Made by a program: the position numbers and the translations under genes
Assembly: GCA_025058315.1 (NCBI GenBank)
Contig: JANXET010000010.1
Location: 1-60,081 of the forward strand
Source: Candidatus Bathyarchaeota archaeon
GTDB lineage: Archaea; Thermoproteota; Bathyarchaeia; Bathyarchaeales; Bathycorpusculaceae
Length of the DNA stretch: 60,081 bases
Reading direction: 5' to 3'
The notes under the pieces: model-generated
What the model saw: the letters and a program-made list of their open reading frames with translations, nothing else
Database searches by the model: none
What the model was told of the DNA's origin: nothing
Shown here: in pieces, positions 1 to 60,081 of the stretch
How the letters are laid out: each line of letters opens with the position of its first letter
Position numbering within the stretch: position 1 is the first letter of the stretch

Positions 1-2
1 TA

Positions 3-491
3 AAACCAATATCTATAATAAACACTCATGGGCATCCTGACCACATAACTGGAAACCGGGCAATGAAGGAAGCCTTCTCCATCCCCATATTGATACATGA
101 AGGCGACGCTCATATGCTTGAGGCGCCTGGAAGGAGATTCGCAAGAGCTTATGGCTTCAATGTGGACACGCCGCCCGCGGATAAGCTTTTACGCGACGGC
201 GAAAAAATACAGTTCGGTGGGCAGGCCCTAAAGGTGCTGCATACGCCCGGCCATACCCCTGGAAGCATATGCCTACTTGGCGAGGGTGGAATCTTCACGG
301 GGGACACGTTGTTCGCGGGCTCCATCGGAAGGGTGGACTTCCCTGAAAGCTCAGAGAGTGAGATGCAGAAATCTCTGGAGAAAATAAAAGTTCTGCCGGA
401 TAGTTTAGGGGTTTATCCTGGACATGGGCCTACTACAACGATAGGTGAGGAGAAGCGGGCGAACCCCTTCCTAACGGGCTTTTTCTTCTAG
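3..491 (+). CDS. Metallo-beta-lactamase fold hydrolase, 5'-truncated by window edge
   Basis: The frame is already open at the left edge, so this is the C-terminal part of a longer protein; an internal ATG at 63 is not the true start. The first visible codons encode HGHPDH (bases 27-44), the HxHxDH metal-binding motif. HTPGHTPG follows near 240-263, GDTLF near 301-315, and YPGHG near 415-429, supplying the remaining metal ligands. The pattern and C-terminal length match glyoxalase II-type (hydroxyacylglutathione hydrolase-like) MBL proteins that use a dinuclear metal centre. The substrate cannot be deduced; archaeal members are often thioesterases of unknown specificity. The next 650 bases hold only decayed sequence. 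Confidence 0.88.
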   Translation, partial: KPISIINTHGHPDHITGNRAMKEAFSIPILIHEGDAHMLEAPGRRFARAYGFNVDTPPADKLLRDGEKIQFGGQALKVLHTPGHTPGSICLLGEGGIFTGDTLFAGSIGRVDFPESSESEMQKSLEKIKVLPDSLGVYPGHGPTTTIGEEKRANPFLTGFFF

Positions 492-630
492 AAGGCATAA
501 ACCCGTACGCCGGATACATTTCTGTGCTGTTTTTTGTTCTACAGAAAAGTGTTTCACACGTCGCAATATTTAATAATCCGATCCTCTTGCAGATAATACC
601 TAGCGCCGGGAAAGATTATGCCATCCTTAG

Positions 631-900
631 ACTCCGAAAACCAAAGAAGTTCCCATACCGCGCGAATTTAAAGTTGTTGAACGATACCCCATATACGAGC
701 CATTCGCCCACGCGGCAATAGTTCAAAACCCGCAGACAGGCGATTAAAAGTACTGGATGAGCTCCAACTTGACCAGATAGAAATGGACGTGTACAACAGG
801 ATACTGAATATACTCCTGGCTGAGATGTAGGCCCCTAAGGAGGAAATACTTGACCCGAGAAAGTTCTTCGTTTTTGACCTACGAGTATCCATAACCCCAT
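631..900 (+). pseudogene. Relic of a type IV pilus/archaellum assembly ATPase (N-terminal part)
   Basis: Conceptual translation from 631 reads TPKTKEVPIPREF then KVVERYPIYEPFAHAAIV and QNPQTGD, the pattern at the N-terminus of archaeal FlaI/TadA-type secretion ATPases (verYpiyePfa). At 745 the frame hits TAA; similarity resumes one frame over at 750 with VLDELQLDQIEMDVYNRIL and NILLAEM, is broken by TAG at 828-830, then continues in the same frame as APKEEILDPRKFFVFDL. One frameshift and one nonsense codon, with no Walker domain downstream, show a decayed, truncated gene. It lies just upstream of an intact pilin and prepilin peptidase, so it probably belonged to the same locus. Family assignment is by recalled motif, not a search. 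Confidence 0.65.
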
Positions 901-1036
901 TGTCGCCTATTCTGCCGTAGTGGTGCCGGTGCGGTGTGACGGCAGAAAGTTAACTCCAGTGTAACGTCCGAAAGTTTCACTGTTGTTTGTAGTTATAGCC
1001 GTAGCTGTTATGGATACTTGTAGATCATCTGCCAAC
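899..1036 (+). pseudogene. Relic of a class III signal-peptide pilin
   Basis: Bases 903-917 (tcgcctattctg core) match the SPIL codons of the intact pilin at about 1200. After about 60 unrelated bases, 976-1018 encode SLLFVVIAVAVMDTC, close to the hydrophobic helix LLLVVIAVAAIVVTYAW of the intact gene. The frame then stops at about 1036. This looks like a pilin gene whose N-terminal segment was interrupted and whose body was lost. With the ATPase relic before it, it accounts for most of the region between the MBL gene and the intact pilin. Confidence 0.5.
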
Positions 1037-1114
1037 TTTAAACGTGTACGTTGAAAGATGAAGAGTTAAGCTTGATTTTTGATTTGTATTTTGTGTTTTT
1101 AGGTGTGGGCGAGC

Positions 1115-1129
1115 AAAGTTTATATTGAA
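1115..1129 (+). promoter_or_regulatory. TATA-box promoter of the pilin gene
   Basis: The 15-mer aaagtttatattgaa contains a TATA-like element (1118-1125) preceded by a purine-rich BRE-like stretch. It lies about 40 bases before the chosen pilin ATG, giving an expected start site near 1148. Exactly the same 15-mer occurs upstream of the PadR gene at 39573-39587. Confidence 0.6.
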
Positions 1130-1161
1130 TATTGCGATTTAACAGTTACGAAGTGAGGTAT

Positions 1162-1617
1162 ATGAAAACTGCAAAAATGTCCCAATCCGAGAAAGCCATA
1201 TCGCCTATTCTGGCAACACTGTTGCTTGTAGTTATAGCTGTGGCGGCCATAGTTGTAACCTATGCGTGGATAATGACGTATATGAGCAGCGCAGGAGAAC
1301 AGGCGGGCATAATGCTGACAAAAGACGCAGTATACTGGGCTGATCAAAGCTCCATAACGATTTACGTCAGAAATACCGGGACATCTGATGCCTACATAAA
1401 CGCGGTATACATAGGTACTTCGCCCTCAAATTTAACCAAGATAGAGGATGTAACTTTCGGAGATGGTGTTGGCGCTGTTCCCGCTGACGGCGGAGTTACT
1501 GAAATAACGGTTGATGGTTTCACTTGGAGCGCTGGTGCCAAGTATTACTTCAGGATTGTGCCGAAAACCGGTGCTCCTTTAGAGTTCAGCGAAAGAGCTC
1601 CGTCAACAGGACCATAG
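1162..1617 (+). CDS. Archaeal type IV pilin (class III signal peptide)
   Basis: This is a secreted pilus subunit. The N-terminus (MKTAKMSQSEKAISPIL) is short, positively charged and followed by the helix ATLLLVVIAVAAIVVTYAW, the archaeal class III signal peptide processed by a prepilin peptidase, probably between Ala and Ile of KAISP. The remaining ~110 residues look beta-rich, with NTGTSDAYINAVYIG typical of DUF1628-type archaeal pilins. The start at 1162 has a GAGGT ribosome site directly upstream; an earlier in-frame ATG at 1132 would add ten residues before the charged stretch and lacks this. The prepilin peptidase is the next gene. It could be an adhesion pilin rather than an archaellin, since no fla genes are seen. 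Confidence 0.85.
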   Translation: MKTAKMSQSEKAISPILATLLLVVIAVAAIVVTYAWIMTYMSSAGEQAGIMLTKDAVYWADQSSITIYVRNTGTSDAYINAVYIGTSPSNLTKIEDVTFGDGVGAVPADGGVTEITVDGFTWSAGAKYYFRIVPKTGAPLEFSERAPSTGP

Positions 1618-1691
1618 CCGCCATATTTCCCATATTTGTTTCTTGGCAAGAGAAATAAAGTTAAGGTTACAACTTACTGCTTAAAGGTGTC

Positions 1692-2504
1692 ATGGTGCAG
1701 CTGCTATTCACTGGTTTAAGGGTTTCTATTTCGCTGTTCTTCTTTATCTACTCCTCTTGGAGTGATTACAAAACCCGTGAAGTTAGCAATTGGGTTTGGG
1801 TTTTATATGCGCCTCCTGCTTTTACGCTTACCTTCGCTGAGCTTTTCCTTTTCAGCCCGGATCTTCTGCCCTTTTACGGCTTATGCTTCTTATTAACCTC
1901 AGCTTTCGCCATAATTCTCTTCTATGCCGGCGCTTTCGGCGGGGCGGATGCTAAAGCCCTCATGTGCCTAGCCTTAGCATTGCCCTTTCACCCACAGCAC
2001 CTGGTAACACCACTTTTTGACGTATCCCCCATGATGCATCTCCTCTTCCCGCTAACTGTTTTCAGCAACTCTGTGCTTTTAGCCGCACTCTCAGCCATAT
2101 ACATGTTACTACATAATCTGATGTGGCGGCTTAGAAATGGTAAGCCACTATTCGAGGGAGATCTTCAAAGCGCCTCAGCAGCCAGAAAGCTCTTGGTCCT
2201 TATGACCAGTTACAGAGTGCCTTTAGAAAAGTTGAAAGCGAAATGGCATATTTACCCCATGGAGGATGTTGAAAAGGCTGAAGACGGCAAAACCCATAGG
2301 AAACTTAAGCTTTTCCCGAGGGATGAGGGCCGGGAAGCCATCGTGGATAGGCTTTCGAAGGCTGTCTGGGCGGGGGAGATCAGCGAATTGGTTTGGGCGA
2401 CACCTGGGCTGCCTATGCTCATATTCGTCACAGCCGGCCTGATAATCGCTCTCTTCATTGGCGATATGGTGTGGGCTATGGTTAGCATCCTCATGGGAGG
2501 CTAA
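1692..2504 (+). CDS. Prepilin/preflagellin peptidase (A24 family, PibD/FlaK-like)
   Basis: This is a membrane aspartic peptidase that removes class III signal peptides from pilins, and probably processes the pilin encoded just upstream. The two catalytic Asp sites are visible: SDYKTREVSN near residues 23-32 and GGADAKAL near residues 84-91, where the usual GxGD reads GGAD. Hydrophobic segments surround them (6-22, 36-55, 60-80, 115-140), with a larger soluble loop (about 150-235) and a final transmembrane helix. At 270 residues it is slightly longer than typical PibD because of that loop. No assembly ATPase or platform protein is intact in the window. Confidence 0.85.
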   Translation: MVQLLFTGLRVSISLFFFIYSSWSDYKTREVSNWVWVLYAPPAFTLTFAELFLFSPDLLPFYGLCFLLTSAFAIILFYAGAFGGADAKALMCLALALPFHPQHLVTPLFDVSPMMHLLFPLTVFSNSVLLAALSAIYMLLHNLMWRLRNGKPLFEGDLQSASAARKLLVLMTSYRVPLEKLKAKWHIYPMEDVEKAEDGKTHRKLKLFPRDEGREAIVDRLSKAVWAGEISELVWATPGLPMLIFVTAGLIIALFIGDMVWAMVSILMGG

Positions 2505-2542
2505 GCCCTTAAAATAACAAGCGCGTCATAATCATTGGGGGT

Positions 2543-3670
2543 TTGCCGCGCGTAATGCTGGATAATTATCTGGACGAGGTTGTGGATTCTCTTGAATGCA
2601 GGCAAGTTGAAGCCACGGTGGTTGTCCTACCTGATTTCTTCATTGACAGATTCATATCCATAAACTATAGCATAGATGATTTTCATGAGGCGATTAGTGA
2701 TGTTGCATCGCGTAAGGGTGGAAGCATTGATGGATTAGCCCAGAAGGAGTTCCGGGGAGGAAACGCCGTGAACACTGCTTCGGCTCTATCCCGCCTGGGC
2801 TTAAAAGTTATCCCGATAGTATGCACTGATAAGTTCGGATTCAAACTTATCAAACACTACATGGGATCCTCAAGAGTAGATCTCTCCCATGTTAAAGTAT
2901 GCGTAAAGCCCTCTATAACCACGGCCTTAGAATTCAGAACAGGCGAAGGCAAGGTGAACGTGATGCTTCGTGACCTAGGCTCCCTGGAGGATTTCGGCCC
3001 GCAAAACCTTGATGCTGCAGATCTTGAAGCCATAGGCAACGCTGACTACGTATGCATTTTCAACTGGGCTGGGACGAGGAAATATGGAACAGAACTGGCT
3101 GAAAAAGTTATAAGCCATGCTAAGACCCTGGGTAAGGCTAGGACGTACTGCGACACAGCTGACCCTACGCCTAACCGTGATAAAGCCCGAAACCTAATAG
3201 AAAGGGTGCTTAAAAGCCCATTTCTGGACATGTTAAGCCTAAATGAGAACGAGGCTGTGTTCTACGCTTCAAGACTTAACGGAAAAACCGATAAAAATAT
3301 GGCTCAGCTGCCTTTCGAGGAACTGGCTAAAGCTTCAGCAAAAACATTAAGCACATACATCAAGGCCAGGGTAGACCTGCATGCAACCTCCTTCTCCGCG
3401 ACATTCACAAGCAAAGGTGAAATAATTATGCCCGCGTTTAAGGTTCCCGTCTTAAGGGTAACAGGGGCTGGAGACGCGTGGAACGCTGGGAACATTTTAG
3501 GCGATTTGCTTGGGCTTTCCGACGGCGCCAGGCTAGTGTTAGCTAATTCCTTAGCCGCCTACTACATTTCAAACCCTGAAGGAAAGCATCCCACCAAAAG
3601 GGAGCTCTGCAGATTCTGCAACAAACTGAAAGGCAAATGGAAAACCAAAACAGATAAAAATAAGCAATAA
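2543..3670 (+). CDS. PfkB-family carbohydrate kinase
   Basis: ATP-dependent sugar or nucleoside kinase of the ribokinase/PfkB fold. GGNAVNTASALSRLG near residue 73 is the PfkB signature 1 region that binds substrate, and VTGAGDAWNAGNILGDLLG near residue 308 is signature 2 with the catalytic Asp of GAGD. At 375 residues it is longer than most PfkB proteins, with an N-terminal extension of about 30 residues. TTG at 2543 or ATG at 2555 could be the start; a G-run lies just before the TTG. Substrate cannot be told from sequence. The L38e gene follows by 28 bases, probably co-transcribed. Confidence 0.8.
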   Translation: MPRVMLDNYLDEVVDSLECRQVEATVVVLPDFFIDRFISINYSIDDFHEAISDVASRKGGSIDGLAQKEFRGGNAVNTASALSRLGLKVIPIVCTDKFGFKLIKHYMGSSRVDLSHVKVCVKPSITTALEFRTGEGKVNVMLRDLGSLEDFGPQNLDAADLEAIGNADYVCIFNWAGTRKYGTELAEKVISHAKTLGKARTYCDTADPTPNRDKARNLIERVLKSPFLDMLSLNENEAVFYASRLNGKTDKNMAQLPFEELAKASAKTLSTYIKARVDLHATSFSATFTSKGEIIMPAFKVPVLRVTGAGDAWNAGNILGDLLGLSDGARLVLANSLAAYYISNPEGKHPTKRELCRFCNKLKGKWKTKTDKNKQ

Positions 3671-3698
3671 TAGAGCATTCCAGCCTGAGGTGTAGCTG

Positions 3699-3893
3699 TT
3701 GCCAGCGGAGATTTCAGACATAGACAAGTTCGTGGAGATAAGTGGAAGGGCGGAATACTGCGCAATCAAACGCCTCAAGAATATGGTAAAACTGAAGCTT
3801 CGCACACGCCGAATGCTATATACGCTGAAGATTGAACCTTCAAAAGCTGAGGAAGTAATAAAAAAGCTTCACTGCGAAGTACGGGAGATATAG
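3699..3893 (+). CDS. rpl38e: Ribosomal protein L38e
   Basis: A 64-residue basic protein with the L38e pattern: DIDKFVEISGRAEYCAIKRL, then VKLKLRTRRMLYTLKI and PSKAEEVIKKL. It is a large-subunit ribosomal protein shared by eukaryotes and some TACK archaea and missing from most euryarchaea, so it is a useful lineage marker. The start is TTG at 3699 with a GAGGTG ribosome site six bases upstream. It lies just after the PfkB gene and converges with cofD. Confidence 0.85.
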   Translation: MPAEISDIDKFVEISGRAEYCAIKRLKNMVKLKLRTRRMLYTLKIEPSKAEEVIKKLHCEVREI

Positions 3894-3904
3894 GCTGCCA
3901 GCTT

Positions 3905-4843
3905 CTACGCCGCCTCCATAACAGTTTTTGCCAACCTAACCGAGTCCTCTAGGCTTTTCATTAAAGTGTTCGTTGCAGTAACCCTAACTCCAAGCTCCTC
4001 TATACGCTCCTTACATTCCCAGTCAACACTGTCAATTACGAAGTGGGTTAACAGTCCATGATAGAACTTGGCTACTCCATACGCTGAAGCCTCGAAGCCT
4101 AGGCTCGCCATAACCCTGTCAGCCGGCCCCTTTAACGCTTTTCCGCCAACGATAGGGCTAACTCCCACTATGGGACGTTTGAAAGCCTCCAGTTCCCTTC
4201 TTATTGATTGGATGGAAAGTATAGGCCATATACTTAACACCGGGTTGCTTGGGCAAATGATTACTCTATCAGCGCTTCTTATGGCTTCTAAAACGCCTGG
4301 AGCAGCTTCAGCCTTATCAGCACCCTCAAAAAACACTCCAGTCACATTGTCGGCTGTTCTCCTCTTCACAAAATAATCTTGGAAATCAAGAGTCCGGTCT
4401 CCAGATTGGATCTTCGTCCTCAAAAGATCATCCGTTGCAGGGATCAGCCTGGCCTTAACACCCAGCATACGACATAAATGGGATGTAACCTGCGACAGCC
4501 TCAGGCCATCCCTAAGCATTTTGGTTCTGGCAATATGGACTGCCATGTCCCTATCTCCAATTTTAAACCATGTTTCAAAACCCAGCTTTGCAAGCGTTTC
4601 AAGACAGTTGAAAGTGTCCCCGGTGACACCCCACCCTCTCCATTCATCCACAATCCCTGCTAAGGTGTACATTATAATGTCCAAGTCCGGACTTATATGC
4701 AGCCCATAAATTTCAACGTCATCGCCAACATTACCAATAATCGTTAGTTCATCCGGTGGAACAACCCTGACAAGCCCCCTTAGAAGCTTCGCCGCCCCCA
4801 CACCGCCAGCCAGAGCAACAACACCCAAACCATAAGCCTCCAT
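3905..4843 (-). CDS. cofD: 2-phospho-L-lactate transferase (F420 biosynthesis)
   Basis: CofD transfers the phospholactyl (or phosphoenolpyruvyl) group from the guanylylated donor to Fo, making F420-0 or dehydro-F420-0. The N-terminus VVALAGGVGAAKLLRGL is the CofD glycine-rich loop; NVGDDVEIYGLHISPDLDI and the GDRDMAVHIARTKMLRDG segment are family signatures, and PSNPVLSI with the GVSPIVGGKALKGPADR stretch completes it. Length 312 is normal. It is divergent from a nitroreductase across about 76 bases, and cofE lies about 5 kb away. F420 is therefore probably made in this organism. Confidence 0.93.
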   Translation of the reverse strand: MEAYGLGVVALAGGVGAAKLLRGLVRVVPPDELTIIGNVGDDVEIYGLHISPDLDIIMYTLAGIVDEWRGWGVTGDTFNCLETLAKLGFETWFKIGDRDMAVHIARTKMLRDGLRLSQVTSHLCRMLGVKARLIPATDDLLRTKIQSGDRTLDFQDYFVKRRTADNVTGVFFEGADKAEAAPGVLEAIRSADRVIICPSNPVLSIWPILSIQSIRRELEAFKRPIVGVSPIVGGKALKGPADRVMASLGFEASAYGVAKFYHGLLTHFVIDSVDWECKERIEELGVRVTATNTLMKSLEDSVRLAKTVMEAA

Positions 4844-4919
4844 TCGATAAATGCCATACCCTGTTATTCTCTTGTTAGTCTTAAGTTTTAAACGTGGCTA
4901 CCTCTATTTACAAGTTGGG

Positions 4920-5531
4920 ATGCCATTGGATCTTTCATCCGCAATTAAGACCCGCAGAAGTATTAGAAGGTTCAAGCCTAACAATGTCCCGGAGGAAATC
5001 GTTATGGGTGTTCTGGACTTGGCACGATGGGCTCCATCAGCTCATAATGCACAGCCATGGCGCTGCATAGTGATCCGCAACGAAAGCGTTAAGAAGAAGC
5101 TTGCAGAAGCGATGGGTAAAGCTTGGTTCTATGACATGCTCAGAGACGGTGTTCCAGAGGAAAAGGCTCAGCAGATAATTAGGCTTGAAAGCTGGGAGAG
5201 AATAACCGGAAGCCCCATAGTCATAATCATATGTCTAACAATGAAAGACATGCATAAGTACCCTGACAAGCGTAGGCAAGCAGCAGAATATCTCATGGGT
5301 GTGCAAAGCGTCGCAGCCTACATACAGACGCTGCTTCTTGCAGCGCATTACCATGGGCTGGGAGCATGCTGGGTTTGCGCGCCACTTTTCTGCAGGAGCA
5401 CTGTGAAAAAGGCGCTGAAGCTTCCTAAAGATTTAGATCCTCAAGCTATGATAGTGATGGGATACCCTGATGAGAATCCTGAACCTCCATTTAGAAAAAG
5501 TTTAGAGGAAATTTGCAGCTTTAAACGTTAG
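4920..5531 (+). CDS. Nitroreductase-family FMN protein, possible dehydro-F420-0 reductase
   Basis: FMN-dependent oxidoreductase of the nitroreductase fold. SSAIKTRRSIRRFKPNNVPEE at the N-terminus, LDLARWAPSAHNAQPWRCIV in the FMN-binding region, and GLGACWVCAPLF near the C-terminus are typical. ATG at 4920 is preferred because homologous sequence begins there; the upstream in-frame ATG at 4851 would start almost on top of the divergent cofD start and add a hydrophobic stretch. The pairing with cofD and the C-terminal domain of bacterial FbiB suggest reduction of dehydro-F420-0, but this is inference from context. A general nitro/flavin reductase is the alternative. Confidence 0.8.
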   Translation: MPLDLSSAIKTRRSIRRFKPNNVPEEIVMGVLDLARWAPSAHNAQPWRCIVIRNESVKKKLAEAMGKAWFYDMLRDGVPEEKAQQIIRLESWERITGSPIVIIICLTMKDMHKYPDKRRQAAEYLMGVQSVAAYIQTLLLAAHYHGLGACWVCAPLFCRSTVKKALKLPKDLDPQAMIVMGYPDENPEPPFRKSLEEICSFKR

Positions 5532-5534
5532 GGG

Positions 5535-6575
5535 CTATGCTGCGGGTGCTTTACGCTTCTTAGATGAAAGCTTCAGAAGCAGATTCATGGCTGGTTCCTT
5601 CTCATCTGGGGATCTTGTTTCCAAGAATCCTGCCTTCTCAGCGGATTCAAATATTTTCTCTCCAGTCTCCGTCCGTATTATTATGAAGGTCCAGCCGTCT
5701 AAACCGAGTCCTCCTGCTGAAATATCCGCCAATTCAGAGCTGAAGTCTTGGCAGTAGCCACAGCCTTTCCTAACGTAGGGTTTCACTTCTGCCAGCGGGA
5801 TGGCTTTAACTCCTGACTTCGTCGTCACAAGCATTTTTCCCTTGATGTTCATTTTAGATATTTCCTCAGGGTTTATCCCCAGCTTGCCGCGGATATACCC
5901 CTCAATAAGCCCCTCATATGTAAAGGATTCAGAACACATTAACCCGATTGAAAGCTTTATCGGCGCCGTATACCTCTTCAGTCCAGCCATCTGCAGCTTT
6001 CTGACGGCACGTATCTGGCAGGGTGTCCCAACAAACGCTAGGCTATGCTTCTTCTGCTTTACAGCTTCTGCCAAAGCCAGAATGTTAGGCGAGTAGGTGT
6101 ACCTTGTTCCGGCGCCCTCCAAAATTTCCGACAGGCTTGTGGCTAACATCGGCGCAGGATATAGCGGTTTATCCCTGCTTTTTCCTGAAGCTATTGCGCC
6201 GTCGAAAATTCCACTTTTTAATCCAAATGTTAGAAGCGCGGTTACAGCCCCCCCGTCCTGGGCTACCTTCTGCACAGCTTCATCTTTGGCCCTTGCAATA
6301 ACCAGTTTACGGTAAACTCCAAACTCCTCGCTGGGCTGTTTTTCCCTGTTAAACACGGCTTTTTCAACCTCAGACTGGCTCCACTCATTCTGGGGGCAAG
6401 CTCTTGCGCATATGCCGCAGACCTTACATTCCTTCACAATTACCGGTATGCCTTCCCTGTACTCTAGGCAATTATATGGACAGACAAGGATGCATGTTCC
6501 GCACCCTATGCATCTCTCAGCAGCAACAACATTTTTTCCAAGCGATTCTTCAAAGCTTATTTTATTGAAAGCCAT
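5535..6575 (-). CDS. FrhB-like F420 flavoprotein with two [4Fe-4S] clusters
   Basis: Coenzyme F420 hydrogenase/dehydrogenase beta-subunit family. Residues 22-32 (CIGCGTCILVC) and 50-60 (CKVCGICARAC) are ferredoxin-type [4Fe-4S] motifs, followed by an FrhB domain with AQDGGAVTALL near 110, VGTPCQIRAVRKLQ near 190 and the KGCGYCQDFSSELADIS cluster near 265. Such proteins pass electrons between F420 and iron-sulfur partners through FAD. No hydrogenase subunits are nearby; the divergent operon encodes the ferredoxin/MvhD carrier and MetVF, so I infer a role linking F420H2 to methylene-folate reduction. A paralogous FrhB domain is fused into the protein at 16736. Confidence 0.85.
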   Translation of the reverse strand: MAFNKISFEESLGKNVVAAERCIGCGTCILVCPYNCLEYREGIPVIVKECKVCGICARACPQNEWSQSEVEKAVFNREKQPSEEFGVYRKLVIARAKDEAVQKVAQDGGAVTALLTFGLKSGIFDGAIASGKSRDKPLYPAPMLATSLSEILEGAGTRYTYSPNILALAEAVKQKKHSLAFVGTPCQIRAVRKLQMAGLKRYTAPIKLSIGLMCSESFTYEGLIEGYIRGKLGINPEEISKMNIKGKMLVTTKSGVKAIPLAEVKPYVRKGCGYCQDFSSELADISAGGLGLDGWTFIIIRTETGEKIFESAEKAGFLETRSPDEKEPAMNLLLKLSSKKRKAPAA

Positions 6576-6697
6576 ACCTCAGTCATCCTTTAGGTACTCA
6601 AAGAATTGCCCTCTAAGGTTTAAAATTTTTTGGCATTTGCTTCTCCATAATTTCGCCCCTGTAACATCGAAATTCTAATAAAGCAATATGCGGCATC

Positions 6698-7897
6698 ATG
6701 TTTACATCTCAAGAGGTCCCGTTTAACATGTTAACTCAAGCCGGCGTGAAAATACGCAGCGAATACTGCAGCAAATGCAGCGTCTGCTCTTCTATATGCC
6801 CTTTTGAGGCGATATTTGCGGATGAGAAAACAGGCGAACTTGTTATAGACATTGAGAAATGCCGTATCTGCGGGCTCTGCTTCAGTTCATGTCCATCATC
6901 AGCCATAGACATAGCCTACTATGATAGAGACTCGCTTGTCAACTATGTTAAGGAGCGCATTCGGGAAACAGGAATGGACAAGCTAGTTGTGAGATGTCAA
7001 AGCGCTCCTCTAGATGACAGCGTGAAGGATAGGCTGAAAAGGCATGGAATGGGCGAGTACATAACTTTGCGGGTGCCATGTGTTGGAAGAGTGCCGCCGG
7101 ATTTTGCCCTGAGAATGTTGGCTATAGGCGTAAGGAAAATGGCGATAATTCCCTGCAAAGGTGAGAACTGCAGATTTGAAAGGGGAAGCAACATAGGGTT
7201 GCTCCGTTTCTCCCTAACGCGAAACCTGCTTGGACAGTTAGGCCTCGAAGAAGAAACACTTATAGTCATCAGAAATCTGGTAAGGGCGCATGTGGATGCC
7301 AACCGCTGTATTGAATGTGGAAACTGCATATACACATGTCCCTATAATGCTGTCCATTTCGGGTCGCCTGGAGCAGCCCAGGTGGATGAAAACGCCTGTT
7401 GGGGCTGTGGTGCATGTGTTGCTGTTTGCCCAGCCCTAGCAATCAGCCTTGACGAATTCAACCACAGATCCCTACAACAATCCATCATCCGCTATGCACA
7501 AATCATCCGTGAGATGAAACAGAAAAACTGCAAGCCCGCTGTGCTTGTTTTACATTGTCAATGGGCTAACTTCCCGCCTTTAAACGGTTCAGGTAACTAT
7601 TCCGACGGGAATATTGCCCTATTAGAGTTACCCTGCTCCAGCGCCTTCGACCCCATGTATGTGATTCAAGCTCTCCATGAAGGTTTCGACGGCGTTTTAA
7701 TCGCTGCATGCAAAAAGGGCGAATGCAGGTTTGAGGAGGGCAACGAGCTTGCTGAGAAGCGTATGCTCACGCTTAAAAAACTTTTAGCCCAATTAAACCT
7801 TGAAAGTAGGGTTGAATTATGTTTCATCTCTTCGAAGTATTTAGGAGAATTCGACGATAACGTTAAACTATTCGTAAATAGATTAAAACCCATGTAA
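6698..7897 (+). CDS. Duplicated ferredoxin-MvhD electron carrier
   Basis: An iron-sulfur protein built as two copies of one unit. Unit one has [4Fe-4S] motifs at about residues 24-34 and 55-65 followed by an MvhD-like domain (VRCQ, VPCVGRVPPDF, IPCKGENC). Unit two has [4Fe-4S] motifs at about 207-217 and 235-247 followed by a second MvhD-like domain (LHCQW, LPCSSAFDPMY, AACKKGEC). MvhD normally carries a [2Fe-2S] cluster and delivers electrons to heterodisulfide-reductase complexes; in some acetogens MvhD/Hdr proteins partner with MetFV. Here it starts the operon with metV and metF and no hdr gene is seen, so it is probably the direct electron donor. The four-cluster-plus-two-MvhD layout is unusual. 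Confidence 0.85.
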   Translation: MFTSQEVPFNMLTQAGVKIRSEYCSKCSVCSSICPFEAIFADEKTGELVIDIEKCRICGLCFSSCPSSAIDIAYYDRDSLVNYVKERIRETGMDKLVVRCQSAPLDDSVKDRLKRHGMGEYITLRVPCVGRVPPDFALRMLAIGVRKMAIIPCKGENCRFERGSNIGLLRFSLTRNLLGQLGLEEETLIVIRNLVRAHVDANRCIECGNCIYTCPYNAVHFGSPGAAQVDENACWGCGACVAVCPALAISLDEFNHRSLQQSIIRYAQIIREMKQKNCKPAVLVLHCQWANFPPLNGSGNYSDGNIALLELPCSSAFDPMYVIQALHEGFDGVLIAACKKGECRFEEGNELAEKRMLTLKKLLAQLNLESRVELCFISSKYLGEFDDNVKLFVNRLKPM

Positions 7898-7911
7898 AAG
7901 AGGGAAATCAG

Positions 7912-8601
7912 ATGATAGTGACCAAAGAGAAACCCGTAGAAGAAATCCTTGAATATTTAGCGCCGTACAAGAACGTGCTGGTTCTAGGATGTGACGGCTG
8001 CACCCAGCCTCCAAGGGGACTAAAGCAGGCGAAAATGTACGCCATGCTAATTGAAATGGCTGCTAAGCTGAGACATAAGGACATTAAGTGTAGGGCTGCA
8101 ACCGTAGCCATGCAGTGTGACAACTACCTCTGCTCAAGCACCGTTCACCCTCAGCTTGAAGGCGTTGACGCCGTGTTAAGCCTCGCATGCGGAATAGGCG
8201 TGCAAACCTTCGCTGAGGTTTTCCCAGATGTTCCAGTATACCCCGGCCAGGATACTGTTTTCGCAGGCTCTCAGGAGAGGGAAAACGGCAAACTCTACGA
8301 GCGATGTAAAGCCTGCGGCGACTGTCTGCTCGGCGAAACAGGCGGCATATGCCCAGTAACTGCATGTGCGAAGGGGCTGATGAACGGCCCCTGCGGCGGC
8401 TGCGTTGAAGGAAAATGCGAGGTGCCCTATGAAATAAGAGACGAAAAAGGGGAAGTTATAAAAATGATAGAGCGAGATTGTGCATGGTACCGAATCTATG
8501 AGCGACTGAAAAAGCTTGGAAGACTGGACCTTTACAGGAAGTATCGGTCTCCAAGGGACAGGGCTGTTTCAGCCTGGCCTAGGCTTCTGGAGGGTGTTTA
8601 A
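7912..8601 (+). CDS. metV: Methylenetetrahydrofolate reductase partner, MetV
   Basis: MetV-type protein (MTHFR C-terminal, zinc/iron-sulfur). The N-terminal Rossmann-like part has VLGCDGCTQPPRG, and the C-terminal Cys-rich part has CKACGDCLLGETGGICPVTAC and then GPCGGCVEGKCEVP, the pattern seen in MetV of acetogens that couples MetF to an iron-sulfur donor rather than to NADH directly. A GAGGG ribosome site precedes the ATG. It sits 14 bases after the MvhD-type carrier and 3 bases before metF, a tight operon. In archaea the methyl branch more often uses the F420-dependent Mer, so this is the bacterial-type route. Confidence 0.88.
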   Translation: MIVTKEKPVEEILEYLAPYKNVLVLGCDGCTQPPRGLKQAKMYAMLIEMAAKLRHKDIKCRAATVAMQCDNYLCSSTVHPQLEGVDAVLSLACGIGVQTFAEVFPDVPVYPGQDTVFAGSQERENGKLYERCKACGDCLLGETGGICPVTACAKGLMNGPCGGCVEGKCEVPYEIRDEKGEVIKMIERDCAWYRIYERLKKLGRLDLYRKYRSPRDRAVSAWPRLLEGV

Positions 8602-8604
8602 CCT

Positions 8605-9540
8605 ATGGGTCAAGCGTTCTCCAACCTTATGAAAAATATTGCTGAAGGCAAATTCGTCTACACCGGGGAGCTGGAGGCCCACAGATCCACTGATCTCTCA
8701 GAGGTTATACAGTGGGCTAAAACTTTGAAGGCTACGGGCAAAATTGTTGCAGCCAACGTTACGGATAATCCTCAAAGCGTTGGCGCCCTAAGCAGCCTAG
8801 TCACAAGCTACATCGTCCAGAGGGAAACAGGACTGGAAACTGTTTACCAGCTCAGATGTAGCGACAGAAACCGTTTAGCGCTTGCCTCAGACCTTTTAGG
8901 CGCCGCTGCCTTAGGATTAAAAAATGTTCTAGCCCTGACAGGCGATCACCCTAAAAAGGGCGACACTCCTGAAGCCATGCCCGTCTTCGATCTGGACGGA
9001 ACCCAGCTCGTCGAGTTAATCCACAAAATGGTCTACGAGGGGAGGGATCTGTCCGGTAACGAAATCCACGGGCCCCGACCCCAATTTAACATCGGCGCAG
9101 CAGCCAACCCTAACTTTAAACCCTTAGAAGCAGAAGTGTTAAAGCTTGAACGCAAAGCTGAGGTAGGAGCAGACTTCTTCCAAACCCAGGTGGTCTTCGA
9201 CGTTAACGTCGCCTTAGAATTCCTAGACGCCGTAAGCCACATAAAAGCCGCATTTTTAATAGGGATATTCCCGCCGAGGTCCTATAATCAAGCAGAATAC
9301 TTCGCTAAAAACGTTCCAGGAGTTCAGGTTCCAAAGGATTTTCTCGAAAGCTTCAAGAAGATCAGCGAGCTTCCCGACAAGACTGAGCGGCGAAGGAAAA
9401 TCGACGAGTACAACATCGAATACTTCGCGGACTTTATTAAACAAGTCAAGAAGAAACCAGTATGTAAGGGAATTCACGTAATGGCTGTAGGCTACCCTGA
9501 AGTAGTTAACCCCATAATAGAAAAAGTGGAGAAAGGCTGA
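8605..9540 (+). CDS. metF: 5,10-methylenetetrahydropterin reductase, MetF
   Basis: FAD-dependent TIM-barrel reductase converting methylene- to methyl-tetrahydropterin in the methyl branch of the Wood-Ljungdahl pathway. Seen are the catalytic Glu region VYTGELEAH, the NVTDNP segment, LALTGDHPKKGD (FAD/folate binding) and FFQTQVVFD typical of MetF. It is 311 residues, normal for MetF without a regulatory domain. The preceding metV ends in a strong GGAGGGTG ribosome site. The C1 carrier could be tetrahydrofolate or tetrahydromethanopterin; sequence alone does not decide. No Mer gene is in the window. Confidence 0.9.
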   Translation: MGQAFSNLMKNIAEGKFVYTGELEAHRSTDLSEVIQWAKTLKATGKIVAANVTDNPQSVGALSSLVTSYIVQRETGLETVYQLRCSDRNRLALASDLLGAAALGLKNVLALTGDHPKKGDTPEAMPVFDLDGTQLVELIHKMVYEGRDLSGNEIHGPRPQFNIGAAANPNFKPLEAEVLKLERKAEVGADFFQTQVVFDVNVALEFLDAVSHIKAAFLIGIFPPRSYNQAEYFAKNVPGVQVPKDFLESFKKISELPDKTERRRKIDEYNIEYFADFIKQVKKKPVCKGIHVMAVGYPEVVNPIIEKVEKG

Positions 9541-9626
9541 ACGCCTCTCCACAAGCCTTTTTACATAACAATCCCAAAAAACAGTGATAAATGAACATAA
9601 TTTTAATTTTTAGGCTGTGAATATGG

Positions 9627-10382
9627 ATGGATACGATTCAAATCATTGGAGTAAGAGGCTTGCCCCTCATAAAGCCGGGCGATAACCTCGCTAAACTTGT
9701 ATGTGAAGCGGCTGAGAAGCAGGGAACCCCAATTCAGGATGAGGATGTGATTGTCATCACCCACGTGGCTGTTTCTAAGGCTGAGGGGCATGTCGTAAAC
9801 TTAAACGAGGTTGAACCCTCATGGTTCGCGAAAGCCTTCGCAGAGCTCCACGATAAAGATCCAGCCCTAGTTGAGGTAGTTCTGAGAGAGGCTAAAGGAA
9901 TTGTGCGAATGTTCGACGGGAAAATAATAACAGAAACCAGACACGGCTTTATATGTGCAAACTCTGGAGTTGACAAGTCCAATGTTCCAGGCAACTACGT
10001 GGCGCTGCTTCCCAAGGACCCTGATGGGTCTGCTGAAAAAATCCGGCAGGAAATAAAAAGACTTACCGGTAAGGATGTTGCGGTTATAATATCTGACACT
10101 CATGGAAGACCCTTCAGGGAGGGTGAAATAAACGTGGCCATAGGCGTAGCTGGACTTAAACCCCTCAGAGACAGGCGTGGCGAAAAAGACCTGTTCGGTT
10201 ACACCTTAAGGGTTAAGCAAACTGCCGTTGCAGATGAGCTTGCATCAGCAGCTGAGCTTGTAATTGGACAGGCTGACGAGGGTATCCCTGCAGCAATAAT
10301 TCGCGGTTACAAGTTCATTAAGTCTGAGGAATCTAAAGCTCTGGAACTTGTAAGGCCGAAGGGAAAAGACCTCTTCCTCTGA
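9627..10382 (+). CDS. cofE: Coenzyme F420-0:L-glutamate ligase
   Basis: GTP-dependent ligase that adds glutamates to F420-0. Family features are the N-terminal IIGVRGLPLIKPGDNLAKLV, the DVIVITHVAVSKAEG segment, TRHGFICANSGVDKSNV, the SDTHGRPFREGEINVAIGVAG stretch and QADEGIPAAIIRG near the end. The 251-residue length is standard for archaeal CofE. It follows metF by 86 bases on the same strand and may be co-transcribed. Together with cofD it supports F420 production. Confidence 0.93.
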   Translation: MDTIQIIGVRGLPLIKPGDNLAKLVCEAAEKQGTPIQDEDVIVITHVAVSKAEGHVVNLNEVEPSWFAKAFAELHDKDPALVEVVLREAKGIVRMFDGKIITETRHGFICANSGVDKSNVPGNYVALLPKDPDGSAEKIRQEIKRLTGKDVAVIISDTHGRPFREGEINVAIGVAGLKPLRDRRGEKDLFGYTLRVKQTAVADELASAAELVIGQADEGIPAAIIRGYKFIKSEESKALELVRPKGKDLFL

Positions 10383-10460
10383 AATTGACCTGTTAAAAGA
10401 ATTTTATATGGCTTTTTTACCTAAAAACATTTAAATTAATGGTTAGGCCTCTGAAAGCTG

Positions 10461-11516
10461 GTGTTCAATGTGTTGATAAAGGATAAGCGTCAAACCCCTT
10501 TCTTCCATAATAAGCTTCAGCCTATAGAGGTGAGGGTTCCGAAGAAAATTTCTGAGTTACTTTCAGAGATGGCTAGGACTGGTTTCCAGGGAAGGAAACT
10601 CGGCGAAGTTTTTGAAGTCTGGGAGCAAATGCTCAAAGATGACGTAGTAATATTCTTCGGATATGCTGGTTCCATGAGCACCACTGGCCAGTGGAAAATT
10701 GTTAATTGGCTCATAGAGAACCGCTTCATAGACGTGATAGTCTCTACAGGCGCCAACATTTCAGAGGACATTCTGGAGGCCATGGGCGGAACATACTGGC
10801 AAGGCCACCACTTCGTCGATGATCAAAAACTTTTCGAGCATAAAATAGACAGGTTTTACGACGTGTTTGCAGATGAGCTTGAGTATCGGCAAATGGAACA
10901 CCTCATAGCCGACTTCATGTGTAGCCTAGATCCCATCCGCAAGTATTCTTCAGCAGAGTTTCTCTATATGCTGGGCAGACACCTTCATCGGTTAGGCGTA
11001 AAAAGCATAGTGGCAAAAGCCTACGAGAACAAGGTGCCTGTTTTCTGCCCCGCCATCGTGGACAGCGGATACGGAATCGCTTACCTTCTTAATAGAAAAT
11101 TCAAAGAAGGATTCGACATAACCATAGACCAGATGAGGGATTTCGAACAAATCGTGGATGTAAAAGCTAAAGCCGCGGGGGAGAGCGGCGTAATCTACAT
11201 AGGCGGAGGAGTGCCGAAGGACTTCATCCAGTTAACAACAGTTGGACTTAGCTTAACCGAATCCGGGGGGGATCATGCCCACCCGCATAAGTATGCAATA
11301 CAAATCACTGTGGATTCGCCACAGTGGGGCGGACTTTCAGGATGCACTTTTGAAGAGGCCATAAGCTGGGGCAAAGAAGCCAAGGAGGGTAGAAACGTAC
11401 AGTGCTACTGCGATGCCACCATAGCTCTGCCCATTATAGCGCACGCGTTAGCGGAGAGGGTTAACAGGCGAGACAGGGTTCCAGACTTGTCTTGGCTGTT
11501 TGAAGGATTAGAGTAG
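10461..11516 (+). CDS. Deoxyhypusine synthase-like protein (divergent paralogue)
   Basis: NAD-dependent enzyme of the deoxyhypusine/homospermidine synthase superfamily. FFGYAGSMSTTGQ, STGANISEDI and YIGGGVPKDF form the NAD-binding pattern, and AISWGKEAKEG with ATIALPIIAHAL carries the Lys equivalent to the catalytic lysine of DHS. It differs from the canonical gene just downstream: residues after the lysine and the substrate loop (HAHPHKYAIQ) resemble the DHS-like group that may act on free polyamines. The start is a GTG at 10461. The function is therefore either a second DHS or a polyamine aminobutyltransferase. It is 14 bases from the next paralogue. Confidence 0.8.
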   Translation: MFNVLIKDKRQTPFFHNKLQPIEVRVPKKISELLSEMARTGFQGRKLGEVFEVWEQMLKDDVVIFFGYAGSMSTTGQWKIVNWLIENRFIDVIVSTGANISEDILEAMGGTYWQGHHFVDDQKLFEHKIDRFYDVFADELEYRQMEHLIADFMCSLDPIRKYSSAEFLYMLGRHLHRLGVKSIVAKAYENKVPVFCPAIVDSGYGIAYLLNRKFKEGFDITIDQMRDFEQIVDVKAKAAGESGVIYIGGGVPKDFIQLTTVGLSLTESGGDHAHPHKYAIQITVDSPQWGGLSGCTFEEAISWGKEAKEGRNVQCYCDATIALPIIAHALAERVNRRDRVPDLSWLFEGLE

Positions 11517-11529
11517 CCTGGAACCTCCT

Positions 11530-12450
11530 ATGGAAAAAGTGAAGGATTTCAAAATTTCAAAAGGCTTGTCAACGGATCAACTAGTCAGGCAGATGCGTGA
11601 AAGCGGAGGCTTCACCGCTAAACACCTAGCCGTAGGCGTAGATGTCCTCGAAGAAATGGTGAAAGATAAAACCTGCTTGAACTTCCTGTCTTTTCCCGCG
11701 TGCATTATGGCCACGGGCACCCGGGGTGTATTAACGGAGCTTGTGAGGCAGAGACTCTTCCATGTTGTTGTAACAACATGCGGCACGCTGGACCATGACC
11801 TGGCAAGGTGCTTCAGGGATTACTACCATGGCGACTTCTTCATGGACGATGCGGAGCTGCACAGAAGAGGCGTAAGCCGAATTGGGAACGTGCTTGTACC
11901 CCAGGAATCCTACGGACAAGTGATCGAGGAGAAAATGCAATGTTTCCTCAGGGAAGTATATTCTGAAGGTAAACGTGAATTGGCTACGTATGAACTGTGC
12001 TGGGAAATTGGGAAACGGCTTGACGAAAAATCGTTACTTTACTGGTGTTGGAAAAACCAAATCCCCGTGGTTGTTCCAGGGATAACGGATGGAGCCGTAG
12101 GCTATCAACTCTGGCTTTTCTCTCAGGATCACGAGTTGAAGGTGGATATTCTAAAGGATGAGCAGCTTATAAGCGACATGATCTGGGAAGCGAAAAAATC
12201 CGGGGCGCTCATCATAGGCGGCGGCATATCCAAGCATCACGTAATATGGTGGAACCAGTTCAAGAAAGGTTTGGACTACGCGGTTTACATAACAACAGCC
12301 GTTGAGTACGATGGAAGCCTATCCGGAGCCCGTCCAAGAGAAGCCGTATCATGGGGGAAGATACATGAGCAAGCCAAAACAATAACCATAGAGGCGGACG
12401 CTACCGTGGCCCTGCCAATAATGTACACGGCTCTACTTGAAAGGCTCTAA
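11530..12450 (+). CDS. dys: Deoxyhypusine synthase
   Basis: Transfers the aminobutyl group of spermidine to a lysine of aIF5A, the first step to hypusine. The canonical C-terminal signature is complete: YITTAVEYDGSLSGARPREA then VSWGKI, with the catalytic Lys, and ADATVALPIMYTALLERL. IIGGGISKHHVIWWNQF is the NAD/active-site segment. At 306 residues it matches archaeal DHS. It is the more typical of the two tandem paralogues. No aIF5A gene is in the window. Confidence 0.88.
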   Translation: MEKVKDFKISKGLSTDQLVRQMRESGGFTAKHLAVGVDVLEEMVKDKTCLNFLSFPACIMATGTRGVLTELVRQRLFHVVVTTCGTLDHDLARCFRDYYHGDFFMDDAELHRRGVSRIGNVLVPQESYGQVIEEKMQCFLREVYSEGKRELATYELCWEIGKRLDEKSLLYWCWKNQIPVVVPGITDGAVGYQLWLFSQDHELKVDILKDEQLISDMIWEAKKSGALIIGGGISKHHVIWWNQFKKGLDYAVYITTAVEYDGSLSGARPREAVSWGKIHEQAKTITIEADATVALPIMYTALLERL

Positions 12451-12545
12451 AACTTTCGGATCCTTCATGTTGCCATCAAAATATCTGCAAGTAACAACTG
12501 TTAATTCCGTGGCTGCATAGTCAATTATGAGATAAGCTGCTTGCT

Positions 12546-12586
12546 CATCTAATGCGTTTTAAAATGCCAAAAATCCTAATTAGATG
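12546..12586. promoter_or_regulatory. Inverted repeat upstream of the CODH/ACS operon
   Basis: catctaat (12546-12553) and attagatg (12579-12586) are perfect 8-base inverted copies around an AT-rich 25-base centre that contains ttttaaaat. The site lies about 60 bases upstream of cooC in the only long non-coding stretch (192 bases) before the operon. It could be an operator or a hairpin; no regulator is known. Confidence 0.35.
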
Positions 12587-12642
12587 GGTTCAGCTACTCT
12601 GAGGCGGAGATAAAATTCCATTAATATCTGTGTGGTGATTTT

Positions 12643-13425
12643 GTGAAGGTAGCTGTCTCCGGGAAGGGCGGTGTTGGCAAGACTTTAGTTTCTGCTGGTT
12701 TAGCTTATGCTTTAGCTAGAAAGGGATTTAAAACCATCGCTATAGATGCTGACCCCTCGCCGAATTTGGCTTTAACCCTTGGCCTGTCACCTGAAGAATC
12801 CCGTAGAATAGTGCCTATATCGGAAAATAAGGCGCTCATTGAATCTAAAACTGGAACTGGCTACAGCGGCGTCTACCGTTTAACCTTCACCGTCGACGAT
12901 ATTGTACGTGACTATTCTGTTCGAACACCATTCAATGTTAACCTGATCGTGATGGGGACGATTCGTTCGCCGGGTTCAGGCTGCACTTGCCCCGCAAATG
13001 CGGTTGTTCGCTCACTCCTCCATCATCTGGTGGTTGAACGAGACGAAGCGGTGATCGTTGACATGGAGGCTGGAGTTGAACATGTTGGAAGAGGCACAGC
13101 TCAGCATGTGGATCACATGATTGTGGTTGTTAACGCTAACCTCAAATCCCTTGAAATCGGCAGACACATACATGATCTAGCAGTTAAGGCTGGGATGAGA
13201 CGCGTCAGCGTTGTGGCAAATAAAATTGAAAATGAAACCCAGCAAGCTGTTGTGGAAAGTTACGCTCTAGAACACGGGTTGAAGATTTTAAACGTTATCC
13301 CGTACGACGCAAAAATTGCAGAGGCTGAATTACGCGGTGAAACCCCCCTAAAGTATGCTTCGGAGTCAACAGCAATGAAAGCTATAGAAACTTTATGTGA
13401 GAGGCTTCTGATGGAAAACGCATAA
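12643..13425 (+). CDS. cooC: CooC-type nickel-insertion ATPase
   Basis: SIMIBI-class P-loop ATPase that helps load nickel into the CODH C-cluster. The deviant Walker A is SGKGGVGKT at residues 4-12, IDADPSPNLA follows near 35, and GCTCPAN near 112-118 supplies the CxC motif that binds metal at the dimer interface of CooC. The start is GTG at 12643. It is the first gene of the plus-strand operon running through cdhE, which supports maturation of the CODH encoded downstream. Confidence 0.9.
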   Translation: MKVAVSGKGGVGKTLVSAGLAYALARKGFKTIAIDADPSPNLALTLGLSPEESRRIVPISENKALIESKTGTGYSGVYRLTFTVDDIVRDYSVRTPFNVNLIVMGTIRSPGSGCTCPANAVVRSLLHHLVVERDEAVIVDMEAGVEHVGRGTAQHVDHMIVVVNANLKSLEIGRHIHDLAVKAGMRRVSVVANKIENETQQAVVESYALEHGLKILNVIPYDAKIAEAELRGETPLKYASESTAMKAIETLCERLLMENA

Positions 13426-13469
13426 TAGGCTGGCTTCAACCAATAATGTAAAACCTTGAGGTATCATGC

Positions 13470-14237
13470 ATGAATCTTCTAGTTATCGTGGGCCGAGGCG
13501 GAACAGGAAAAACCAGCTTTGTAGCTCTCACAGCGAAATACTTCATAGAGGCGGGCGCCACCCCAATATTGCTGGTTGACGCTGACCCCGATCAGAACCT
13601 TGGCGAAATGGTGGGTGTAGATCTCCACGCGGCAGGCAAGAAAACAATTTCAGAGCTTCTGGTGGAAACCTTTTTAGAGGAGGGTGGAACCACAGTGGGC
13701 GTTCCGCCTACCAAACGCATTGAAAGCCGAATTTGGTCTCATGGCCTATATGAAGGCGTGGACTTCGACTTCATAGCTCTTGGAACAAAGTGGATCGAGG
13801 GGTGCTACTGTCTCCCAAACGCCGCGTTGAAGGGAGCGCTGGAATCGCTCACAAAAAATTACCGGTACGTGTTAATTGATTCGCCTGCTGGACTTGAACA
13901 TCTTAACCGAAGAATAACTTCCAGGGTTGACGACATCTTCGACGTGGTTGACCCTTCTAAGAAATCTTTTGATCATGTGGAAAGGGCTTACAGGATAGCT
14001 GTAGAGGTAAAAATCTCATTCAAAAACTTCTACGTGGTGGGCGGCTTCCGTTTTCCTGAAGCGCTGGAGGACCAAGCTAAAAGCCTCGTCAGGTTCAAAT
14101 TTCTGGGTAAAATAGCATACGATGAAAACGTTGAGAAACACGTTTTGGCCGGTGAATCCCTGCTGAATTTGCCCATTAACTCTCCGGCGTATGTGTCGGT
14201 TAAGAGAATAATGAATGCTGCAGGTCACCCCTGTTAA
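13470..14237 (+). CDS. Second CooC/AcsF-like maturation ATPase
   Basis: A paralogue of the preceding gene with VGRGGTGKT as Walker A (residues 6-14), LLVDADPDQNLGEMVG, and a CxC metal site in EGCYCLPNAAL near residue 113. In organisms with both CODH and ACS, separate MinD-like ATPases can serve the C-cluster and the A-cluster, so this one may be AcsF-like; the specific target is inference. A GAGGT ribosome site precedes the ATG. It lies 45 bases after cooC and 109 bases before cdhA. Confidence 0.82.
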   Translation: MNLLVIVGRGGTGKTSFVALTAKYFIEAGATPILLVDADPDQNLGEMVGVDLHAAGKKTISELLVETFLEEGGTTVGVPPTKRIESRIWSHGLYEGVDFDFIALGTKWIEGCYCLPNAALKGALESLTKNYRYVLIDSPAGLEHLNRRITSRVDDIFDVVDPSKKSFDHVERAYRIAVEVKISFKNFYVVGGFRFPEALEDQAKSLVRFKFLGKIAYDENVEKHVLAGESLLNLPINSPAYVSVKRIMNAAGHPC

Positions 14238-14304
14238 CCTCCGCCATATTTAACTTAAATTTAAACTCGGGGGCTTTATACAATTTTTACAGTTTCAAAC
14301 AGGA

Positions 14305-14318
14305 AAAGTATAAAAATG
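14305..14318 (+). promoter_or_regulatory. TATA-box promoter before cdhA
   Basis: gtataaaaat (about 14309-14317) is a strong TATA element preceded by the purine stretch aggaaaa resembling a BRE. It is about 35 bases before the cdhA ATG, so cdhA and the genes behind it can be transcribed separately from the two ATPase genes. Confidence 0.6.
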
Positions 14319-14346
14319 GCTGCTGGAGTATTGAAATAAACCCACC

Positions 14347-16710
14347 ATGGTGTTTCCTCCTATGGTAAATAAGAACCTGCTTGTAAAGGTTGATGAATTA
14401 GATTCAGATATGGGACTAATCAAGAATCTCCAGGTGTCAATTGGAAAAGTCACCGTTGACTCCTGGGCGGAGCCGATGGGTCCAACACCGTTTCCATCTC
14501 TAACCACTCTAAGAGAGTGGGACATGAAACTACTGCAGCGCTATAAACCTTTCTATGTTCCGTTCTGTGACCTTTGCTGTCTATGCACATTCGGGAAATG
14601 CGATTTAACAGGAAATAAACGTGGCGCCTGCGGTATAGACATGGCTGCTCAGCAATCCAGAATAGTGCTTTTAGCATGTTGCATCGGAGCGGCTACGCAC
14701 ATTGGGCATGCACGCCACTTGGTGGATCACCTGATTGAAAAATTTGGCAGAGACACCCCGCTTGATGTAGGCGGGTTAAACGTTCAAGTTGAAGCTCCCA
14801 TCACGCGTTTAGTCTGCGGAATAAAGCCTGAAACTCTGGGGGATCTTGAGGAGGTTCTGGATTATGTTGAAGATCAAATCACCCACTTATTGTCTTCCAC
14901 ACATACAGGGCAAGAGGGCAGCTGCCTAGACTTTGAATCGAAAGTTTTCCACGCAGGAATGGTGGATCATGTAGGACTAGAAGTTGCAGACATAGCCCAA
15001 ATAGCTGCCTATGGTTTCCCCAAGGCCGATCCTGAAGCCCCTTTAGTGGCTCTAGGCTATGGAACTGTGGATAAAACCAAGCCAGTAATTCTATGCATAG
15101 GACACAACGTTATCCCCTCTGTGGGAATCATCGACTACCTTAGGGAGTCAGGGCTAAACGATAGAATAGAAGTTGTTGGATTATGCTGCACTGCACATGA
15201 CCTCTCTAGATATTATTCTCAGGGAAAAATAATTGGCCCTATATCTTGGCAGCTGAGATTCATAAGAAGCGGTATTGCTGACCTAATCGTTTTAGACGAA
15301 CAATGCGTAAGGTGCGATGTTTTCGAAGAAGCTGCCAAGGTTAAGGCTCCTGTAATAGCTACCTCAGAAAAGAACTGCATGGGTCTGCCTAACCGTACAG
15401 CTGACCCTGTGGAGTCAATAGTTGAAGACTTGGTCAGCGGAAAAACGCCTGGGGTGCTAATATTAGATCCTGAAAAAGTCGGCAAAGTTGCAGTTGAGGT
15501 AGCCGTTAAGGTGGCGCCGCTTAGAAACAAAATGAAATCGCTACCGGAAATTGACGAAATCCTAGAAATGGTCATCAAGTGCCGACAATGTAACCTGTGC
15601 AGAAGGGCATGCCCGCAAGACCTCAACATTACTGAAGCGTTGAACGCCGCCATTCAAGGATCCCTCAGTAAGCTCGCTGAGCTGTATGATGCTTGCGTGG
15701 GATGTGGCCGCTGTGAGCAGGTCTGCCCTGTGGATTTGCCGGTGCACAGCTTCATAGTTAAGTCCGGTGAACATAAGCTTAAATCGGAAATCTACAAGTG
15801 CAGAGCCGGAAGAGGCCCAATTCAAGACGTGGAAATCAGAAAAGTAGGCGGCCCCATTGTGCTCGGCGAAATTCCAGGAGTTGTAGCCCTCGTAGGCTGC
15901 TCCAATTACCCGAAAGGCGGACAGGAGGTAGCGGAGATGTGCACAGAATTCGCTAAAAGACGTTACATAGTTGTAACATCAGGATGTGCAGCCATGTCAG
16001 CGGGAATGTACAGGAACGAAGAGGGCAAAACAGTGTACGAGGAGTTTCCGGGCGAGTTTACAGCCGGCGGCGTGGTTAATGTAGGATCATGCGTTGCCAA
16101 CTCTCACATAGCTGGCGCCGTCATAAAAATCGCAAACATATTCGCTAAACGTAACCTGCGGGGAAATTATGAAGAAATAGCTGATTACATACTTAACCGA
16201 GTTGGCGCCGTTGGAATAGCTTGGGGAGCCTACTCGCAGAAAGCAGCAGCCATAGCTGCAGGTTTCTGGAGACTCGGTGTACCCGTCATAGTGGGGCCTC
16301 ACGGCAGCAAGTACCGCCGCATGCTACTCGGAAGGGCGGACAGGGAAGAAGACTGGTACGTTTACGATGCCCGGACTGGTGAAAAAGTTTACGTCGGCCC
16401 TGTACCTGAGCATCTGTTTATAGCCGCCGAAACGAAAGAGGAAGCCATGGTTAAAGCTGCCAAACTGTGTATGAGGCCAAATGACACGCCAAGGGGCAGA
16501 TCTGGAAAACTCAATAATTATATAGACCTTCACAAGCGTTTCTACGGTACATTGCCAGACGACATCCATCTTTTCGTAAGAACTTTGGCCGATGTCCCCT
16601 TAACAATGAAGGATGAAATAATAAATGTGCTGAATGGAAAAGGCTGGAAAGAAAGACCCATCCCGGATCCCACTTTGCTTCCAAGAATGATCAGGAAGAA
16701 AATCACATAA
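14347..16710 (+). CDS. cdhA: CO dehydrogenase/acetyl-CoA synthase alpha subunit
   Basis: Nickel-iron-sulfur CO dehydrogenase subunit of the archaeal ACDS complex; interconverts CO2 and CO. Cys-rich residues 74-95 (FCDLCCLCTFGKC and the following GAC) hold the D/B-cluster ligands. Two ferredoxin motifs characteristic of archaeal CdhA lie at about 410-460 (CRQCNLCRRAC and CVGCGRCEQVC). C-cluster ligands are in VGLCCTAHD near 280, VTSGCAAMSAG near 540 and VGSCVANSHIAGA near 580. The 787 residues match archaeal CdhA. In methanogens cdhB follows directly; here three Nuo-type genes intervene and cdhB is fused to one of them. Confidence 0.95.
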   Translation: MVFPPMVNKNLLVKVDELDSDMGLIKNLQVSIGKVTVDSWAEPMGPTPFPSLTTLREWDMKLLQRYKPFYVPFCDLCCLCTFGKCDLTGNKRGACGIDMAAQQSRIVLLACCIGAATHIGHARHLVDHLIEKFGRDTPLDVGGLNVQVEAPITRLVCGIKPETLGDLEEVLDYVEDQITHLLSSTHTGQEGSCLDFESKVFHAGMVDHVGLEVADIAQIAAYGFPKADPEAPLVALGYGTVDKTKPVILCIGHNVIPSVGIIDYLRESGLNDRIEVVGLCCTAHDLSRYYSQGKIIGPISWQLRFIRSGIADLIVLDEQCVRCDVFEEAAKVKAPVIATSEKNCMGLPNRTADPVESIVEDLVSGKTPGVLILDPEKVGKVAVEVAVKVAPLRNKMKSLPEIDEILEMVIKCRQCNLCRRACPQDLNITEALNAAIQGSLSKLAELYDACVGCGRCEQVCPVDLPVHSFIVKSGEHKLKSEIYKCRAGRGPIQDVEIRKVGGPIVLGEIPGVVALVGCSNYPKGGQEVAEMCTEFAKRRYIVVTSGCAAMSAGMYRNEEGKTVYEEFPGEFTAGGVVNVGSCVANSHIAGAVIKIANIFAKRNLRGNYEEIADYILNRVGAVGIAWGAYSQKAAAIAAGFWRLGVPVIVGPHGSKYRRMLLGRADREEDWYVYDARTGEKVYVGPVPEHLFIAAETKEEAMVKAAKLCMRPNDTPRGRSGKLNNYIDLHKRFYGTLPDDIHLFVRTLADVPLTMKDEIINVLNGKGWKERPIPDPTLLPRMIRKKIT

Positions 16711-16735
16711 ACGCAGGAGGGGAGGGCAAACTAGT

Positions 16736-18178
16736 TTGGAGGCCAACATCAAAGAAGTGAACTTAACAATAAACGGAGTTCACGTGAAAGCTCAAAAGGG
16801 GACACCTATACTGGAAGTGGCAAGGCAGATAGGTGTTGAAATCCCAACCTTATGCTACATTAAAGGGCTATCACCTTACGGGTCCTGCAGGATATGCTCA
16901 GTAGAAATAACCACTGCAAGCGGCAGAAAAAGGATAGTTACTTCATGCAATTACCCTGCTGAAGAGGGCTTAGTAGTTGAGACTGACTCTGAAAGGGTTG
17001 TCAAAGTACGGAGAAACCTCTTAAGGCTTCTTTTGGCTCGCTGTCCCAAAGTAACTAGACTGAAAAATCTCGCTTCGCTTTATGGCTTAAACGAACCTGA
17101 CCTGTGGGTGGAAAACGACTCAGAAGACTGTATACTCTGTGGTTTATGCGTGCGTGTCTGCAACGAGTTAATCAGGGTTTCCGCCATAAACTTCGCAAAC
17201 AGAGGCATAAAAAGGACGGTGACAACCCCATATGACGAGTTCTCTGAGGATTGCATCGGCTGCGGTGCCTGCGCAATGATTTGCCCCACCGGATCAAAGA
17301 AGGTTCGGACGAACAATTATTCCGTTGTGAGGCCGTTGGCAGCTCCACAAAAAGACGAGAAACTAGGCGCATACATCGATATCCTTTCAGCTAAAAGCTC
17401 AATAGAAGGTCAAGACGGCGGAGTAGTTACTGCTCTTCTACTTTCAGGCTTAAAGAATGGAATGTTCAACAAGGCTGTGGTGGTTAAAAGAAAAAGCGGA
17501 TACAGAGCTGAAGCCGTCATAGCAAGCACTCCTGAAGAGATAATGGAAGCGAGGGGAACAAAATACTTCAGAATAAAAATAGTCCCGAAAATTAAAGAGC
17601 TAATCAGCAAAGGTGAAAGAAAAATAGCTGTGGTGGGCACGCCTTGTCAAGTAAGAGCAGCCCGTAAAATCCAGCAAATCCTTCAGCAAGAGCATCCTGA
17701 CCTTGATATAACAATAATTGGGCTGTTCTGTTTTGAATCTTTCGAGTATGAAAAACTAAAAGCTGAAACTGCACGTATAATGGGCGTCAACTTGGATGAC
17801 GCTGAAAAGACACAGATAAAGCGAGGAAAATTCATCGTGTCCATAAATGGTCATGAATACTCTTGTAAAGTTAAAGAGCTTGATCATGCAATTTCAAACG
17901 GCTGCCCATACTGCAGCGATTTCCCCGCGTTTTTCGCAGACGTTTCCGTAGGCGCTGTAGGAAGCCCTGACGGATATTCAACAGTAATATTACGAACGGA
18001 TAAGGGCAAGAAACTCGTGGAAAACACCTGCCTGGAATATGGCCGAGTAAATGTTGAAGAAATTACCAAATTATCCAGCTTCAAAAAGAACCGGGCGAAG
18101 GAAAATTTTGAACCTCTCATACGGGAAATCCAGGCTGTTCGGTTAAAAATTAGAGGGGCTGTTGGGGATGATGCCTAA
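16736..18178 (+). CDS. Fusion: NuoG-type iron-sulfur N-terminus plus FrhB F420 domain
   Basis: Residues 1-80 are a NuoG/HydA-type [2Fe-2S] domain with Cys 40, 51, 54 and 71. The segment that normally carries the His-Cys [4Fe-4S] motif (residues about 98-118) keeps only one Cys (ARCPKVTRLKNLA), so that cluster is probably absent. Two [4Fe-4S] motifs follow (Cys 132-142 and 173-183). Residues about 210-480 are an FrhB domain (GQDGGVVTALL, VVGTPCQVRAARK, NGCPYCSDFPAFFADVS) expected to bind FAD and F420. The start is a TTG behind a strong GGAGGGGAGG. It lies between cdhA and nuoE, so I infer it relays electrons between the NuoEF module, F420 and CODH. Confidence 0.85.
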   Translation: MEANIKEVNLTINGVHVKAQKGTPILEVARQIGVEIPTLCYIKGLSPYGSCRICSVEITTASGRKRIVTSCNYPAEEGLVVETDSERVVKVRRNLLRLLLARCPKVTRLKNLASLYGLNEPDLWVENDSEDCILCGLCVRVCNELIRVSAINFANRGIKRTVTTPYDEFSEDCIGCGACAMICPTGSKKVRTNNYSVVRPLAAPQKDEKLGAYIDILSAKSSIEGQDGGVVTALLLSGLKNGMFNKAVVVKRKSGYRAEAVIASTPEEIMEARGTKYFRIKIVPKIKELISKGERKIAVVGTPCQVRAARKIQQILQQEHPDLDITIIGLFCFESFEYEKLKAETARIMGVNLDDAEKTQIKRGKFIVSINGHEYSCKVKELDHAISNGCPYCSDFPAFFADVSVGAVGSPDGYSTVILRTDKGKKLVENTCLEYGRVNVEEITKLSSFKKNRAKENFEPLIREIQAVRLKIRGAVGDDA

Positions 18179-18647
18179 AGAAGACGTTGAAGCCAAAATA
18201 GACATGATAATTGACAAGTACGCTGGCAAAAGCGGAGTCCTAATACAGCTGTTACTGGAGATACAGCGCGAGCTAAACTGGGTTCCCAGAGAAGCCATCA
18301 AAAGAATCAACGAGCGGTTAGGGATCCCTGAAAGCGAAATATACCGCGTAGTAAGTTTCTACACCGCCATGAGTCTCACCCCAAGAGGCAAATACCTTGT
18401 CAGAGTATGTACTGGAACAGCTTGCTACATACGAGGTGCACAGCGGGTCCTAACAGCCGCTGAAAAAGCCATCGGGGTCAAGGCTGGAGAAACCACAGAC
18501 GACCTTAAGTTTACCCTGCAAACTGTAAACTGCCTCGGATGCTGCGCCCTAGGCCCCGTTGTTGAGATAAACGGGAAGTACTACGGCTTACTCACACCCA
18601 AAACCCTTGAAAACATCATATCAAACCTCAGAGGTGAATCTTCGTGA
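18168..18647 (+). CDS. nuoE: NuoE-type [2Fe-2S] thioredoxin-fold subunit
   Basis: The 24-kDa-like subunit of NADH dehydrogenases and electron-bifurcating enzymes. YVVSF-type helix-bundle sequence (EIYRVVSFYTAMSLTPRGKY) precedes the [2Fe-2S] ligands CTGTACYIRGA and NCLGCCALGPVV. At about 160 residues it is standard. The likely start is ATG 18168 or 18171; both overlap the end of the upstream fusion gene, indicating translational coupling. Its stop overlaps the next start by four bases. It pairs with the NuoF domain encoded next to form the NAD(P)H-oxidising or -reducing unit. Confidence 0.92.
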   Translation: MMPKEDVEAKIDMIIDKYAGKSGVLIQLLLEIQRELNWVPREAIKRINERLGIPESEIYRVVSFYTAMSLTPRGKYLVRVCTGTACYIRGAQRVLTAAEKAIGVKAGETTDDLKFTLQTVNCLGCCALGPVVEINGKYYGLLTPKTLENIISNLRGESS

Positions 18648-21115
18648 AGAAGCTTAGCTCTCCTTCAGATCTCGAAGAATTAAGGAATAAAATAATTGCA
18701 AGGAAAGATCCTAAAAAGCCCATTGTAGCTGTATGTGTAAGCACAGGCTGTCAGGCTCTAGGCGCCCAGGAAGTATTAGCCGCCCTCGTGGAGGAAATAC
18801 GAAAGCAGGGCCTGGAAGGCAAAGTAGGCATCCGCTGTACAGGTTGCCTGGGACTATGCGAGGGCGGACCCAGGATTGCTATTTACCCCGACGAAGTATT
18901 CTACTTCAAGGTTAAACCCTCAGACGTTCCGCTATTGGTTTCTAAGACGCTTTTGAAAGGGGAAATTGTGTCAAGTCTTCTCTACAGTGACCCCGTAACT
19001 GGCAAGACTGCTAAAAAACTCGACGAGGTTCCATTCTACCGCTACCAAACAAGGCTCCTCTTGGAAATGAACGCCCAAATCGACCCCGCAAGCATAGAAG
19101 ACTACATAGCGCTAGGCGGCTACTCTGCCCTTGCTAAAGCCCTGTTCAACATGACCCCTCAACAAATAATCGATGAAATTAAAAGATCTGGTCTTAGAGG
19201 ACGCGGCGGCGGAGGTTTTCCCACAGGGCGAAAATGGGAAACCACCCGTAACGCTCACGGCGAACCAAAATATGTCATAGTTAACTGTGATGAGGGTGAC
19301 CCTGGAGTTTTCGCTAACCGCGCCCTAATGGAAGGCAACCCGCACCTGATACTGGAGGGCTTGATAATAGGGGCTTACGCCGTGGGCGCAAGTGAAGGTT
19401 ACGTCTACGTCAGAGAAGAATACCCGTTAGCAGTAAAACACATGCAAATAGCAATAGAACAAGCTGAAAAATACGGGCTTCTAGGCGAAAACATCTTAGG
19501 CTCAGGGTTCTCATTCAAAGTCAAAATTCACAGGGGTGCAGGCGCGTTCGTATCCGGCGAATCAACCGCCCTAATGAACGCTATAGAAGGAAAAGTCGGC
19601 GAGCCTAGGCCAAAATACATTCACACCGCTGAGAAAGGTCTATGGGAAAAACCGACGGTTCTCAACAACGTGGAGACCTGGGCCAACGTCCCCCTAATAA
19701 TAAACAAAGGTGCAGACTGGTTCAGGTCCATGGGCACAAAGGAAAGCCCAGGCACAAAAATATTCACCCTCTCAGGCAAAGTGAAAAACACTGGGCTAAT
19801 AGAGGTTCCGATGGGAATAACCATAAGAGAAATCGTTTACAAGATAGGCGGAGGCATAAAAGGCGATAAAAAGTTTAAAGCTGTACACATAGGCGGCCCA
19901 TCCGGCGGTGTAGTGCCCGAGCAACACCTAGACACCCCTATAGACTTCGACGAACTTGTTAGACTTGGATCAATGATGGGCTCCGGCGGAATAATCGTCA
20001 TGGACTCAGACACCTGCATGGTGGACACTGCCCGCTACTTTATAGATTTTCTCAGCGGCGAATCCTGCGGCAAATGCGTACCATGCCGTGAAGGGTTAAA
20101 ACAGGCACGGCGAATTCTCGAGGAGATAGTTGCCGGCCGCGGAAAACCTGAACATATAAAAACTTTGCTGGAACTGGCTGAAACCATGCGGGATGCTGCG
20201 TTATGCGCTCTGGGCCAAACAGCCGCCAATCCCCTGTTGACCACGCTGCAATATTTTGAAGATGAATATTTCGCGCATATATTTGAAAGACGTTGCCCTG
20301 CTTTATCATGTAAGGACCTGTTAACATTCTATATTGATCCTGAAAAATGCTCCGGCTGCCACCAGTGTTACCGAACCTGCCCTGAACAGGCTATAGAGGG
20401 TGAACAAGACCAAATCCATGTTATAATACAAAGCAAATGCAACAAATGTGGTCAGTGTTATGATGTGTGTCCCCCTGAATATAAGGCAGTGCAGAAGATA
20501 TCTGGGGAGACACCGCCCCCAGTAATCCCGCAGGAGTACCGGTGGCTGAAGCAGCCGTGGCAAACCGCGGAAGTCACGCAGACCCGGAAGGCTTGGGTAA
20601 TGTCTAACCCTAACACGGTTGTGAATTTGATTAAAAAGGCGAACAAGCCAATAATTGTCATTGGGCACGCAATCCTGGAAAACGCGTATGCAGATAAGAA
20701 ATTAATCGACCACGTTGTTGAGCTAGCCCAGACAGCGGCGATTCCGATAATTGCCACACCCAACGTGACGGGTGAACTAATAAAGAGAAACTGCAAACCT
20801 GCAGCAGTATTGTCCCTAATGGAGATTGGCAGCCGCCTCGTCGACCGTGAATGGCTAGGGGTTGATGGAAATGGGCCGCATGACCTGGTTATATTCGTCG
20901 GCCTGCCATATTACATGAGCTACGAAATCATGTCGGCTTTGAAGAACTTCGCGAAGAACATTGTAACTGTAAACTTGGACAACATGTATAACCCGCAATC
21001 AACATGGTCTCTTCCAAATATGTCCACACGGGAATGGTTTAACTTCATCATGAGTATCGTTTCAAAAATTAAGGAAGTGAATGGGAATGTCCATGTTCCA
21101 AGATATACCTGTTGA
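18644..21115 (+). CDS. Fusion: NuoF flavoprotein plus CODH epsilon subunit (CdhB)
   Basis: A single uninterrupted 823-residue frame. Residues 1-110 are a thioredoxin-like [2Fe-2S] domain (Cys 31, 36, 65-72). Residues about 130-550 are NuoF: GLRGRGGGGFPTGRKWE (183-199, NADH/FMN loop), VNCDEGDPGVFANR, and SGESCGKCVPCREG (about 471-484) for the N3-type [4Fe-4S] cluster. Two ferredoxin motifs follow (about 569-610). From residue 653 to the end is CdhB, the ACDS epsilon subunit: KKANKPIIVIGHAILEN, IPIIATPNVTGELI, EWLGVDGNGPHDLVIFVG and SALKNFAKNIVTVN. The 171-residue tail equals a whole CdhB, and residue 653 is a Met. GTG start overlaps nuoE by four bases. The fusion ties a NAD(P)H flavoprotein to CODH. 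Confidence 0.9.
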   Translation: MKKLSSPSDLEELRNKIIARKDPKKPIVAVCVSTGCQALGAQEVLAALVEEIRKQGLEGKVGIRCTGCLGLCEGGPRIAIYPDEVFYFKVKPSDVPLLVSKTLLKGEIVSSLLYSDPVTGKTAKKLDEVPFYRYQTRLLLEMNAQIDPASIEDYIALGGYSALAKALFNMTPQQIIDEIKRSGLRGRGGGGFPTGRKWETTRNAHGEPKYVIVNCDEGDPGVFANRALMEGNPHLILEGLIIGAYAVGASEGYVYVREEYPLAVKHMQIAIEQAEKYGLLGENILGSGFSFKVKIHRGAGAFVSGESTALMNAIEGKVGEPRPKYIHTAEKGLWEKPTVLNNVETWANVPLIINKGADWFRSMGTKESPGTKIFTLSGKVKNTGLIEVPMGITIREIVYKIGGGIKGDKKFKAVHIGGPSGGVVPEQHLDTPIDFDELVRLGSMMGSGGIIVMDSDTCMVDTARYFIDFLSGESCGKCVPCREGLKQARRILEEIVAGRGKPEHIKTLLELAETMRDAALCALGQTAANPLLTTLQYFEDEYFAHIFERRCPALSCKDLLTFYIDPEKCSGCHQCYRTCPEQAIEGEQDQIHVIIQSKCNKCGQCYDVCPPEYKAVQKISGETPPPVIPQEYRWLKQPWQTAEVTQTRKAWVMSNPNTVVNLIKKANKPIIVIGHAILENAYADKKLIDHVVELAQTAAIPIIATPNVTGELIKRNCKPAAVLSLMEIGSRLVDREWLGVDGNGPHDLVIFVGLPYYMSYEIMSALKNFAKNIVTVNLDNMYNPQSTWSLPNMSTREWFNFIMSIVSKIKEVNGNVHVPRYTC

Positions 21116-22505
21116 GGTTGGCGTAATCTACGAAGGCGAGCGAATACGCAGAAAAGACATGTTCGTAGAGCTAGGCGGCCCAGACATCAAGGAGAAATTT
21201 GAGCTAGTGAGGATTAAAAATCCCGACGAGGTAGAGGATGGAAAAATATCCATCATAGGCCCGGACCTTAAAGAAATGGAGGAAGGAAAAAGTTATCCCT
21301 TTGGAATATACATTGAAGTCGCCGGCTCAAAGCTTGATCCTGACTTGGAAGGTGTAATCGAGAGGCGCATCCACCAGTACTGCAACTATATTGAGGGCTT
21401 TATGCACGTGAACCAGCGCTATGACATATGGATACGCCTAAGCAAGAAATCCTTCCAAAAAGGCTTCAATACATTTCAGTATCTCGGCAAAGTCCTGCAT
21501 AGACTTTTCAAAAGCGAGCTCCCAATAGTTGAAAAGATCCAGATAACCTTCATAACAGACCCCGATAAAATCAGGGAGATCTATCCTGAAGCCTTAAAGA
21601 TATACGAAGCGAGAGACGCTAAAGCAAGGGGGCTTAAGGATGAGGAAGTGGACAAATTCTACGGCTGCGTCCTATGTCAATCATTCGCCCCAACCCACTG
21701 CTGCGTCATAACCCCTCAACGCTATTCCAACTGTGGAGCCATAAGCTGGTTCGACGGCAGGGCCTCAGCGAGTATAGATCCGAAGGGTCCCGTTTTCGAA
21801 ATCGAAAAAGGTGAGCTTCTAGACCCCGTAAAGGGGGAATACTCCGGCGTTAATGAAGCTGTCAAGAAAAGGACGATGGGCGAGGTTACAAGAGTATGGC
21901 TGTACACTGCTTTCGGTTATCCGCATACTTCCTGCGGCTGCTTTGAAGGTGTTGCATTCTACATACCTGAAGTTGACGGAATCGGCATAGTTCACAGAGG
22001 CTACCCTGAAGTAGCTGTTAACGGTCTCCCGTTCTCTACACTGGCGGACTCAACCGCAGGCGGCCGGCAAGTAGATGGGTTCCACGGCGTCTCCATAGAA
22101 TACATGCGCTCTCCAAAGTTTCTACAAGCCGACGGCGGATACACCCGCGTTGTATGGATGCCTAAAGAAGTAAAGGAACGCGTTAAGAATTTCATCCCAG
22201 CGGACCTTGTGGACAAGATAGCTACAGAGGAAGATGCCAAGACGATTGATGAGCTTAAAGCTTTCCTTAAGGCCAAAAATCATCCAGTGGTGCAGCGTTG
22301 GAGAGCGGAGGCTGTTGTCGCCGAGACTACACCATCCGAGGCGAAAGAAGCTGAAGCCGTTGAGGCTCCAGCAGAGCCTGTGGTGACCGCTGCAACCCTG
22401 CCAATCACGGCAGGCGGCTTCAAAATAATACTCAAAGACGCAAAAATATACGCTAAGAAAGTGATAATTCGCACATTCAAAAGCGAGAAGTCCGAGAAAA
22501 GGTGA
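21087..22505 (+). CDS. cdhC: Acetyl-CoA synthase beta subunit
   Basis: Carries the nickel A-cluster that joins CO, a methyl group and CoA into acetyl-CoA. YEGERIRRKDMFVELGGP opens the protein as in other CdhC. A-cluster ligands are in FYGCVLCQSFAPTHCC (near residues 191-206), the RYSNCGAISW segment and SCGCFEGVAFY (near 283-293). The C-terminal tail GGFKIILKDAKIYAKKVIIR is also typical of archaeal CdhC. ATG at 21087 is preferred: the ribosome-binding-like ggaagtga ends six bases before it, whereas ATG 21081 abuts it. The start lies inside the end of the upstream fusion gene. Confidence 0.95.
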   Translation: MSMFQDIPVEVGVIYEGERIRRKDMFVELGGPDIKEKFELVRIKNPDEVEDGKISIIGPDLKEMEEGKSYPFGIYIEVAGSKLDPDLEGVIERRIHQYCNYIEGFMHVNQRYDIWIRLSKKSFQKGFNTFQYLGKVLHRLFKSELPIVEKIQITFITDPDKIREIYPEALKIYEARDAKARGLKDEEVDKFYGCVLCQSFAPTHCCVITPQRYSNCGAISWFDGRASASIDPKGPVFEIEKGELLDPVKGEYSGVNEAVKKRTMGEVTRVWLYTAFGYPHTSCGCFEGVAFYIPEVDGIGIVHRGYPEVAVNGLPFSTLADSTAGGRQVDGFHGVSIEYMRSPKFLQADGGYTRVVWMPKEVKERVKNFIPADLVDKIATEEDAKTIDELKAFLKAKNHPVVQRWRAEAVVAETTPSEAKEAEAVEAPAEPVVTAATLPITAGGFKIILKDAKIYAKKVIIRTFKSEKSEKR

Positions 22506-22511
22506 AAATGC

Positions 22512-23726
22512 TTGGATAAAAAGGAAGAGCCCTCCATAGGGCTTAAGCTAAGCCCCCGTCTAATTGAGCTTTTGGCGAAACTTCAGGAAATAGAACTTGA
22601 AGACCTTGAAATGGACGTAGGAGAACTTGAAATTTGGATTCAGCCAGGCGCTGCAACATCATTTCCCAATATCAAGACAGCGCTTCCAGCCGCCGCGGCG
22701 AAGCCTGTAAAAATCGTTGAGTCCGAGTTCACTCCTCCAGTTGAGACATATCCTGGCAGAGTCTGCGAGGTAAAACTTGGCGCGATGAAAAATGAGGGGG
22801 GCACCAGAGGAAAAACGATCACTATTGGAGGCGAAACTGCACCTCCATTCTACACTTTCGAGAAGCCAACGCCTAATCCCCCGGTTATCTCCGTCGACGT
22901 GTTCGACATGGAGGTTCCGCTTCCAAAAGCCGTAAAGATGCATGTTAAGGATGTTACTGGTGATCCTGCAGCTTGGGCAAAACTTGCCGTTGAAAAGTTT
23001 GACGCTGACCTCGTTACAATACACCTCATAAGCGTGGATCCGCTGCAGAAGAACGCCTCGCCCAAGGAGGCTGTAAAAACCGTCGAGGAAGTAGCTCAAG
23101 CCGTTGACGTCCCCCTTGTGGTCGGAGGCTGCGGAGACCCTGCTAAAGACACTGAAGTCTTCGAGGCCGTTGCTGAGACTTTCGCTGGAGAACGCTTCCT
23201 CATAAGCTCTATCACGCGAGACATGGATGTGGAAAAGTGCGCCAAATTCATCAAGAAGCATGGACACGCTGTTTTAGCTTTCACGCCCATGGATCTCAAC
23301 CTTGCAAGGGAACTGAACCGCAAACTCTACGAATATCTGCCTAGGGAGGACATAGTGATGGACTTGACAACAGCGGCCTTAGGCTACGGACTTGACTACT
23401 CTTTCACAAATATGGAGAGAGCTAGACTTGCCGCTCTCATGGGTGATCTGGAACTTGCTCATCCCATGTCTTCAGGGACAACCAACGCCTGGGCAGCCCG
23501 AGAAGCTTGGCTGAAGCTATCTCCCGAATGGGAACCTCGAGAGCTAAGAGGTCCACTATGGGAAGTTGTTACAGCTTTAACCCTCCTACTGGCCGGTGTA
23601 GACCTTTTCATGATGATGCATCCTGCAGCTGTCAAGACGATTAAAGACATTATACGCCAGCTTATGGCAGGACGCGGAGCTGGAAAATCCGATAAGCTGG
23701 CCGAATGGGTCCTCATGAAATTTTAG
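22512..23726 (+). CDS. cdhD: ACDS corrinoid iron-sulfur protein delta subunit
   Basis: The small, TIM-barrel subunit of the corrinoid protein that carries the methyl group to CdhC. ISVDVFDMEVPLPKAVKMH, DADLVTIHLISVDP, VPLVVGGCGDPAKD and MDLTTAALGYGLDYSF are family signatures; AHPMSSGTTNAWAAREAW lies near the end. At 404 residues it is normal. The start is TTG 22512 with AAGGTGA seven bases upstream, only a few bases after cdhC. Its partner CdhE follows in 14 bases. Confidence 0.93.
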   Translation: MDKKEEPSIGLKLSPRLIELLAKLQEIELEDLEMDVGELEIWIQPGAATSFPNIKTALPAAAAKPVKIVESEFTPPVETYPGRVCEVKLGAMKNEGGTRGKTITIGGETAPPFYTFEKPTPNPPVISVDVFDMEVPLPKAVKMHVKDVTGDPAAWAKLAVEKFDADLVTIHLISVDPLQKNASPKEAVKTVEEVAQAVDVPLVVGGCGDPAKDTEVFEAVAETFAGERFLISSITRDMDVEKCAKFIKKHGHAVLAFTPMDLNLARELNRKLYEYLPREDIVMDLTTAALGYGLDYSFTNMERARLAALMGDLELAHPMSSGTTNAWAAREAWLKLSPEWEPRELRGPLWEVVTALTLLLAGVDLFMMMHPAAVKTIKDIIRQLMAGRGAGKSDKLAEWVLMKF

Positions 23727-23739
23727 GCTGGAGGAAAGT

Positions 23740-25170
23740 ATGAGCCAAAAAACCAAGCTTGGCATTAAAGAGTTAAGCCCAATAGATGTTTACAGGCTTC
23801 TGCCAAAAACCAACTGCAAAGAATGCGGATTCAATAACTGCATGGCTTTCGCCGCCAAACTTGTTAATCGTGAAGTTTCCGTAGAAAACTGCAAGCCGCT
23901 TCTGAAAAAGGAGCATGTAAACGCCTATAAACAGCTCAAGGATATGCTGAAGCCGGCGGTTAAGGAAATTATCATTGGAACAGGCGATAAAGCAGTCAAG
24001 ATTGGCGGAAAGTTTGTGATGCACCGTCATGAACTAGCATACTTCAATCCTACATGCATAGCAATAGACATAACGGACGAGATGACAGACGAAGAAATAA
24101 TTGATAGAATAAAGCGAACGGAAAACTTCCAATATGAGCACATCGGTCAAACCCTAAGGCTGGATATGCTTGCGGTGCGTTCAACATCAAACAGCCCTGA
24201 AAAGTTCAAGGCAACAGTTAAAAAGGTTAATGAAAATACGAGGCTTCCTCTTATACTCTGCTCCCTAAACCCTGAAGTCCTAAGGGCAGGTCTTGAGGCT
24301 ATACCTGGTGCAAGACCGCTTCTATATGCTGTGACGAAGGATAACTGGAGGGAAATAGCCGACCTCGCCTTAACGTATAACTGTCCAGTAACGGTTTTCG
24401 CTCCGAACGATATAAAACTTCTCAAGTCGCTGGTTAAAACTCTGCTTGAATACGGTGTTGAAGATCTAGTGCTTGATCCTGGAACAATGTACGGTGAGGG
24501 GCTTGCAGACACTTTAAACAACTTCACCATGATCAGAAGAAGCGCCTGCAAGTATGGAGATGAGCTTCTCGGTTTCCCGCTTCTCGGCGTTCCCATGACT
24601 GTGTGGATGGAGAGCGCCAGCCTAGCAAAGGAGATCGTCATATGGCGTGAAGCCTGCCTGGCAGCCATGCTGATGGTGCGTTATGCTGATGTACTCATCC
24701 TGCACAACATTGATGGATGGGCGCTGCTTCCGAACATAATACTGCGCCAAAGCATATACACAGACCCCCGTAAGCCAGTGGCTGTAGAGCCTGGACTAAG
24801 AGTCTTCGGAACACCTGACGAGAACTCACCAGTATTGTTCACCACAAACTTCGCCCTAACATATTACACTGTAGCCTCAGACATAGAATCTGCAAAGATA
24901 AACGCCTATCTACTGGTGATAGACACTGAAGGCACAGCTGTAGATAGCGGTGTTGCAGGAAGAAAACTCACGGCTGAGAAGGTGGCTGAATCTCTAAAGG
25001 CTTCAGGTGTTGAAAATAAGGTGAAACACCGCAAACTCATAATTCCTGGAAAAGCATCACGTCTTAGCGGCGAAATAGAAGAACTAACAGGCTGGCAAGT
25101 GCTAGTAGGGCCAAGAGATTCCTCGGAGATTCCTAAATTCATACAGGAAAAGTGGCAAATTCAAAGGTAA
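23740..25170 (+). CDS. cdhE: ACDS corrinoid iron-sulfur protein gamma subunit
   Basis: Large subunit of the corrinoid protein, binding a [4Fe-4S] cluster and cobamide. The N-terminal cluster motif is Cys 26, 29, 34 and 51 (TNCKECGFNNCMAFA and VENCKPL). The central barrel has DLVLDPGTMYGEGLADTLNNF, and the C-terminal cobamide-binding domain includes DTEGTAVDSGVAGRKLTAEKV. GGAGG precedes the ATG. It is the last gene of the operon and is followed by a T-rich stretch. Confidence 0.93.
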   Translation: MSQKTKLGIKELSPIDVYRLLPKTNCKECGFNNCMAFAAKLVNREVSVENCKPLLKKEHVNAYKQLKDMLKPAVKEIIIGTGDKAVKIGGKFVMHRHELAYFNPTCIAIDITDEMTDEEIIDRIKRTENFQYEHIGQTLRLDMLAVRSTSNSPEKFKATVKKVNENTRLPLILCSLNPEVLRAGLEAIPGARPLLYAVTKDNWREIADLALTYNCPVTVFAPNDIKLLKSLVKTLLEYGVEDLVLDPGTMYGEGLADTLNNFTMIRRSACKYGDELLGFPLLGVPMTVWMESASLAKEIVIWREACLAAMLMVRYADVLILHNIDGWALLPNIILRQSIYTDPRKPVAVEPGLRVFGTPDENSPVLFTTNFALTYYTVASDIESAKINAYLLVIDTEGTAVDSGVAGRKLTAEKVAESLKASGVENKVKHRKLIIPGKASRLSGEIEELTGWQVLVGPRDSSEIPKFIQEKWQIQR

Positions 25171-25187
25171 CCTCTTTTTATAACTTT
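25171..25187 (+). terminator. T-rich termination signal after cdhE
   Basis: cctctttttataact directly after the cdhE stop is an oligo-T stretch of the kind that terminates archaeal transcription. The next gene is convergent, so this short intergenic region must end both units. Confidence 0.4.
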
Positions 25188-25212
25188 AGGCCTAACCTGC
25201 CTCTTTTAATGA

Positions 25213-25686
25213 TCACAGCGCCATTGAAGGCCTGTATCTTTTCAGATAAGTTTCAAATGTTGGAAATAACGCCTCAACCATTTCGAAGCGTTTCTTGGCA
25301 TTAATGCTGTTTTGAAGTACTAAGACATCTCTTGGCTTGCTGAAGTGCTCAATATCCCCCGTAGCCCTTTTCCTTTCAACCTTTATGCAGTCATTCACTA
25401 TGCAACTCAGTACGCATGCAAAACAATAGATGCAGAGATCCTCAGTTATTCCAACCTCCCCACTTTTCCAGTAGAGTGCGTTTGTTGGACAAGCCTTTAT
25501 GCAAAGTTTACAGTCTACACCCCTGCATGTCCGCTTGTTAATGGATATGCTTCCCTTAACAAAAAACTCCTTAACGCCCAGTGGGGCTAGCAGCTTCTCT
25601 CTCTGCTTTCTTCGCTCTTTCTCAACGGTTTCTGAAATCAGCTGAAATATATCCTGTCCCGACGTGTCGCCTGCAGAATTATCCAT
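25213..25686 (-). CDS. Two-cluster ferredoxin-like protein
   Basis: A small iron-sulfur protein with two [4Fe-4S] motifs: a first one in RTCRGVDCKLCIKACPTNA, with an enlarged spacing between the first Cys residues, and a second in LCIYCFACVLSCIVNDC. A charged N-terminal helix of about 40 residues precedes them and a basic tail follows. ATG 25686 is preferred: the minus-strand TATA near 25754-25763 would place the transcript start near 25730, downstream of the ATG at 25749. Its place just after cdhE suggests an electron carrier for CODH/ACS, by context only. Confidence 0.75.
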   Translation of the reverse strand: MDNSAGDTSGQDIFQLISETVEKERRKQREKLLAPLGVKEFFVKGSISINKRTCRGVDCKLCIKACPTNALYWKSGEVGITEDLCIYCFACVLSCIVNDCIKVERKRATGDIEHFSKPRDVLVLQNSINAKKRFEMVEALFPTFETYLKRYRPSMAL

Positions 25687-25753
25687 GATTTTAATCCTTC
25701 CATGCCTGTTTAGAATGCTTATGCTACATAATTCTTTCATCCAATGCAAAAGG

Positions 25754-25773
25754 TTTTATAAAATATTTTTATA
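25754..25773. promoter_or_regulatory. Divergent TATA boxes between ferredoxin and CooT-like genes
   Basis: The self-complementary ttttataaaa (25754-25763) followed by tatttttatac gives TATA elements for both strands: minus-strand transcription of the ferredoxin-like gene and plus-strand transcription of the CooT-like gene, whose ATG is about 28 bases beyond the second element. Confidence 0.5.
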
Positions 25774-25796
25774 CATCGTGTGCTCGGAGACGAAGC

Positions 25797-25997
25797 ATGT
25801 GCGAGTTTAAAGTAATATTGAACGGTGAAGAAGTTTTCAGGGATGTGGTTTACGCTAAAGCTGATGATGAAAAGGTTCTTGTCAGAGATGTCATAGGTGA
25901 AACAAGGGAATTCCCCAGCTGCAGGATAATTATTGTGGATGTAAATAATGCACAGCTTATCCTGGCAAGTTCAAAAGCTCTAAAACAGCGAGGTTAA
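25797..25997 (+). CDS. CooT-like nickel-binding protein
   Basis: A 66-residue protein beginning MCEFKVILNGEEV, the MC start of the CooT family, in which Cys2 is the nickel ligand at a dimer interface. The rest (VVYAKADDEKVLVRDVIGETREF and DVNNAQLILASS) fits the small beta-barrel of CooT/COG1532. In Rhodospirillum CooT acts with CooC and CooJ in nickel loading of CODH. Location next to the cdh operon supports the same job here, but the family is also widespread in methanogens with unclear roles. Confidence 0.7.
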   Translation: MCEFKVILNGEEVFRDVVYAKADDEKVLVRDVIGETREFPSCRIIIVDVNNAQLILASSKALKQRG

Positions 25998-26810
25998 AAG
26001 TCCTAGGGAAAGCCCAAAAGCCACTGGAAGAGGAAGCCCTGGAAAAATGCTTCTTTTCTCAAGAAGCTTAAAAGTTAAAAAACATCCTAAAAGAATGCCG
26101 ACGATTGAAGCTAGGCACGGGTATAAGCCGAAGTTCATAAGCATATGCCCGGAAAGCATCGAGTAAAAGGCAAGATCGCCAAGCCCCATCTGGGCATCTC
26201 TAAAAGAGAGGAATAGACCCCTAAGATGCTCAATTCCATCACGGGCTATCTTCCCTACGGCACCACGGTAAACAGCGAAGATATCATAAACCGCCAGAAG
26301 TAAAAGAATCAGAAATGCGCTTAGAGCCGGTATGGTTGCTCCTAAAAAGGCTCCAAGAGCTCCGCCTAAAATAACAATTAAAACATCACCTAACCTGCTG
26401 CGTGTCTTCAGAATTATGTGGCAGGCTATGCCAGCGATAAACGTGGATGCGGCGGCAGCAACCTTAAAGTCGAACACTGAAAACAACGAAAACACAGCTG
26501 ATAAGTATACAAGGGACAGGAGAAAAAAGGCTACTGCAAGTGCGGCTCCTTTCAGAATTGTGACAAGTTTTCCCCACCTAATCTTAAGAAGAATAAGTAT
26601 TATGGTGGCTCCTGAAGAAACTAGAATTACAAAGTAGAGGGCGTTTCCAATGGAACCTGAAGGATTATCGGGGAATGGAACAGCTTGCGGAGGCTGTATA
26701 TAGGAAACCTTAAGAATGTACGTGCAGAGGAACCCACAAATTAGGCTTGCTAAGATTGGCGCAAGATAAATGGGACTAGCCTTGAAGGCATCCCTTCCCA
26801 AGCCTTTCAC
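25980..26810 (-). CDS. Presenilin/signal-peptide-peptidase-like intramembrane protease (A22)
   Basis: Polytopic membrane protein of 276 residues with eight or nine hydrophobic segments. The A22 aspartyl protease motifs are present: LLAVYDIFAVYRG (YD motif) in one helix, MGLGDLAFYSML (GxGD) in a later one, and GLPLPVAFG (the PAL-like motif) near the C-terminus. These form the active site that cleaves substrates within the membrane. Its start lies about 35 bases inside the end of the upstream archaemetzincin gene, suggesting coupled translation. The last codons overlap the convergent CooT-like gene. Confidence 0.82.
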   Translation of the reverse strand: MKGLGRDAFKASPIYLAPILASLICGFLCTYILKVSYIQPPQAVPFPDNPSGSIGNALYFVILVSSGATIILILLKIRWGKLVTILKGAALAVAFFLLSLVYLSAVFSLFSVFDFKVAAAASTFIAGIACHIILKTRSRLGDVLIVILGGALGAFLGATIPALSAFLILLLLAVYDIFAVYRGAVGKIARDGIEHLRGLFLSFRDAQMGLGDLAFYSMLSGHMLMNFGLYPCLASIVGILLGCFLTFKLLEKRSIFPGLPLPVAFGLSLGLLTSLF

Positions 26811-27360
26811 CTAACGCAAACAAAAACTTCTGAACCTTCACGTAACATTTCCAGCAGAATAAGCTTTTCTTCCTATCCGTTTCAAATATGGAGTTCGAGA
26901 AATACATTACACAGAAGGGATTGCTGCAGTGCTCTAAACCCATAGTATGCCCAAGCTCATGCACCGCCTCTTTTGTGCCTCTTTCGACAAGTATGTTCAT
27001 GTTCTCCGGGGCACCGTAGAACTCCGGTCTAAGTCTCCATAATGAAATCACCGCAGTCTTGCCTGGGCATTCCGCCTGCCCAAAAACAAAATTCATCCCT
27101 GGAACGAAAATGTCAACATCTACAACGCCCAAAACTCTATGCACATTCCTCATCTTCTCAGCTAACTCATGTACTAGACTTAGAATCATGTCTGAACGAT
27201 GCTGCATCCTATGCTTGTCAAGGGATTCTCGTGGCAGCGGTGCCTCTTGTGGAATTACGCTGCATTCTGTGTCTGGAAAAGCATCTTTAAGATTTTCTTT
27301 TATCCTCTCCAGAACCTCTAAGCTAACTTTTCCTATCCGTAGGATACTTATGAGCATCAT
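26776..27360 (-). CDS. amzA: Archaemetzincin zinc protease
   Basis: Zinc metalloprotease of the archaemetzincin family. EAVHELGHTMGLEHC is the metzincin HExxHxxGxxH motif with the downstream Cys, and NPFCVMYFSNS supplies the Met-turn. Additional cysteines (CWKCYVKV) fit the second structural zinc site of archaemetzincins. At 194 residues the length is standard. It overlaps the intramembrane protease gene downstream and abuts the nuclease gene upstream by a single base. Confidence 0.9.
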   Translation of the reverse strand: MMLISILRIGKVSLEVLERIKENLKDAFPDTECSVIPQEAPLPRESLDKHRMQHRSDMILSLVHELAEKMRNVHRVLGVVDVDIFVPGMNFVFGQAECPGKTAVISLWRLRPEFYGAPENMNILVERGTKEAVHELGHTMGLEHCSNPFCVMYFSNSIFETDRKKSLFCWKCYVKVQKFLFALGERLGKGCLQG

Positions 27361-28634
27361 TAAACCTCAAAAGTGTCTCCAGGCTTCGGCGCTACAGCCT
27401 CAAATCCGGCTTCATCCCTTATCCACTTGGATAAGTACTCGCAGTTTCCTTCAGCTCCATGCATAACAAAGAACTTCGCCTTCCCGTTTATCCTCTTCAC
27501 AGCTTCTTTCAATTCCTTGGCGCCGCAATGAGATGAGAAGTCGAAGTGCGCCACTCTAGCTTTAACCTTCTTAACTTTTCCATCTATCAAACATACCCCC
27601 TTCTCCAGCAGCTCTCTCCCAGGAGTGCCTGGAATCTGAAAGCTGACAAGGAATATAGCATTATTTGCTTTTTTCCCAATCTTTGAAACGTAGAAGGACG
27701 CAGGGCCACCTTTAAGCATGCCGGCGGGAGAAATTATAACACACGGGGTTTTAGTGGCTCTTCTGCGGTCCCGCCATCCTTCAACCCAGTTCGCCGAGCG
27801 AATAGCGTTCATAAAGGCCTTATGATCCCTTAAGAATTTAGGGTAATTCATCATAACTCTGCTTGCCTCCCTCGCCATGCCATCCACGTAAACAGGGTGC
27901 TCAAAATGGTAAGCGTCCAGTATGCATAGAATTTCCTGCGCTCTCCCTATGCTGAAAGCTGGAACTAGAACCGTGCCTCCCCTCTCCACAACATCATTAA
28001 CGTCCTCCACGAAATGCTTCTCAAGCTCGGTACGGTCTGGATGATCCTCATTAGCATAAGTGCTTTCCATTATGACGGCGTCCAGATCCCCATAATCCAT
28101 TTCTGCCCCTTCGAGAAGTCTTGTATCTATAAGGTTAAAATCTCCCGTGTATAGTATCCGCTTCCCCTCCGCCTCTATAAGCACTTGGGCGCTGCCAGGG
28201 ATGTGTCCAGCGTTAAGAAGCTGGAAACTTATATCTCCAATAGTTTCCTGGACGCCATATTCCAAATGCCTGATGTTCCTCATCATAGTTCTCAGTTCAA
28301 GATACTCATATGGCAGATAGTAACTGGCGAGATGTATAAAGTCTGAAATCAGCAATTGACCCAATTCCGCCGTAAGCTTGTTTGTATATACTGGCTTGTT
28401 GCCCTGAATGTGAAATATCGGGATAGCGCCTGAATGGTCAAGATGGCTATGCCCAAGTATTACTGCATCAACTTCCTTAGGCGGAACATGCATTGGAAAT
28501 CCAGGCTCATGATCCAGCATCACACCATAATCCAGTAGGACGTGAGTCTTCTCCGTCCTGACGGATAAAGCTGATCTGCCGACTTCACGTGTTCCGCCTA
28601 GAAATCTTATCTTAAGCGAACCCATTTTCTCCAT
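27360..28634 (-). CDS. Beta-CASP metallo-beta-lactamase nuclease (aCPSF2-like)
   Basis: RNA-processing nuclease of the CPSF/RNase J superfamily. LGGTREVGRSAL opens the MBL domain; GHSHLDHSG is motif 2; LNAGHIPGSAQVL and YTGDFNLID are motifs 3 and 4. MESTYAN and VPAFSIGRAQEIL mark the beta-CASP insertion, and VAHFDFSSHCG and FVMHGAEGNC are the C-terminal beta-CASP motifs. At 424 residues it lacks the N-terminal KH domains of aCPSF1, so it is the aCPSF2 type. ATG 28634 or 28622 may be the start. Confidence 0.88.
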   Translation of the reverse strand: MEKMGSLKIRFLGGTREVGRSALSVRTEKTHVLLDYGVMLDHEPGFPMHVPPKEVDAVILGHSHLDHSGAIPIFHIQGNKPVYTNKLTAELGQLLISDFIHLASYYLPYEYLELRTMMRNIRHLEYGVQETIGDISFQLLNAGHIPGSAQVLIEAEGKRILYTGDFNLIDTRLLEGAEMDYGDLDAVIMESTYANEDHPDRTELEKHFVEDVNDVVERGGTVLVPAFSIGRAQEILCILDAYHFEHPVYVDGMAREASRVMMNYPKFLRDHKAFMNAIRSANWVEGWRDRRRATKTPCVIISPAGMLKGGPASFYVSKIGKKANNAIFLVSFQIPGTPGRELLEKGVCLIDGKVKKVKARVAHFDFSSHCGAKELKEAVKRINGKAKFFVMHGAEGNCEYLSKWIRDEAGFEAVAPKPGDTFEV

Positions 28635-28666
28635 CCATCATTAACGCTTTAATTTTGCATGCAATT

Positions 28667-29272
28667 TTAAAAATATATTGACTTCCCAAACCTTGCAACC
28701 CTAACCAGCCCCTTCCTGATTGCCTCAAGAATATCATCTAAACTTGCTGAAGCCTGAATCTCCGTATAAACCGACCAGAGCTCCTCCAGTTTATGGGCGT
28801 CACTTCCAGCTACACCTGGAATCCCAAGCTCCCTGGCAAGGTTCTCAGCCATCGCGTTAGCTTGGTTTGCGCTTCCGCCATTAAGAACTTCAACGGCGTC
28901 GAACCTATAGTTCCTAGCGGCGTCTCCCAAACCATATTCCCTATATGGATGTGGAACTATAACCAGCGCCCCAGCGTCCCGTGCGAAATCAATCACATTC
29001 CCTACGGTCCATGGTTCTGGAGGAACCTCAGCAACTCCTAGGATAATCAAATCACCATCCACCGTGGTAACCTCGATTCCGGGTATTATGGTTATGTCAG
29101 AGTATGCGGCGGCGAGGTCCCTGACCTTATGAAAGCCTTTAACAGTATTGTGATCTGTTATGGCGGCTGCTTTAATGTAGGGGTGGGCGTAAAGCTGTTC
29201 CACGAGGGTTTTGGGGTGAATGGAGGAATCATTTGAAAACAATGTGTGAATATGCAGATCCGCCTTAATCAA
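28667..29272 (-). CDS. PHP-domain metal-dependent phosphoesterase
   Basis: A 201-residue PHP protein. KADLHIHTLFSNDSS holds the first metal-binding His pair, AAITDHNTVKGF the second motif, PGIEVTT the Glu, VPHPYR the third His and GSDAHKLEELW the final Asp/His pair. Such proteins hydrolyse phosphoesters; small stand-alone archaeal members have unknown or nucleotide substrates. Its start overlaps the stop of the TGT gene by four bases, so the two are probably co-translated. Confidence 0.85.
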   Translation of the reverse strand: MIKADLHIHTLFSNDSSIHPKTLVEQLYAHPYIKAAAITDHNTVKGFHKVRDLAAAYSDITIIPGIEVTTVDGDLIILGVAEVPPEPWTVGNVIDFARDAGALVIVPHPYREYGLGDAARNYRFDAVEVLNGGSANQANAMAENLARELGIPGVAGSDAHKLEELWSVYTEIQASASLDDILEAIRKGLVRVARFGKSIYF

Positions 29273-30900
29273 CTTGAATCGCCTAAACCTTTCAACATGG
29301 CTCTTTTCAAGAACACACTCATAGCTTTAATCCACATCTCCTTATCACTGTAATATTTAAATCTAGCGCCTCTTTTCAGGCATGCCTTCCTAGAAGCCTC
29401 CAAAACCGTGTCTCCCCAATTGTCATAGTCATTTATGAAAAGCACGATGTCGTAGCTTGCGCGGCTTATATATTCCGCTACTTGGGAAGCAACATACTCC
29501 GCTGTTTCCCTGTCCGGCGGTAATGTACACTCGTTCTGTGACATTGGATATACCTCGTCCAGTTCCTCTGGGACAATGCCGAAGGGAGCAGCATAGAAGC
29601 AAATGTGGACTTTTTCAGCATAATCCCCAAGGCTTTCACGAAGAGCCCTTACCGCCCTCTTATATGTCTCTGTGTTATGAAAGGGCTTATTCCTCGTTTG
29701 AGGTATCAGAAGGAGAACTCTGGCTCCGCGGGGTTGAGTATACCTTTCGTCAATCCTTTTTTTGTAGCGTACAACCTCTGGGCGGGCCAGATCCAGTGAA
29801 CTGTAGAAGAAAAGTCCACTCCGCTTAACTATTGGGCTATGCTTTTCTATGAAATTTTCATATTTGCGCAGCTTCTTTAATGCCTGCAGCAGTGATGGGT
29901 GTCCATGTGCTCTGGTTTGAAGATGCTCCCAGAGTCTTCCCTCCTTTATTGCCTGCTTTATACGCTTGATTTCAGCGTTGCATGCATGAAGGTTATGTCT
30001 TGCTAGGAAAATCTGCTGTTCATCCTTCGGCTTTTCAACAACATCCTTAGGAGTCTTATTCCAGCATTCAGGGCATGAACATGGAAAATACTCCAGCTCC
30101 TCAAGCCTAATTGTTCCCCCTTCAGTCATATATCGCCCGTCCCTGGCATAGATAGCGTATGCTGCTGAGTCAAACATGTCGCACCCAAGCGCCACCGCTA
30201 AAGAAAACATGAATGGGTGCCCGGCGCCGAATAGATGGAGAGGTCTACTGATTGGCAAATTCATTTTTGCGGTCATTATCATGTCCACAAGGACGTCAAA
30301 CCTATAACGTTCCATAACCTCTGTAGGGCTTCCTAAGGCGTGAATCTGAAATGGAAGCTTACCCATTTCAGCAGCTGATCTAGCTACCAGGTCTAGGAAG
30401 CGTCCACCCTGGACGGGACCAACCCAGATAATGTCATCTCTTGTTCTAATCTTGAAGAAATCCTTGGCTCTTCCAAGCGTTTCCTCAACAGTGTACTCCG
30501 CATGGCTCCTGTTGACGTTCCAGCCTGTAGGCCAGTCTAGGATTGTGGCTATATCAACACCTATCCGCTCTTGATACTTGACAATTTCCTCAGGAGTCAC
30601 TTCTACGCCTCCGTAGACTAGGATTTGGTAGGCTCCAGAATCAGTCATTACAATTCCATCGAAATCTAGAAAGTCATGTATGCCCTTTTCGGCAGGTTGA
30701 TCTTGAAAGCGTCTCCTCAGTATGTAGGCGTTCGTTATCAAAGCTTCAAAGCCGAAGTTTCTCCTAATCTCCTTCGGAGATATAAACTGCAGATTAGGGT
30801 TTATGACTGGAAAAAGCATGGGAGTTTCTACGGTTCCGCTTTTAGTTCGAAGTTTCCCAATTCTTCCGAGCAAGTCTACGTCCTTAACTTCAAAACTCAT
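29269..30900 (-). CDS. tgtA: Archaeosine tRNA-guanine transglycosylase
   Basis: Exchanges G15 of the tRNA D-loop for preQ0 on the way to archaeosine. The catalytic domain (about residues 1-330) shows FPVINPNLQFISP, GIVMTDSGAYQILVYG with the active-site Asp, VGPVQGGRFLDL and the zinc motif FPCSCPECW. A C-terminal region of about 200 residues resembles the C1/DUF5591 part of archaeal TGT and ArcS; no PUA domain is evident at the end, so it may be a split TGT. ATG 30900 (MSFEVKDVDLLGR) fits family N-termini better than the upstream start at 30930. Confidence 0.9.
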   Translation of the reverse strand: MSFEVKDVDLLGRIGKLRTKSGTVETPMLFPVINPNLQFISPKEIRRNFGFEALITNAYILRRRFQDQPAEKGIHDFLDFDGIVMTDSGAYQILVYGGVEVTPEEIVKYQERIGVDIATILDWPTGWNVNRSHAEYTVEETLGRAKDFFKIRTRDDIIWVGPVQGGRFLDLVARSAAEMGKLPFQIHALGSPTEVMERYRFDVLVDMIMTAKMNLPISRPLHLFGAGHPFMFSLAVALGCDMFDSAAYAIYARDGRYMTEGGTIRLEELEYFPCSCPECWNKTPKDVVEKPKDEQQIFLARHNLHACNAEIKRIKQAIKEGRLWEHLQTRAHGHPSLLQALKKLRKYENFIEKHSPIVKRSGLFFYSSLDLARPEVVRYKKRIDERYTQPRGARVLLLIPQTRNKPFHNTETYKRAVRALRESLGDYAEKVHICFYAAPFGIVPEELDEVYPMSQNECTLPPDRETAEYVASQVAEYISRASYDIVLFINDYDNWGDTVLEASRKACLKRGARFKYYSDKEMWIKAMSVFLKRAMLKGLGDSS

Positions 30901-31011
30901 GGTAAGATCTAAACAAAATCGGTGAAACATATTTATAAAAATGTAGAATTAACACTCTTTGAACAAGCATTTTATATCTCAAGTATCCCCTTTATGTTTT
31001 AGGTTAAAGAG

Positions 31012-31761
31012 ATGGCCTGTACCGTGAAAATTGATGAAAAACCAATTCTGAACAATCCAATCCTTATCGAGGGACTTCCTGGAATAGGATTCGTAGCCAA
31101 CATAGTGGCGCTGCATCTTATTCGTGAATTAAAGGCTAAACGTTTTGCCAGAATATTTTCAGCATCTTTTCAAGATCTTTCTGTTACGGCAAAGGATGGG
31201 GAACTCCTATCGCCAAAAAGTGAGCTCTACTACTGTAAAGGCGTGAACGGATGCCGAGATATAATCATATGGTATGGTAACACTCAGGCTCTAACAGTAT
31301 TCGGACAGTATGAATTATGCGGGCGCGTTCTAGACATAGTTGAGGAGCTTGGCTGCCAATACATAATAACTATAGGGGGCTTCAAGCAGGATGTTGCTAA
31401 AGAGGTTCCTGAAGTTTATTGCGCAGCTTCTGACGCTGAAACTTTAAAGGAAGTTTTGAGTTTAGGCACCAAAATAATGGTTGGAAACATCTTCGGAATA
31501 GCAGGTATCCTGATTGGTCTTGGTTACCTCAGAGGCATCAAGGGCTTCTCATTACTTGTTGAGACTCTTGGAACATATCCCGATGTAAACGCGGCCAAGT
31601 ATGCTCTTTCATTTTTAAACAGGTTCCTAAAAATTGATGTGCATGCTGAGGGGTTAAAGCAAACAGCTGAAGAAATAGAAGCTATATTGGAGGCATTTGG
31701 CTGGGTCAAAACTGCTAAAGAGGAAAAGAAAAAGGAGGATCAGTTCCGCTGGTTCGTCTAG
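31012..31761 (+). CDS. PAC2-family proteasome-assembly-chaperone-like protein
   Basis: ATP-grasp-unrelated PAC2 fold protein. ILIEGLPGIGFVANIVALHLI is the family N-terminal signature, followed by YELCGRVLDIVEELGC and a GNIFGIAGILIGLGYLRGI segment. PbaB-type archaeal members bind the proteasome alpha ring. The C-terminus ends FRWFV, which resembles a hydrophobic-aromatic-X docking tail (HbYX) although Phe replaces Tyr. A TATA-like ttttatat lies about 40 bases upstream. It converges with the LSm gene, overlapping by four bases. Confidence 0.82.
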   Translation: MACTVKIDEKPILNNPILIEGLPGIGFVANIVALHLIRELKAKRFARIFSASFQDLSVTAKDGELLSPKSELYYCKGVNGCRDIIIWYGNTQALTVFGQYELCGRVLDIVEELGCQYIITIGGFKQDVAKEVPEVYCAASDAETLKEVLSLGTKIMVGNIFGIAGILIGLGYLRGIKGFSLLVETLGTYPDVNAAKYALSFLNRFLKIDVHAEGLKQTAEEIEAILEAFGWVKTAKEEKKKEDQFRWFV

Positions 31762-32180
31762 CCTCTTGTCTCGCTGATGAATTGTTCATAAACCTTCTGA
31801 ACCCTCTCAGCAGCCGGTCCAGAACCTTCAACAACACCTTTCTCGGTTACCTTAATCTTATCCATAACCCAGATGAAACCTTTATCCTCATATAACCTAA
31901 CCATCGTTGGAAATACCCTCTCAAGCCTTTCCGCAAGCGCTCTTAAGTCAAAGGGCTTCTCGGCGCTCATGATCTGGGCAACTACATTACCGTTAACAAC
32001 TATTCTATGCATCTTTTTACCTTCTTCGTCTTTGGCATCGGCGAGGCATAGGCTCAAGTTATCCGGGTTTATGCCTATCAACGTCCCACTGTAGGTTTTA
32101 CCTGTCGTAGTGGTCACAATTACAGTTCTATCAACAAGGGTTGAAACTTCAGTGAAGTATCTTCTCTGGGCAACTGACAA
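31758..32180 (-). CDS. LSm protein with C-terminal extension (SmAP3-like)
   Basis: An Sm-like RNA-binding protein. Residues about 12-75 carry the Sm1 part (VDRTVIVTTTTGKTYSGTLIGI followed by DNLSLCLADA) and Sm2 part (HRIVVNGNVVAQI). Residues 76-140 form an alpha/beta extension (FDLRALAERLERVFPTMVRL) like that of archaeal SmAP3. It probably forms a ring that binds RNA, but partners are unknown. A second, minimal LSm gene is at 35662. Confidence 0.82.
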   Translation of the reverse strand: MSVAQRRYFTEVSTLVDRTVIVTTTTGKTYSGTLIGINPDNLSLCLADAKDEEGKKMHRIVVNGNVVAQIMSAEKPFDLRALAERLERVFPTMVRLYEDKGFIWVMDKIKVTEKGVVEGSGPAAERVQKVYEQFISETRG

Positions 32181-32293
32181 AGCTTAACCTCCACAGTTAT
32201 ACTACTTTACATGAACCAATATTTTAGATTTAAAACGGGGAACCACTATGATCTAATTATATAAAAACTTGCCGTTAAAAACAGATCAAAAAG

Positions 32294-33574
32294 TTAAACC
32301 AGCTTCCTTTCTTCAACGTTCTGTTTTAGAAATACTGCTGTATTTGGATGCAGATCCCTGTAAATCACAACGTTTGGTCCAATCCAGCAGTTATTTCCAA
32401 CCTTCACACCGGGCATGAATAGGGCGTTTATTCCCGTCTTAACGTTATCTCCAAGCACTGCTCCAAGTTTTCTTCTTCCACTATCCATAAGCTTGTCCTT
32501 GACGAGCATTTTCACGGATCCAGCGTCAAATCGATAGTTGGCCGTAATTGTTCCAGCGCCTAGGTTACAGTTCTCGCCTATAACGCTGTCTCCCACATAA
32601 GATAAATGTCCAATATGGGTCCAATCCATGATTATGCTATTCTTAATTTCGCATGCATTACCTATGCGTGCCCCTTTGCCAATAGTTGTACATGGTCTGA
32701 TATAGCAGTTAGGTCCTATATCGCAGCCCTCGTCAATGAAAGCCGGCCCCTCAATGTAGGCTCCGGAGCGCACGCGTGCTGTCTTTGCGACCGTTACCGG
32801 GCCAATAAGGCTTGCTCCAGCCTCTACCGTTCCAAGCACTTTATGTTCTGCTCTAGTCAGCACCCAATGGTTGGCATCAAGCAGATCCCATGGTCTTCCC
32901 ACATCAAACCATTCATCTGACTCTATAGTGACGGCGAAAACCTGGTCATTATCTTTGATTAAAAGTTCAATAGCGTCGGTGATTTCCCATTCTCCACGCG
33001 GGGAAGCTTTTATCCTTTTTGCTTTATCAAAAATTTCTTTGGAGAAAATGTAAATGCCTGCGTTTGCAAGGTTTGTTGGCGACTCTTCTCTGCTTGGCTT
33101 TTCAATTATCCGCTTAACCCGCCCCTCAGCATCAACGTCAACTATGCCATACTCTTCCGTTTTCTCCACAGGGACAGCTGTCAATACGGCAGAGGGATTT
33201 TTTCGCAAATATAATTCAAAGGCTCTTTTGGCGACTTCCGGCGTGAATAGTAGATCCCCATAAACAAGCATGAAATTATTCCCATTTACAAGGGGCTCAG
33301 CAGCTCCTATAGCGTTACCTGTGCCGGTAACCTCCTCTTGATAGGCATACTCAATTTTTAGACCAAGCTTCTCTCCGGAGCCAAAATATCTCTTTATAAC
33401 GTCAGCCATGTAATGGACGACCAAAATGACCTCTCTTACGCCTGCATCCTTTAAAGCGCATAAACAATGTTCAAGAATAGGTTTTCCGCCAACATTGATC
33501 ATATGCTTTGGTCTAGTCAAGGTTAGCGGGCGAAGCCTTGAGCCCTCTCCTGCAGCTAAAACCACTGCCTTCAT
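32294..33574 (-). CDS. Bifunctional sugar-1-phosphate nucleotidylyltransferase/acetyltransferase (GlmU-like)
   Basis: N-terminal nucleotidylyltransferase domain with AVVLAAGEGSRLRPLT and KPILEH, YGDLLF and WFDVGRPWDLL. From about residue 240 a left-handed beta-helix follows, with hexapeptide-repeat sequence (CDIGPNCYIRPCTTIGKG, NCNLGAGTITANYRFD). Archaeal homologues make UDP-GlcNAc from GlcN-1-P by acetyl and uridylyl transfer. Its start overlaps the stop of the phosphoglucosamine mutase gene by four bases, giving a two-step pathway operon for cell-surface or protein glycosylation. Confidence 0.88.
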   Translation of the reverse strand: MKAVVLAAGEGSRLRPLTLTRPKHMINVGGKPILEHCLCALKDAGVREVILVVHYMADVIKRYFGSGEKLGLKIEYAYQEEVTGTGNAIGAAEPLVNGNNFMLVYGDLLFTPEVAKRAFELYLRKNPSAVLTAVPVEKTEEYGIVDVDAEGRVKRIIEKPSREESPTNLANAGIYIFSKEIFDKAKRIKASPRGEWEITDAIELLIKDNDQVFAVTIESDEWFDVGRPWDLLDANHWVLTRAEHKVLGTVEAGASLIGPVTVAKTARVRSGAYIEGPAFIDEGCDIGPNCYIRPCTTIGKGARIGNACEIKNSIIMDWTHIGHLSYVGDSVIGENCNLGAGTITANYRFDAGSVKMLVKDKLMDSGRRKLGAVLGDNVKTGINALFMPGVKVGNNCWIGPNVVIYRDLHPNTAVFLKQNVEERKLV

Positions 33575-35025
33575 CCTTTTACGTCCCTTACAGCCTTTTT
33601 AACGATGCTCAACGTTTTATTCATAATTTCTTCTGCGAACTTTAAGGATTCGCCCTCAACTGTTACTCGCAATAGCGGTTCAGTGCCTGAGGCCCTTATC
33701 AATATCCACCCATTCTCCATGTCTAAACGGACTCCGTCAATGTCTGAAAGTTGCTTATATGCCGGGGAAACTTCAAACAGTAGTTCCTTAACCCTCTCCA
33801 CAGCTTTTACTTTCGCCTCGTTTCCGCATTGAATGCTCTTCCTAATCATCGGGTAAGCGGGGACATCAGCTACAAACTTTGAGAGCACCTTATCTTCGTG
33901 CTCTAATGCTTTGAGCAGAAGCACCGAAGAAAGTACTCCGTCTGGGCAATAATGGAATTCAGGATGTATCCATGCTCCACATGGTTCCCCTCCAAAGACG
34001 GCTCCGAGTCTCCGCAGGGCCTCTGCAACATAAACATCTCCAACCTTTGTTCTGATGACCTTGCCATTATATTTCTCTGCCATTTTATCAACGCACATGG
34101 AAGCCTCAATTGTGGTTACAACTTTTCCTCCGCCTTTTTTATTCAAAACATGGGCCGTGTAAGCTGCCAGAATTCTGTCAAACTCTATAAAGGCGCCTGT
34201 CTCATCGATAAAGGCGACGCGGTCTCCGTCTCCGTCGTAGGCAACGCCTAAATCTGCATGCAGCTCCCTCACCACTCTAGCGAGGGGCTGAAGGGAGTTG
34301 GCGTCAGGCTCAGGGCTTCTTCCAGGAAAGAAACCGTCGAACTGTGCATTCATAGTTGTTGTTCTGCATCCTAGGCGCTTGAAAATTAATGGTGCCAGGT
34401 GGCTTGTAGCTCCGCATCCTGTATCCACCACGATGTGCCATTTCCTCTCAAGCTGAATGTTTCTCTCTATCATTTCAGAATAAGAACTATCATCGTTTTC
34501 ATTTGAAACTTCGCCGATATCATGCCACTTCGCAAAACTATAGCCTTCCTCCTTGATGATGTCTTCAATTTTTTTCTGTTTCTCCTCGTTATAGGCTAAT
34601 CCTTCCCTGTCGAAGATTTTTATCCCGTTATATTGTGGAGGATTATGAGAGGCTGTGATAACTATGCCCGCATCAGCTTCAAGCTTTTTTGTAAGGTAAG
34701 CTAAAACAGGCGTTGGGCGCACTCCGAAATTGCGCACATCTGCTCCACATGCCAATAAACCTGAAACTAAAGCCTTCTCAAGCATCTCTCCTGATACTCT
34801 AGTATCCCTCGCTAAGAAAACCCTTCCACCCCTGGTTAATGTTCCTATAGCTAAGCCCAATTTAACCGCTAAGATTGGGGATAATTCAACGTTTACGAGA
34901 CCCCTGACACCTGAGCTTCCAAACAGATTTAACAATGTTTTCGCGGCCCCCTTCAAAGCTATTACATCTGCTGATTTATAAAAACAGCCGACGCCGCTTT
35001 TAAATATAAAAAGCCTTCCCCTCAC
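33571..35025 (-). CDS. glmM: Phosphoglucosamine mutase / phosphohexomutase
   Basis: Alpha-D-phosphohexomutase. LFGSSGVRGLVN begins the conserved part (about residue 35), VITASHNPPQYNG contains the phosphoserine loop, VAYDGDGDRVAF binds the metal, GGEPCGAWIHPEF is the sugar-binding loop and RASGTEPLLRVTVEG the phosphate-binding loop. The GTG at 35025 gives a 34-residue N-terminal extension; a minus-strand TATA-like element near 35000-35015 suggests the true start is further in, perhaps TTG near 34950. Product GlcN-1-P feeds the GlmU-like enzyme encoded next. Confidence 0.88.
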   Translation of the reverse strand: MRGRLFIFKSGVGCFYKSADVIALKGAAKTLLNLFGSSGVRGLVNVELSPILAVKLGLAIGTLTRGGRVFLARDTRVSGEMLEKALVSGLLACGADVRNFGVRPTPVLAYLTKKLEADAGIVITASHNPPQYNGIKIFDREGLAYNEEKQKKIEDIIKEEGYSFAKWHDIGEVSNENDDSSYSEMIERNIQLERKWHIVVDTGCGATSHLAPLIFKRLGCRTTTMNAQFDGFFPGRSPEPDANSLQPLARVVRELHADLGVAYDGDGDRVAFIDETGAFIEFDRILAAYTAHVLNKKGGGKVVTTIEASMCVDKMAEKYNGKVIRTKVGDVYVAEALRRLGAVFGGEPCGAWIHPEFHYCPDGVLSSVLLLKALEHEDKVLSKFVADVPAYPMIRKSIQCGNEAKVKAVERVKELLFEVSPAYKQLSDIDGVRLDMENGWILIRASGTEPLLRVTVEGESLKFAEEIMNKTLSIVKKAVRDVKG

Positions 35026-35157
35026 TCCTCTACGGCTAATCTTCTATCAGATATGCTCAATATAAAACGGTTACTCTTACGGTAGCAATATTACTAGCGT
35101 GGAATATCAGCATCAACCAAATTGATAATGTAAATTTGCTTAGGTGAAAGAGCATGC

Positions 35158-35171
35158 GTAAAAGATAAATC
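35158..35171 (+). promoter_or_regulatory. Probable TATA element of the intron-bearing tRNA
   Basis: gtaaaagataaatc lies about 30 bases before the tRNA 5' end, at the spacing expected for an archaeal tRNA promoter. Confidence 0.4.
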
Positions 35172-35198
35172 TCGTGAAAGTTTAGAAAAATGTTGTCC

Positions 35199-35359
35199 CG
35201 GGCGGTAGCTCAGCTTGGTAGAGCTTCCGAGCTGGCTGGTAACCTGGCCAGCGGAGAGGCTGTAGATGCCCACCGATCATGGTGGGTGTCATGTTCAGCC
35301 TACCAAGCGCACATGCAGAGACCGGAGTGTCGCAGGTTCAAATCCTGCCCGCCCGACCA
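35199..35359 (+). tRNA. tRNA with long intron, possibly Thr(GGT), CCA encoded
   Basis: Acceptor strands cgggcgg (35199-35205) and ccgcccg (35349-35355) pair over seven bases, followed by A and an encoded CCA. The D arm is gctc/gagc, and the T arm is gcagg/cctgc with loop ttcaaat. The sequence between them is about 85 bases too long. The intron contains nested stems, aggctg/cagcct (35257-35262 with 35296-35301) and gcccacc/ggtgggt. The 3' exon accgga plus the upstream ctggta suggests a Thr(GGT) loop split at position 37/38 (intron about 35242-35320), but this leaves five surplus bases between D arm and anticodon stem, so identity and exact splice sites are uncertain. Confidence 0.8.
35348..35359 (+). 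repeat. tRNA 3'-end copy 1 of a 12-base direct repeat
   Basis: cccgcccgacca, the 3' acceptor end plus CCA of the tRNA, recurs exactly at 35518-35529, 170 bases downstream, in non-coding DNA. Confidence 0.6.
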
Positions 35360-35661
35360 AACTTTTTTATTGCTTTGGGCAGTCTAAGGATTCTGGAGCC
35401 TTTGAATCCTATTTTGAGGCTTCATTGTGAAATGTCAAGCCTTTTTCAGATTTTCTCTTTCTATAAAGACGCTGGTTCTGACCCTTCACAAACACCACAT
35501 TAATAATCTTCCTTCACCCCGCCCGACCACGTCTATTTCATATTCTTCTTCGTTCCTAGTCCGGGTTGTTAGCTGGATTTCATGATCGTTGTTTCCTAAA
35601 GTTTTTATATCCAATGTTTGTTGTGTTATGCTTAGAAACTTAAAAGGGGTTCAGAAGTCAC
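35360..35661. other. Non-coding stretch with tRNA 3'-end repeat and LSm promoter
   Basis: About 300 bases between the tRNA and the LSm gene. I see no credible gene. It contains the second copy of the 12-base tRNA tail (35518-35529) and a TATA-like gtttttatat (35601-35610) about 55 bases before the LSm ATG. The segment between the two repeat copies has no coding signature and could be the scar of a lost element. Confidence 0.5.
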
Positions 35662-35901
35662 ATGGAGCCAAGCAAGAAACCCTTGAATGTGCTGATTAAA
35701 CAGCTGAATGCAAACATTGCTGTTGTGCTTAAGAATGGTTGTGAATATAAGGGTAGAATGATCAAGTGTGACGGGCACATGAACATTCTTCTGGATGGAG
35801 CTACTGAATGTAAGGATGACCAGCCTGTAGCCAACTATGGTTGCGTGCTATTGAGGGGAAACAACATACTATACATAGTCTTAGATGCGCTCAAGAAATA
35901 G
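35662..35901 (+). CDS. Small LSm (SmAP) RNA-binding protein
   Basis: A 79-residue protein consisting of a single Sm domain: NVLIKQLNANIAVVLKNGCEYKG is Sm1, GHMNILLDGATEC the linker strand, and GCVLLRGNNILYIVL the Sm2 motif with the RGNN RNA-contacting residues. It should form a heptameric ring binding U-rich RNA. The 3' end overlaps the convergent Rio2 gene by 21 bases. Confidence 0.9.
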   Translation: MEPSKKPLNVLIKQLNANIAVVLKNGCEYKGRMIKCDGHMNILLDGATECKDDQPVANYGCVLLRGNNILYIVLDALKK

Positions 35902-36789
35902 CCTTCCGCTTCTTCCAGTAACGTAATCAATAGCATTATAAACGTCAGCATTAAGCATTCTTTTGCGTTTAAAGAAGCGGATGATGTTCTCCACGTCTCT
36001 TGTCAAAAGTTGTTTAGCGTTAGGATGATCCTTAGTGACGTATTGCGGCCAATCAATAAAGAGAACGTGTAGGTCTGGCTTCAATATGATGTTGTATTCG
36101 CTTAAATCAGCGTGGATTATCCCAGCCCTTAAATATGCTTTTCGGATGTTGCTTAGAATTTCCCGTAGAACTTTCTCAGAATCCGGGATTTCAGTCCATT
36201 TAGCAAGCTCCTCCCCATCGATGGCGCCCATAGCGATGGCATGACGGTTCTGACTTATGGGCTTAGGCGCGGCCACACCTTTTAAGAAAACAAGCTTCAA
36301 AGCTTCAAACTCCCTCTCAGCAGACATTCTTGACCGGAAGAGCCAATGCGTATAACCTGAAGTGTAGCTTCTCTTCTTCATCGTTTGGCGGAAACTTATT
36401 CTTCCAAGCCGGTGAAATTTTATAGCTATGCGTTCGCCGTTAGGCGTTAAGCCATTATAAACGTCAGCTTCTTTGCCAACGCCCAGAGGTTTACCGAAAG
36501 CTTCAACAACCTCTGCTTTTACGAAAGCGTTTATGGCTAAGCAGTCATATCCTGCATAATTTAGCGTATAGCCTAAGTAGGGCCGTAGAGTCCGGCGTAT
36601 AAGGCGAAGTTTATGAAGCTTGTCTAGCCTGAAATCCACTTCATCCGAGCTGAACTTTGAAAACTTTACGATGAGCTCTTTTGGGGCAAATTCATGATTT
36701 TCCAACGCAGCTTCGATTACTTGAAGTATCCTGAAATCTTCACTTTCCAGTATTTTGTAGGCTTTAACAGCGACTTCAGCGGACATCAA
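35881..36789 (-). CDS. rio2: RIO-type serine/threonine kinase Rio2
   Basis: Atypical kinase/ATPase required for maturation of the small ribosomal subunit. Residues 1-90 form the Rio2-specific winged helix (VIEAALENHEFAPKELIVK). The RIO domain has GVGKEADVYNGLTPNGERIAIKFHR (P-loop and catalytic Lys), IHADLSEYNIIL (catalytic loop) and LFIDWPQYV (metal-binding Asp, DWPQ). KRSYTSGYTHWLFRSRMSAEREF is the family-specific loop. At 302 residues it matches archaeal Rio2. Confidence 0.93.
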   Translation of the reverse strand: MMSAEVAVKAYKILESEDFRILQVIEAALENHEFAPKELIVKFSKFSSDEVDFRLDKLHKLRLIRRTLRPYLGYTLNYAGYDCLAINAFVKAEVVEAFGKPLGVGKEADVYNGLTPNGERIAIKFHRLGRISFRQTMKKRSYTSGYTHWLFRSRMSAEREFEALKLVFLKGVAAPKPISQNRHAIAMGAIDGEELAKWTEIPDSEKVLREILSNIRKAYLRAGIIHADLSEYNIILKPDLHVLFIDWPQYVTKDHPNAKQLLTRDVENIIRFFKRKRMLNADVYNAIDYVTGRSGRLFLERI

Positions 36790-36895
36790 ACTTTTATAAT
36801 TTGTGAATCAATAAATAAACCTGCATAGTCCATCCTCCCTATTGATTAATTGTACATTTATCGGTCTGTTCCCGGCGAAAACTAGAATATGCAGT

Positions 36896-37882
36896 TTATG
36901 TTCTATAGCCTCCGAAGCTTGCTATGAGGAATATCATGTACATGAAGAGCAGAAGCACACCTTCTCTCCAGCTGACTCTTCCGCTTGTCAGGAAGTACCA
37001 TAACAGCAGGTTCGTTATTAACGAGAATACAACTAGATTTGTGAATGCAGCCATATTGACTGCTAACGGTGAACCAATCAGGGCAACGCCTAGTATCAGG
37101 GTTATGTTTGTGAAGCAGCTTCCGATAAGATTGCCCATAGCTAGTTCGACGTGTCCCTTAGAAGAGGCTTTAATGGTGTTGGCAAACTCGGGAAGGCTTG
37201 TCCCGAATGCAACTATGGTTGCGCCTAAAACCACCTGAGGTACACCTAGCCAAGTGGCGATTAAGACCGCGGAATCCACGAGGAAGTTTGCACTTATCAC
37301 AACCATAAGTGCCCCGGTAACTGTTAAAAATACGTAGAGTTTTAACCTTGCTCGTTCCCCTCCAAGTGCCCCCTCCTCCCTTATGGTTTTGGTTTTTGAC
37401 AGTCGGTAAACGTGGTATACAAAAATTCCGATTAGAATTATTCCTATAAACCTGCTTACGTATCCCACGTAGATCAGTAACAGCGGGATCATGGAAGCTA
37501 TGAAAAGCCCGAAATGGAGGGTTCCAATTTCCTCTTCAGCCAGTAACGGTGCCATTTTTAGTCTATCTTGGCTCTTCATCGCGGCTATCAAAATACCGGC
37601 GCCGAGAATCAAACCTATATTCACAATGTTCGATCCCAGAACATTTCCAATAGCTATGCCCATACCCTCTTTTCCGAAGGCTGCAAGGACAGAGACGCTT
37701 AGTTCAGGCAATGTTGTGACTAGGGCTATTAGAATAAAGCCTACTGTCGTCTTGCCTAAGCCTGTTATTTCTGAAACCTTCACTGCGTTGTCTATAGCTA
37801 TGTCGCTTGCTCTGTCTAAAATAAACAGCGAAACCATCATGATAAGTACGCTTCCAAGTAGTCCCCATTCTTCGAACATCAC
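36896..37882 (-). CDS. Sodium/calcium exchanger family membrane protein
   Basis: CaCA-family cation antiporter with about ten transmembrane helices in two inverted halves. The two alpha repeats are visible: ALVTTLPELSVSVLAAFGKEG with GNVLGSNIVNIGLILG, and ATIVAFGTSLPEFANTIKAS with GNLIGSCFTNITLILG. These form the ion-binding centre. Length 328 fits prokaryotic YrbG-type exchangers. The transported ions (Na+/Ca2+ or another cation) cannot be fixed from sequence. Confidence 0.9.
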   Translation of the reverse strand: MMFEEWGLLGSVLIMMVSLFILDRASDIAIDNAVKVSEITGLGKTTVGFILIALVTTLPELSVSVLAAFGKEGMGIAIGNVLGSNIVNIGLILGAGILIAAMKSQDRLKMAPLLAEEEIGTLHFGLFIASMIPLLLIYVGYVSRFIGIILIGIFVYHVYRLSKTKTIREEGALGGERARLKLYVFLTVTGALMVVISANFLVDSAVLIATWLGVPQVVLGATIVAFGTSLPEFANTIKASSKGHVELAMGNLIGSCFTNITLILGVALIGSPLAVNMAAFTNLVVFSLITNLLLWYFLTSGRVSWREGVLLLFMYMIFLIASFGGYRT

Positions 37883-37990
37883 TAGCCCTCTTTTCGTTTA
37901 ATCCAAAATAGTTATGTATTAAAATATTTCCATGATGAATTCTAAATATATATGCCGAATCAAAAATGAAATTCTGCTGAGGTTTGTAAT

Positions 37991-38827
37991 ATGAGCCTGT
38001 ATGAATTAATTTTACTTGGGACTGGCGGCGGAAGATTCACGACAATAACGCAAAGAAGGCGCACCGCTGGGATACGTATACTTGGCGATGGATTAAACCT
38101 GCACCTTGATCCCGGGCCTGGAGCACTTGTATATTCAATAAGTGAGGGGTTAGATCCGCAGAAGCTTGATGCCATAATCGTTTCCCATTCTCATCCTGAT
38201 CATTATACCGATGCAGAGGTTCTAATTGAAGCTATGACTCGAGGTATGGCGAAAAAACGTGGAACGCTTGTCGCCTCAAAGAGCGTTTTGAGAGGAAATA
38301 GTGCATGTGAACCCTCCATCTCCAAGTATCATCAACAAATGCCTGAAAAAGTTGTTGAAGCAACTCCGAAAATCAAGTTTCAAGTGGCAAACATAAACAT
38401 ATCAGTTACTGAAGCTAGACACACGGATCCGGATACTGTTGGCTTTAGATTTGAAACAGGAGAGTTCGGCGATTTTGCGTACACAAGCGATACAGAGTAC
38501 TTTGAGGGCATAGGAAAATACTATGAAGGCGTTAGGCTTCTCATGCTTTGTGTTATGCGTCCCGCTGGAAAACCTTGGAAGGGGCATATGACTACTGAAG
38601 ACGCTGTAAAAATCATCGAAGAGGTTAGACCAGATCAGGCAGTTTTAACGCATCTTGGAATGCAAATGATATTTCAAGGACCTGCTAAAGAGGCGAAGTT
38701 GATTGAGAAGAAAACTGGTGTAGCGACGGTTGCAGCTCTAGATGGGATGCGCATAAGTTTCGGAGAAACTATAAAAATGCAAGTGAAAGGCGCAAAAACT
38801 CAGCAGGAGTTAAACCAATTCTTTTAA
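37991..38827 (+). CDS. MBL-fold hydrolase of the RNase Z-like group
   Basis: LILLGTGGGRFTTITQRRRT is the RNase Z/arylsulfatase-type glycine-rich opening; SHSHPDHYTD is the HxHxDH metal motif; TEARHTDPDTVGFRFE, YTSDTEYFEG and LTHLGMQM supply the remaining ligands. At 278 residues it is close to RNase Z but lacks an obvious exosite arm, so a tRNA 3'-processing role is possible but not shown. TATA-like aatatatat lies about 45 bases upstream. The UMP kinase gene follows by 44 bases. Confidence 0.75.
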   Translation: MSLYELILLGTGGGRFTTITQRRRTAGIRILGDGLNLHLDPGPGALVYSISEGLDPQKLDAIIVSHSHPDHYTDAEVLIEAMTRGMAKKRGTLVASKSVLRGNSACEPSISKYHQQMPEKVVEATPKIKFQVANINISVTEARHTDPDTVGFRFETGEFGDFAYTSDTEYFEGIGKYYEGVRLLMLCVMRPAGKPWKGHMTTEDAVKIIEEVRPDQAVLTHLGMQMIFQGPAKEAKLIEKKTGVATVAALDGMRISFGETIKMQVKGAKTQQELNQFF

Positions 38828-38871
38828 AAGCTTAAGGTGATAACAGATTCTAACTAAAAGGAAGCTTTACT

Positions 38872-39546
38872 ATGAAAATCTTAATTCGTTTAGGCGGCTC
38901 GGTTATCGCAACTCCGGTTAATACGGGCTTAATAGGGAAGTACGTGGAAATATTAAAGGAGTTAAAGGCGAAAGGGCATAAATTAGTTGTTGTCGTTGGA
39001 GGCGGAGCCCTGGCAAGAGAGTTTATACAAATAGCTAAAGAGCTGGAGCTTGAAGAGAAGGATCAGGATGATCTGGCGATCTCTGTTTCAAGACTTTTCG
39101 CTCAGCTTTTTATTAAAAAGCTTGGAAAAATTAGCTGCGAAAAGATCCCTTTAAGCGTTGAAGAAGCAGTTGAATGCTTTGAAGAAGGGAAGATTGCAGT
39201 TTTAGGCGGCTTAAAACCCGGCATGACGACTGATACTGTTGCTGCGTTAATCGCGGAAAGAATAGACGCTGACATGCTTATTAAGGCTACAGATCAGGAA
39301 GGAGTATATGACAAAGATCCCCGGAAATACCCTGATGCCGTTAAACTTGACAAGCTGAGGTTCGAGGAATTACCGCAAGTCTTGGCGGAGAAAAAGCATA
39401 GGGCTGGAATCCGCCAAATTCTGGATCCTGAAGCCGTAAAAGTCTTGAAAGCCAAACGCATAAAAGTGCTTGTTCTGAACGGGTATAAGCCTGAAAACAT
39501 TCTTTTAGCTGTCGAAGGAAAGAATGTTGGAACATTGATAGAGTGA
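38872..39546 (+). CDS. pyrH: UMP kinase (archaeal type)
   Basis: Amino-acid-kinase-fold enzyme phosphorylating UMP to UDP. IRLGGSVIATPVN is the N-terminal phosphate loop, VVVVGGGALAREFIQIA the glycine-rich turn, VLGGLKPGMTTDTVAALIAE the UMP/ATP segment and ATDQEGVYDKDPRKYPDA the nucleotide-binding loop. The 224-residue length is typical of the archaeal branch. Confidence 0.92.
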   Translation: MKILIRLGGSVIATPVNTGLIGKYVEILKELKAKGHKLVVVVGGGALAREFIQIAKELELEEKDQDDLAISVSRLFAQLFIKKLGKISCEKIPLSVEEAVECFEEGKIAVLGGLKPGMTTDTVAALIAERIDADMLIKATDQEGVYDKDPRKYPDAVKLDKLRFEELPQVLAEKKHRAGIRQILDPEAVKVLKAKRIKVLVLNGYKPENILLAVEGKNVGTLIE

Positions 39547-39572
39547 CTTAGCTTTTGTTATTGATTCTGCAT

Positions 39573-39614
39573 AAAGTTTATATTGAACCACTGTTTTTAA
39601 GCATCGAATTCGAT
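39573..39614. promoter_or_regulatory. Promoter and palindromic operator of the PadR/ABC operon
   Basis: The TATA-containing 15-mer aaagtttatattgaa (39573-39587) is identical to the pilin promoter. The expected start site, about 26 bases on, falls at the perfect 12-base palindrome atcgaattcgat (39603-39614), which is followed by a further atcgat. A palindrome over the start site is where an autorepressor such as the PadR encoded next would bind. Confidence 0.5.
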
Positions 39615-39631
39615 ATCGATGGTGATATTCA

Positions 39632-40201
39632 ATGTTTAATTGCGCTCCACCTCTTCCACCTTTCAGACATTGGATGAGGCACATGGCTGCTGTGCCTAAG
39701 GGGTTCCTGCGCTACCAGGTGCTTGAGCTTTTAAGTGAGAGCCCGCTTTCAGGATCTGAAATAATGGATAAAATTGAAAAGAAAACAGGTGGAAGCTGGC
39801 GGCCAAGTCCCGGCTCGGTTTACCCCCTCCTGGCTTGGCTTCAGGATAACGGCTACATTAAAGAGGTTCCTGGGCAGGAAAGCGGAATAAAGCGGTATGT
39901 GCTTACGGAGAAAGGTAAACAGCTTTTGGAGGAACAGCGGAAACTGAAATGGCAATTTGGGAACGGGCGGAAAATTTTTGCACCTCCACTTTTCGGAACT
40001 TTATGGCTACGTATCCCTTCTCAAGAGGCGGAGGAACTGCGAAATGCTGTAATTCGCCTCATAAAGGCCTTTTTCAATTTAGGAATGGATTTAGAAGCTA
40101 AATTTTCAGAGCAAACCTTAAAGGAAATATTGAAAGTTTTGAACGAAACCGCCCAGAAATTTGAAGAGATGGATAAAAAACTGAAGGGTGAAAAATTATG
40201 A
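39632..40201 (+). CDS. PadR-family transcriptional regulator
   Basis: Winged-helix regulator. After a Pro/Met-rich N-terminus, GFLRYQVLELLSESPLSGSEIMDKIEKK is the PadR helix region and SWRPSPGSVYPLLAWLQDNGYI the recognition helix with the GSxYPxL signature; GIKRYVLTEKGKQLL is the wing. Residues 110-189 are a helical dimerisation tail. It overlaps the first ABC gene by four bases and likely represses this operon until the transporter substrate is present. Confidence 0.88.
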   Translation: MFNCAPPLPPFRHWMRHMAAVPKGFLRYQVLELLSESPLSGSEIMDKIEKKTGGSWRPSPGSVYPLLAWLQDNGYIKEVPGQESGIKRYVLTEKGKQLLEEQRKLKWQFGNGRKIFAPPLFGTLWLRIPSQEAEELRNAVIRLIKAFFNLGMDLEAKFSEQTLKEILKVLNETAQKFEEMDKKLKGEKL

Positions 40202-41202
40202 CTGAAGAAGTGATTAAGGCTGAAGGATTAACTAAAGTTTTCAACAAAAGCCTAGTTGCAGTGGATCATGTAACCTTCAGCGTTAAAAGCGGGGAAATTT
40301 TCGGCTTCTTAGGTCCGAACGGTGCCGGAAAGACAACCACAATTAACATGTTGATAACAGTTCTTAAGCCAACTGAGGGTAAAGCTTCTGTTTTAGGCTA
40401 TGACATTGTTAAACAGGCGAACAATGTGAGGAAGGTCATAGGTGTTGTGCCGCAGGAATACACTGCTGACGAAGACTTAACGGGATACGAAAACATAATG
40501 CTGTGTGCAGACTTGTATGGGATTCCCAGAGAAATCGCAAAGAAACGCGCCCTCGAACTCTTAGAGCTTGTAGAGTTAACTCAATTTAAAAATAAAAGGG
40601 TTGAAACCTATTCCGGCGGAATGCGCCGAAGACTTGAACTTGCATGCGGATTAATTAATAGGCCCAAGGTGCTTTTCCTAGATGAGCCCACTTTAGGCTT
40701 AGACGTTCAAACTAGGGCTGCCACGTGGAGCTATATCCGTAAGCTTAAGGAGGAGTACGGCATGACGCTCTTCATGACTACGCATTATCTGGAGGAGGCA
40801 GACGTCCTCTGCGATCGTATAGCCATAATCGATCATGGAAAAATAATCGCGATAGGAACGCCGAGCGAGCTTAAAGACAGTCTAGGCGGCGACATCATAA
40901 CCATAAGAATTAAAGAAAATGTAGATGTAAGCGAAATCATCCGCGGTGTCGAGCATGTCAAAGATGTGAAAAACGATAATGGTTCATACCGTATAAAGGC
41001 TGAGTCCGGAGAGGCAACAGCGCCGCTCATAATTGAGGCTTTACGGAAAAAAGGTTATACGGTGACTAGACTTTCGCTTACGGAGCCCACCCTAAATGAG
41101 GTTTATCTTGAATATACTGGCAGAGCTATCCGTGACGCTGAGGAATCCAGGGAAGCATTTAGGACACAGAGAATAACCCTGTGGAGGGCTAGGGCAGGAT
41201 GA
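40198..41202 (+). CDS. ABC transporter ATPase, drug-export (DrrA/NatA) type
   Basis: ATPase of an ABC-2 exporter. FLGPNGAGKTTTINML is Walker A (about residues 37-52), TYSGGMRRRLELACGL the signature, and VLFLDEPTLGLD Walker B; TTHYLEEADVLCDRIAIIDHG is the switch region. A C-terminal domain of about 100 residues follows, as in DrrA. Overlaps both padR and the permease gene by four bases, so the three proteins are translationally linked. Confidence 0.92.
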   Translation: MTEEVIKAEGLTKVFNKSLVAVDHVTFSVKSGEIFGFLGPNGAGKTTTINMLITVLKPTEGKASVLGYDIVKQANNVRKVIGVVPQEYTADEDLTGYENIMLCADLYGIPREIAKKRALELLELVELTQFKNKRVETYSGGMRRRLELACGLINRPKVLFLDEPTLGLDVQTRAATWSYIRKLKEEYGMTLFMTTHYLEEADVLCDRIAIIDHGKIIAIGTPSELKDSLGGDIITIRIKENVDVSEIIRGVEHVKDVKNDNGSYRIKAESGEATAPLIIEALRKKGYTVTRLSLTEPTLNEVYLEYTGRAIRDAEESREAFRTQRITLWRARAG

Positions 41203-42155
41203 GCGGGGCAAACGAGTATCATCCAAGCATGCTTCGCGGCTTATGTGCTTTAACGGTTAGAGAACTCAAAAAGTGGCTGAAAGATCCGGTGATGATTCTA
41301 ATGCTTGTGCTTCAGCCATTGATATGGATGGGTCTTTTAGGCAAATCTATGAACATAAACGCCATTTTTTCAACTAACAGCTTAGGTAACCTGGAGATCC
41401 GGGACGTTAAGATACCTGGAAGCCTATTGAATCCGCCTGTAAGCGGAGTTATAGTTATTCCTGGAACTTTGATTGCGCAGCAACTTCAGCAAATGTTCTC
41501 AGACATAGGCGCAAAGATTATGCAGAATACTTTCGGGGTTACAGATTACTTTAGCTATATGGCTGTCGGCATGGTTTCAATGATAGTTATGACCACAACA
41601 ATGTTCAGCGGCATGTCCATAGTCTGGGACCGCCGTTTAGGTTTCCTAGATAAGGTGGTGAGCACTCCAGTGCCTCGTGCAGCAATAATATTCGCGAAGG
41701 TTCTTAACGCAACTCTAAGGGCAATATTCCAAGCAACGGTAATCCTGGCACTTGCATATCTATTAGGATTGCAGTTAAGCTCAACCTTTACATTGCTTAA
41801 TCTGTTAGGAGTTTATGCTGCAATTTTCCTACTCGGCGTGGGGCTCTCATCAGTGTTCATTGCATTTTCTTTGAGGTCTACTAGAATGGAGCGGCCAATG
41901 CAGATAATAAGCCTAATCACGATGCCTTTAATGTTCGCGAGCAACACTTTCTTTCCCATCCACCTAATGCCGGATTGGATACAGGCGGTGGCAAGTGTTA
42001 ACCCCCTCACTTATCTAACAGACGCTGTTAGGCAGCTGACGATACTGCCACTAGACGCTTCCAAGCTAGCGTTTGACTTCATGTATCTCAGCGCTTTTGC
42101 AGCGATCTTAGCCGCAATTGGAATAGTGCTTTCATGGCGTTACTTAACCAGGTAA
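41199..42155 (+). CDS. ABC-2 type permease
   Basis: Membrane partner of the preceding ATPase, 318 residues with six predicted hydrophobic segments. A large extracytoplasmic segment (about residues 45-115) lies between the first two helices. The conserved ABC-2 motif region is visible in TTTMFSGMSIVWDRRLGFLDKV and NTFFPIHLMPDWIQAVASVNPLTYLTDAVR. Substrate unknown; PadR control suggests export of a lipophilic compound. Confidence 0.88.
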   Translation: MSGANEYHPSMLRGLCALTVRELKKWLKDPVMILMLVLQPLIWMGLLGKSMNINAIFSTNSLGNLEIRDVKIPGSLLNPPVSGVIVIPGTLIAQQLQQMFSDIGAKIMQNTFGVTDYFSYMAVGMVSMIVMTTTMFSGMSIVWDRRLGFLDKVVSTPVPRAAIIFAKVLNATLRAIFQATVILALAYLLGLQLSSTFTLLNLLGVYAAIFLLGVGLSSVFIAFSLRSTRMERPMQIISLITMPLMFASNTFFPIHLMPDWIQAVASVNPLTYLTDAVRQLTILPLDASKLAFDFMYLSAFAAILAAIGIVLSWRYLTR

Positions 42156-42167
42156 GGAGTTAACAAA

Positions 42168-42851
42168 ATGGCGGTAATAGTTGAGGCTGTTGAACTGAAA
42201 AAGACATACATGCTTGGAAAGGTTCCTGTTGAAGCCCTTAGAGGTGTAAACCTAAAAGTGGAAGAAGGCGAATTCCTCTCCATTTTAGGGCCTTCTGGAA
42301 GCGGCAAATCCACCCTGCTGAACCTCATTGGAGCGTTAGACAAACCAACAGGCGGTAAACTCTACATAGAAGGCGTTGACACTGCGACATTGAGTGATGG
42401 CCAACTTGCTGATCTAAGACGTAAGATAGGCTTCGTCTTCCAGTTTTTCAATCTTATTCCAAGACTCACAGCGTTACAAAATGTTGAGTTGCCAATGGCG
42501 ATTGCCGGATTAAGTGGGATTGAAAGGAGAAAACGCGCTGAAGAGCTTCTGGAGACCGTTGGGCTTGGGGATAGAAAAAACCATAAACCATCGGAGCTTA
42601 GTGGTGGACAGCAGCAGAGGGTCGCCATAGCCCGTGCCTTAGCTAATAATCCGCGTTTTCTGCTCATGGATGAGCCTACAGGAAACATCGATTCAAAAAG
42701 TGCTCATGAAATAATCCAGCTCGTGAAAAGGCTGAACATCGAGCAGAAAGTCACCGTTATAATGGTTACCCATGATCAGAAACTGGCTATGGAAGCTGTG
42801 AGAACGTTGCATATGCTGGATGGGTATATCGTAAAGGAGACATTGAACTAG
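42168..42851 (+). CDS. ABC ATPase, MacB/LolD type
   Basis: Walker A is LGPSGSGKSTLLNLIG (about residues 40-55), LSGGQQQRVAIARAL the signature and FLLMDEPTGNID Walker B, with THDQKLAMEA. FQFFNLIPRLTALQNVELPM is the LolD/MacB-type Q-loop region. It follows the ABC-2 permease by 12 bases and directly precedes the FtsX-like permease, its membrane partner. It probably belongs to the same PadR-controlled unit. Confidence 0.92.
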   Translation: MAVIVEAVELKKTYMLGKVPVEALRGVNLKVEEGEFLSILGPSGSGKSTLLNLIGALDKPTGGKLYIEGVDTATLSDGQLADLRRKIGFVFQFFNLIPRLTALQNVELPMAIAGLSGIERRKRAEELLETVGLGDRKNHKPSELSGGQQQRVAIARALANNPRFLLMDEPTGNIDSKSAHEIIQLVKRLNIEQKVTVIMVTHDQKLAMEAVRTLHMLDGYIVKETLN

Positions 42852-44117
42852 ATGAGGCTAAGTGACATATTCTTCTACGCGCTTGGCGCCATAAAACTAC
42901 GTAAATTAAGAGCAGGATTAACAATGCTGGGTGTTATCATAGGAATAGCCGCCATGGTTGCACTTCTATCTATTACGCAGGGTTTGCAGGCAGCTATAAC
43001 ATCCCAGCTTCAACGGGGGCTTGCAACAGACACTCTAGTGGTGTCGGCTGGTGGCGGTTTTGGCGGCGGAAATTCCAGGTTCAGCCTACTTGTAAATGAC
43101 ACTAACATCATTGACAGTATTCAGAATGTTACTGTTTCCTTAGCAGTAATTCAACGGGTTGGCTATATAAAATGTGGAGAGCAAGCTATCCGCATAACAA
43201 TAGTTGGCATCAACTTTGCCGCTTACAAAGAAATCTACAGTAGCACCTTCATGGCTGAGGATGGTGAGATTCCCGTAAATCCTGAAGATGATGTGATTGT
43301 TATTGGGAAACGGGTAAATCTTCCTTGGAATAATGAAACAGCCTTCTGCAGGACCGGCGATCATGTGGAGATTCTTTGGACGAATACGACAGCCCGCCCA
43401 TTAAAAAACGAAACTTACACGGGTCGAGTTGTAGCTGTACTTCGGGAAGTGGGAGGCTTCAGTATAGGCGGGCCATCTGACTCAAGCGTGTACATCCCGT
43501 TGGAAAGAGCCATAACTTTCTTCGGAACTGACAAGTGTGAGATGATTATTGTTAAACTGAAGGATGATAATAAGGCAACCATCGACGGCGTCTCCAAAGC
43601 TATTAAGAAAGCTTTTGGCGGAGAAGCCGCTGTAACTTCATCCACCGCTTTATTGAATGTACTTTCTGACGTATTTGCAACTGTTGAGCTTTTCTTAGCT
43701 GGAATTGCAGCCATATCCCTTCTGGTTGCCGGTATAGGTATAATGAACATTATGATCGTATCAACTATGGAACGTATAAGGGAAATAGGCATACTGAAGG
43801 CTTTAGGGATGAGGAGCCGAACAGTTCTATTAATATTTCTAAGCGAAGCAATCATTATAGGAATTCTAGGCGCAATTATAGGAGTGGGCGCTGGATACGT
43901 CTTAGCCCAAGTAGCAGTTCGAATCTTCGGTGGAGACATGAGTTTCGCTGGTCAAGGTGCAGCTGTACGTGGGGCAATCATTATAACCCCTGTTTTAACG
44001 CCTAATGTGATCATCGGCGCTGTAGTGTTCGGGCTATTGGTCAGCGTGGTTTTTGGGCTTTATCCAGCTTGGAAAGCCTCAAAACTTAGACCCGTAGAAG
44101 CTTTAAGATATGAGTAA
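42852..44117 (+). CDS. FtsX/MacB-like permease
   Basis: Membrane component of a mechanotransmission-type ABC system, 421 residues. An N-terminal helix (LRAGLTMLGVIIGIAAMVALLS) is followed by a periplasm-like MacB core domain (about residues 45-260), then three C-terminal helices; IGIMNIMIVSTMERIREIGILKALGMRSR is the FtsX signature between the first two of them. The gene begins immediately after the ATPase stop. Such pairs act on lipids, peptides or lipoproteins rather than transporting across the membrane themselves. Confidence 0.9.
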   Translation: MRLSDIFFYALGAIKLRKLRAGLTMLGVIIGIAAMVALLSITQGLQAAITSQLQRGLATDTLVVSAGGGFGGGNSRFSLLVNDTNIIDSIQNVTVSLAVIQRVGYIKCGEQAIRITIVGINFAAYKEIYSSTFMAEDGEIPVNPEDDVIVIGKRVNLPWNNETAFCRTGDHVEILWTNTTARPLKNETYTGRVVAVLREVGGFSIGGPSDSSVYIPLERAITFFGTDKCEMIIVKLKDDNKATIDGVSKAIKKAFGGEAAVTSSTALLNVLSDVFATVELFLAGIAAISLLVAGIGIMNIMIVSTMERIREIGILKALGMRSRTVLLIFLSEAIIIGILGAIIGVGAGYVLAQVAVRIFGGDMSFAGQGAAVRGAIIITPVLTPNVIIGAVVFGLLVSVVFGLYPAWKASKLRPVEALRYE

Positions 44118-44155
44118 TCTACGTAAATACTCTGTGGAGCCGAAGGGGTATCAGA

Positions 44156-44605
44156 TTGGTTAAAAGATTGTATCCTGCTCAACCTGTTGTTGGTGTAGGC
44201 GCCATAATAGTATGCAACGGAAGGCTTCTAATAGGAAAGCGCAGAAGCGAGCCGGGAAAGGGAAAATACAGCGTTCCAGGCGGGCTTGTTGAGCTGGGCG
44301 AGAGCCCAGAGCAGGCGGTTATAAGGGAGATTAAAGAGGAGACAGGCCTTGACGTAGAATCTCCTGAGCTTGTAGATGTAGTTAACAAGATAGTGAAGGA
44401 TGAGAAAGGCGCAATAAAATTTCACTTTGTTATAATTGACTACTTTGTGAAGGTTAAGGGTGGTAATCTTAGAGCCGCTGACGACGCTGAAGATCTACGG
44501 TGGGTGCCGCTTGAGGAGCTGGAGAAATACAATATAACCGATACTTTGAGAGAGTTTTTGCATAACCACATGGATAAACTTAAAAAGCTAAATTCATGCG
44601 CTTAA
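44156..44605 (+). CDS. Nudix hydrolase
   Basis: The Nudix box is complete: GGLVELGESPEQAVIREIKEE then TGL (about residues 42-64), matching Gx5Ex7REUxEExGU. FHFVIIDYFVKVKGG and DDAEDLRWVPLEELEKY follow the ADP-ribose pyrophosphatase/NUDT-like pattern. It hydrolyses a nucleoside diphosphate derivative, specificity unknown. The start is TTG 44156. It converges with the HerA-like gene, overlapping by four bases. Confidence 0.88.
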   Translation: MVKRLYPAQPVVGVGAIIVCNGRLLIGKRRSEPGKGKYSVPGGLVELGESPEQAVIREIKEETGLDVESPELVDVVNKIVKDEKGAIKFHFVIIDYFVKVKGGNLRAADDAEDLRWVPLEELEKYNITDTLREFLHNHMDKLKKLNSCA

Positions 44606-46065
44606 TTGTTGCCTGAAAAGAACAGTCTTGTTTCTCCCATTGTTTTCAAATCTAAAGCTCTAACCCTCACCACGATGGGGAAGTCTTTCACAGCTGTTCC
44701 TAGAACAAGACAATATTGAGGCGGCAGATCTCGTGCTATGGATTTCACCGTGTCAGAATCCACCCTTACAGCTCTTGAAACTACTTCAAGGTCGCTTTCG
44801 TTTGTAAAATTAAATAGGAATATGTTGTCAGCCTGTCGGTAAATGCTCTCCTTAATGCTGTCCGGCTGGTTTGTTATGAACGTGGTAAATATTCCGAAAT
44901 GGCGCATGCGTGTCACAATATCATCCCAATAGGTTTCTCTAAGATATAAGTGGGCTTCCTCAGCGAACAAAAAAACTGCCTTAAGTCTCCAGCTGGTCAG
45001 CAGCTCTACAAGTTTACCTAAGACGTATTCCACAACTACTTGTTTGTCTATGGCTGAAGTATTGCGTAGATTAATCACTATAGCTCCCCCCTCTTCACGC
45101 GCCTTCAGCAAGCTTTCATCGAGGAGGCCTGCATCTGAAGGGTTGTCAGTGAAGAATCCTGTGTTGATCATGGCGTAGTATCGCGAATACAAAGCGTCCT
45201 TCACATTCTGGTTGCAGTGCCAGTTGCGTATTGCCTCTCCAAGCTCTTGCAGTGTAAGGTTTCCTTTCTCTTTGAGGAAGTGCCAAATGCGCCTAAACTC
45301 CCTTGCTGATGTTCCCGGTAAATGAAGTGCATGTATAAGAATGTCCAAGATGATGTTCAAGTTTACGTTTTTCAAGGCTACCTTGAAGTTCTGACCCGGG
45401 GTGAGCGCATGCACTTTATTATGGTAGGCGTTCCATTTTCCATCGGAGGTTAAGCCTAAGCCCACATATTCCCCGTTCATGTCGAAGACAACAACGGTGG
45501 CTCCATGATTGATGAGGCTTGTTATTAGAAGCTTGGATAGGTGAGACTTTCCCGTGCCTTTTTTGCCTGTTATTATGCTCAGTTTTCCATCGAGAGCTGA
45601 GGCATCTATTGTCAGCAGGGATTCCTTTGTTGAACCTATAATTATCGGAAATCTTCCCTCAACCTTTGCAAGCTTGAGAAGTGTGGAAATTGGCAATTTT
45701 CTTATGACTGAGCGGGAGCGGGACGGCAACCATGAACTGCTTGGACTTAACTTTTCACCATTATCCTCAACAGTGGCCCTTATCTTGCATATAAGAAGCC
45801 TTGCATCCTGAAGATATGTTATGTGAGGTGCTATCTCAAGGGGATCTATGTCCTCACCTGTTATGAATTCGCCTCCGTCAGGTAGGCTTCGCAGCAGCTC
45901 CTCTAGTACTCCGGGGACATTGGCGAACTGCACGTCTATAACCTGCACTATTAGCCCTTTTCCAGCTTCTCCATCCTCTATTAAGAGGTAGTCTCCCTTC
46001 TCCACATTTTCGATTGGAAAGCTTAGAATCTCAACGACGTTGCCTTCTTTCTTATACAGCCTCAT
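44602..46065 (-). CDS. HerA-like hexameric ATPase
   Basis: FtsK/HerA-superfamily P-loop ATPase. An N-terminal beta-barrel (HAS-like, about residues 1-110) is followed by IITGKKGTGKSHLSKLL (Walker A, about 165-181), VVFDMNGEYVGL, VINLRNTSAIDK and FLFAEEAHLYLRE (Walker B), with TNQPDSIKESIYRQADNIFLF and arginine-finger region. HerA translocates DNA with NurA in end resection. It overlaps the upstream NurA gene by 14 bases. No Mre11/Rad50 genes are present here. Confidence 0.88.
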   Translation of the reverse strand: MRLYKKEGNVVEILSFPIENVEKGDYLLIEDGEAGKGLIVQVIDVQFANVPGVLEELLRSLPDGGEFITGEDIDPLEIAPHITYLQDARLLICKIRATVEDNGEKLSPSSSWLPSRSRSVIRKLPISTLLKLAKVEGRFPIIIGSTKESLLTIDASALDGKLSIITGKKGTGKSHLSKLLITSLINHGATVVVFDMNGEYVGLGLTSDGKWNAYHNKVHALTPGQNFKVALKNVNLNIILDILIHALHLPGTSAREFRRIWHFLKEKGNLTLQELGEAIRNWHCNQNVKDALYSRYYAMINTGFFTDNPSDAGLLDESLLKAREEGGAIVINLRNTSAIDKQVVVEYVLGKLVELLTSWRLKAVFLFAEEAHLYLRETYWDDIVTRMRHFGIFTTFITNQPDSIKESIYRQADNIFLFNFTNESDLEVVSRAVRVDSDTVKSIARDLPPQYCLVLGTAVKDFPIVVRVRALDLKTMGETRLFFSGNN

Positions 46066-47128
46066 TACTGTTTTCTCCCTTTCCGAATGGTCCGAAGAGA
46101 AGCCTATGCATATCCGGCTTCGTTATAATCTTGAGACCGAACTTTTTATTGATGAAATGTTGCATAGCTATGACCTCGTTTGCAGTGAAGGTGCATAGTA
46201 TGTGAGAAAGCCTTAGAGTTTCAGGGTAACTTTGGGTTAAAAGGTCGTTTCCCAAGAGGCGCTCTACAGCCTCAATTCTCTGCTGTGGCGGAACCTCCTT
46301 GTCGATGTCCAACCTAAAGGCGCAACTGCTCATTGATAGTTTTGCAACGTAAACTTCGCCCAGCAGTGTTATGGGTGGTCTCGGCTTAATTTCAGGTACC
46401 TCTAACAAGCATGGAGGCTTGTGGTTTTTGATGATTTCCGTAATGATGTATCCGTTAAATCTTAGTGAGGTGGCTTTAGCAAAAGCCAGAACGGTGTTGC
46501 CCATTCTTCTAGCTGTTGTTAAAATCTCGCGTAGCTGATGTGAAGGTGTGTCAAGTGTCCCGGCAGTTAGTGATCCATCAAATAGGATTACTCCGTTGCT
46601 TATGCTTTTGGCAAGTGTGGCTTGAAGCCATTTTTCAAGAAGGTTTGCCATTCGCATGGGCGCGCTTAGGAAGCTTGGTGATGTGAACTTCAACTCTGGA
46701 AAGTAAGCTCTTTGAAGGGCACTGTAGACTTCTCTGAGATTTTCGTCGGTTATGTGGAATATGAATGGTCCAACTCGCAGATATCCGTAGTTGCGTTTTA
46801 TCTTCCAAACGCTGGTTCCGCGGATTGCCACCACTATGCCCCTGCTGGTTTCACCTAGTTTTATGCTTGAAGTGTCTACTGCAGCTACAGGTGTTTCATC
46901 GCTTCTCGGGTACAGCGGGATCGGTTTTGTCGGCGGCTGAGGCGCATAGAGCGGCTCGTTAAAGCCTTTTTGAATTTCTTGTCGATTCAATTGAATGGGT
47001 TGGCTTGAGGCATTCCTCAGCGAGTTTAGGCTTAGCTCTATAAAGCGCTGGGGGAATGCTGGGTCAATTGTGGGCTGTGGAAAATTATATTTTTGAGTTG
47101 TTGCTATAGTGTATTGTTCAATCACCAA
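46052..47128 (-). CDS. NurA-domain nuclease
   Basis: AAVDTSSIKLGE (about residue 84) contains the first catalytic Asp of the NurA RNase H-like fold, and ILFDGSLTAGTLD (about residue 184) the second; FAKATSLRF and LYVAKLSM-like strands follow. It is expected to resect DNA ends as partner of the HerA-like ATPase encoded directly downstream. The 358-residue length is normal for NurA. The first 80 residues are Pro-rich and poorly conserved. Confidence 0.82.
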   Translation of the reverse strand: MVIEQYTIATTQKYNFPQPTIDPAFPQRFIELSLNSLRNASSQPIQLNRQEIQKGFNEPLYAPQPPTKPIPLYPRSDETPVAAVDTSSIKLGETSRGIVVAIRGTSVWKIKRNYGYLRVGPFIFHITDENLREVYSALQRAYFPELKFTSPSFLSAPMRMANLLEKWLQATLAKSISNGVILFDGSLTAGTLDTPSHQLREILTTARRMGNTVLAFAKATSLRFNGYIITEIIKNHKPPCLLEVPEIKPRPPITLLGEVYVAKLSMSSCAFRLDIDKEVPPQQRIEAVERLLGNDLLTQSYPETLRLSHILCTFTANEVIAMQHFINKKFGLKIITKPDMHRLLFGPFGKGENSNEAV

Positions 47129-47169
47129 GATTCACCAATAGCCAATTGTTTAGGCGGGCTATTTAAATG

Positions 47170-47192
47170 TTGTGCATGATCAAGATGCACAA
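47170..47192. promoter_or_regulatory. Operator-like palindrome between nurA and a winged-helix gene
   Basis: ttgtgcat and atgcacaa are perfect 8-base inverted repeats separated by seven bases (gatcaag). The site sits just downstream of a TATA-like ctatttaaat (about 47158-47167) in the divergent promoter region between the NurA/HerA unit and the winged-helix gene starting at 47217. Confidence 0.5.
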
Positions 47193-47216
47193 TTCAATAA
47201 ACAATAGGGTGGAAAA

Positions 47217-47621
47217 TTGACAGAACAGCCAAAAAAACCACCGATTCAGCTAAAAATGAGAGTCGGCGAAATAGAATTTGAAATACAGTGCCAAGAAGAC
47301 CAACTGCAAACAGCCGTAGACAAAATCCTATCCACGATAACCCAAAAACTGAAAGAAGTATCCGCAGCAGCAGTAGAAAAAACTGCGCTCCCGCCAAGGG
47401 CAGAGACATGCAAAGGAGTCATCCAAAAACTATGGGAAGAAGGCTTGTTCTCAACACCGAAAACCCTAAGTGAAGTTCACAGCGAAATGGCAAAACGTGG
47501 ATATCACTACGACCGTACAGCAGTAGCCCATGCCCTAATAGATCTAGTGAAAGACGGCATCCTAACCCGCGACGGCAAACCACGCAGGTACCAATACGCC
47601 CAAAAAAGACCGCCACCTTAA
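47217..47621 (+). CDS. Small winged-helix protein with N-terminal beta module (family member 1)
   Basis: 134 residues starting at TTG. Residues 8-45 (IQLKMRVGEIEFEIQCQEDQL) form a short beta-hairpin/helix module seen also in three genes at 50144-51601. Residues 65-130 look like a winged helix: VIQKLWEEGLF, LSEVHSEMAKRGYHYDRTAVAHALIDLVKDGIL and a final strand pair (PRRYQYAQK). I recognise no named family. A DNA-binding regulator is likely, and the palindrome 25 bases upstream could be its own operator. Confidence 0.6.
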   Translation: MTEQPKKPPIQLKMRVGEIEFEIQCQEDQLQTAVDKILSTITQKLKEVSAAAVEKTALPPRAETCKGVIQKLWEEGLFSTPKTLSEVHSEMAKRGYHYDRTAVAHALIDLVKDGILTRDGKPRRYQYAQKRPPP

Positions 47622-47797
47622 AGATTCTACATTCCTGCAATGAGGCTATAGTTGTTGAGTCTTCATATGCAGCATTGTGCTTCAAAAAGTAGGGTGGACG
47701 GTTAAAAGTGGATGAGGTTGGATTATCAAAGTCAAATGATGGTGTGCTGAAAGAATTATAAACTTGAATGCGCCGTCTTCTTTAAGGTTGACTTCCT

Positions 47798-48202
47798 TTG
47801 AAGGTTTTATTTGTATGTTCCGGTAATGCTTGCCGGAGCCCTTTAGCTGAAGCCCTGTTACGGAAACTTAGACCCGACTGGGTTGTAGACTCTGCCGGCA
47901 TGCGCATAATTATTCCTGTTAACGAAGAGATTAGGGAATTCCTAAGAACCGAGGATGCGGAAGATTTCCTAAAAGATAATCCTGAAACCCTTGAAAGTAA
48001 AAAGCTTATGGATTATGACCTTATAGTAGCCATGGAGGAAGTGCACAAAAATTACATTACAGAACGTTTTCCTCAACTTAGAAACAAGATCGTTGTTTGG
48101 GGCATCCCTGATCCATATTTTATGGAGAAAGAAGCCGCATGGAAAGTTTATGAACAAATTAAGATGAAAGTAATTGAATTAGCGAGTTCAGGCCAAACGT
48201 AA
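47798..48202 (+). CDS. Low-molecular-weight phosphatase-like protein
   Basis: VLFVCSGNACRSPLAEALLRKL matches the LMW protein tyrosine phosphatase/arsenate reductase P-loop C-x5-R-S, with Cys 7 as nucleophile. The general-acid Asp is in WGIPDPYFM near residue 106. Length 134 is normal. The start is TTG 47798. Substrate could be phosphotyrosine or arsenate; no ars genes are nearby. Confidence 0.82.
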   Translation: MKVLFVCSGNACRSPLAEALLRKLRPDWVVDSAGMRIIIPVNEEIREFLRTEDAEDFLKDNPETLESKKLMDYDLIVAMEEVHKNYITERFPQLRNKIVVWGIPDPYFMEKEAAWKVYEQIKMKVIELASSGQT

Positions 48203-48486
48203 GGCTATTTATTCTGCTGACATTCTAGGATCGCCTGGAAATTGTAACTAAAGGGAAACCTCAATAAATGTTCAAATTTAAATAGTAGCACCGTAAATTG
48301 GGGCATATTCTTTTTCTAGCGAAGATTATTGTGGCTATACATTCTGTGATGGCTGCAATCAGATACCTATGTGCGGTATGCGTTTCCATGTAAAAGGATG
48401 AAGTTGTGCGAGTGGAACCTTGGCCAGGTTTCCCGCCGTTTAAAGAATGCATATGCGATGTGAAGAAGCTTGCCGCCGAGAACTTT

Positions 48487-49425
48487 TCAATCGGTTATTG
48501 AGCTTGATTGATCGGTTATTGAGCTTGATTGAATTAGTTCTCTATGCACTTTAATTATCTGTTTAAGAAGCTTCGATCGGTATTCCCTAACTTTAACGTT
48601 TGACGGCGTCTTCGCCACAACAATAATTATGTAGTATCTCTTGTCGCTTTGCTCTTCAACATAGATCTTAAACTCATCCAATTCCCTGCTCAGTGCTTGC
48701 TGGAGCCTCTCAAGCACCATGTCCGGGTCATATTCCACCGGAAATTCATATCTAACCCTAACTGTTTTCGGTTCTTCCTTTTCTTCCATTACCACACTGC
48801 TTGTGAAAGCCATGTTGTTGGGGATTTTCACTATTTCCCCGCTGTCTGACAGGATCTTCGTGTGAAGCAGCCCAACCTCTACAACTACACCCCTTAAAGT
48901 TGGCATGATTTCATCGCGGCTAAACATTTTATACCCTGGCAGCGTCGCGGGTGAAAGCGGCAGCCCACCTGAAATCTTAACTTCAGTTCCGGGCTTAAGA
49001 AATCCTGTTCCAAGAATAATTAAACCTGCAAACAAATTCGCAAGGATCTGCTGCAGCCCCAAGCCTACAACAAGCCCGGAAACCGTGGCGCCGACAACCG
49101 CGCTGATGCCGGTTACTTCAAAAATTGCCAGAATCATGAGGCCAAGCACAATGTAGCCGACGACGAGTATAACGTTCCTAACAAGGTACACCTCCCTGCC
49201 CAAGTGCTTAAGCCTCTTAGTCACAACTGAAGCCGTTAACTCCAGAAACAGGGCGCCGAACACTACAATCGTTAAAGCCCTAACTATGCTGAAGTATGTC
49301 AAATATGCTTCACGCAGTTCAGCTGGTAAAATTCTTGTGTAACTAAACATCCAGAGCACAATCAATAGCGAAATTACAAAGGTGAAGTAGAACAGTCTCC
49401 GCGGAATCTTCAAAGGTCCTCCCAA
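48487..49425 (-). CDS. MscS-family mechanosensitive channel
   Basis: Small-conductance mechanosensitive channel of 312 residues. Three hydrophobic helices (about 12-30, 45-65, 80-105) precede the pore-lining TM3 (SAVVGATVSGLVVGLGLQQI then LANLFAGLIIL), rich in Gly/Ala as in MscS. PGTEVKISGG, VEVGLLHTKI and IPNNMAFTS form the beta domain. The C-terminus carries a seven-residue duplication generated by a 21-base repeat. It protects cells from osmotic downshock. Confidence 0.9.
   Translation of the reverse strand: MGGPLKIPRRLFYFTFVISLLIVLWMFSYTRILPAELREAYLTYFSIVRALTIVVFGALFLELTASVVTKRLKHLGREVYLVRNVILVVGYIVLGLMILAIFEVTGISAVVGATVSGLVVGLGLQQILANLFAGLIILGTGFLKPGTEVKISGGLPLSPATLPGYKMFSRDEIMPTLRGVVVEVGLLHTKILSDSGEIVKIPNNMAFTSSVVMEEKEEPKTVRVRYEFPVEYDPDMVLERLQQALSRELDEFKIYVEEQSDKRYYIIIVVAKTPSNVKVREYRSKLLKQIIKVHRELIQSSSITDQSSSITD
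48490..48531. repeat. Perfect 21-base tandem duplication at the end of the MscS gene
   Basis: atcggttattgagcttgattg occurs twice without a break (48490-48510 and 48511-48531). On the minus strand it duplicates the last residues of the MscS protein, QSSSITD QSSSITD. The upstream 284 bases (48203-48489) show no other gene. Confidence 0.85.
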
Positions 49426-49526
49426 CCGTACATCACACTTTACGGCTGTGGCGCATAAAAATTAAGCGCTTAAAATGGTAAAGTAAAAGCGAAGGCTGTG
49501 CTTTTGTCATATTAACCAGTGTTACG

Positions 49527-50141
49527 GTGATTGTCATGAAGCCTATCTTCGTCATTGAGCATCTTGAGCCAGAGCTGAGTAAATGGCTATTATATGAATA
49601 TGCCCATGCCTCGCAGATTGTGGGGAAAGACAATTTGTTGTTTACGAATGTTAAGGTGGAAAAAGCAGCCTTAAAGCTCCGGAAACTCGGCGGCGTCGAA
49701 GAAAAAGCAGCTGCAGAGATATTCCCTCCAGATAAGGTTATAGTGTTAGATCCGCGGGCAGAGCATCCGCTTAAGCCAGATGATGTTCTGAACATAGAAA
49801 CCGTAATTATTGGGGGAATACTAGGTGACCATCCTCCTAAGGGGCGGACATTCAGCCTTATAACCAGTCGATTCTCAGGCGCTGCTGCCAGAAACCTCGG
49901 CAGAGACCAATTTTCCATAGATGGTGCCATATACGTTGCAAAGCTTGTAAGTCAGGGCGTTCCACTGGAGCAGATACCGATTAAAAGGGGACTGCGGCTA
50001 AGATTAAACGAGTACGCTGAAGTTTATTTACCATATGCCTATCCGCTGAAAGACGGGAAACCTGTGATAAGCCGAAAACTTATTGCTTATTTACGTTCTG
50101 AACGGATAGTAAGGGATGAGGAGAAACTTATTAAATTCTGA
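49527..50141 (+). CDS. SPOUT methyltransferase, Sfm1/COG2428 family
   Basis: Resembles yeast Sfm1, a SPOUT-fold enzyme that methylates an arginine of ribosomal protein S3. FVIEHLEPELSKWLLYEY at the N-terminus, VLDPRAEHPLKPDD in the middle, and GGILGDHPPKGRT, the SAM-knot loop, match that family closely. ATG 49536 (MKPIFVIEH) may be the real start. The target in archaea is unproven; it could be a ribosomal protein or RNA. It converges with the next gene with a 2-base gap. Confidence 0.78.
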   Translation: MIVMKPIFVIEHLEPELSKWLLYEYAHASQIVGKDNLLFTNVKVEKAALKLRKLGGVEEKAAAEIFPPDKVIVLDPRAEHPLKPDDVLNIETVIIGGILGDHPPKGRTFSLITSRFSGAAARNLGRDQFSIDGAIYVAKLVSQGVPLEQIPIKRGLRLRLNEYAEVYLPYAYPLKDGKPVISRKLIAYLRSERIVRDEEKLIKF

Positions 50142-50143
50142 AC

Positions 50144-50656
50144 CTACAAGCCAAGTTTAGCTCTGATCCTGGGAAGCCATTCCCTTTTCAACTGAATTAT
50201 GCCGAAAGTTGTTATGCGATAGCCGCCTTCACCTGTTTTCTCAACGATTTCACCCTTAACAAGCTCGCCGAGACGTGTACTTGTTATCTTCGGGTTTTTA
50301 CCGAGCTTTACCTGCAACTCCTCTCTTGTCATAACGTCTGAATTAAGCATTCCCAGCCTATGCCCCAAATATGCAGCCAACAAATACAACGCTAGTGTTT
50401 CGTTATCAGTAAGTTTCTCTTTAGGAACAAGTAGGTGTGGCATTTTGTCGGCAAAGCCGATTATTCCCCTAAATTCTCCTACAAGCTCCTGTAGATCCAC
50501 GTTTAGAACCAGCATCTTTGAAAGCTCGAATGTAGGGATGAAGTCGCTGAAAAAGCGGTTTATGGCTTTCCAGACGTCTTCCACGTTGCCTGAGAAGGTT
50601 TCTTCTAAATCACCATACTTCACGTGAACCGTTATTTTTGCTTCTGCATAACTCAA
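50144..50656 (-). CDS. Small winged-helix protein with N-terminal beta module (family member 4)
   Basis: 170 residues. The N-terminal module is ITVHVKYGDLEETFSGNVED followed by VWKAINRFFSDF. Residues 90-170 (LTDNETLALYLLAAYLG, MTREELQVKLGKNPKITSTRLGELVKGEIV and GGYRITTFGIIQLKREW) form a winged helix. It resembles the preceding gene product throughout and is probably a paralogue. Start overlaps the upstream gene's stop by four bases. Function unknown. Confidence 0.6.
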   Translation of the reverse strand: MSYAEAKITVHVKYGDLEETFSGNVEDVWKAINRFFSDFIPTFELSKMLVLNVDLQELVGEFRGIIGFADKMPHLLVPKEKLTDNETLALYLLAAYLGHRLGMLNSDVMTREELQVKLGKNPKITSTRLGELVKGEIVEKTGEGGYRITTFGIIQLKREWLPRIRAKLGL

Positions 50657-51126
50657 ACGGTCTTCCCTCTAAGCCTAGCCAGAACTTCATCCTCCACCCA
50701 TCTTTCACCTTGAATTGTTAACTTGAATTCAGGCTTTTTCGGGTCTGGCTTGAAAACTTGTCCTCGACGTGTCATCTCATTTAAGCGTGCTGGAACCATG
50801 CATTTTATTCCGCTTGACTCGAGAAGCTTCTGAATCTGAGCTGCAGTGTTCTGTCTATTCTCCGAAGCATAGAGTATAAGTCCAATAGCCTCATAGTGTG
50901 TAAGCTTTTCTCGTGTAATCAACACAGGCCCCTCTGTAGTAAACTCCACTATACCCTTCAGCTGGGAGACTGCTGATGGAGCTAGTTTGCTGGATATAAT
51001 TGTGGAAACATTATCTGTGAAGTCCTTTGGAAAGCTTTCAAGTAGGCTTAAAATCTCCTGAGGGCTCGCTCCCTCAACAACTATCTCGCCGAATGAAGTT
51101 TTAACTTTAACCTCAACCCTCCCCAT
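50653..51126 (-). CDS. Small winged-helix protein with N-terminal beta module (family member 3)
   Basis: 157 residues. VEVKVKTSFGEIVVEGASPQ then EILSLLESFPKDF is the N-terminal module. LTHYEAIGLILYASENRQNT, then AAQIQKLLESSGIKCMVPAR, LNEMTRRGQVF and FKLTIQGERWVEDEVL form a winged helix. It overlaps the upstream paralogue by 14 bases and the downstream one by four. These three genes are thus one operon of related proteins. No named family is recognised; regulators or DNA/RNA-binding adaptors are possible. Confidence 0.6.
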   Translation of the reverse strand: MGRVEVKVKTSFGEIVVEGASPQEILSLLESFPKDFTDNVSTIISSKLAPSAVSQLKGIVEFTTEGPVLITREKLTHYEAIGLILYASENRQNTAAQIQKLLESSGIKCMVPARLNEMTRRGQVFKPDPKKPEFKLTIQGERWVEDEVLARLRGKTV

Positions 51127-51601
51127 GTGCTTTCCCTTCAGCTATAACCTCTTTCTCAGCGAGGATGTAAACATAACCCTTATCCGTTTTCCAGCGTTTA
51201 ACTCTGCCCTCTTTCACAAGTTTCAAAAGCTCCTGAGATAGGGTGCTTCCAGAGTAGCATATTTCATTGGCTTCAAGCGCCTCCTTAAGTTCAGCCAGGG
51301 TTCTCGGCCGCCACTTCCCCCAATCGCTTTCCAAAACCTTCAGCAGCGCCTCGCTGCATCCCTCAACCTTAGGCAGCCTCGGATACTTCTCCGCATTTGC
51401 CTCCCTAACCGTGGCGGCGATTGTTTTAACAGAAACCGCAGAGACCGCTGGTTTTAAACATTTTAAAGCTTTACTCAAGTTTGGCATAAGCTGGGGCAGT
51501 TCCTTTATGGTTTCCATGACCTCTTCTCGGGAGCCCTTAACCTCCACCTCATACTCGCCGACTCTAACCCTAAGGGTGAACTCTTTCTCCGCCGTCTCCA
51601 C
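51113..51601 (-). CDS. Small winged-helix protein with N-terminal beta module (family member 2)
   Basis: 162 residues. FTLRVRVGEYEVEVKGSREE then VMETIKELPQLM is the clearest copy of the module shared by four genes in this window. A linker (about 45-80) leads to LLKVLESDWGKWRPRTLAEL, KEALEANEICYSGSTLSQEL, LKLVKEGRVKRW and GYVYIL, a winged helix most like the gene at 47217. First gene of a three-gene minus-strand operon. Function unknown. Confidence 0.6.
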   Translation of the reverse strand: METAEKEFTLRVRVGEYEVEVKGSREEVMETIKELPQLMPNLSKALKCLKPAVSAVSVKTIAATVREANAEKYPRLPKVEGCSEALLKVLESDWGKWRPRTLAELKEALEANEICYSGSTLSQELLKLVKEGRVKRWKTDKGYVYILAEKEVIAEGKAHGEG

Positions 51602-51723
51602 GTTTATCCCAGAATATAAATGACATTTTCCCCTTTTAGAATTTGCGCGGCTCCCAATATTGCGCCTACCAGAATATCAGTTTTTAATAACCCTCCTCTA
51701 TCCGATGATTCACGGATGATGAT

Positions 51724-52245
51724 ATGAATAAACGTGGAATAGGAATTTGGCTTTCAAGCCTTCTAACGGCTTTAGCCACGGCGCATTTGTTAGATGCTTT
51801 AAATGTTATGTTCCATAATGCTCAAACCTTTATGCTGCGCTTGTACCTCTTACCCAGTGAGACCATTCAAACAATAAATCCTCATTCATACTTAATATTA
51901 AGCGCTCATGCAGCAGTCATATTCTGGTGCATGACTTGTGTCACGTTTTTCAAAAGTCCAATAGAGAGCTTCTTCAGCAAAATCCTATCTGAAGCCAAGT
52001 ATGAAAATGCTGCTGAAAATCAGCTTCTTGAAAGAAAAAGCGAAATGTTGGATGCAATAAACGAGACAGTAGAGTTAAGCCATGCCTTGATATCCCAGAT
52101 TCGCGACATAATATGCAGCGTTAGAGCTGAAGTGAGGGAAATACGGAACATACGAGAGAGTATTGAGAAAATGGAGAACGAGATAATCCAGGTTAAGGCT
52201 GAACTGAAAAGTCTCAAAATGAGAGTTTTTGCAGTTTCCTTCTAA
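51724..52245 (+). CDS. Membrane-anchored coiled-coil protein of unknown function
   Basis: 173 residues. Two hydrophobic segments (about residues 8-30 and 58-80) are followed by a long charged helix from about 95 to the end (ENQLLERKSEMLDAINETVEL, REIRNIRESIEKMENEIIQV), predicted to be a coiled coil. I recognise no family. Its last 32 bases overlap the convergent gatE gene. A structural or scaffold role at the membrane is possible. Confidence 0.55.
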   Translation: MNKRGIGIWLSSLLTALATAHLLDALNVMFHNAQTFMLRLYLLPSETIQTINPHSYLILSAHAAVIFWCMTCVTFFKSPIESFFSKILSEAKYENAAENQLLERKSEMLDAINETVELSHALISQIRDIICSVRAEVREIRNIRESIEKMENEIIQVKAELKSLKMRVFAVSF

Positions 52246-54109
52246 TAATTTCACTTACAAGATCAGCGTTAGCTCTACCTCTAACCTCCCTCATAACTAT
52301 GCCCATTATCTGGCTGAACGCTTTTCCACCGCTTTTCTCTATTAGGCTCTTGTTAGAGGCTATCGCTTTGTCAATTACTTCTTCAAGCTCATCCATTGAT
52401 AAGGTCCTCAAACCCAAAGCATCAATGGCTTCTTTCAAGCTTCGTCCCTCGTTTCTTAAAAGCCAAGATGCCGCATCCTGAAGAGCCTCCTTAGCCAGTT
52501 CACCTGACCCCACAGCCCTAAACATTTCCCTTATAATGCTTTCAGACAGCCTTTCAACAGGCGCTCCTTCGCGTTTCAGAGCCTTAACAGTTTCAGTTAA
52601 AAATACAGCTACAGTAGTCGGTGAGACCTTGCTCTCATTTACTATAGTTTCGAAAAGCTCCGCAACCCCTGCATCCATAACCTGCGATGCCAGCTTCTGG
52701 TTTAGACGGTAATCCTTCATCAGACGCTGCAGCTTTTGTTCCGGAGGCTCTGGAAGGCTGGCAAAGATCTTTCTAATTAGTTGCTCGGTTACCTGGATTG
52801 GCGGTATGTCTGTTTCAGGGTACATGCGTGCAGCTCCTGGGCGCGGCCTCATATAGCGTGTTGTCCCATCTGGGTTTGCAGCTCTCGTCTCCTCAGGTAC
52901 ACCCTTTAAGGCTTCACGAGCTCTTTCAAGCACAGCCCTTAGAGCGTCTTTCGCATTCTCCAAAGTGTCCACTACAAATACAACTGCGTCCTTTTCACCT
53001 GCGTCAACATGCTTCTTCAACATGCTAACTTCTTGAACTGTTATCCCATAGGCTGGAAGCTCATCAGTGTGAAATATTCCGCCAACCCTTCCCCAGAAGC
53101 GGGCCCTGTCAGCCATTTCTGTTCCTAGGCGTATTCCTGGCATAAGTTCTCTACCTAGGAAGCCGCTGAATTTTGGAAGCTTAACTGCAAGCACCCTTTG
53201 CCCTTTATCCAATGATTTACGGATAACTTTACATTGTGTTTCCCTGAAAACTTCAGTTACATCATAAAATTCCTCTTGAAGGTCTTCCTCTCTAGCGCCT
53301 GTCTGTCCAAGTTCTCGGCTGATTTTTATGAGGTTAAGCTGCCTCTGAACTTCGTATTCAACCACGAGGGGTATAAGCTCCAGCTCCTGCACACCCTTAA
53401 TTTCGGTTAGGGCGCCGCCGGCTATGGAAATGTTCAAGTCTTGACGTATAGTTCCGAGACCGCGTCTAACCTTTCCAGTCGCCCTAAGTATCTTCCCTAT
53501 GGCTAGAGCAACTTCCCCCGCTTCTTCAGGCGTATTTATCACCGGAGCTGTAGCTATTTCTATTAAGGGTATGCCTAGGCGGTCTATCCTATAACGGATA
53601 AGTGTACCCTCCTCGCCTGTTTTTCGCGCCGCATCCTCTTCTAGACTAACATGTTGTATGGGGACCCTTTTACCTCCAACCTTTATTTCGCCGTTCAGAG
53701 CCACTACACATGTTCTCTGAAATCCTGTAGTATTGGAGCCATCTATGACGGTTTTGCGCATGGTGTGAATTTCATCCACGGGTTTAGCGTTCATCATAAG
53801 CGCCGCTGTTAGGGCTATTTCTAGAGCTTCAATGCTTAGCGGATGCGGCGGCTCCTCATCCATCTCCACAAGACATGAGGTTTCTGAATCCGCTTCATAG
53901 AGTACTCTGACACCTTTTTGGAACTCGAAATAGGCTGCGGGATCTATTTGGCCCAGCTCACTTTGAGTAGGCCTTAAGCGCCTTAGGAAAGTGAATTCAG
54001 GTTCACCTTTGAAGAGTTCAGGCTTACATGAGCAGAAGAGCTTCGTAGAGGTGTCCAGCTGCTGATGTATTTCAAGCCCTACTTTCAAACCAATTTCTTC
54101 ATAATTCAT
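52214..54109 (-). CDS. gatE: Glutamyl-tRNA(Gln) amidotransferase subunit E
   Basis: tRNA-binding kinase subunit of the archaeal GatDE enzyme that converts Glu-tRNA(Gln) to Gln-tRNA(Gln). GLKVGLEIHQQLDT opens the GatB/E cradle domain, with CSCKPELF and RPTQSELGQID-type zinc region; GTIRQDLNISIAGG, an inserted AspRS-like domain (about 280-400) and the YqeY-like tail (ADLVSEIIRRKL) follow. ATG 54109 (MNYEEIGLKVG) is chosen because family N-termini begin there; an upstream in-frame start at 54175 would overlap gatD by 38 bases. Its presence implies an archaeal route to Gln-tRNA. Confidence 0.93.
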   Translation of the reverse strand: MNYEEIGLKVGLEIHQQLDTSTKLFCSCKPELFKGEPEFTFLRRLRPTQSELGQIDPAAYFEFQKGVRVLYEADSETSCLVEMDEEPPHPLSIEALEIALTAALMMNAKPVDEIHTMRKTVIDGSNTTGFQRTCVVALNGEIKVGGKRVPIQHVSLEEDAARKTGEEGTLIRYRIDRLGIPLIEIATAPVINTPEEAGEVALAIGKILRATGKVRRGLGTIRQDLNISIAGGALTEIKGVQELELIPLVVEYEVQRQLNLIKISRELGQTGAREEDLQEEFYDVTEVFRETQCKVIRKSLDKGQRVLAVKLPKFSGFLGRELMPGIRLGTEMADRARFWGRVGGIFHTDELPAYGITVQEVSMLKKHVDAGEKDAVVFVVDTLENAKDALRAVLERAREALKGVPEETRAANPDGTTRYMRPRPGAARMYPETDIPPIQVTEQLIRKIFASLPEPPEQKLQRLMKDYRLNQKLASQVMDAGVAELFETIVNESKVSPTTVAVFLTETVKALKREGAPVERLSESIIREMFRAVGSGELAKEALQDAASWLLRNEGRSLKEAIDALGLRTLSMDELEEVIDKAIASNKSLIEKSGGKAFSQIMGIVMREVRGRANADLVSEIIRRKLQKLSF

Positions 54110-54137
54110 TCTAACATGGTCCCCCTTAGTAGGCAGT

Positions 54138-55481
54138 TCAATTGTATAGCGTTCGATCAGCGATTTCCCCGGCAATATTCATTTCCAAGAGCCTTTTCGC
54201 CTCCTCTAGGCTGCTTGTCTGCCCGAAAATCCACATCAACTTAACCACCGCTGTTTCAGCCATCATATCCGCCAGCGGGATCACACCTAGCGCCTGCAGG
54301 TCTCGTCCTGTATCGTAAACGTTCATGTTTACCCGTCCCCACACGCACTGTGAAGCCATGGCTACCAGCACACCCTTATCAACGGCCCGCCGTATAGATT
54401 CAAAACACCGCCTTCCCACATGGCCTAGCCCCGTGCCTTCAAGCACTATTGCCCTGCAGCCTTCATCTACATACCAGTCTATAACAGCCGGGTTTATGCC
54501 TGGATAGAACTTTATCATAGCCACCTTTTCGCTGAAGCTGGGTTTCAGCAGGAGCTTCTTCGAAGAGTCGCGTTTCTGATAATTTTCCGTTAGCATCAGA
54601 ATCTTATCACCTTCCACCCTTGCTATGGGCTGAGCATTTATGGACTTAAAAGCATCTCTTCGACTTGTGTGGCACTTGCGCACGCGGGTACCTCTGTGGA
54701 TGGCTATGGAAATGTCCGATGTGGTTTCATGCATTGCTACGGCAACTTCAGCGAATGGCGCCTGCGCCGCGGCTAGAACCGCGGCCATTAAGTTTGAGGC
54801 TGCATCTGAGCTTGGGCGGTCTGAGGAACGCTGTGAACCGACAAAAACCACTGGAACGGGCAAGTTTTGCAGTGCGAAGCTTAGGGCTGCAGCCGAATAA
54901 CCCATGGTATCAGTTCCATGAGCTATGACAACGCCGTCAACACCATTCGCAATTTGAGCTGCTACAGCCTTAGCCATCTCCGACCAATGGGCTGGCGTGA
55001 TGTTCTCACTGTATAGGCTGAATAGTATCTGCGTGTCAATGCGCGCTATATTGCTTAATTCAGGAACTACACTGTAGAGATCGCTTGCCGACAAAGCCGG
55101 ACGAACAGCTCCAGTCCTATAATCCACACGGCTGGCAATAGTGCCGCCAGTGCTAATAATGGCAACTTTCGGCAAGGCGGGTTTTTGTTCCGGCAAAGGC
55201 GGGGCCACAAACGCAGGCTTTTCACCCTTACCAATTTTCTCTATGCGGGTTTCAGGGGTTATCTGCACGCCAATATTGTAACCGCTCCGTAACTTAATCA
55301 CAATATGGGCTTCATCACCGTACTCGGAACGCGGAATGAGGATGCCTTCGTAAGTTTGGGTTCCTTTTGTTATGCAGATTAAGTCGCCTATTTCTGCTTC
55401 GATTTTTTTAAGCGCTTCAAAGGCTAAACCTCTATATCCTGAAAGCTCCTCATTTTCGCTCATGCCGCGGTTCTCCAGCAT
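54138..55481 (-). CDS. gatD: Glutamyl-tRNA(Gln) amidotransferase subunit D
   Basis: L-asparaginase-like subunit that releases ammonia from Gln or Asn for GatE. Residues 25-85 form the N-terminal barrel (GDLICITKGTQTYEGILIPR), then VAIISTGGTIASRVDYRTGAV carries the catalytic Thr loop, IAHGTDTMGYSAAALSF the second Thr/Asp motif, and FVGSQRSSDRPSSDAASNL a family signature. At 447 residues it is normal. The first Met of several is used here; MSENEEL at 55463 is an alternative. gatE lies immediately downstream. Confidence 0.93.
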   Translation of the reverse strand: MLENRGMSENEELSGYRGLAFEALKKIEAEIGDLICITKGTQTYEGILIPRSEYGDEAHIVIKLRSGYNIGVQITPETRIEKIGKGEKPAFVAPPLPEQKPALPKVAIISTGGTIASRVDYRTGAVRPALSASDLYSVVPELSNIARIDTQILFSLYSENITPAHWSEMAKAVAAQIANGVDGVVIAHGTDTMGYSAAALSFALQNLPVPVVFVGSQRSSDRPSSDAASNLMAAVLAAAQAPFAEVAVAMHETTSDISIAIHRGTRVRKCHTSRRDAFKSINAQPIARVEGDKILMLTENYQKRDSSKKLLLKPSFSEKVAMIKFYPGINPAVIDWYVDEGCRAIVLEGTGLGHVGRRCFESIRRAVDKGVLVAMASQCVWGRVNMNVYDTGRDLQALGVIPLADMMAETAVVKLMWIFGQTSSLEEAKRLLEMNIAGEIADRTLYN

Positions 55482-55606
55482 TTTTGAAAGTTCTCTTAAT
55501 CTAGTGGTGTTTTCCGACGCTTAATAATAATTTTTGCATACGAGGCAATTATTATATAGGGTTCACTAATTTCTGGATCAATAGCTAACATTTCTTCTGC
55601 GAACGG

Positions 55607-56167
55607 CTATTTTCGAACCAGTTCTTTTGTCCAGTTTCTAATAGCTTGCAGGTCTCGTGTATCATAGATTCCAGACTTTGCTTCTTTGAATCCTTCTGCT
55701 TCCAGTTGTTTTTTCAATGGTTGCATAAACTTTCTTGACCACCAAGGCATTTTATTGAAATTGTAAATTCCCCCGAATAGTCCCATGGCTACAGGATTCA
55801 AACCATATTTGGCGGCTTTTTCCTCAAGATATTTTCTTCTTGCTTCCTGGACAATTTTGGTTTTCTCCTCTTCCTTTTCGGTTAAAGGATGCGCGTCTCC
55901 GCAGCAAACAAATAATGCAAGCTTCTTCTCTCTCAACTTTTCTGAAAATCTTTTTAGGAATTTTTCAGACTCTTCTGTCCATTTATGGTTTTGGATTCCG
56001 CTGCCCACTATAATAAGTTGGTAATCAGCTATATCCCCTAACTTTTCCGCTTTAGCGTCAACTGCCTTTACGTGAAATCCATCATCTTGTAAAACATCAG
56101 CAATATCCTTTGCAGTGCTTTCTGCAGCTCCGTACCTGGTTCCGTAAACAATTAGAACATTAACCAT
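55607..56167 (-). CDS. Flavodoxin-domain protein
   Basis: VNVLIVYGTRYGAAESTAKDIADVL is the FMN phosphate loop of flavodoxins, and LIIVGSGIQNHKWTEES and ALFVCCGDAHPL are the other FMN loops. The arrangement (186 residues, KFMQPLKKQ and RDLQAIRNWTKEL tail) resembles the HemG-like/flavodoxin domain group rather than short electron-transfer flavodoxins. Role unknown; possible electron carrier or menaquinone-independent oxidoreductase. Confidence 0.82.
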   Translation of the reverse strand: MVNVLIVYGTRYGAAESTAKDIADVLQDDGFHVKAVDAKAEKLGDIADYQLIIVGSGIQNHKWTEESEKFLKRFSEKLREKKLALFVCCGDAHPLTEKEEEKTKIVQEARRKYLEEKAAKYGLNPVAMGLFGGIYNFNKMPWWSRKFMQPLKKQLEAEGFKEAKSGIYDTRDLQAIRNWTKELVRK

Positions 56168-56318
56168 GGATTTGGCATCCTAGCATATACCTATCACAGC
56201 GCGAGCCAGTAGAATAAGTTGAAAATTTTATAAAGGTAAACTTCATTTTCGGCACATTCTAGTTTATGTTATTCGTCGTATTTAAGACTATGGGGCTTTA
56301 TTCGGCTCTGTAAAATAA

Positions 56319-57914
56319 CTAGGCTTTCAGCAGCTTTGACATGTATGGTCCTTCGTACATGTATCCGAACCTTTTATAGTATTGTTTTGTTCCTAGGGCG
56401 CTTATAACTAGGATTTTTTTGAAGCCGTATTCTTGGCAGGTTATGCGTTCTGCTTCAGCGAGCAAAATACTTCCACAACCCTTGTGCTGCCAAACCTTTT
56501 GTAAGCGCTTTCCAACTGGCACAACTGGTCCATAAACATGAAGCTCCCGTATTATGCCGCATGGCTGCTGCTTTATCTCCAGCCTATGCGCCTTCTCAGA
56601 CGGTATTCTCAATCTCAAATAACCTATCAAAACGTCGTTTTCCAAGTCTTCTGCCGAGATGAATATTTCCTCGCCCTCTGATGCCGCGTAGCTGGTCGTT
56701 AGAATTTTCACTTTCTCCGGGTTCGGTTTCACGCCGTCAGCCATTAGCCTATGCCCCACTTCGCGGCATCTTATACAGCGACACCTTAACCCTTTTGCTT
56801 TCAGTTTCTGCTGAACTAATTGGCGGAGGTTGCTCCTGTTCACACCTGCCACGATCAGGGGCGCTGGGATGTCGCGCTGTACACGCATTATGCGAACCCA
56901 AGGTGGAATGATACGCTTAACTTCAGCTATGAGTTCAGCGGCCTCCTCAGTGGTATATGGTCTATACTTGCCTTGAAGATACCACTCGTAGACTTTTGTG
57001 CCCTTCAAAACAAGGCATGGATAAATCTTAATCATGTCAGGCCTGTACTCCGTGTTATTAAAAATCATTTGAAAGGCTTCAAGATCCTTTTCCCAGTTTG
57101 ATCCTGGAAGCCCCGGCATCATGTGATAGGCAACCTTCACGCCTGCATCTTTCAGTATGCGTGTAGCCTCAACCACATCTTTGACCGTGTGTTTTCTGCC
57201 GATCAGCTGATAAATTTTGTCATCTGGATTTTGCACTCCCAGTTCCACTCTTGTAGCGCCCATGCTCAGCAATAGGTCCACATGTCTTTCTTTAGCCCAG
57301 TCAGGGCGGGTTTCAACCGTTATGCCTACATTACGTATCCTGCTTGTTTCAGCAAGTCTCTTGGCTTCCTCAAGGTTTTCAGACTCAAATCCGGTTATAG
57401 CGTCAAGACACCGCTTTATGAACCATGTCTGGTATTCCAGAGGTGCGGCTGGAAAGGTTCCGCCCATAATTATCAACTCTATTTTATCAACCAGATGTCC
57501 TATGGTCTCCAGCTGCTCAATGCGAGCTTTAACCTGCAGATACGGGTCAAAATTGTGCTGTAGACCTCGCATAGTCGCTGGCTCAAAACCGGTATAACTT
57601 TGAGGCACGCCATGTGCTGGTCCCCCGGGACAGTAGGCGCATGGTTCAGGTTGAGGACATGGGTTCGGCTGCGTCATAACTGCAACTACTGTAACGCCTG
57701 AAATTGTTCTGGTAGCTTTTCTTCGCAGAACTGAAAGAAGCTTTTGCCTCTCCTCCAGCTTCATGGCTGCAATTATCTCAGGGTTTGAGGGAATCCTTGA
57801 AAGTCTATGCTTTGCGGCTGCCTGTAATTTGATGCGGCTGACATCCTCTGGACGAATTTCAGGAAGTTCCATCAAATTCTCTATTATCTCTCGAATAGCT
57901 TCATCCGCGCCCAA
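56319..57914 (-). CDS. elp3: tRNA uridine(34) acetyltransferase Elp3
   Basis: Radical SAM/GNAT enzyme that makes the carboxymethyl-type modification of wobble U34. After a helical N-terminus, TQPNPCPQPEPCAYCPGG (about residues 81-98) holds the three radical-SAM cluster Cys. KIELIIMGGTFPAAPLEYQ, GITVETRPDWA and ELGVQNPDDKIYQLIGRKH are barrel motifs; CRCIRCREVG is the zinc site. The C-terminal GNAT domain (about 400-531) has QHKGCGSILLAEAERI and YYKRFGYMYEGPYMSK. It is a stand-alone archaeal Elp3. Confidence 0.95.
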   Translation of the reverse strand: MGADEAIREIIENLMELPEIRPEDVSRIKLQAAAKHRLSRIPSNPEIIAAMKLEERQKLLSVLRRKATRTISGVTVVAVMTQPNPCPQPEPCAYCPGGPAHGVPQSYTGFEPATMRGLQHNFDPYLQVKARIEQLETIGHLVDKIELIIMGGTFPAAPLEYQTWFIKRCLDAITGFESENLEEAKRLAETSRIRNVGITVETRPDWAKERHVDLLLSMGATRVELGVQNPDDKIYQLIGRKHTVKDVVEATRILKDAGVKVAYHMMPGLPGSNWEKDLEAFQMIFNNTEYRPDMIKIYPCLVLKGTKVYEWYLQGKYRPYTTEEAAELIAEVKRIIPPWVRIMRVQRDIPAPLIVAGVNRSNLRQLVQQKLKAKGLRCRCIRCREVGHRLMADGVKPNPEKVKILTTSYAASEGEEIFISAEDLENDVLIGYLRLRIPSEKAHRLEIKQQPCGIIRELHVYGPVVPVGKRLQKVWQHKGCGSILLAEAERITCQEYGFKKILVISALGTKQYYKRFGYMYEGPYMSKLLKA

Positions 57915-57974
57915 GCTGGGACAACCACCATAAACTATTATTCAGGGACAGATAAATGAAACTAGCCTGCAATC

Positions 57975-58175
57975 CTACATTATCCTGTCTAAGAAGTAGT
58001 AGAACGCTGTTGAAATTATCTCTATCACCAATACAGCCGTTATTGACCCGGAGAGTTCCCCCGTCATAAAGTAGGTTACTGATAAGGCAACTGGGTCAAC
58101 AATAAGCCGATATATAAGCGCCTTCTTCAGGCTTGTCCGCCGCGAGCGGGAAATTGGCTTTTCATCCGCACCCAA
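57975..58175 (-). CDS. DUF2061 small membrane protein
   Basis: A 66-residue protein with a basic N-terminus (RSRRTSLKKALIYRLIVDPV) and two hydrophobic segments, ending in FYYFLDRIM. The pattern fits DUF2061: a K/R-rich entry, ALxYR-type start to the first helix, TGELSGSITAV between helices and a YY motif. The function of the family is unknown. It follows the S30e gene by 27 bases on the same strand. Confidence 0.65.
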   Translation of the reverse strand: MGADEKPISRSRRTSLKKALIYRLIVDPVALSVTYFMTGELSGSITAVLVIEIISTAFYYFLDRIM

Positions 58176-58202
58176 CCAAACATTGTTAAAAGTTTTAATC
58201 CG

Positions 58203-58370
58203 CTAAGCCGTGATCCAGTTCTGGCCCGGTTTCCTCTGAAGCATCACACGCTTCTCATAGTTACGCTTGTTCCTAAACCTGGGCTGTGGACTTTTCTTTT
58301 GTGCAGGTTGAATCTTTGGAGTTTGCGATCTAACCTTACCTGCTTTTGAAAGCGAACCATGCGTCGGCAT
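58203..58370 (-). CDS. rps30e: Ribosomal protein S30e
   Basis: A short 55-residue gene. The translation begins [20 protein letters not shown] and continues through [13 protein letters not shown] to a GQNW ending, the complete S30e pattern. It is a small-subunit protein shared by archaea and eukaryotes. A TATA-like element near 58411-58419 (ggtttaag on the minus strand) lies upstream in the region shared with the divergent tRNA-Leu. The stop is TAG at 58203-58205. Confidence 0.93.
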
Positions 58371-58410
58371 CCAAATTCAACCTCCGAAAACCACACATAC
58401 AAAACGCAAC

Positions 58411-58434
58411 TCTTAAACCTTTCCTATAAAAGCT
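58411..58434. promoter_or_regulatory. Shared promoter region of tRNA-Leu and S30e
   Basis: cttaaac (about 58412-58418) is about 27 bases before the tRNA 5' end; read on the other strand it gives gtttaag about 42 bases before the S30e ATG. A second TATA-like tataaaag follows at 58425-58432. Assignment is by spacing only. Confidence 0.4.
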
Positions 58435-58444
58435 CATATAATGA

Positions 58445-58553
58445 GCAGGGGTAGCCAAGCCTGGCCAAAGGCGCAGAGTCGCCGTTAAAGCGACGCGGCT
58501 GCTTCAGGAGCCTGTCCCATAGGGGTTCGTGGGTTCAAATCCCACCCCCTGCA
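58445..58553 (+). tRNA. tRNA-Leu(CAG) with a 24-base intron in the anticodon stem
   Basis: Acceptor gcagggg (58445-58451) pairs with cccctgc (58546-58552), followed by A; CCA is not fully encoded. D arm, a long class II variable arm (tcccataggggttc region) and T arm gtggg/cccac are clear. Removing 58477-58500 joins cag to gc and gives anticodon stem caggc/gcctg with loop ttcagga: T33, anticodon CAG, Leu. The intron holds a gtcgc/gcgac hairpin, and flanking gcag/ctgc can pair to form a bulge-helix-bulge-like site. The split is near position 29/30, not the usual 37/38. A tyrosine recombinase gene abuts the 3' end. Confidence 0.88.
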
Positions 58554-59455
58554 CCTTTATCGAACCTACTGCAGTTTTTAGCAATGCTAAACTTGTAGAG
58601 TTTGGAATGTGGCTGCTTAGGAAAGGCAACAGGGAGAGCACTGTTCAGAGAAAGCTGAAGTATCTTAAGGAGTTGAAGGGTTCTCCAGAGCAGATGTTCG
58701 CTCAAGTTTTAGCTAAAGACTGGAGTGATAAAAGTAAGGAGTGCGCTTTGGAGGCTGTTAGGCAATATGCAGAGTTTCTAGGAGTATCAGTAAAGAAGCC
58801 AAAGTTTAGAGCTTACGACAATAGGGAGCTTTATGTTCCAAATCCTTTAATGGTTAAACAGTTTCTTTATAGGGTTAGAAACCTTCAGCTTAGAGCTTCT
58901 ATATTAATTGCTATTGAAACTGGAGCTTCAGCCTCAGAGGTTTGGAGATTAACATGGAGAGACGTGAACCTTCAAGGCAGAACTTTAACTGTTACTGGAG
59001 TGAAGGGACATAGAACATGGACATATCCAATAAGCAACGAGCTTACAACTTTGCTTCTTCAACTTCCAAAGGATGGAGAGAGAATATTCAAGTTCAAAAC
59101 TCCACGATATTTGAATGATGCGCTCTGGAGATATAAGCAAATATTAGCTAGAGAAACTGGAAACAGCGATTTTCTTAAAATCCATTTTCACACGTTTAGG
59201 CATTTTGCAATTAGCTGGAGATACTTTAAGACTAAGGATATTGTGGAAACTCAGAGGTTTGCTAGGCATTGCAACATTCAGAACACGCTTAGGTATGTGC
59301 ATATTGTTAAGGCATGGGTTAGAGAGAACGAGTTTGAAGTGGTTTATGCAGACAGTAAAGAGGAGCTTACCAAATACCTAAGCGAAGGATACGAGCTGGT
59401 GGCTAAAACTGAATGGGGATATTGCCTAAGAAAGCCGAAAATGCTTCTTAGCTGA
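58529..59455 (+). CDS. Tyrosine recombinase (integrase), probable C-terminal part of an SSV-type gene
   Basis: Site-specific recombinase. The open frame begins inside the T arm of tRNA-Leu (GTG 58529, encoding VGSNPTPCT) and runs on without a stop. The core-binding domain (LVEFGMWLLRKG, STVQRKLKYLKELKG) begins before the first ATG at 58607, so ATG 58607 would truncate it. The catalytic domain has HTFRHFAISWRYF (HxxR), ARHCNIQNTLRYVHI (second His and Tyr). The box I position usually reading GxRxxE is GASASE here, so the first catalytic Arg seems missing. Geometry matches an element integrated into the tRNA with the integrase gene cut at the att site. Confidence 0.78.
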   Translation: MGSNPTPCTFIEPTAVFSNAKLVEFGMWLLRKGNRESTVQRKLKYLKELKGSPEQMFAQVLAKDWSDKSKECALEAVRQYAEFLGVSVKKPKFRAYDNRELYVPNPLMVKQFLYRVRNLQLRASILIAIETGASASEVWRLTWRDVNLQGRTLTVTGVKGHRTWTYPISNELTTLLLQLPKDGERIFKFKTPRYLNDALWRYKQILARETGNSDFLKIHFHTFRHFAISWRYFKTKDIVETQRFARHCNIQNTLRYVHIVKAWVRENEFEVVYADSKEELTKYLSEGYELVAKTEWGYCLRKPKMLLS

Positions 59456-59493
59456 GGCTTCAAAGCCAAAGGGGCAGTAGCTCCCCATTTTCT

Positions 59494-59519
59494 GTTTACA
59501 GTTGGTGTGAACTGTAAAC
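59494..59519. repeat. Perfect 10-bp hairpin after the integrase gene
   Basis: gtttacagtt (59494-59503) and aactgtaaac (59510-59519) are exact inverted copies around a six-base loop. A second small hairpin, ctgga/tccag (59519-59533), follows, then cttttttaa at 59542-59550, which could terminate the integrase transcript. The larger hairpin may instead be a protein-binding site. Confidence 0.6.
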
Positions 59520-59598
59520 TGGAAGGGCTCCAGCTCAGGCTCTTTTTTAACGTCCAGAATAATGTACTTTAATTAAGTAAAATAAGGGAAGGATCCTC

Positions 59599-60081
59599 TT
59601 AAGCCATTCTAAGCTGTTTAACGAGTCCTTCACCACAGTCACAGCATAACAGCTTCCAAGAGCCGTCTGCTAAGTCCGCTTGAAAGTCCACCCTTAACTT
59701 TCCACATAAACAACATTTCTCTGTTGGAAACAGCCTAGAGGTTACCCTGTGAATGGCAACCACAGTTTTTCCATCTAACTTTGACTCTTCATTTATAGGT
59801 GAACATGAGGAAGAGAGCATGGAATTCTCATCTGGTGAACTTAGTGAACTTAGTGAATGTAGTGAACATAAGGGAGAGAGCTTTTTGGAATATTCGTCTG
59901 TTTTTAAACTCTCAGAACCTTCATTAATTATATTTTCAGTTATACTATTTTGGGAAGCATTCTCCTCTAAGACATGAATGTTTAACCTTTGAGCTAAATC
60001 TTTGACTGCTTCAGGGGTTAACTTGTAAACGTATCCTTTACCCAAACGTTTCTTGTCTTTGAACCCTAAACGTCTCAAAGC
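59599..60081 (-). CDS. C-terminal part of an element-encoded zinc-ribbon protein (truncated by window edge)
   Basis: The frame is open to the right edge, so only the last 160 residues are visible. They start with a helix-rich stretch resembling a winged-helix end (KGYVYKLTPEAVKDLAQRLN), pass through a Ser-rich low-complexity linker (about 80 residues, SLHSLSSLSS) and end in a Cys4 motif, CCLCGKL ... LLCCDCGEGL, that likely binds zinc. Such C-termini occur on replication or primase-like proteins of archaeal mobile elements, but I do not recognise the family. The linker is encoded by short repeats of gtgaactta-like units. Confidence 0.6.
   Translation of the reverse strand, partial: ALRRLGFKDKKRLGKGYVYKLTPEAVKDLAQRLNIHVLEENASQNSITENIINEGSESLKTDEYSKKLSPLCSLHSLSSLSSPDENSMLSSSCSPINEESKLDGKTVVAIHRVTSRLFPTEKCCLCGKLRVDFQADLADGSWKLLCCDCGEGLVKQLRMA

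Follow-up and report, generated by a model that had tools for sequence, protein, structure and literature searches.

In the F420-reducing CODH of Ca. Ethanoperedens thermophilum (alpha2-epsilon2-zeta2, PDB 8RIU), an archaeal CODH alpha and epsilon are paired with a dedicated FrhB-type F420 reductase, which is reached via a ferredoxin-like domain with two [4Fe-4S] clusters docked at the alpha/epsilon junction (PMC11493965). According to the sections of that report considered here, the gene for zeta shares a genomic region with the CODH/ACS genes; they present zeta as a single, separate subunit (~370 aa) that does not bifurcate and is not fused to epsilon; they describe no NAD site or NuoE/NuoF-like parts. 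Other relatives belong to the proposed electron-bifurcating Bfu family. According to the parts of Schut 2022 that treat them (PMC9304861), F420-Bfu (Type 1) enzymes have a BfuA with an F420-reductase domain, BfuB, and BfuC, comprise two uncharacterised Methanosaetaceae sequences, use ferredoxin as the low-potential partner, and show no link to CODH. The same parts describe Codh-Bfu (Type 2) enzymes, four Firmicutes sequences in clade 49 with CODH among the bfu genes, for which a coupling of CO, NAD, and ferredoxin is proposed with CO as a third substrate via BfuA and ferredoxin retained. In ANME-1, an FrhB7 cluster holds CODH alpha and epsilon genes and an FrhB8 cluster holds NuoF and thioredoxin genes; these are two distinct kinds of cluster, and the passages of Chadwick 2022 that deal with them mention neither all three together nor a CdhB fusion (PMC9012536).

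The locus considered here lies in a window of 60,081 nucleotides (the whole stretch of DNA analyzed) from contig JANXET010000010.1 of a Candidatus Bathyarchaeota archaeon. As in Ca. Ethanoperedens, an archaeal CODH alpha and epsilon occur with an FrhB-type F420 reductase; here, epsilon (CdhB) is the C-terminal domain of a flavoprotein. The features are listed below, with CODH/ACS genes, module genes, and the domains of the fusion protein in order of position.

3905..4843, − strand: CofD, F420 biosynthesis (PF01933, 3.2e-49)
9627..10382, + strand: CofE, F420 gamma-glutamyl ligase (PF01996, 6e-82)
12643..13425, + strand: P-loop ATPase 1, presumably CooC type (CbiA, 1.4e-23; Fer4_NifH, 1.5e-13)
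13470..14237, + strand: P-loop ATPase 2, presumably CooC type (AAA_31, 7.3e-10)
14347..16710, + strand: CdhA, CODH alpha, with two extra [4Fe-4S] clusters, E and F (TIGR00314, 1215.7 bits)
16736..18178, + strand: BfuA~FrhB, a HydA-type N-terminal domain ([2Fe-2S] and two [4Fe-4S]) fused to an FrhB F420 reductase (Fer2_4, Fer4, FrhB_FdhB_N, FrhB_FdhB_C)
18162..18647, + strand: BfuC, NuoE/HydC-like, with a thioredoxin-fold [2Fe-2S] domain (PF01257, 4e-51)
18644..21115, + strand: BfuB~CdhB fusion protein, 823 aa (ORF, Pfam/NCBIfam, and PDB sequence matches)
18698..18940, + strand: N-terminal thioredoxin-like [2Fe-2S] domain of BfuB, residues 19–99 (profile match)
19178..19693, + strand: FMN/NAD(H)-binding domain, residues 179–350 (PF01512, 1e-45)
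20015..20311, + strand: near-flavin ligands C458, B1 ligands C475/C478/C481/C521, and hinge (B2 or Zn) residues H545, C551, and C556 (alignment)
20330..20473, + strand: two-[4Fe-4S] arm (B3/B4), residues 563–610, proposed low-potential exit (profiles)
20474..20554, + strand: native BfuB C-terminal tail, a putative tether, residues 611–637 (comparison with separate BfuB tails)
20555..21112, + strand: CdhB (CODH epsilon) domain, residues 638–823 (profiles and PDB matches)
21081..22505, + strand: CdhC, acetyl-CoA synthase beta subunit (TIGR00316, 688.7 bits)
22512..23726, + strand: CdhD, delta subunit (TIGR00381, 463.3 bits)
23740..25170, + strand: CdhE, gamma subunit (NF003195, 621 bits)

The fusion gene begins with GTG and runs through all 823 codons without an internal stop, as the initial annotation had claimed in describing one uninterrupted frame that joins a NuoF-type protein to CdhB. 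The profile search suggested there matched both families: NuoF through PF01512 (residues 179–350), PF10531 (373–423), and PF10589 (461–545) and CdhB through TIGR00315 (residues 639–805, 123.2 bits against a curated cut-off of 101.2) and PF02552 (93 bits against a cut-off of 21). Residues 653–823, set beforehand as the stretch that should resemble CdhB, match the solved epsilon subunits 9c0q_C (1.5e-18) and 3cf4_G (5.4e-18). The CdhB domain is complete, as proposed, and its start moves from residue 653 to residue 638 (PWQTAEV), where BfuB and CdhB are joined end to end. Where BfuB is a separate protein, in Bathyarchaeial F420-Bfu cassettes, it ends in a tail resembling residues 611–637, and the stretch 607–652 is of low confidence in the predicted structure. 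Two structure models of moderate confidence, that of the fusion (pLDDT 71.4) and one other (74.1), were used for fold matches only; the CdhB part of the fusion model had no fold match among the 50 matches listed.

Likewise, the annotation of a full NuoF with extra ferredoxin motifs holds for the NuoF domains and the 4Fe-4S motifs and not for an identity with NuoF of complex I. The BfuB part scores 764 and 754 bits against the bifurcating chains 9mqx_B and 7t2r_B, compared with 381 and 366 bits against the best non-bifurcating chains, FdsB formate dehydrogenase and Thermus complex I. The first 14 Foldseek matches of the fusion model are HydABC, NfnABC, StnABC, and bifurcating aldehyde oxidoreductase. 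Because bifurcating BfuB chains score roughly double and the arm with its two [4Fe-4S] clusters is present, a label of complex-I NuoF or plain diaphorase was rejected; judged by sequence, the flavoprotein part is of the HydB/BfuB type. Its domains, named by Pfam in terms that we take to correspond to the InterPro definition of the Bfu family, are those of that family: a BfuB with FMN (51K), SLBB, NADH_4Fe-4S, and C-terminal 4Fe-4S domains, accompanied by BfuC and by a BfuA with Fer2 and 4Fe-4S domains. The module shares BfuB/BfuC sequence and fold, hinge residues, and the C-terminal arm with HydABC and NiFe-HydABCSL (8A6T, 7P5H, 7T2R), but FrhB replaces the hydrogenase part and the arm is extended by CdhB.

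The arm (B3/B4) has been proposed as the exit for low-potential electrons in BfuB (PMC8880783). Its eight cysteines are kept in all eight fused sequences and in 10 of 10 F420-Bfu rows; all 15 arm-less relatives lack them. C458, the B1 cysteines, H545, C551, and C556, aligned with HydB of A. mobile, T. maritima, A. woodii, and T. kivui, are likewise found in 8/8 fused and 10/10 F420-Bfu rows. The His and Cys of the hinge/B2 site are described in the literature as a mark of bifurcating forms that is absent from non-bifurcating homologues, yet the near-flavin ligands, hinge residues included, are also kept in the 15 arm-less NuoF-type relatives from the class (12 distinct genes, three having been fetched twice; seven Bfu rows completed this comparison). 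Hinge-site residues do not discriminate here, and only the arm sets the fusion apart; their retention in arm-less relatives weakens the case for bifurcation. In the N-terminal [2Fe-2S] domain, C31, C36, C68, and C72 are kept in 8/8 fused proteins.

The upstream partner BfuA carries an FrhB domain, which by its domain matches stands in place of the hydrogenase (H-cluster) domain, as in F420-Bfu Type 1. Because FrhB binds F420, the module should handle F420 besides NAD. The best PDB fold match of the BfuA~FrhB model is 8riu_B, the zeta subunit of the F420-reducing CODH; here, the FrhB domain sits on BfuA together with BfuB and BfuC and is therefore not a zeta subunit. Compared with Codh-Bfu, F420 takes the BfuA position, and CODH is tied, covalently, to the arm of BfuB, so that the locus does not fall within Type 2. 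The F420-reducing CODH, F420-Bfu, and Codh-Bfu are known precedents. The 12 cysteines of the HydA-type part and C319, C347, C405, and C408 of the FrhB part are kept in 8/8, as are cysteines 88, 93, 129, 132, and 133 of BfuC (stop-to-stop ORF numbering for both proteins), whose best PDB match is HydC (8a6t_C, 6.8e-45). A separate Fer4-FrhB ORF of 346 aa (5535–6575, − strand) lies on the opposite strand, ~6 kb before the first cooC.

CdhB is usually encoded by a separate gene between cdhA and cdhC, a premise of the initial annotation that we find in 31 of 31 unfused operons holding all three genes; these operons were picked for a CdhB match, and a 32nd (L149) is truncated inside cdhB. That nuo-type genes occupy the cdhB slot was also recognized earlier; the F420-reductase domain of the upstream BfuA was missed. 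All five Cdh subunits of an archaeal CODH/ACS are present, with CdhB matching the epsilon family, and the start of cdhC overlaps the 3' end of the fusion gene. Eight cysteines of CdhA at 416–464 (stop-to-stop ORF numbering) are kept in 8/8. P-loop ATPase 1 adjoins cdhA in many related operons, and the two ATPases are paired in many relatives; the first presumably serves in nickel insertion.

A search of 256 genomes across the class finds the fusion in eight, spanning five genus groups with 63–80% identity to the fusion in the window. Gene order is the same in 8/8, the frame runs through the junction without a stop or frameshift, and the junction motif is kept throughout, in agreement with what the initial annotation would lead one to expect of related genomes. 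One of the eight is a single contig of 2.73 Mb, and an assembly join was rejected on the strength of occurrence in eight genomes, this one among them. In these genomes (estimated completeness 85–98%), the fused CdhB is the only CdhB found, with one TIGR00315 match per genome (in G161, 99.4 bits, slightly below the cut-off of 101.2); a second CdhB elsewhere was thus rejected. Two further candidates proved to be unfused: an open frame of 1241 aa in G037, where CdhB is a separate ORF of 182 aa, and a match to fusion residues 4–669 in G158, which is a BfuB of 643 aa. Among 398 genomes sampled from the phylum, no fusion lay outside the class; being a sample, the set included just three fused genomes, each belonging to the same family as the window. 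Among the 80 listed of 376 relatives, the fusion appears only in two Bathyarchaeota records, and the window's own record is possibly absent from that set; the public records WUQU01000500.1 and JAOAJJ010000016.1 are contigs of genomes G021 and G187, already among the eight and not independent. We found no report of a CdhB–Bfu fusion in the openly licensed literature, in line with the initial annotation, whose author knew of no description of the arrangement.

The trees of BfuA, BfuC, BfuB, and CdhB each contain one fused clade. In the BfuB tree, the eight form a clade (support 100) within a set of 17 rows that includes nine F420-Bfu cassettes of the same class (99), and L055, the only Methanotrichaceae F420-Bfu row, lies elsewhere on a long branch. 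That tree used 75 of 78 named loci (L081, L112, and L115 were dropped), left out rows that lacked the core or Fd part or had ≤560 aa (including L028 and L036–L038), and had its fused rows cut 40 residues past the start of the CPPEY motif, so that ~10 CdhB residues remain. The CdhB tree, which omitted L149 (CdhB ending at a contig edge), was built carefully; the others were quick trees, that of BfuC with long branches. In two-tree tests, a fused clade is rejected by CdhA (p-AU 1.2e-9), CdhC (1.2e-37), and CdhD (1.1e-6), which rejects simple vertical descent of the whole fused operon. Since the module trees group the eight genomes and the CdhA, CdhC, and CdhD trees reject the group, the module with its own epsilon was probably transferred as a unit. 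An ancient fusion followed by the return of separate cdhB genes is possible. A caveat to these trees is that G187 may hold a mis-binned contig, as its CdhA groups with the window and apart from L164 and L165, which belong to the same family as G187.

We favor, with somewhat better than even confidence, an F420-type, putatively bifurcating Bfu module that is built into CODH/ACS and has its arm tethered to CODH. BfuA~FrhB would exchange hydride with F420, and NAD(H) would be the hydride partner of BfuB (FMN) and BfuC. BfuB carries the two-[4Fe-4S] arm, the proposed contact point for ferredoxin in free Bfu enzymes, at its C-terminal end, and the short tail would tether this arm to CdhB. CdhB would clamp CdhA and keep the arm close to the distal (F) cluster of CdhA, the docking place of zeta's ferredoxin-like domain in the F420-reducing CODH; the low-potential branch would then exchange electrons with the C-cluster and CO2/CO in place of free ferredoxin. 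The net reaction would be 2 F420H2 + NAD+ + CO2 <-> 2 F420 + NADH + CO. Besides the architecture, the arm, the gene order, and the module trees, three points speak for this reading: 2 of 11 unfused F420-Bfu cassettes precede cooC-cdh genes in the same orientation (L157 immediately, L149 at a distance of ~3 kb), the window holds genes for F420 biosynthesis, and the CdhB domain has a dN/dS of ~0.08 and 0.13 in the two of five pairs with measurable dS. Physical docking of the fusion on CODH is likely, and bifurcation by the fused module is the likelier case. Epsilon had been suggested to be a flavin-linked electron carrier; a docking role fits it better. In the parts of the structural work relevant here, epsilon is bound to alpha and covers the D-cluster, and electrons enter alpha through its F-cluster (Biester 2024, PMC11474084); the reductase docked at the alpha/epsilon junction provides an archaeal precedent (Lemaire 2024, PMC11493965, as far as excerpted).

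NuoEF-like modules share the fold of this flavoprotein in Foldseek comparisons and act as plain diaphorases in formate dehydrogenases. The module could accordingly be a diaphorase that wires a multi-acceptor CODH to F420 and NAD in parallel, without energetic coupling. The hinge residues of the arm-less relatives speak for such an enzyme, as does the simple F420 reduction that the published excerpts ascribe to the FrhB-type zeta of Ca. Ethanoperedens (PMC11493965), whereas the conserved arm, which is part of the Bfu definition, and the nearness of BfuB in sequence and fold to bifurcating enzymes argue against it, and we regard it as unlikely. It is more doubtful that an ordinary F420-Bfu using free ferredoxin is simply held beside CODH by the fusion for immediate use of the reduced ferredoxin. 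Relatives do carry separate F420-Bfu cassettes, 9 of 11 unfused loci (6–19 kb read each) having no CdhA in the same locus, and the Ca. Ethanoperedens CODH takes ferredoxin, eightfold more slowly than F420 in the portion of the report that covers this (PMC11493965). A mere scaffold, however, would not require the arm as the tethered end, and here the putatively ferredoxin-facing arm is joined to epsilon, beside the docking place of the ferredoxin-like domain in 8riu.

We consider it very improbable that neighboring genes fused by chance, with no function attached, or that the assembly joined them. The loss-free, end-to-end join does resemble a simple loss of a stop codon, and the CdhB domain changes fast: it evolves faster than BfuB and CdhA in five of five pairs (slightly so in one), which could reflect looser constraint. 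Set against these points are the spread over eight genomes and five genus groups, one genome being a single contig, the kept junction motif, and the lack of a separate CdhB among the matches.

How CODH obtains the low-potential electrons with which it reduces CO2 is a key question in the study of archaeal acetogens. In the relevant part of a study of termite-gut Bathyarchaeia, ferredoxin reduction with H2 is the critical step and the source of F420H2 is unclear (PMC7886697); another study, in the section concerned, considers H2-driven acetogenesis unlikely because a bifurcating hydrogenase is missing (PMC11697101). If the bifurcating, tethered module is real, the CODH/ACS has built-in electron bifurcation, and the module, depending on direction, feeds CODH from F420H2 or makes F420H2 from CO and NADH. 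Epsilon would then serve as an interchangeable plug for docking, and the electron exit of Bfu enzymes, still a proposal in structural papers, would be pinpointed by the tethered arm. The fusion suggests that an ancient carbon-fixing CODH might run without a free ferredoxin carrier, and the boldest reading, which we hold to be less likely than not, is of this kind: F420H2 electrons would be split at the BfuB flavin to NAD+ and, via the arm, to the C-cluster, giving CO and acetyl-CoA from CO2, and the module with its epsilon plug would have spread by replacing the resident cdhB. The F-cluster may, however, still be accessible to free ferredoxin.

As to direction, the CO2-reducing, acetyl-CoA-forming one is slightly favored, at about even chances, and confurcation of CO and NADH into F420H2 is a less probable contender. 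With assumed potentials and ratios (F420/F420H2 0.1–0.01, NAD+/NADH 10–50), the low-potential branch would reach −449 to −528 mV, and the same calculation gives −431 to −402 mV for CO2/CO at 1000–10000:1. At equal carrier ratios, the calculated reaction runs toward F420H2, which counts against the best explanation given above. Chadwick 2022 treats F420H2 as a seemingly unfit donor physiologically, in a passage that does not consider bifurcation (PMC9012536). Among the eight fused genomes, Mer-like matches occur in seven, none above cut-off, MetF-like matches in two, and Fwd subunit B above cut-off in seven.

The open frame at 18644-21115 (+) encodes 823 residues, along which domain search places the following:

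Fusion residues 19-99, thioredoxin-like [2Fe-2S] domain
Fusion residues 179-350, NuoF-type FMN/NAD domain
Fusion residues 373-423, SLBB domain
Fusion residues 461-545, NADH_4Fe-4S domain
Fusion residues 563-610, two [4Fe-4S] motifs
After the [4Fe-4S] motifs, CdhB, the last domain

The CdhB part scores 123.2 bits against TIGR00315 of NCBIfam (residues 639-805; curated cut-off 101.2) and matches solved epsilon subunits, which bears out the initial annotation in its claim of a single frame holding a NuoF-type protein and CdhB. The CdhB domain had been taken to begin at residue 653; it is present, but the join sits at residue 638. The tail of a separate BfuB, from the Bathyarchaeial F420-Bfu cassette L151, reads AVTKISGEPVPPPIPEEQRWIKK, one N-terminal form of separate CdhB (at locus L029) reads AEPWQTAE, and the sequence across the join is AVQKISGETPPPVIPQEYRWLKQPWQTAEV. 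Judged from these sequences, BfuB and CdhB are both almost whole in the fusion and meet at residue 638. All eight fused proteins keep the RW-x-K-x-PW junction.

These eight come from 256 genomes of the class Bathyarchaeia. The search for the same architecture that had been called for returns seven genomes besides that of the window (G000), with identities of 80% (G021), 74% (G187), 67% (G166 and G162), 64% (G161 and G163) and 63% (G159). They make up five genus groups and two family groups, and no additional case appears among 398 sampled genomes of the phylum. By TIGR00315, each fused genome has a single CdhB, the fused copy every time (8/8, that of G161 just below the cut-off); this includes G163, whose 2.73 Mb lie on one contig.

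The fused operon runs CdhA, a Fer2/Fer4 (HydA-type) protein joined to an FrhB F420-reductase domain (BfuA-FrhB), a NuoE-like protein (BfuC), the fusion, CdhC, CdhD and CdhE, with the order from CdhA to CdhD the same in all eight genomes. The nuo-type genes reported beside the CODH genes are present, but the FrhB domain had been overlooked. All eight conserve 12 Cys in the HydA-type portion of BfuA-FrhB and another four in its FrhB portion, as well as the Cys of the [2Fe-2S] pattern of BfuC. The predicted BfuA-FrhB model (pLDDT 74.1) finds its best fold match in 8riu_B, which comes from an ethane-oxidising archaeon and is the zeta subunit of its F420-reducing CODH. Just upstream of the operon, two adjacent genes of the deoxyhypusine-synthase family, of different subfamilies, lie at 10461-11516 and 11530-12450 of the window. 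A presenilin/signal-peptide-peptidase-like aspartyl protease is encoded at 25980-26810 (-) of the window (PF01080, 4.1e-16).

The pieces of this arrangement are already known, as F420-reducing CODH, F420-Bfu and Codh-Bfu, and ANME-1 is described as having FrhB clusters that include either CODH or NuoF (Chadwick 2022, PMC9012536). The initial annotation knew of no earlier description, and we found no report in the openly licensed literature of a BfuB-CdhB fusion or of F420-Bfu built into CODH/ACS, and a term search of the available parts of three Bathyarchaeia genome papers returns no mention of such a fusion.

Searched against solved structures, residues 1-634 (the BfuB part) match 9mqx (764 bits; by its title, a bifurcating tungsten aldehyde oxidoreductase), NiFe-HydABCSL (754) and T. 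kivui HydB (734), compared with 381 bits for FdsB, a subunit of formate dehydrogenase, and 366 for Thermus complex I. Fold search with an AlphaFold2 model of the fusion (pLDDT 71.4) places HydABC, NfnABC, StnABC and the bifurcating aldehyde oxidoreductase in the first 14 rows. Schut 2022 (PMC9304861) defined the Bfu family and described a set of His and Cys near the flavin that is missing from non-bifurcating homologues; the same site has been modelled as a Zn hinge for a swinging C-terminal arm (Furlan 2022, PMC9499530). C458, the hinge residues H545, C551 and C556, the B1 ligands and the eight Cys of the arm (residues 563-610) are found in 8/8 fused and 10/10 unfused F420-Bfu rows, and in 86 other aligned rows except one gapped at the last four Cys. 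The thioredoxin-domain residues C31 and C36 are found in 8/8 fused and 9/10 F420-Bfu rows. As a control, 15 NuoF-type proteins from this class that lack the arm, representing 12 distinct genes, were aligned, and all 15 have C458, H545, C551 and C556. Within the class sampled, it is the arm, not the hinge residues, that sets the fused protein apart from arm-less relatives, and the presence of the hinge residues in all 15 lowers the odds that the fused protein bifurcates. Arm-less loci with the hinge His and Cys are L036-L038, L009-L019 and L186 (class Bathyarchaeia); either their proteins may bifurcate too or the hinge mark may not be diagnostic.

Feng 2022 (PMC8880783) regards the C-terminal HydB domain that carries clusters B3 and B4 as the foremost candidate for passing electrons to ferredoxin. 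In the structure of Lemaire 2024 (PMC11493965), a ferredoxin-like domain with two [4Fe-4S] clusters is fixed to alpha2-epsilon2, faces the distal cluster of alpha and is taken as a template for ferredoxin docking, and the D-cluster is buried by epsilon bound to alpha, with the F-cluster as the electron entry point (Biester 2024, PMC11474084). Drawing on these three studies, we propose that the fusion ties the arm, with its proposed ferredoxin-facing role, to epsilon, the subunit next to the docking place of a ferredoxin-like domain. F420 would enter at FrhB and NAD at FMN, and CO2/CO would take the place of ferredoxin.

With standard potentials of -340 mV for F420, -320 mV for NAD and -520 mV for CO2/CO assumed, the low-potential branch is calculated at -449 to -528 mV for F420/F420H2 of 0.1-0.01 and NAD+/NADH of 10-50, which can suffice for CO2/CO ratios of at least 1000:1; equal carrier ratios would, on the same assumptions, drive the reaction towards F420H2. 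The F420 genes cofD and cofE lie inside the window, and its genome also has Hdr- and Vhu-like hydrogenase genes, an acetate-CoA ligase-like protein, a NuoCD/FpoD-like protein and Fwd. This gene set would suit an H2-using or fermentative acetogen and leaves the direction unfixed. At 5535-9540 of the window, a gene for a Fer4-FrhB protein (-) diverges from genes (+) for an MvhD-type iron-sulfur protein, a MetV-like (DUF5981) protein and a MetF-like protein; together they may encode an F420-linked methylene-pterin reductase complex. Of the eight fused genomes, just two yield a MetF match.

The gene order in 10 F420-Bfu cassettes with full BfuB is BfuC, BfuB, BfuA-FrhB; in the fused operon BfuA-FrhB is placed first, so that the BfuB end adjoins cdhB. 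Two of the 11 unfused F420-Bfu loci have cooC-cdh genes downstream of the cassette and on its strand, immediately next to it in L157 and after about 3 kb in L149, an arrangement that resembles an intermediate stage. The eight fused rows form one clade in the BfuB tree (100), within a set holding nine same-class cassettes (99), and their sister is the group of L149, L157 and L151, with support of only 80. They are one clade also in the CdhB (100/97), BfuA-FrhB (98) and BfuC (100) trees, and a single fused clade is rejected by CdhA (p-AU 1.2e-9), CdhC (1.2e-37) and CdhD (1.1e-6). Read most simply, these trees suggest that the resident cdhB was exchanged, on one occasion or more, for a module that brought its own epsilon. 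The alternative, an ancient fusion that later reverted to separate cdhB genes, predicts freed CdhBs nested inside the fused ones, whereas the CdhB tree places separate CdhBs as sister to them. The G187 contig may be mis-binned.

For the CdhB domain, dN is 0.068 with dS 0.820, and dN 0.179 with dS 1.395, in the two of five pairs with measurable dS, and the low dN relative to dS indicates constraint on the fused domain. In each of the five pairs its rate of change exceeds that of BfuB and CdhA, hinting at an altered interface; in the comparison with locus L021, identity is 61% for the domain at 20555-21112, 84-88% for BfuB and CdhA and 73% for BfuA-FrhB.

Stand-alone FrhB paralogues, 52-57% identical to the fused module's FrhB domain, lie near CODH operons, fused or not, at L148 1700-2560 (-), L158 13504-14262 (+) and L190 3047-3802 (-). 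At L158 7617-12723 (genome G130), an FrhB-less Bfu cassette on the opposite strand separates a cooC2 remnant from the complete cooC genes belonging to a CODH operon. The CdhA of 1023 residues at L191 6685-9756 (+) (genome G037) carries an insertion of ~240 residues after CdhA residue 80; it begins with Cys, ends in VAQN and is followed by Cys, and resembles an intein lodged in a Cys-rich CODH motif.
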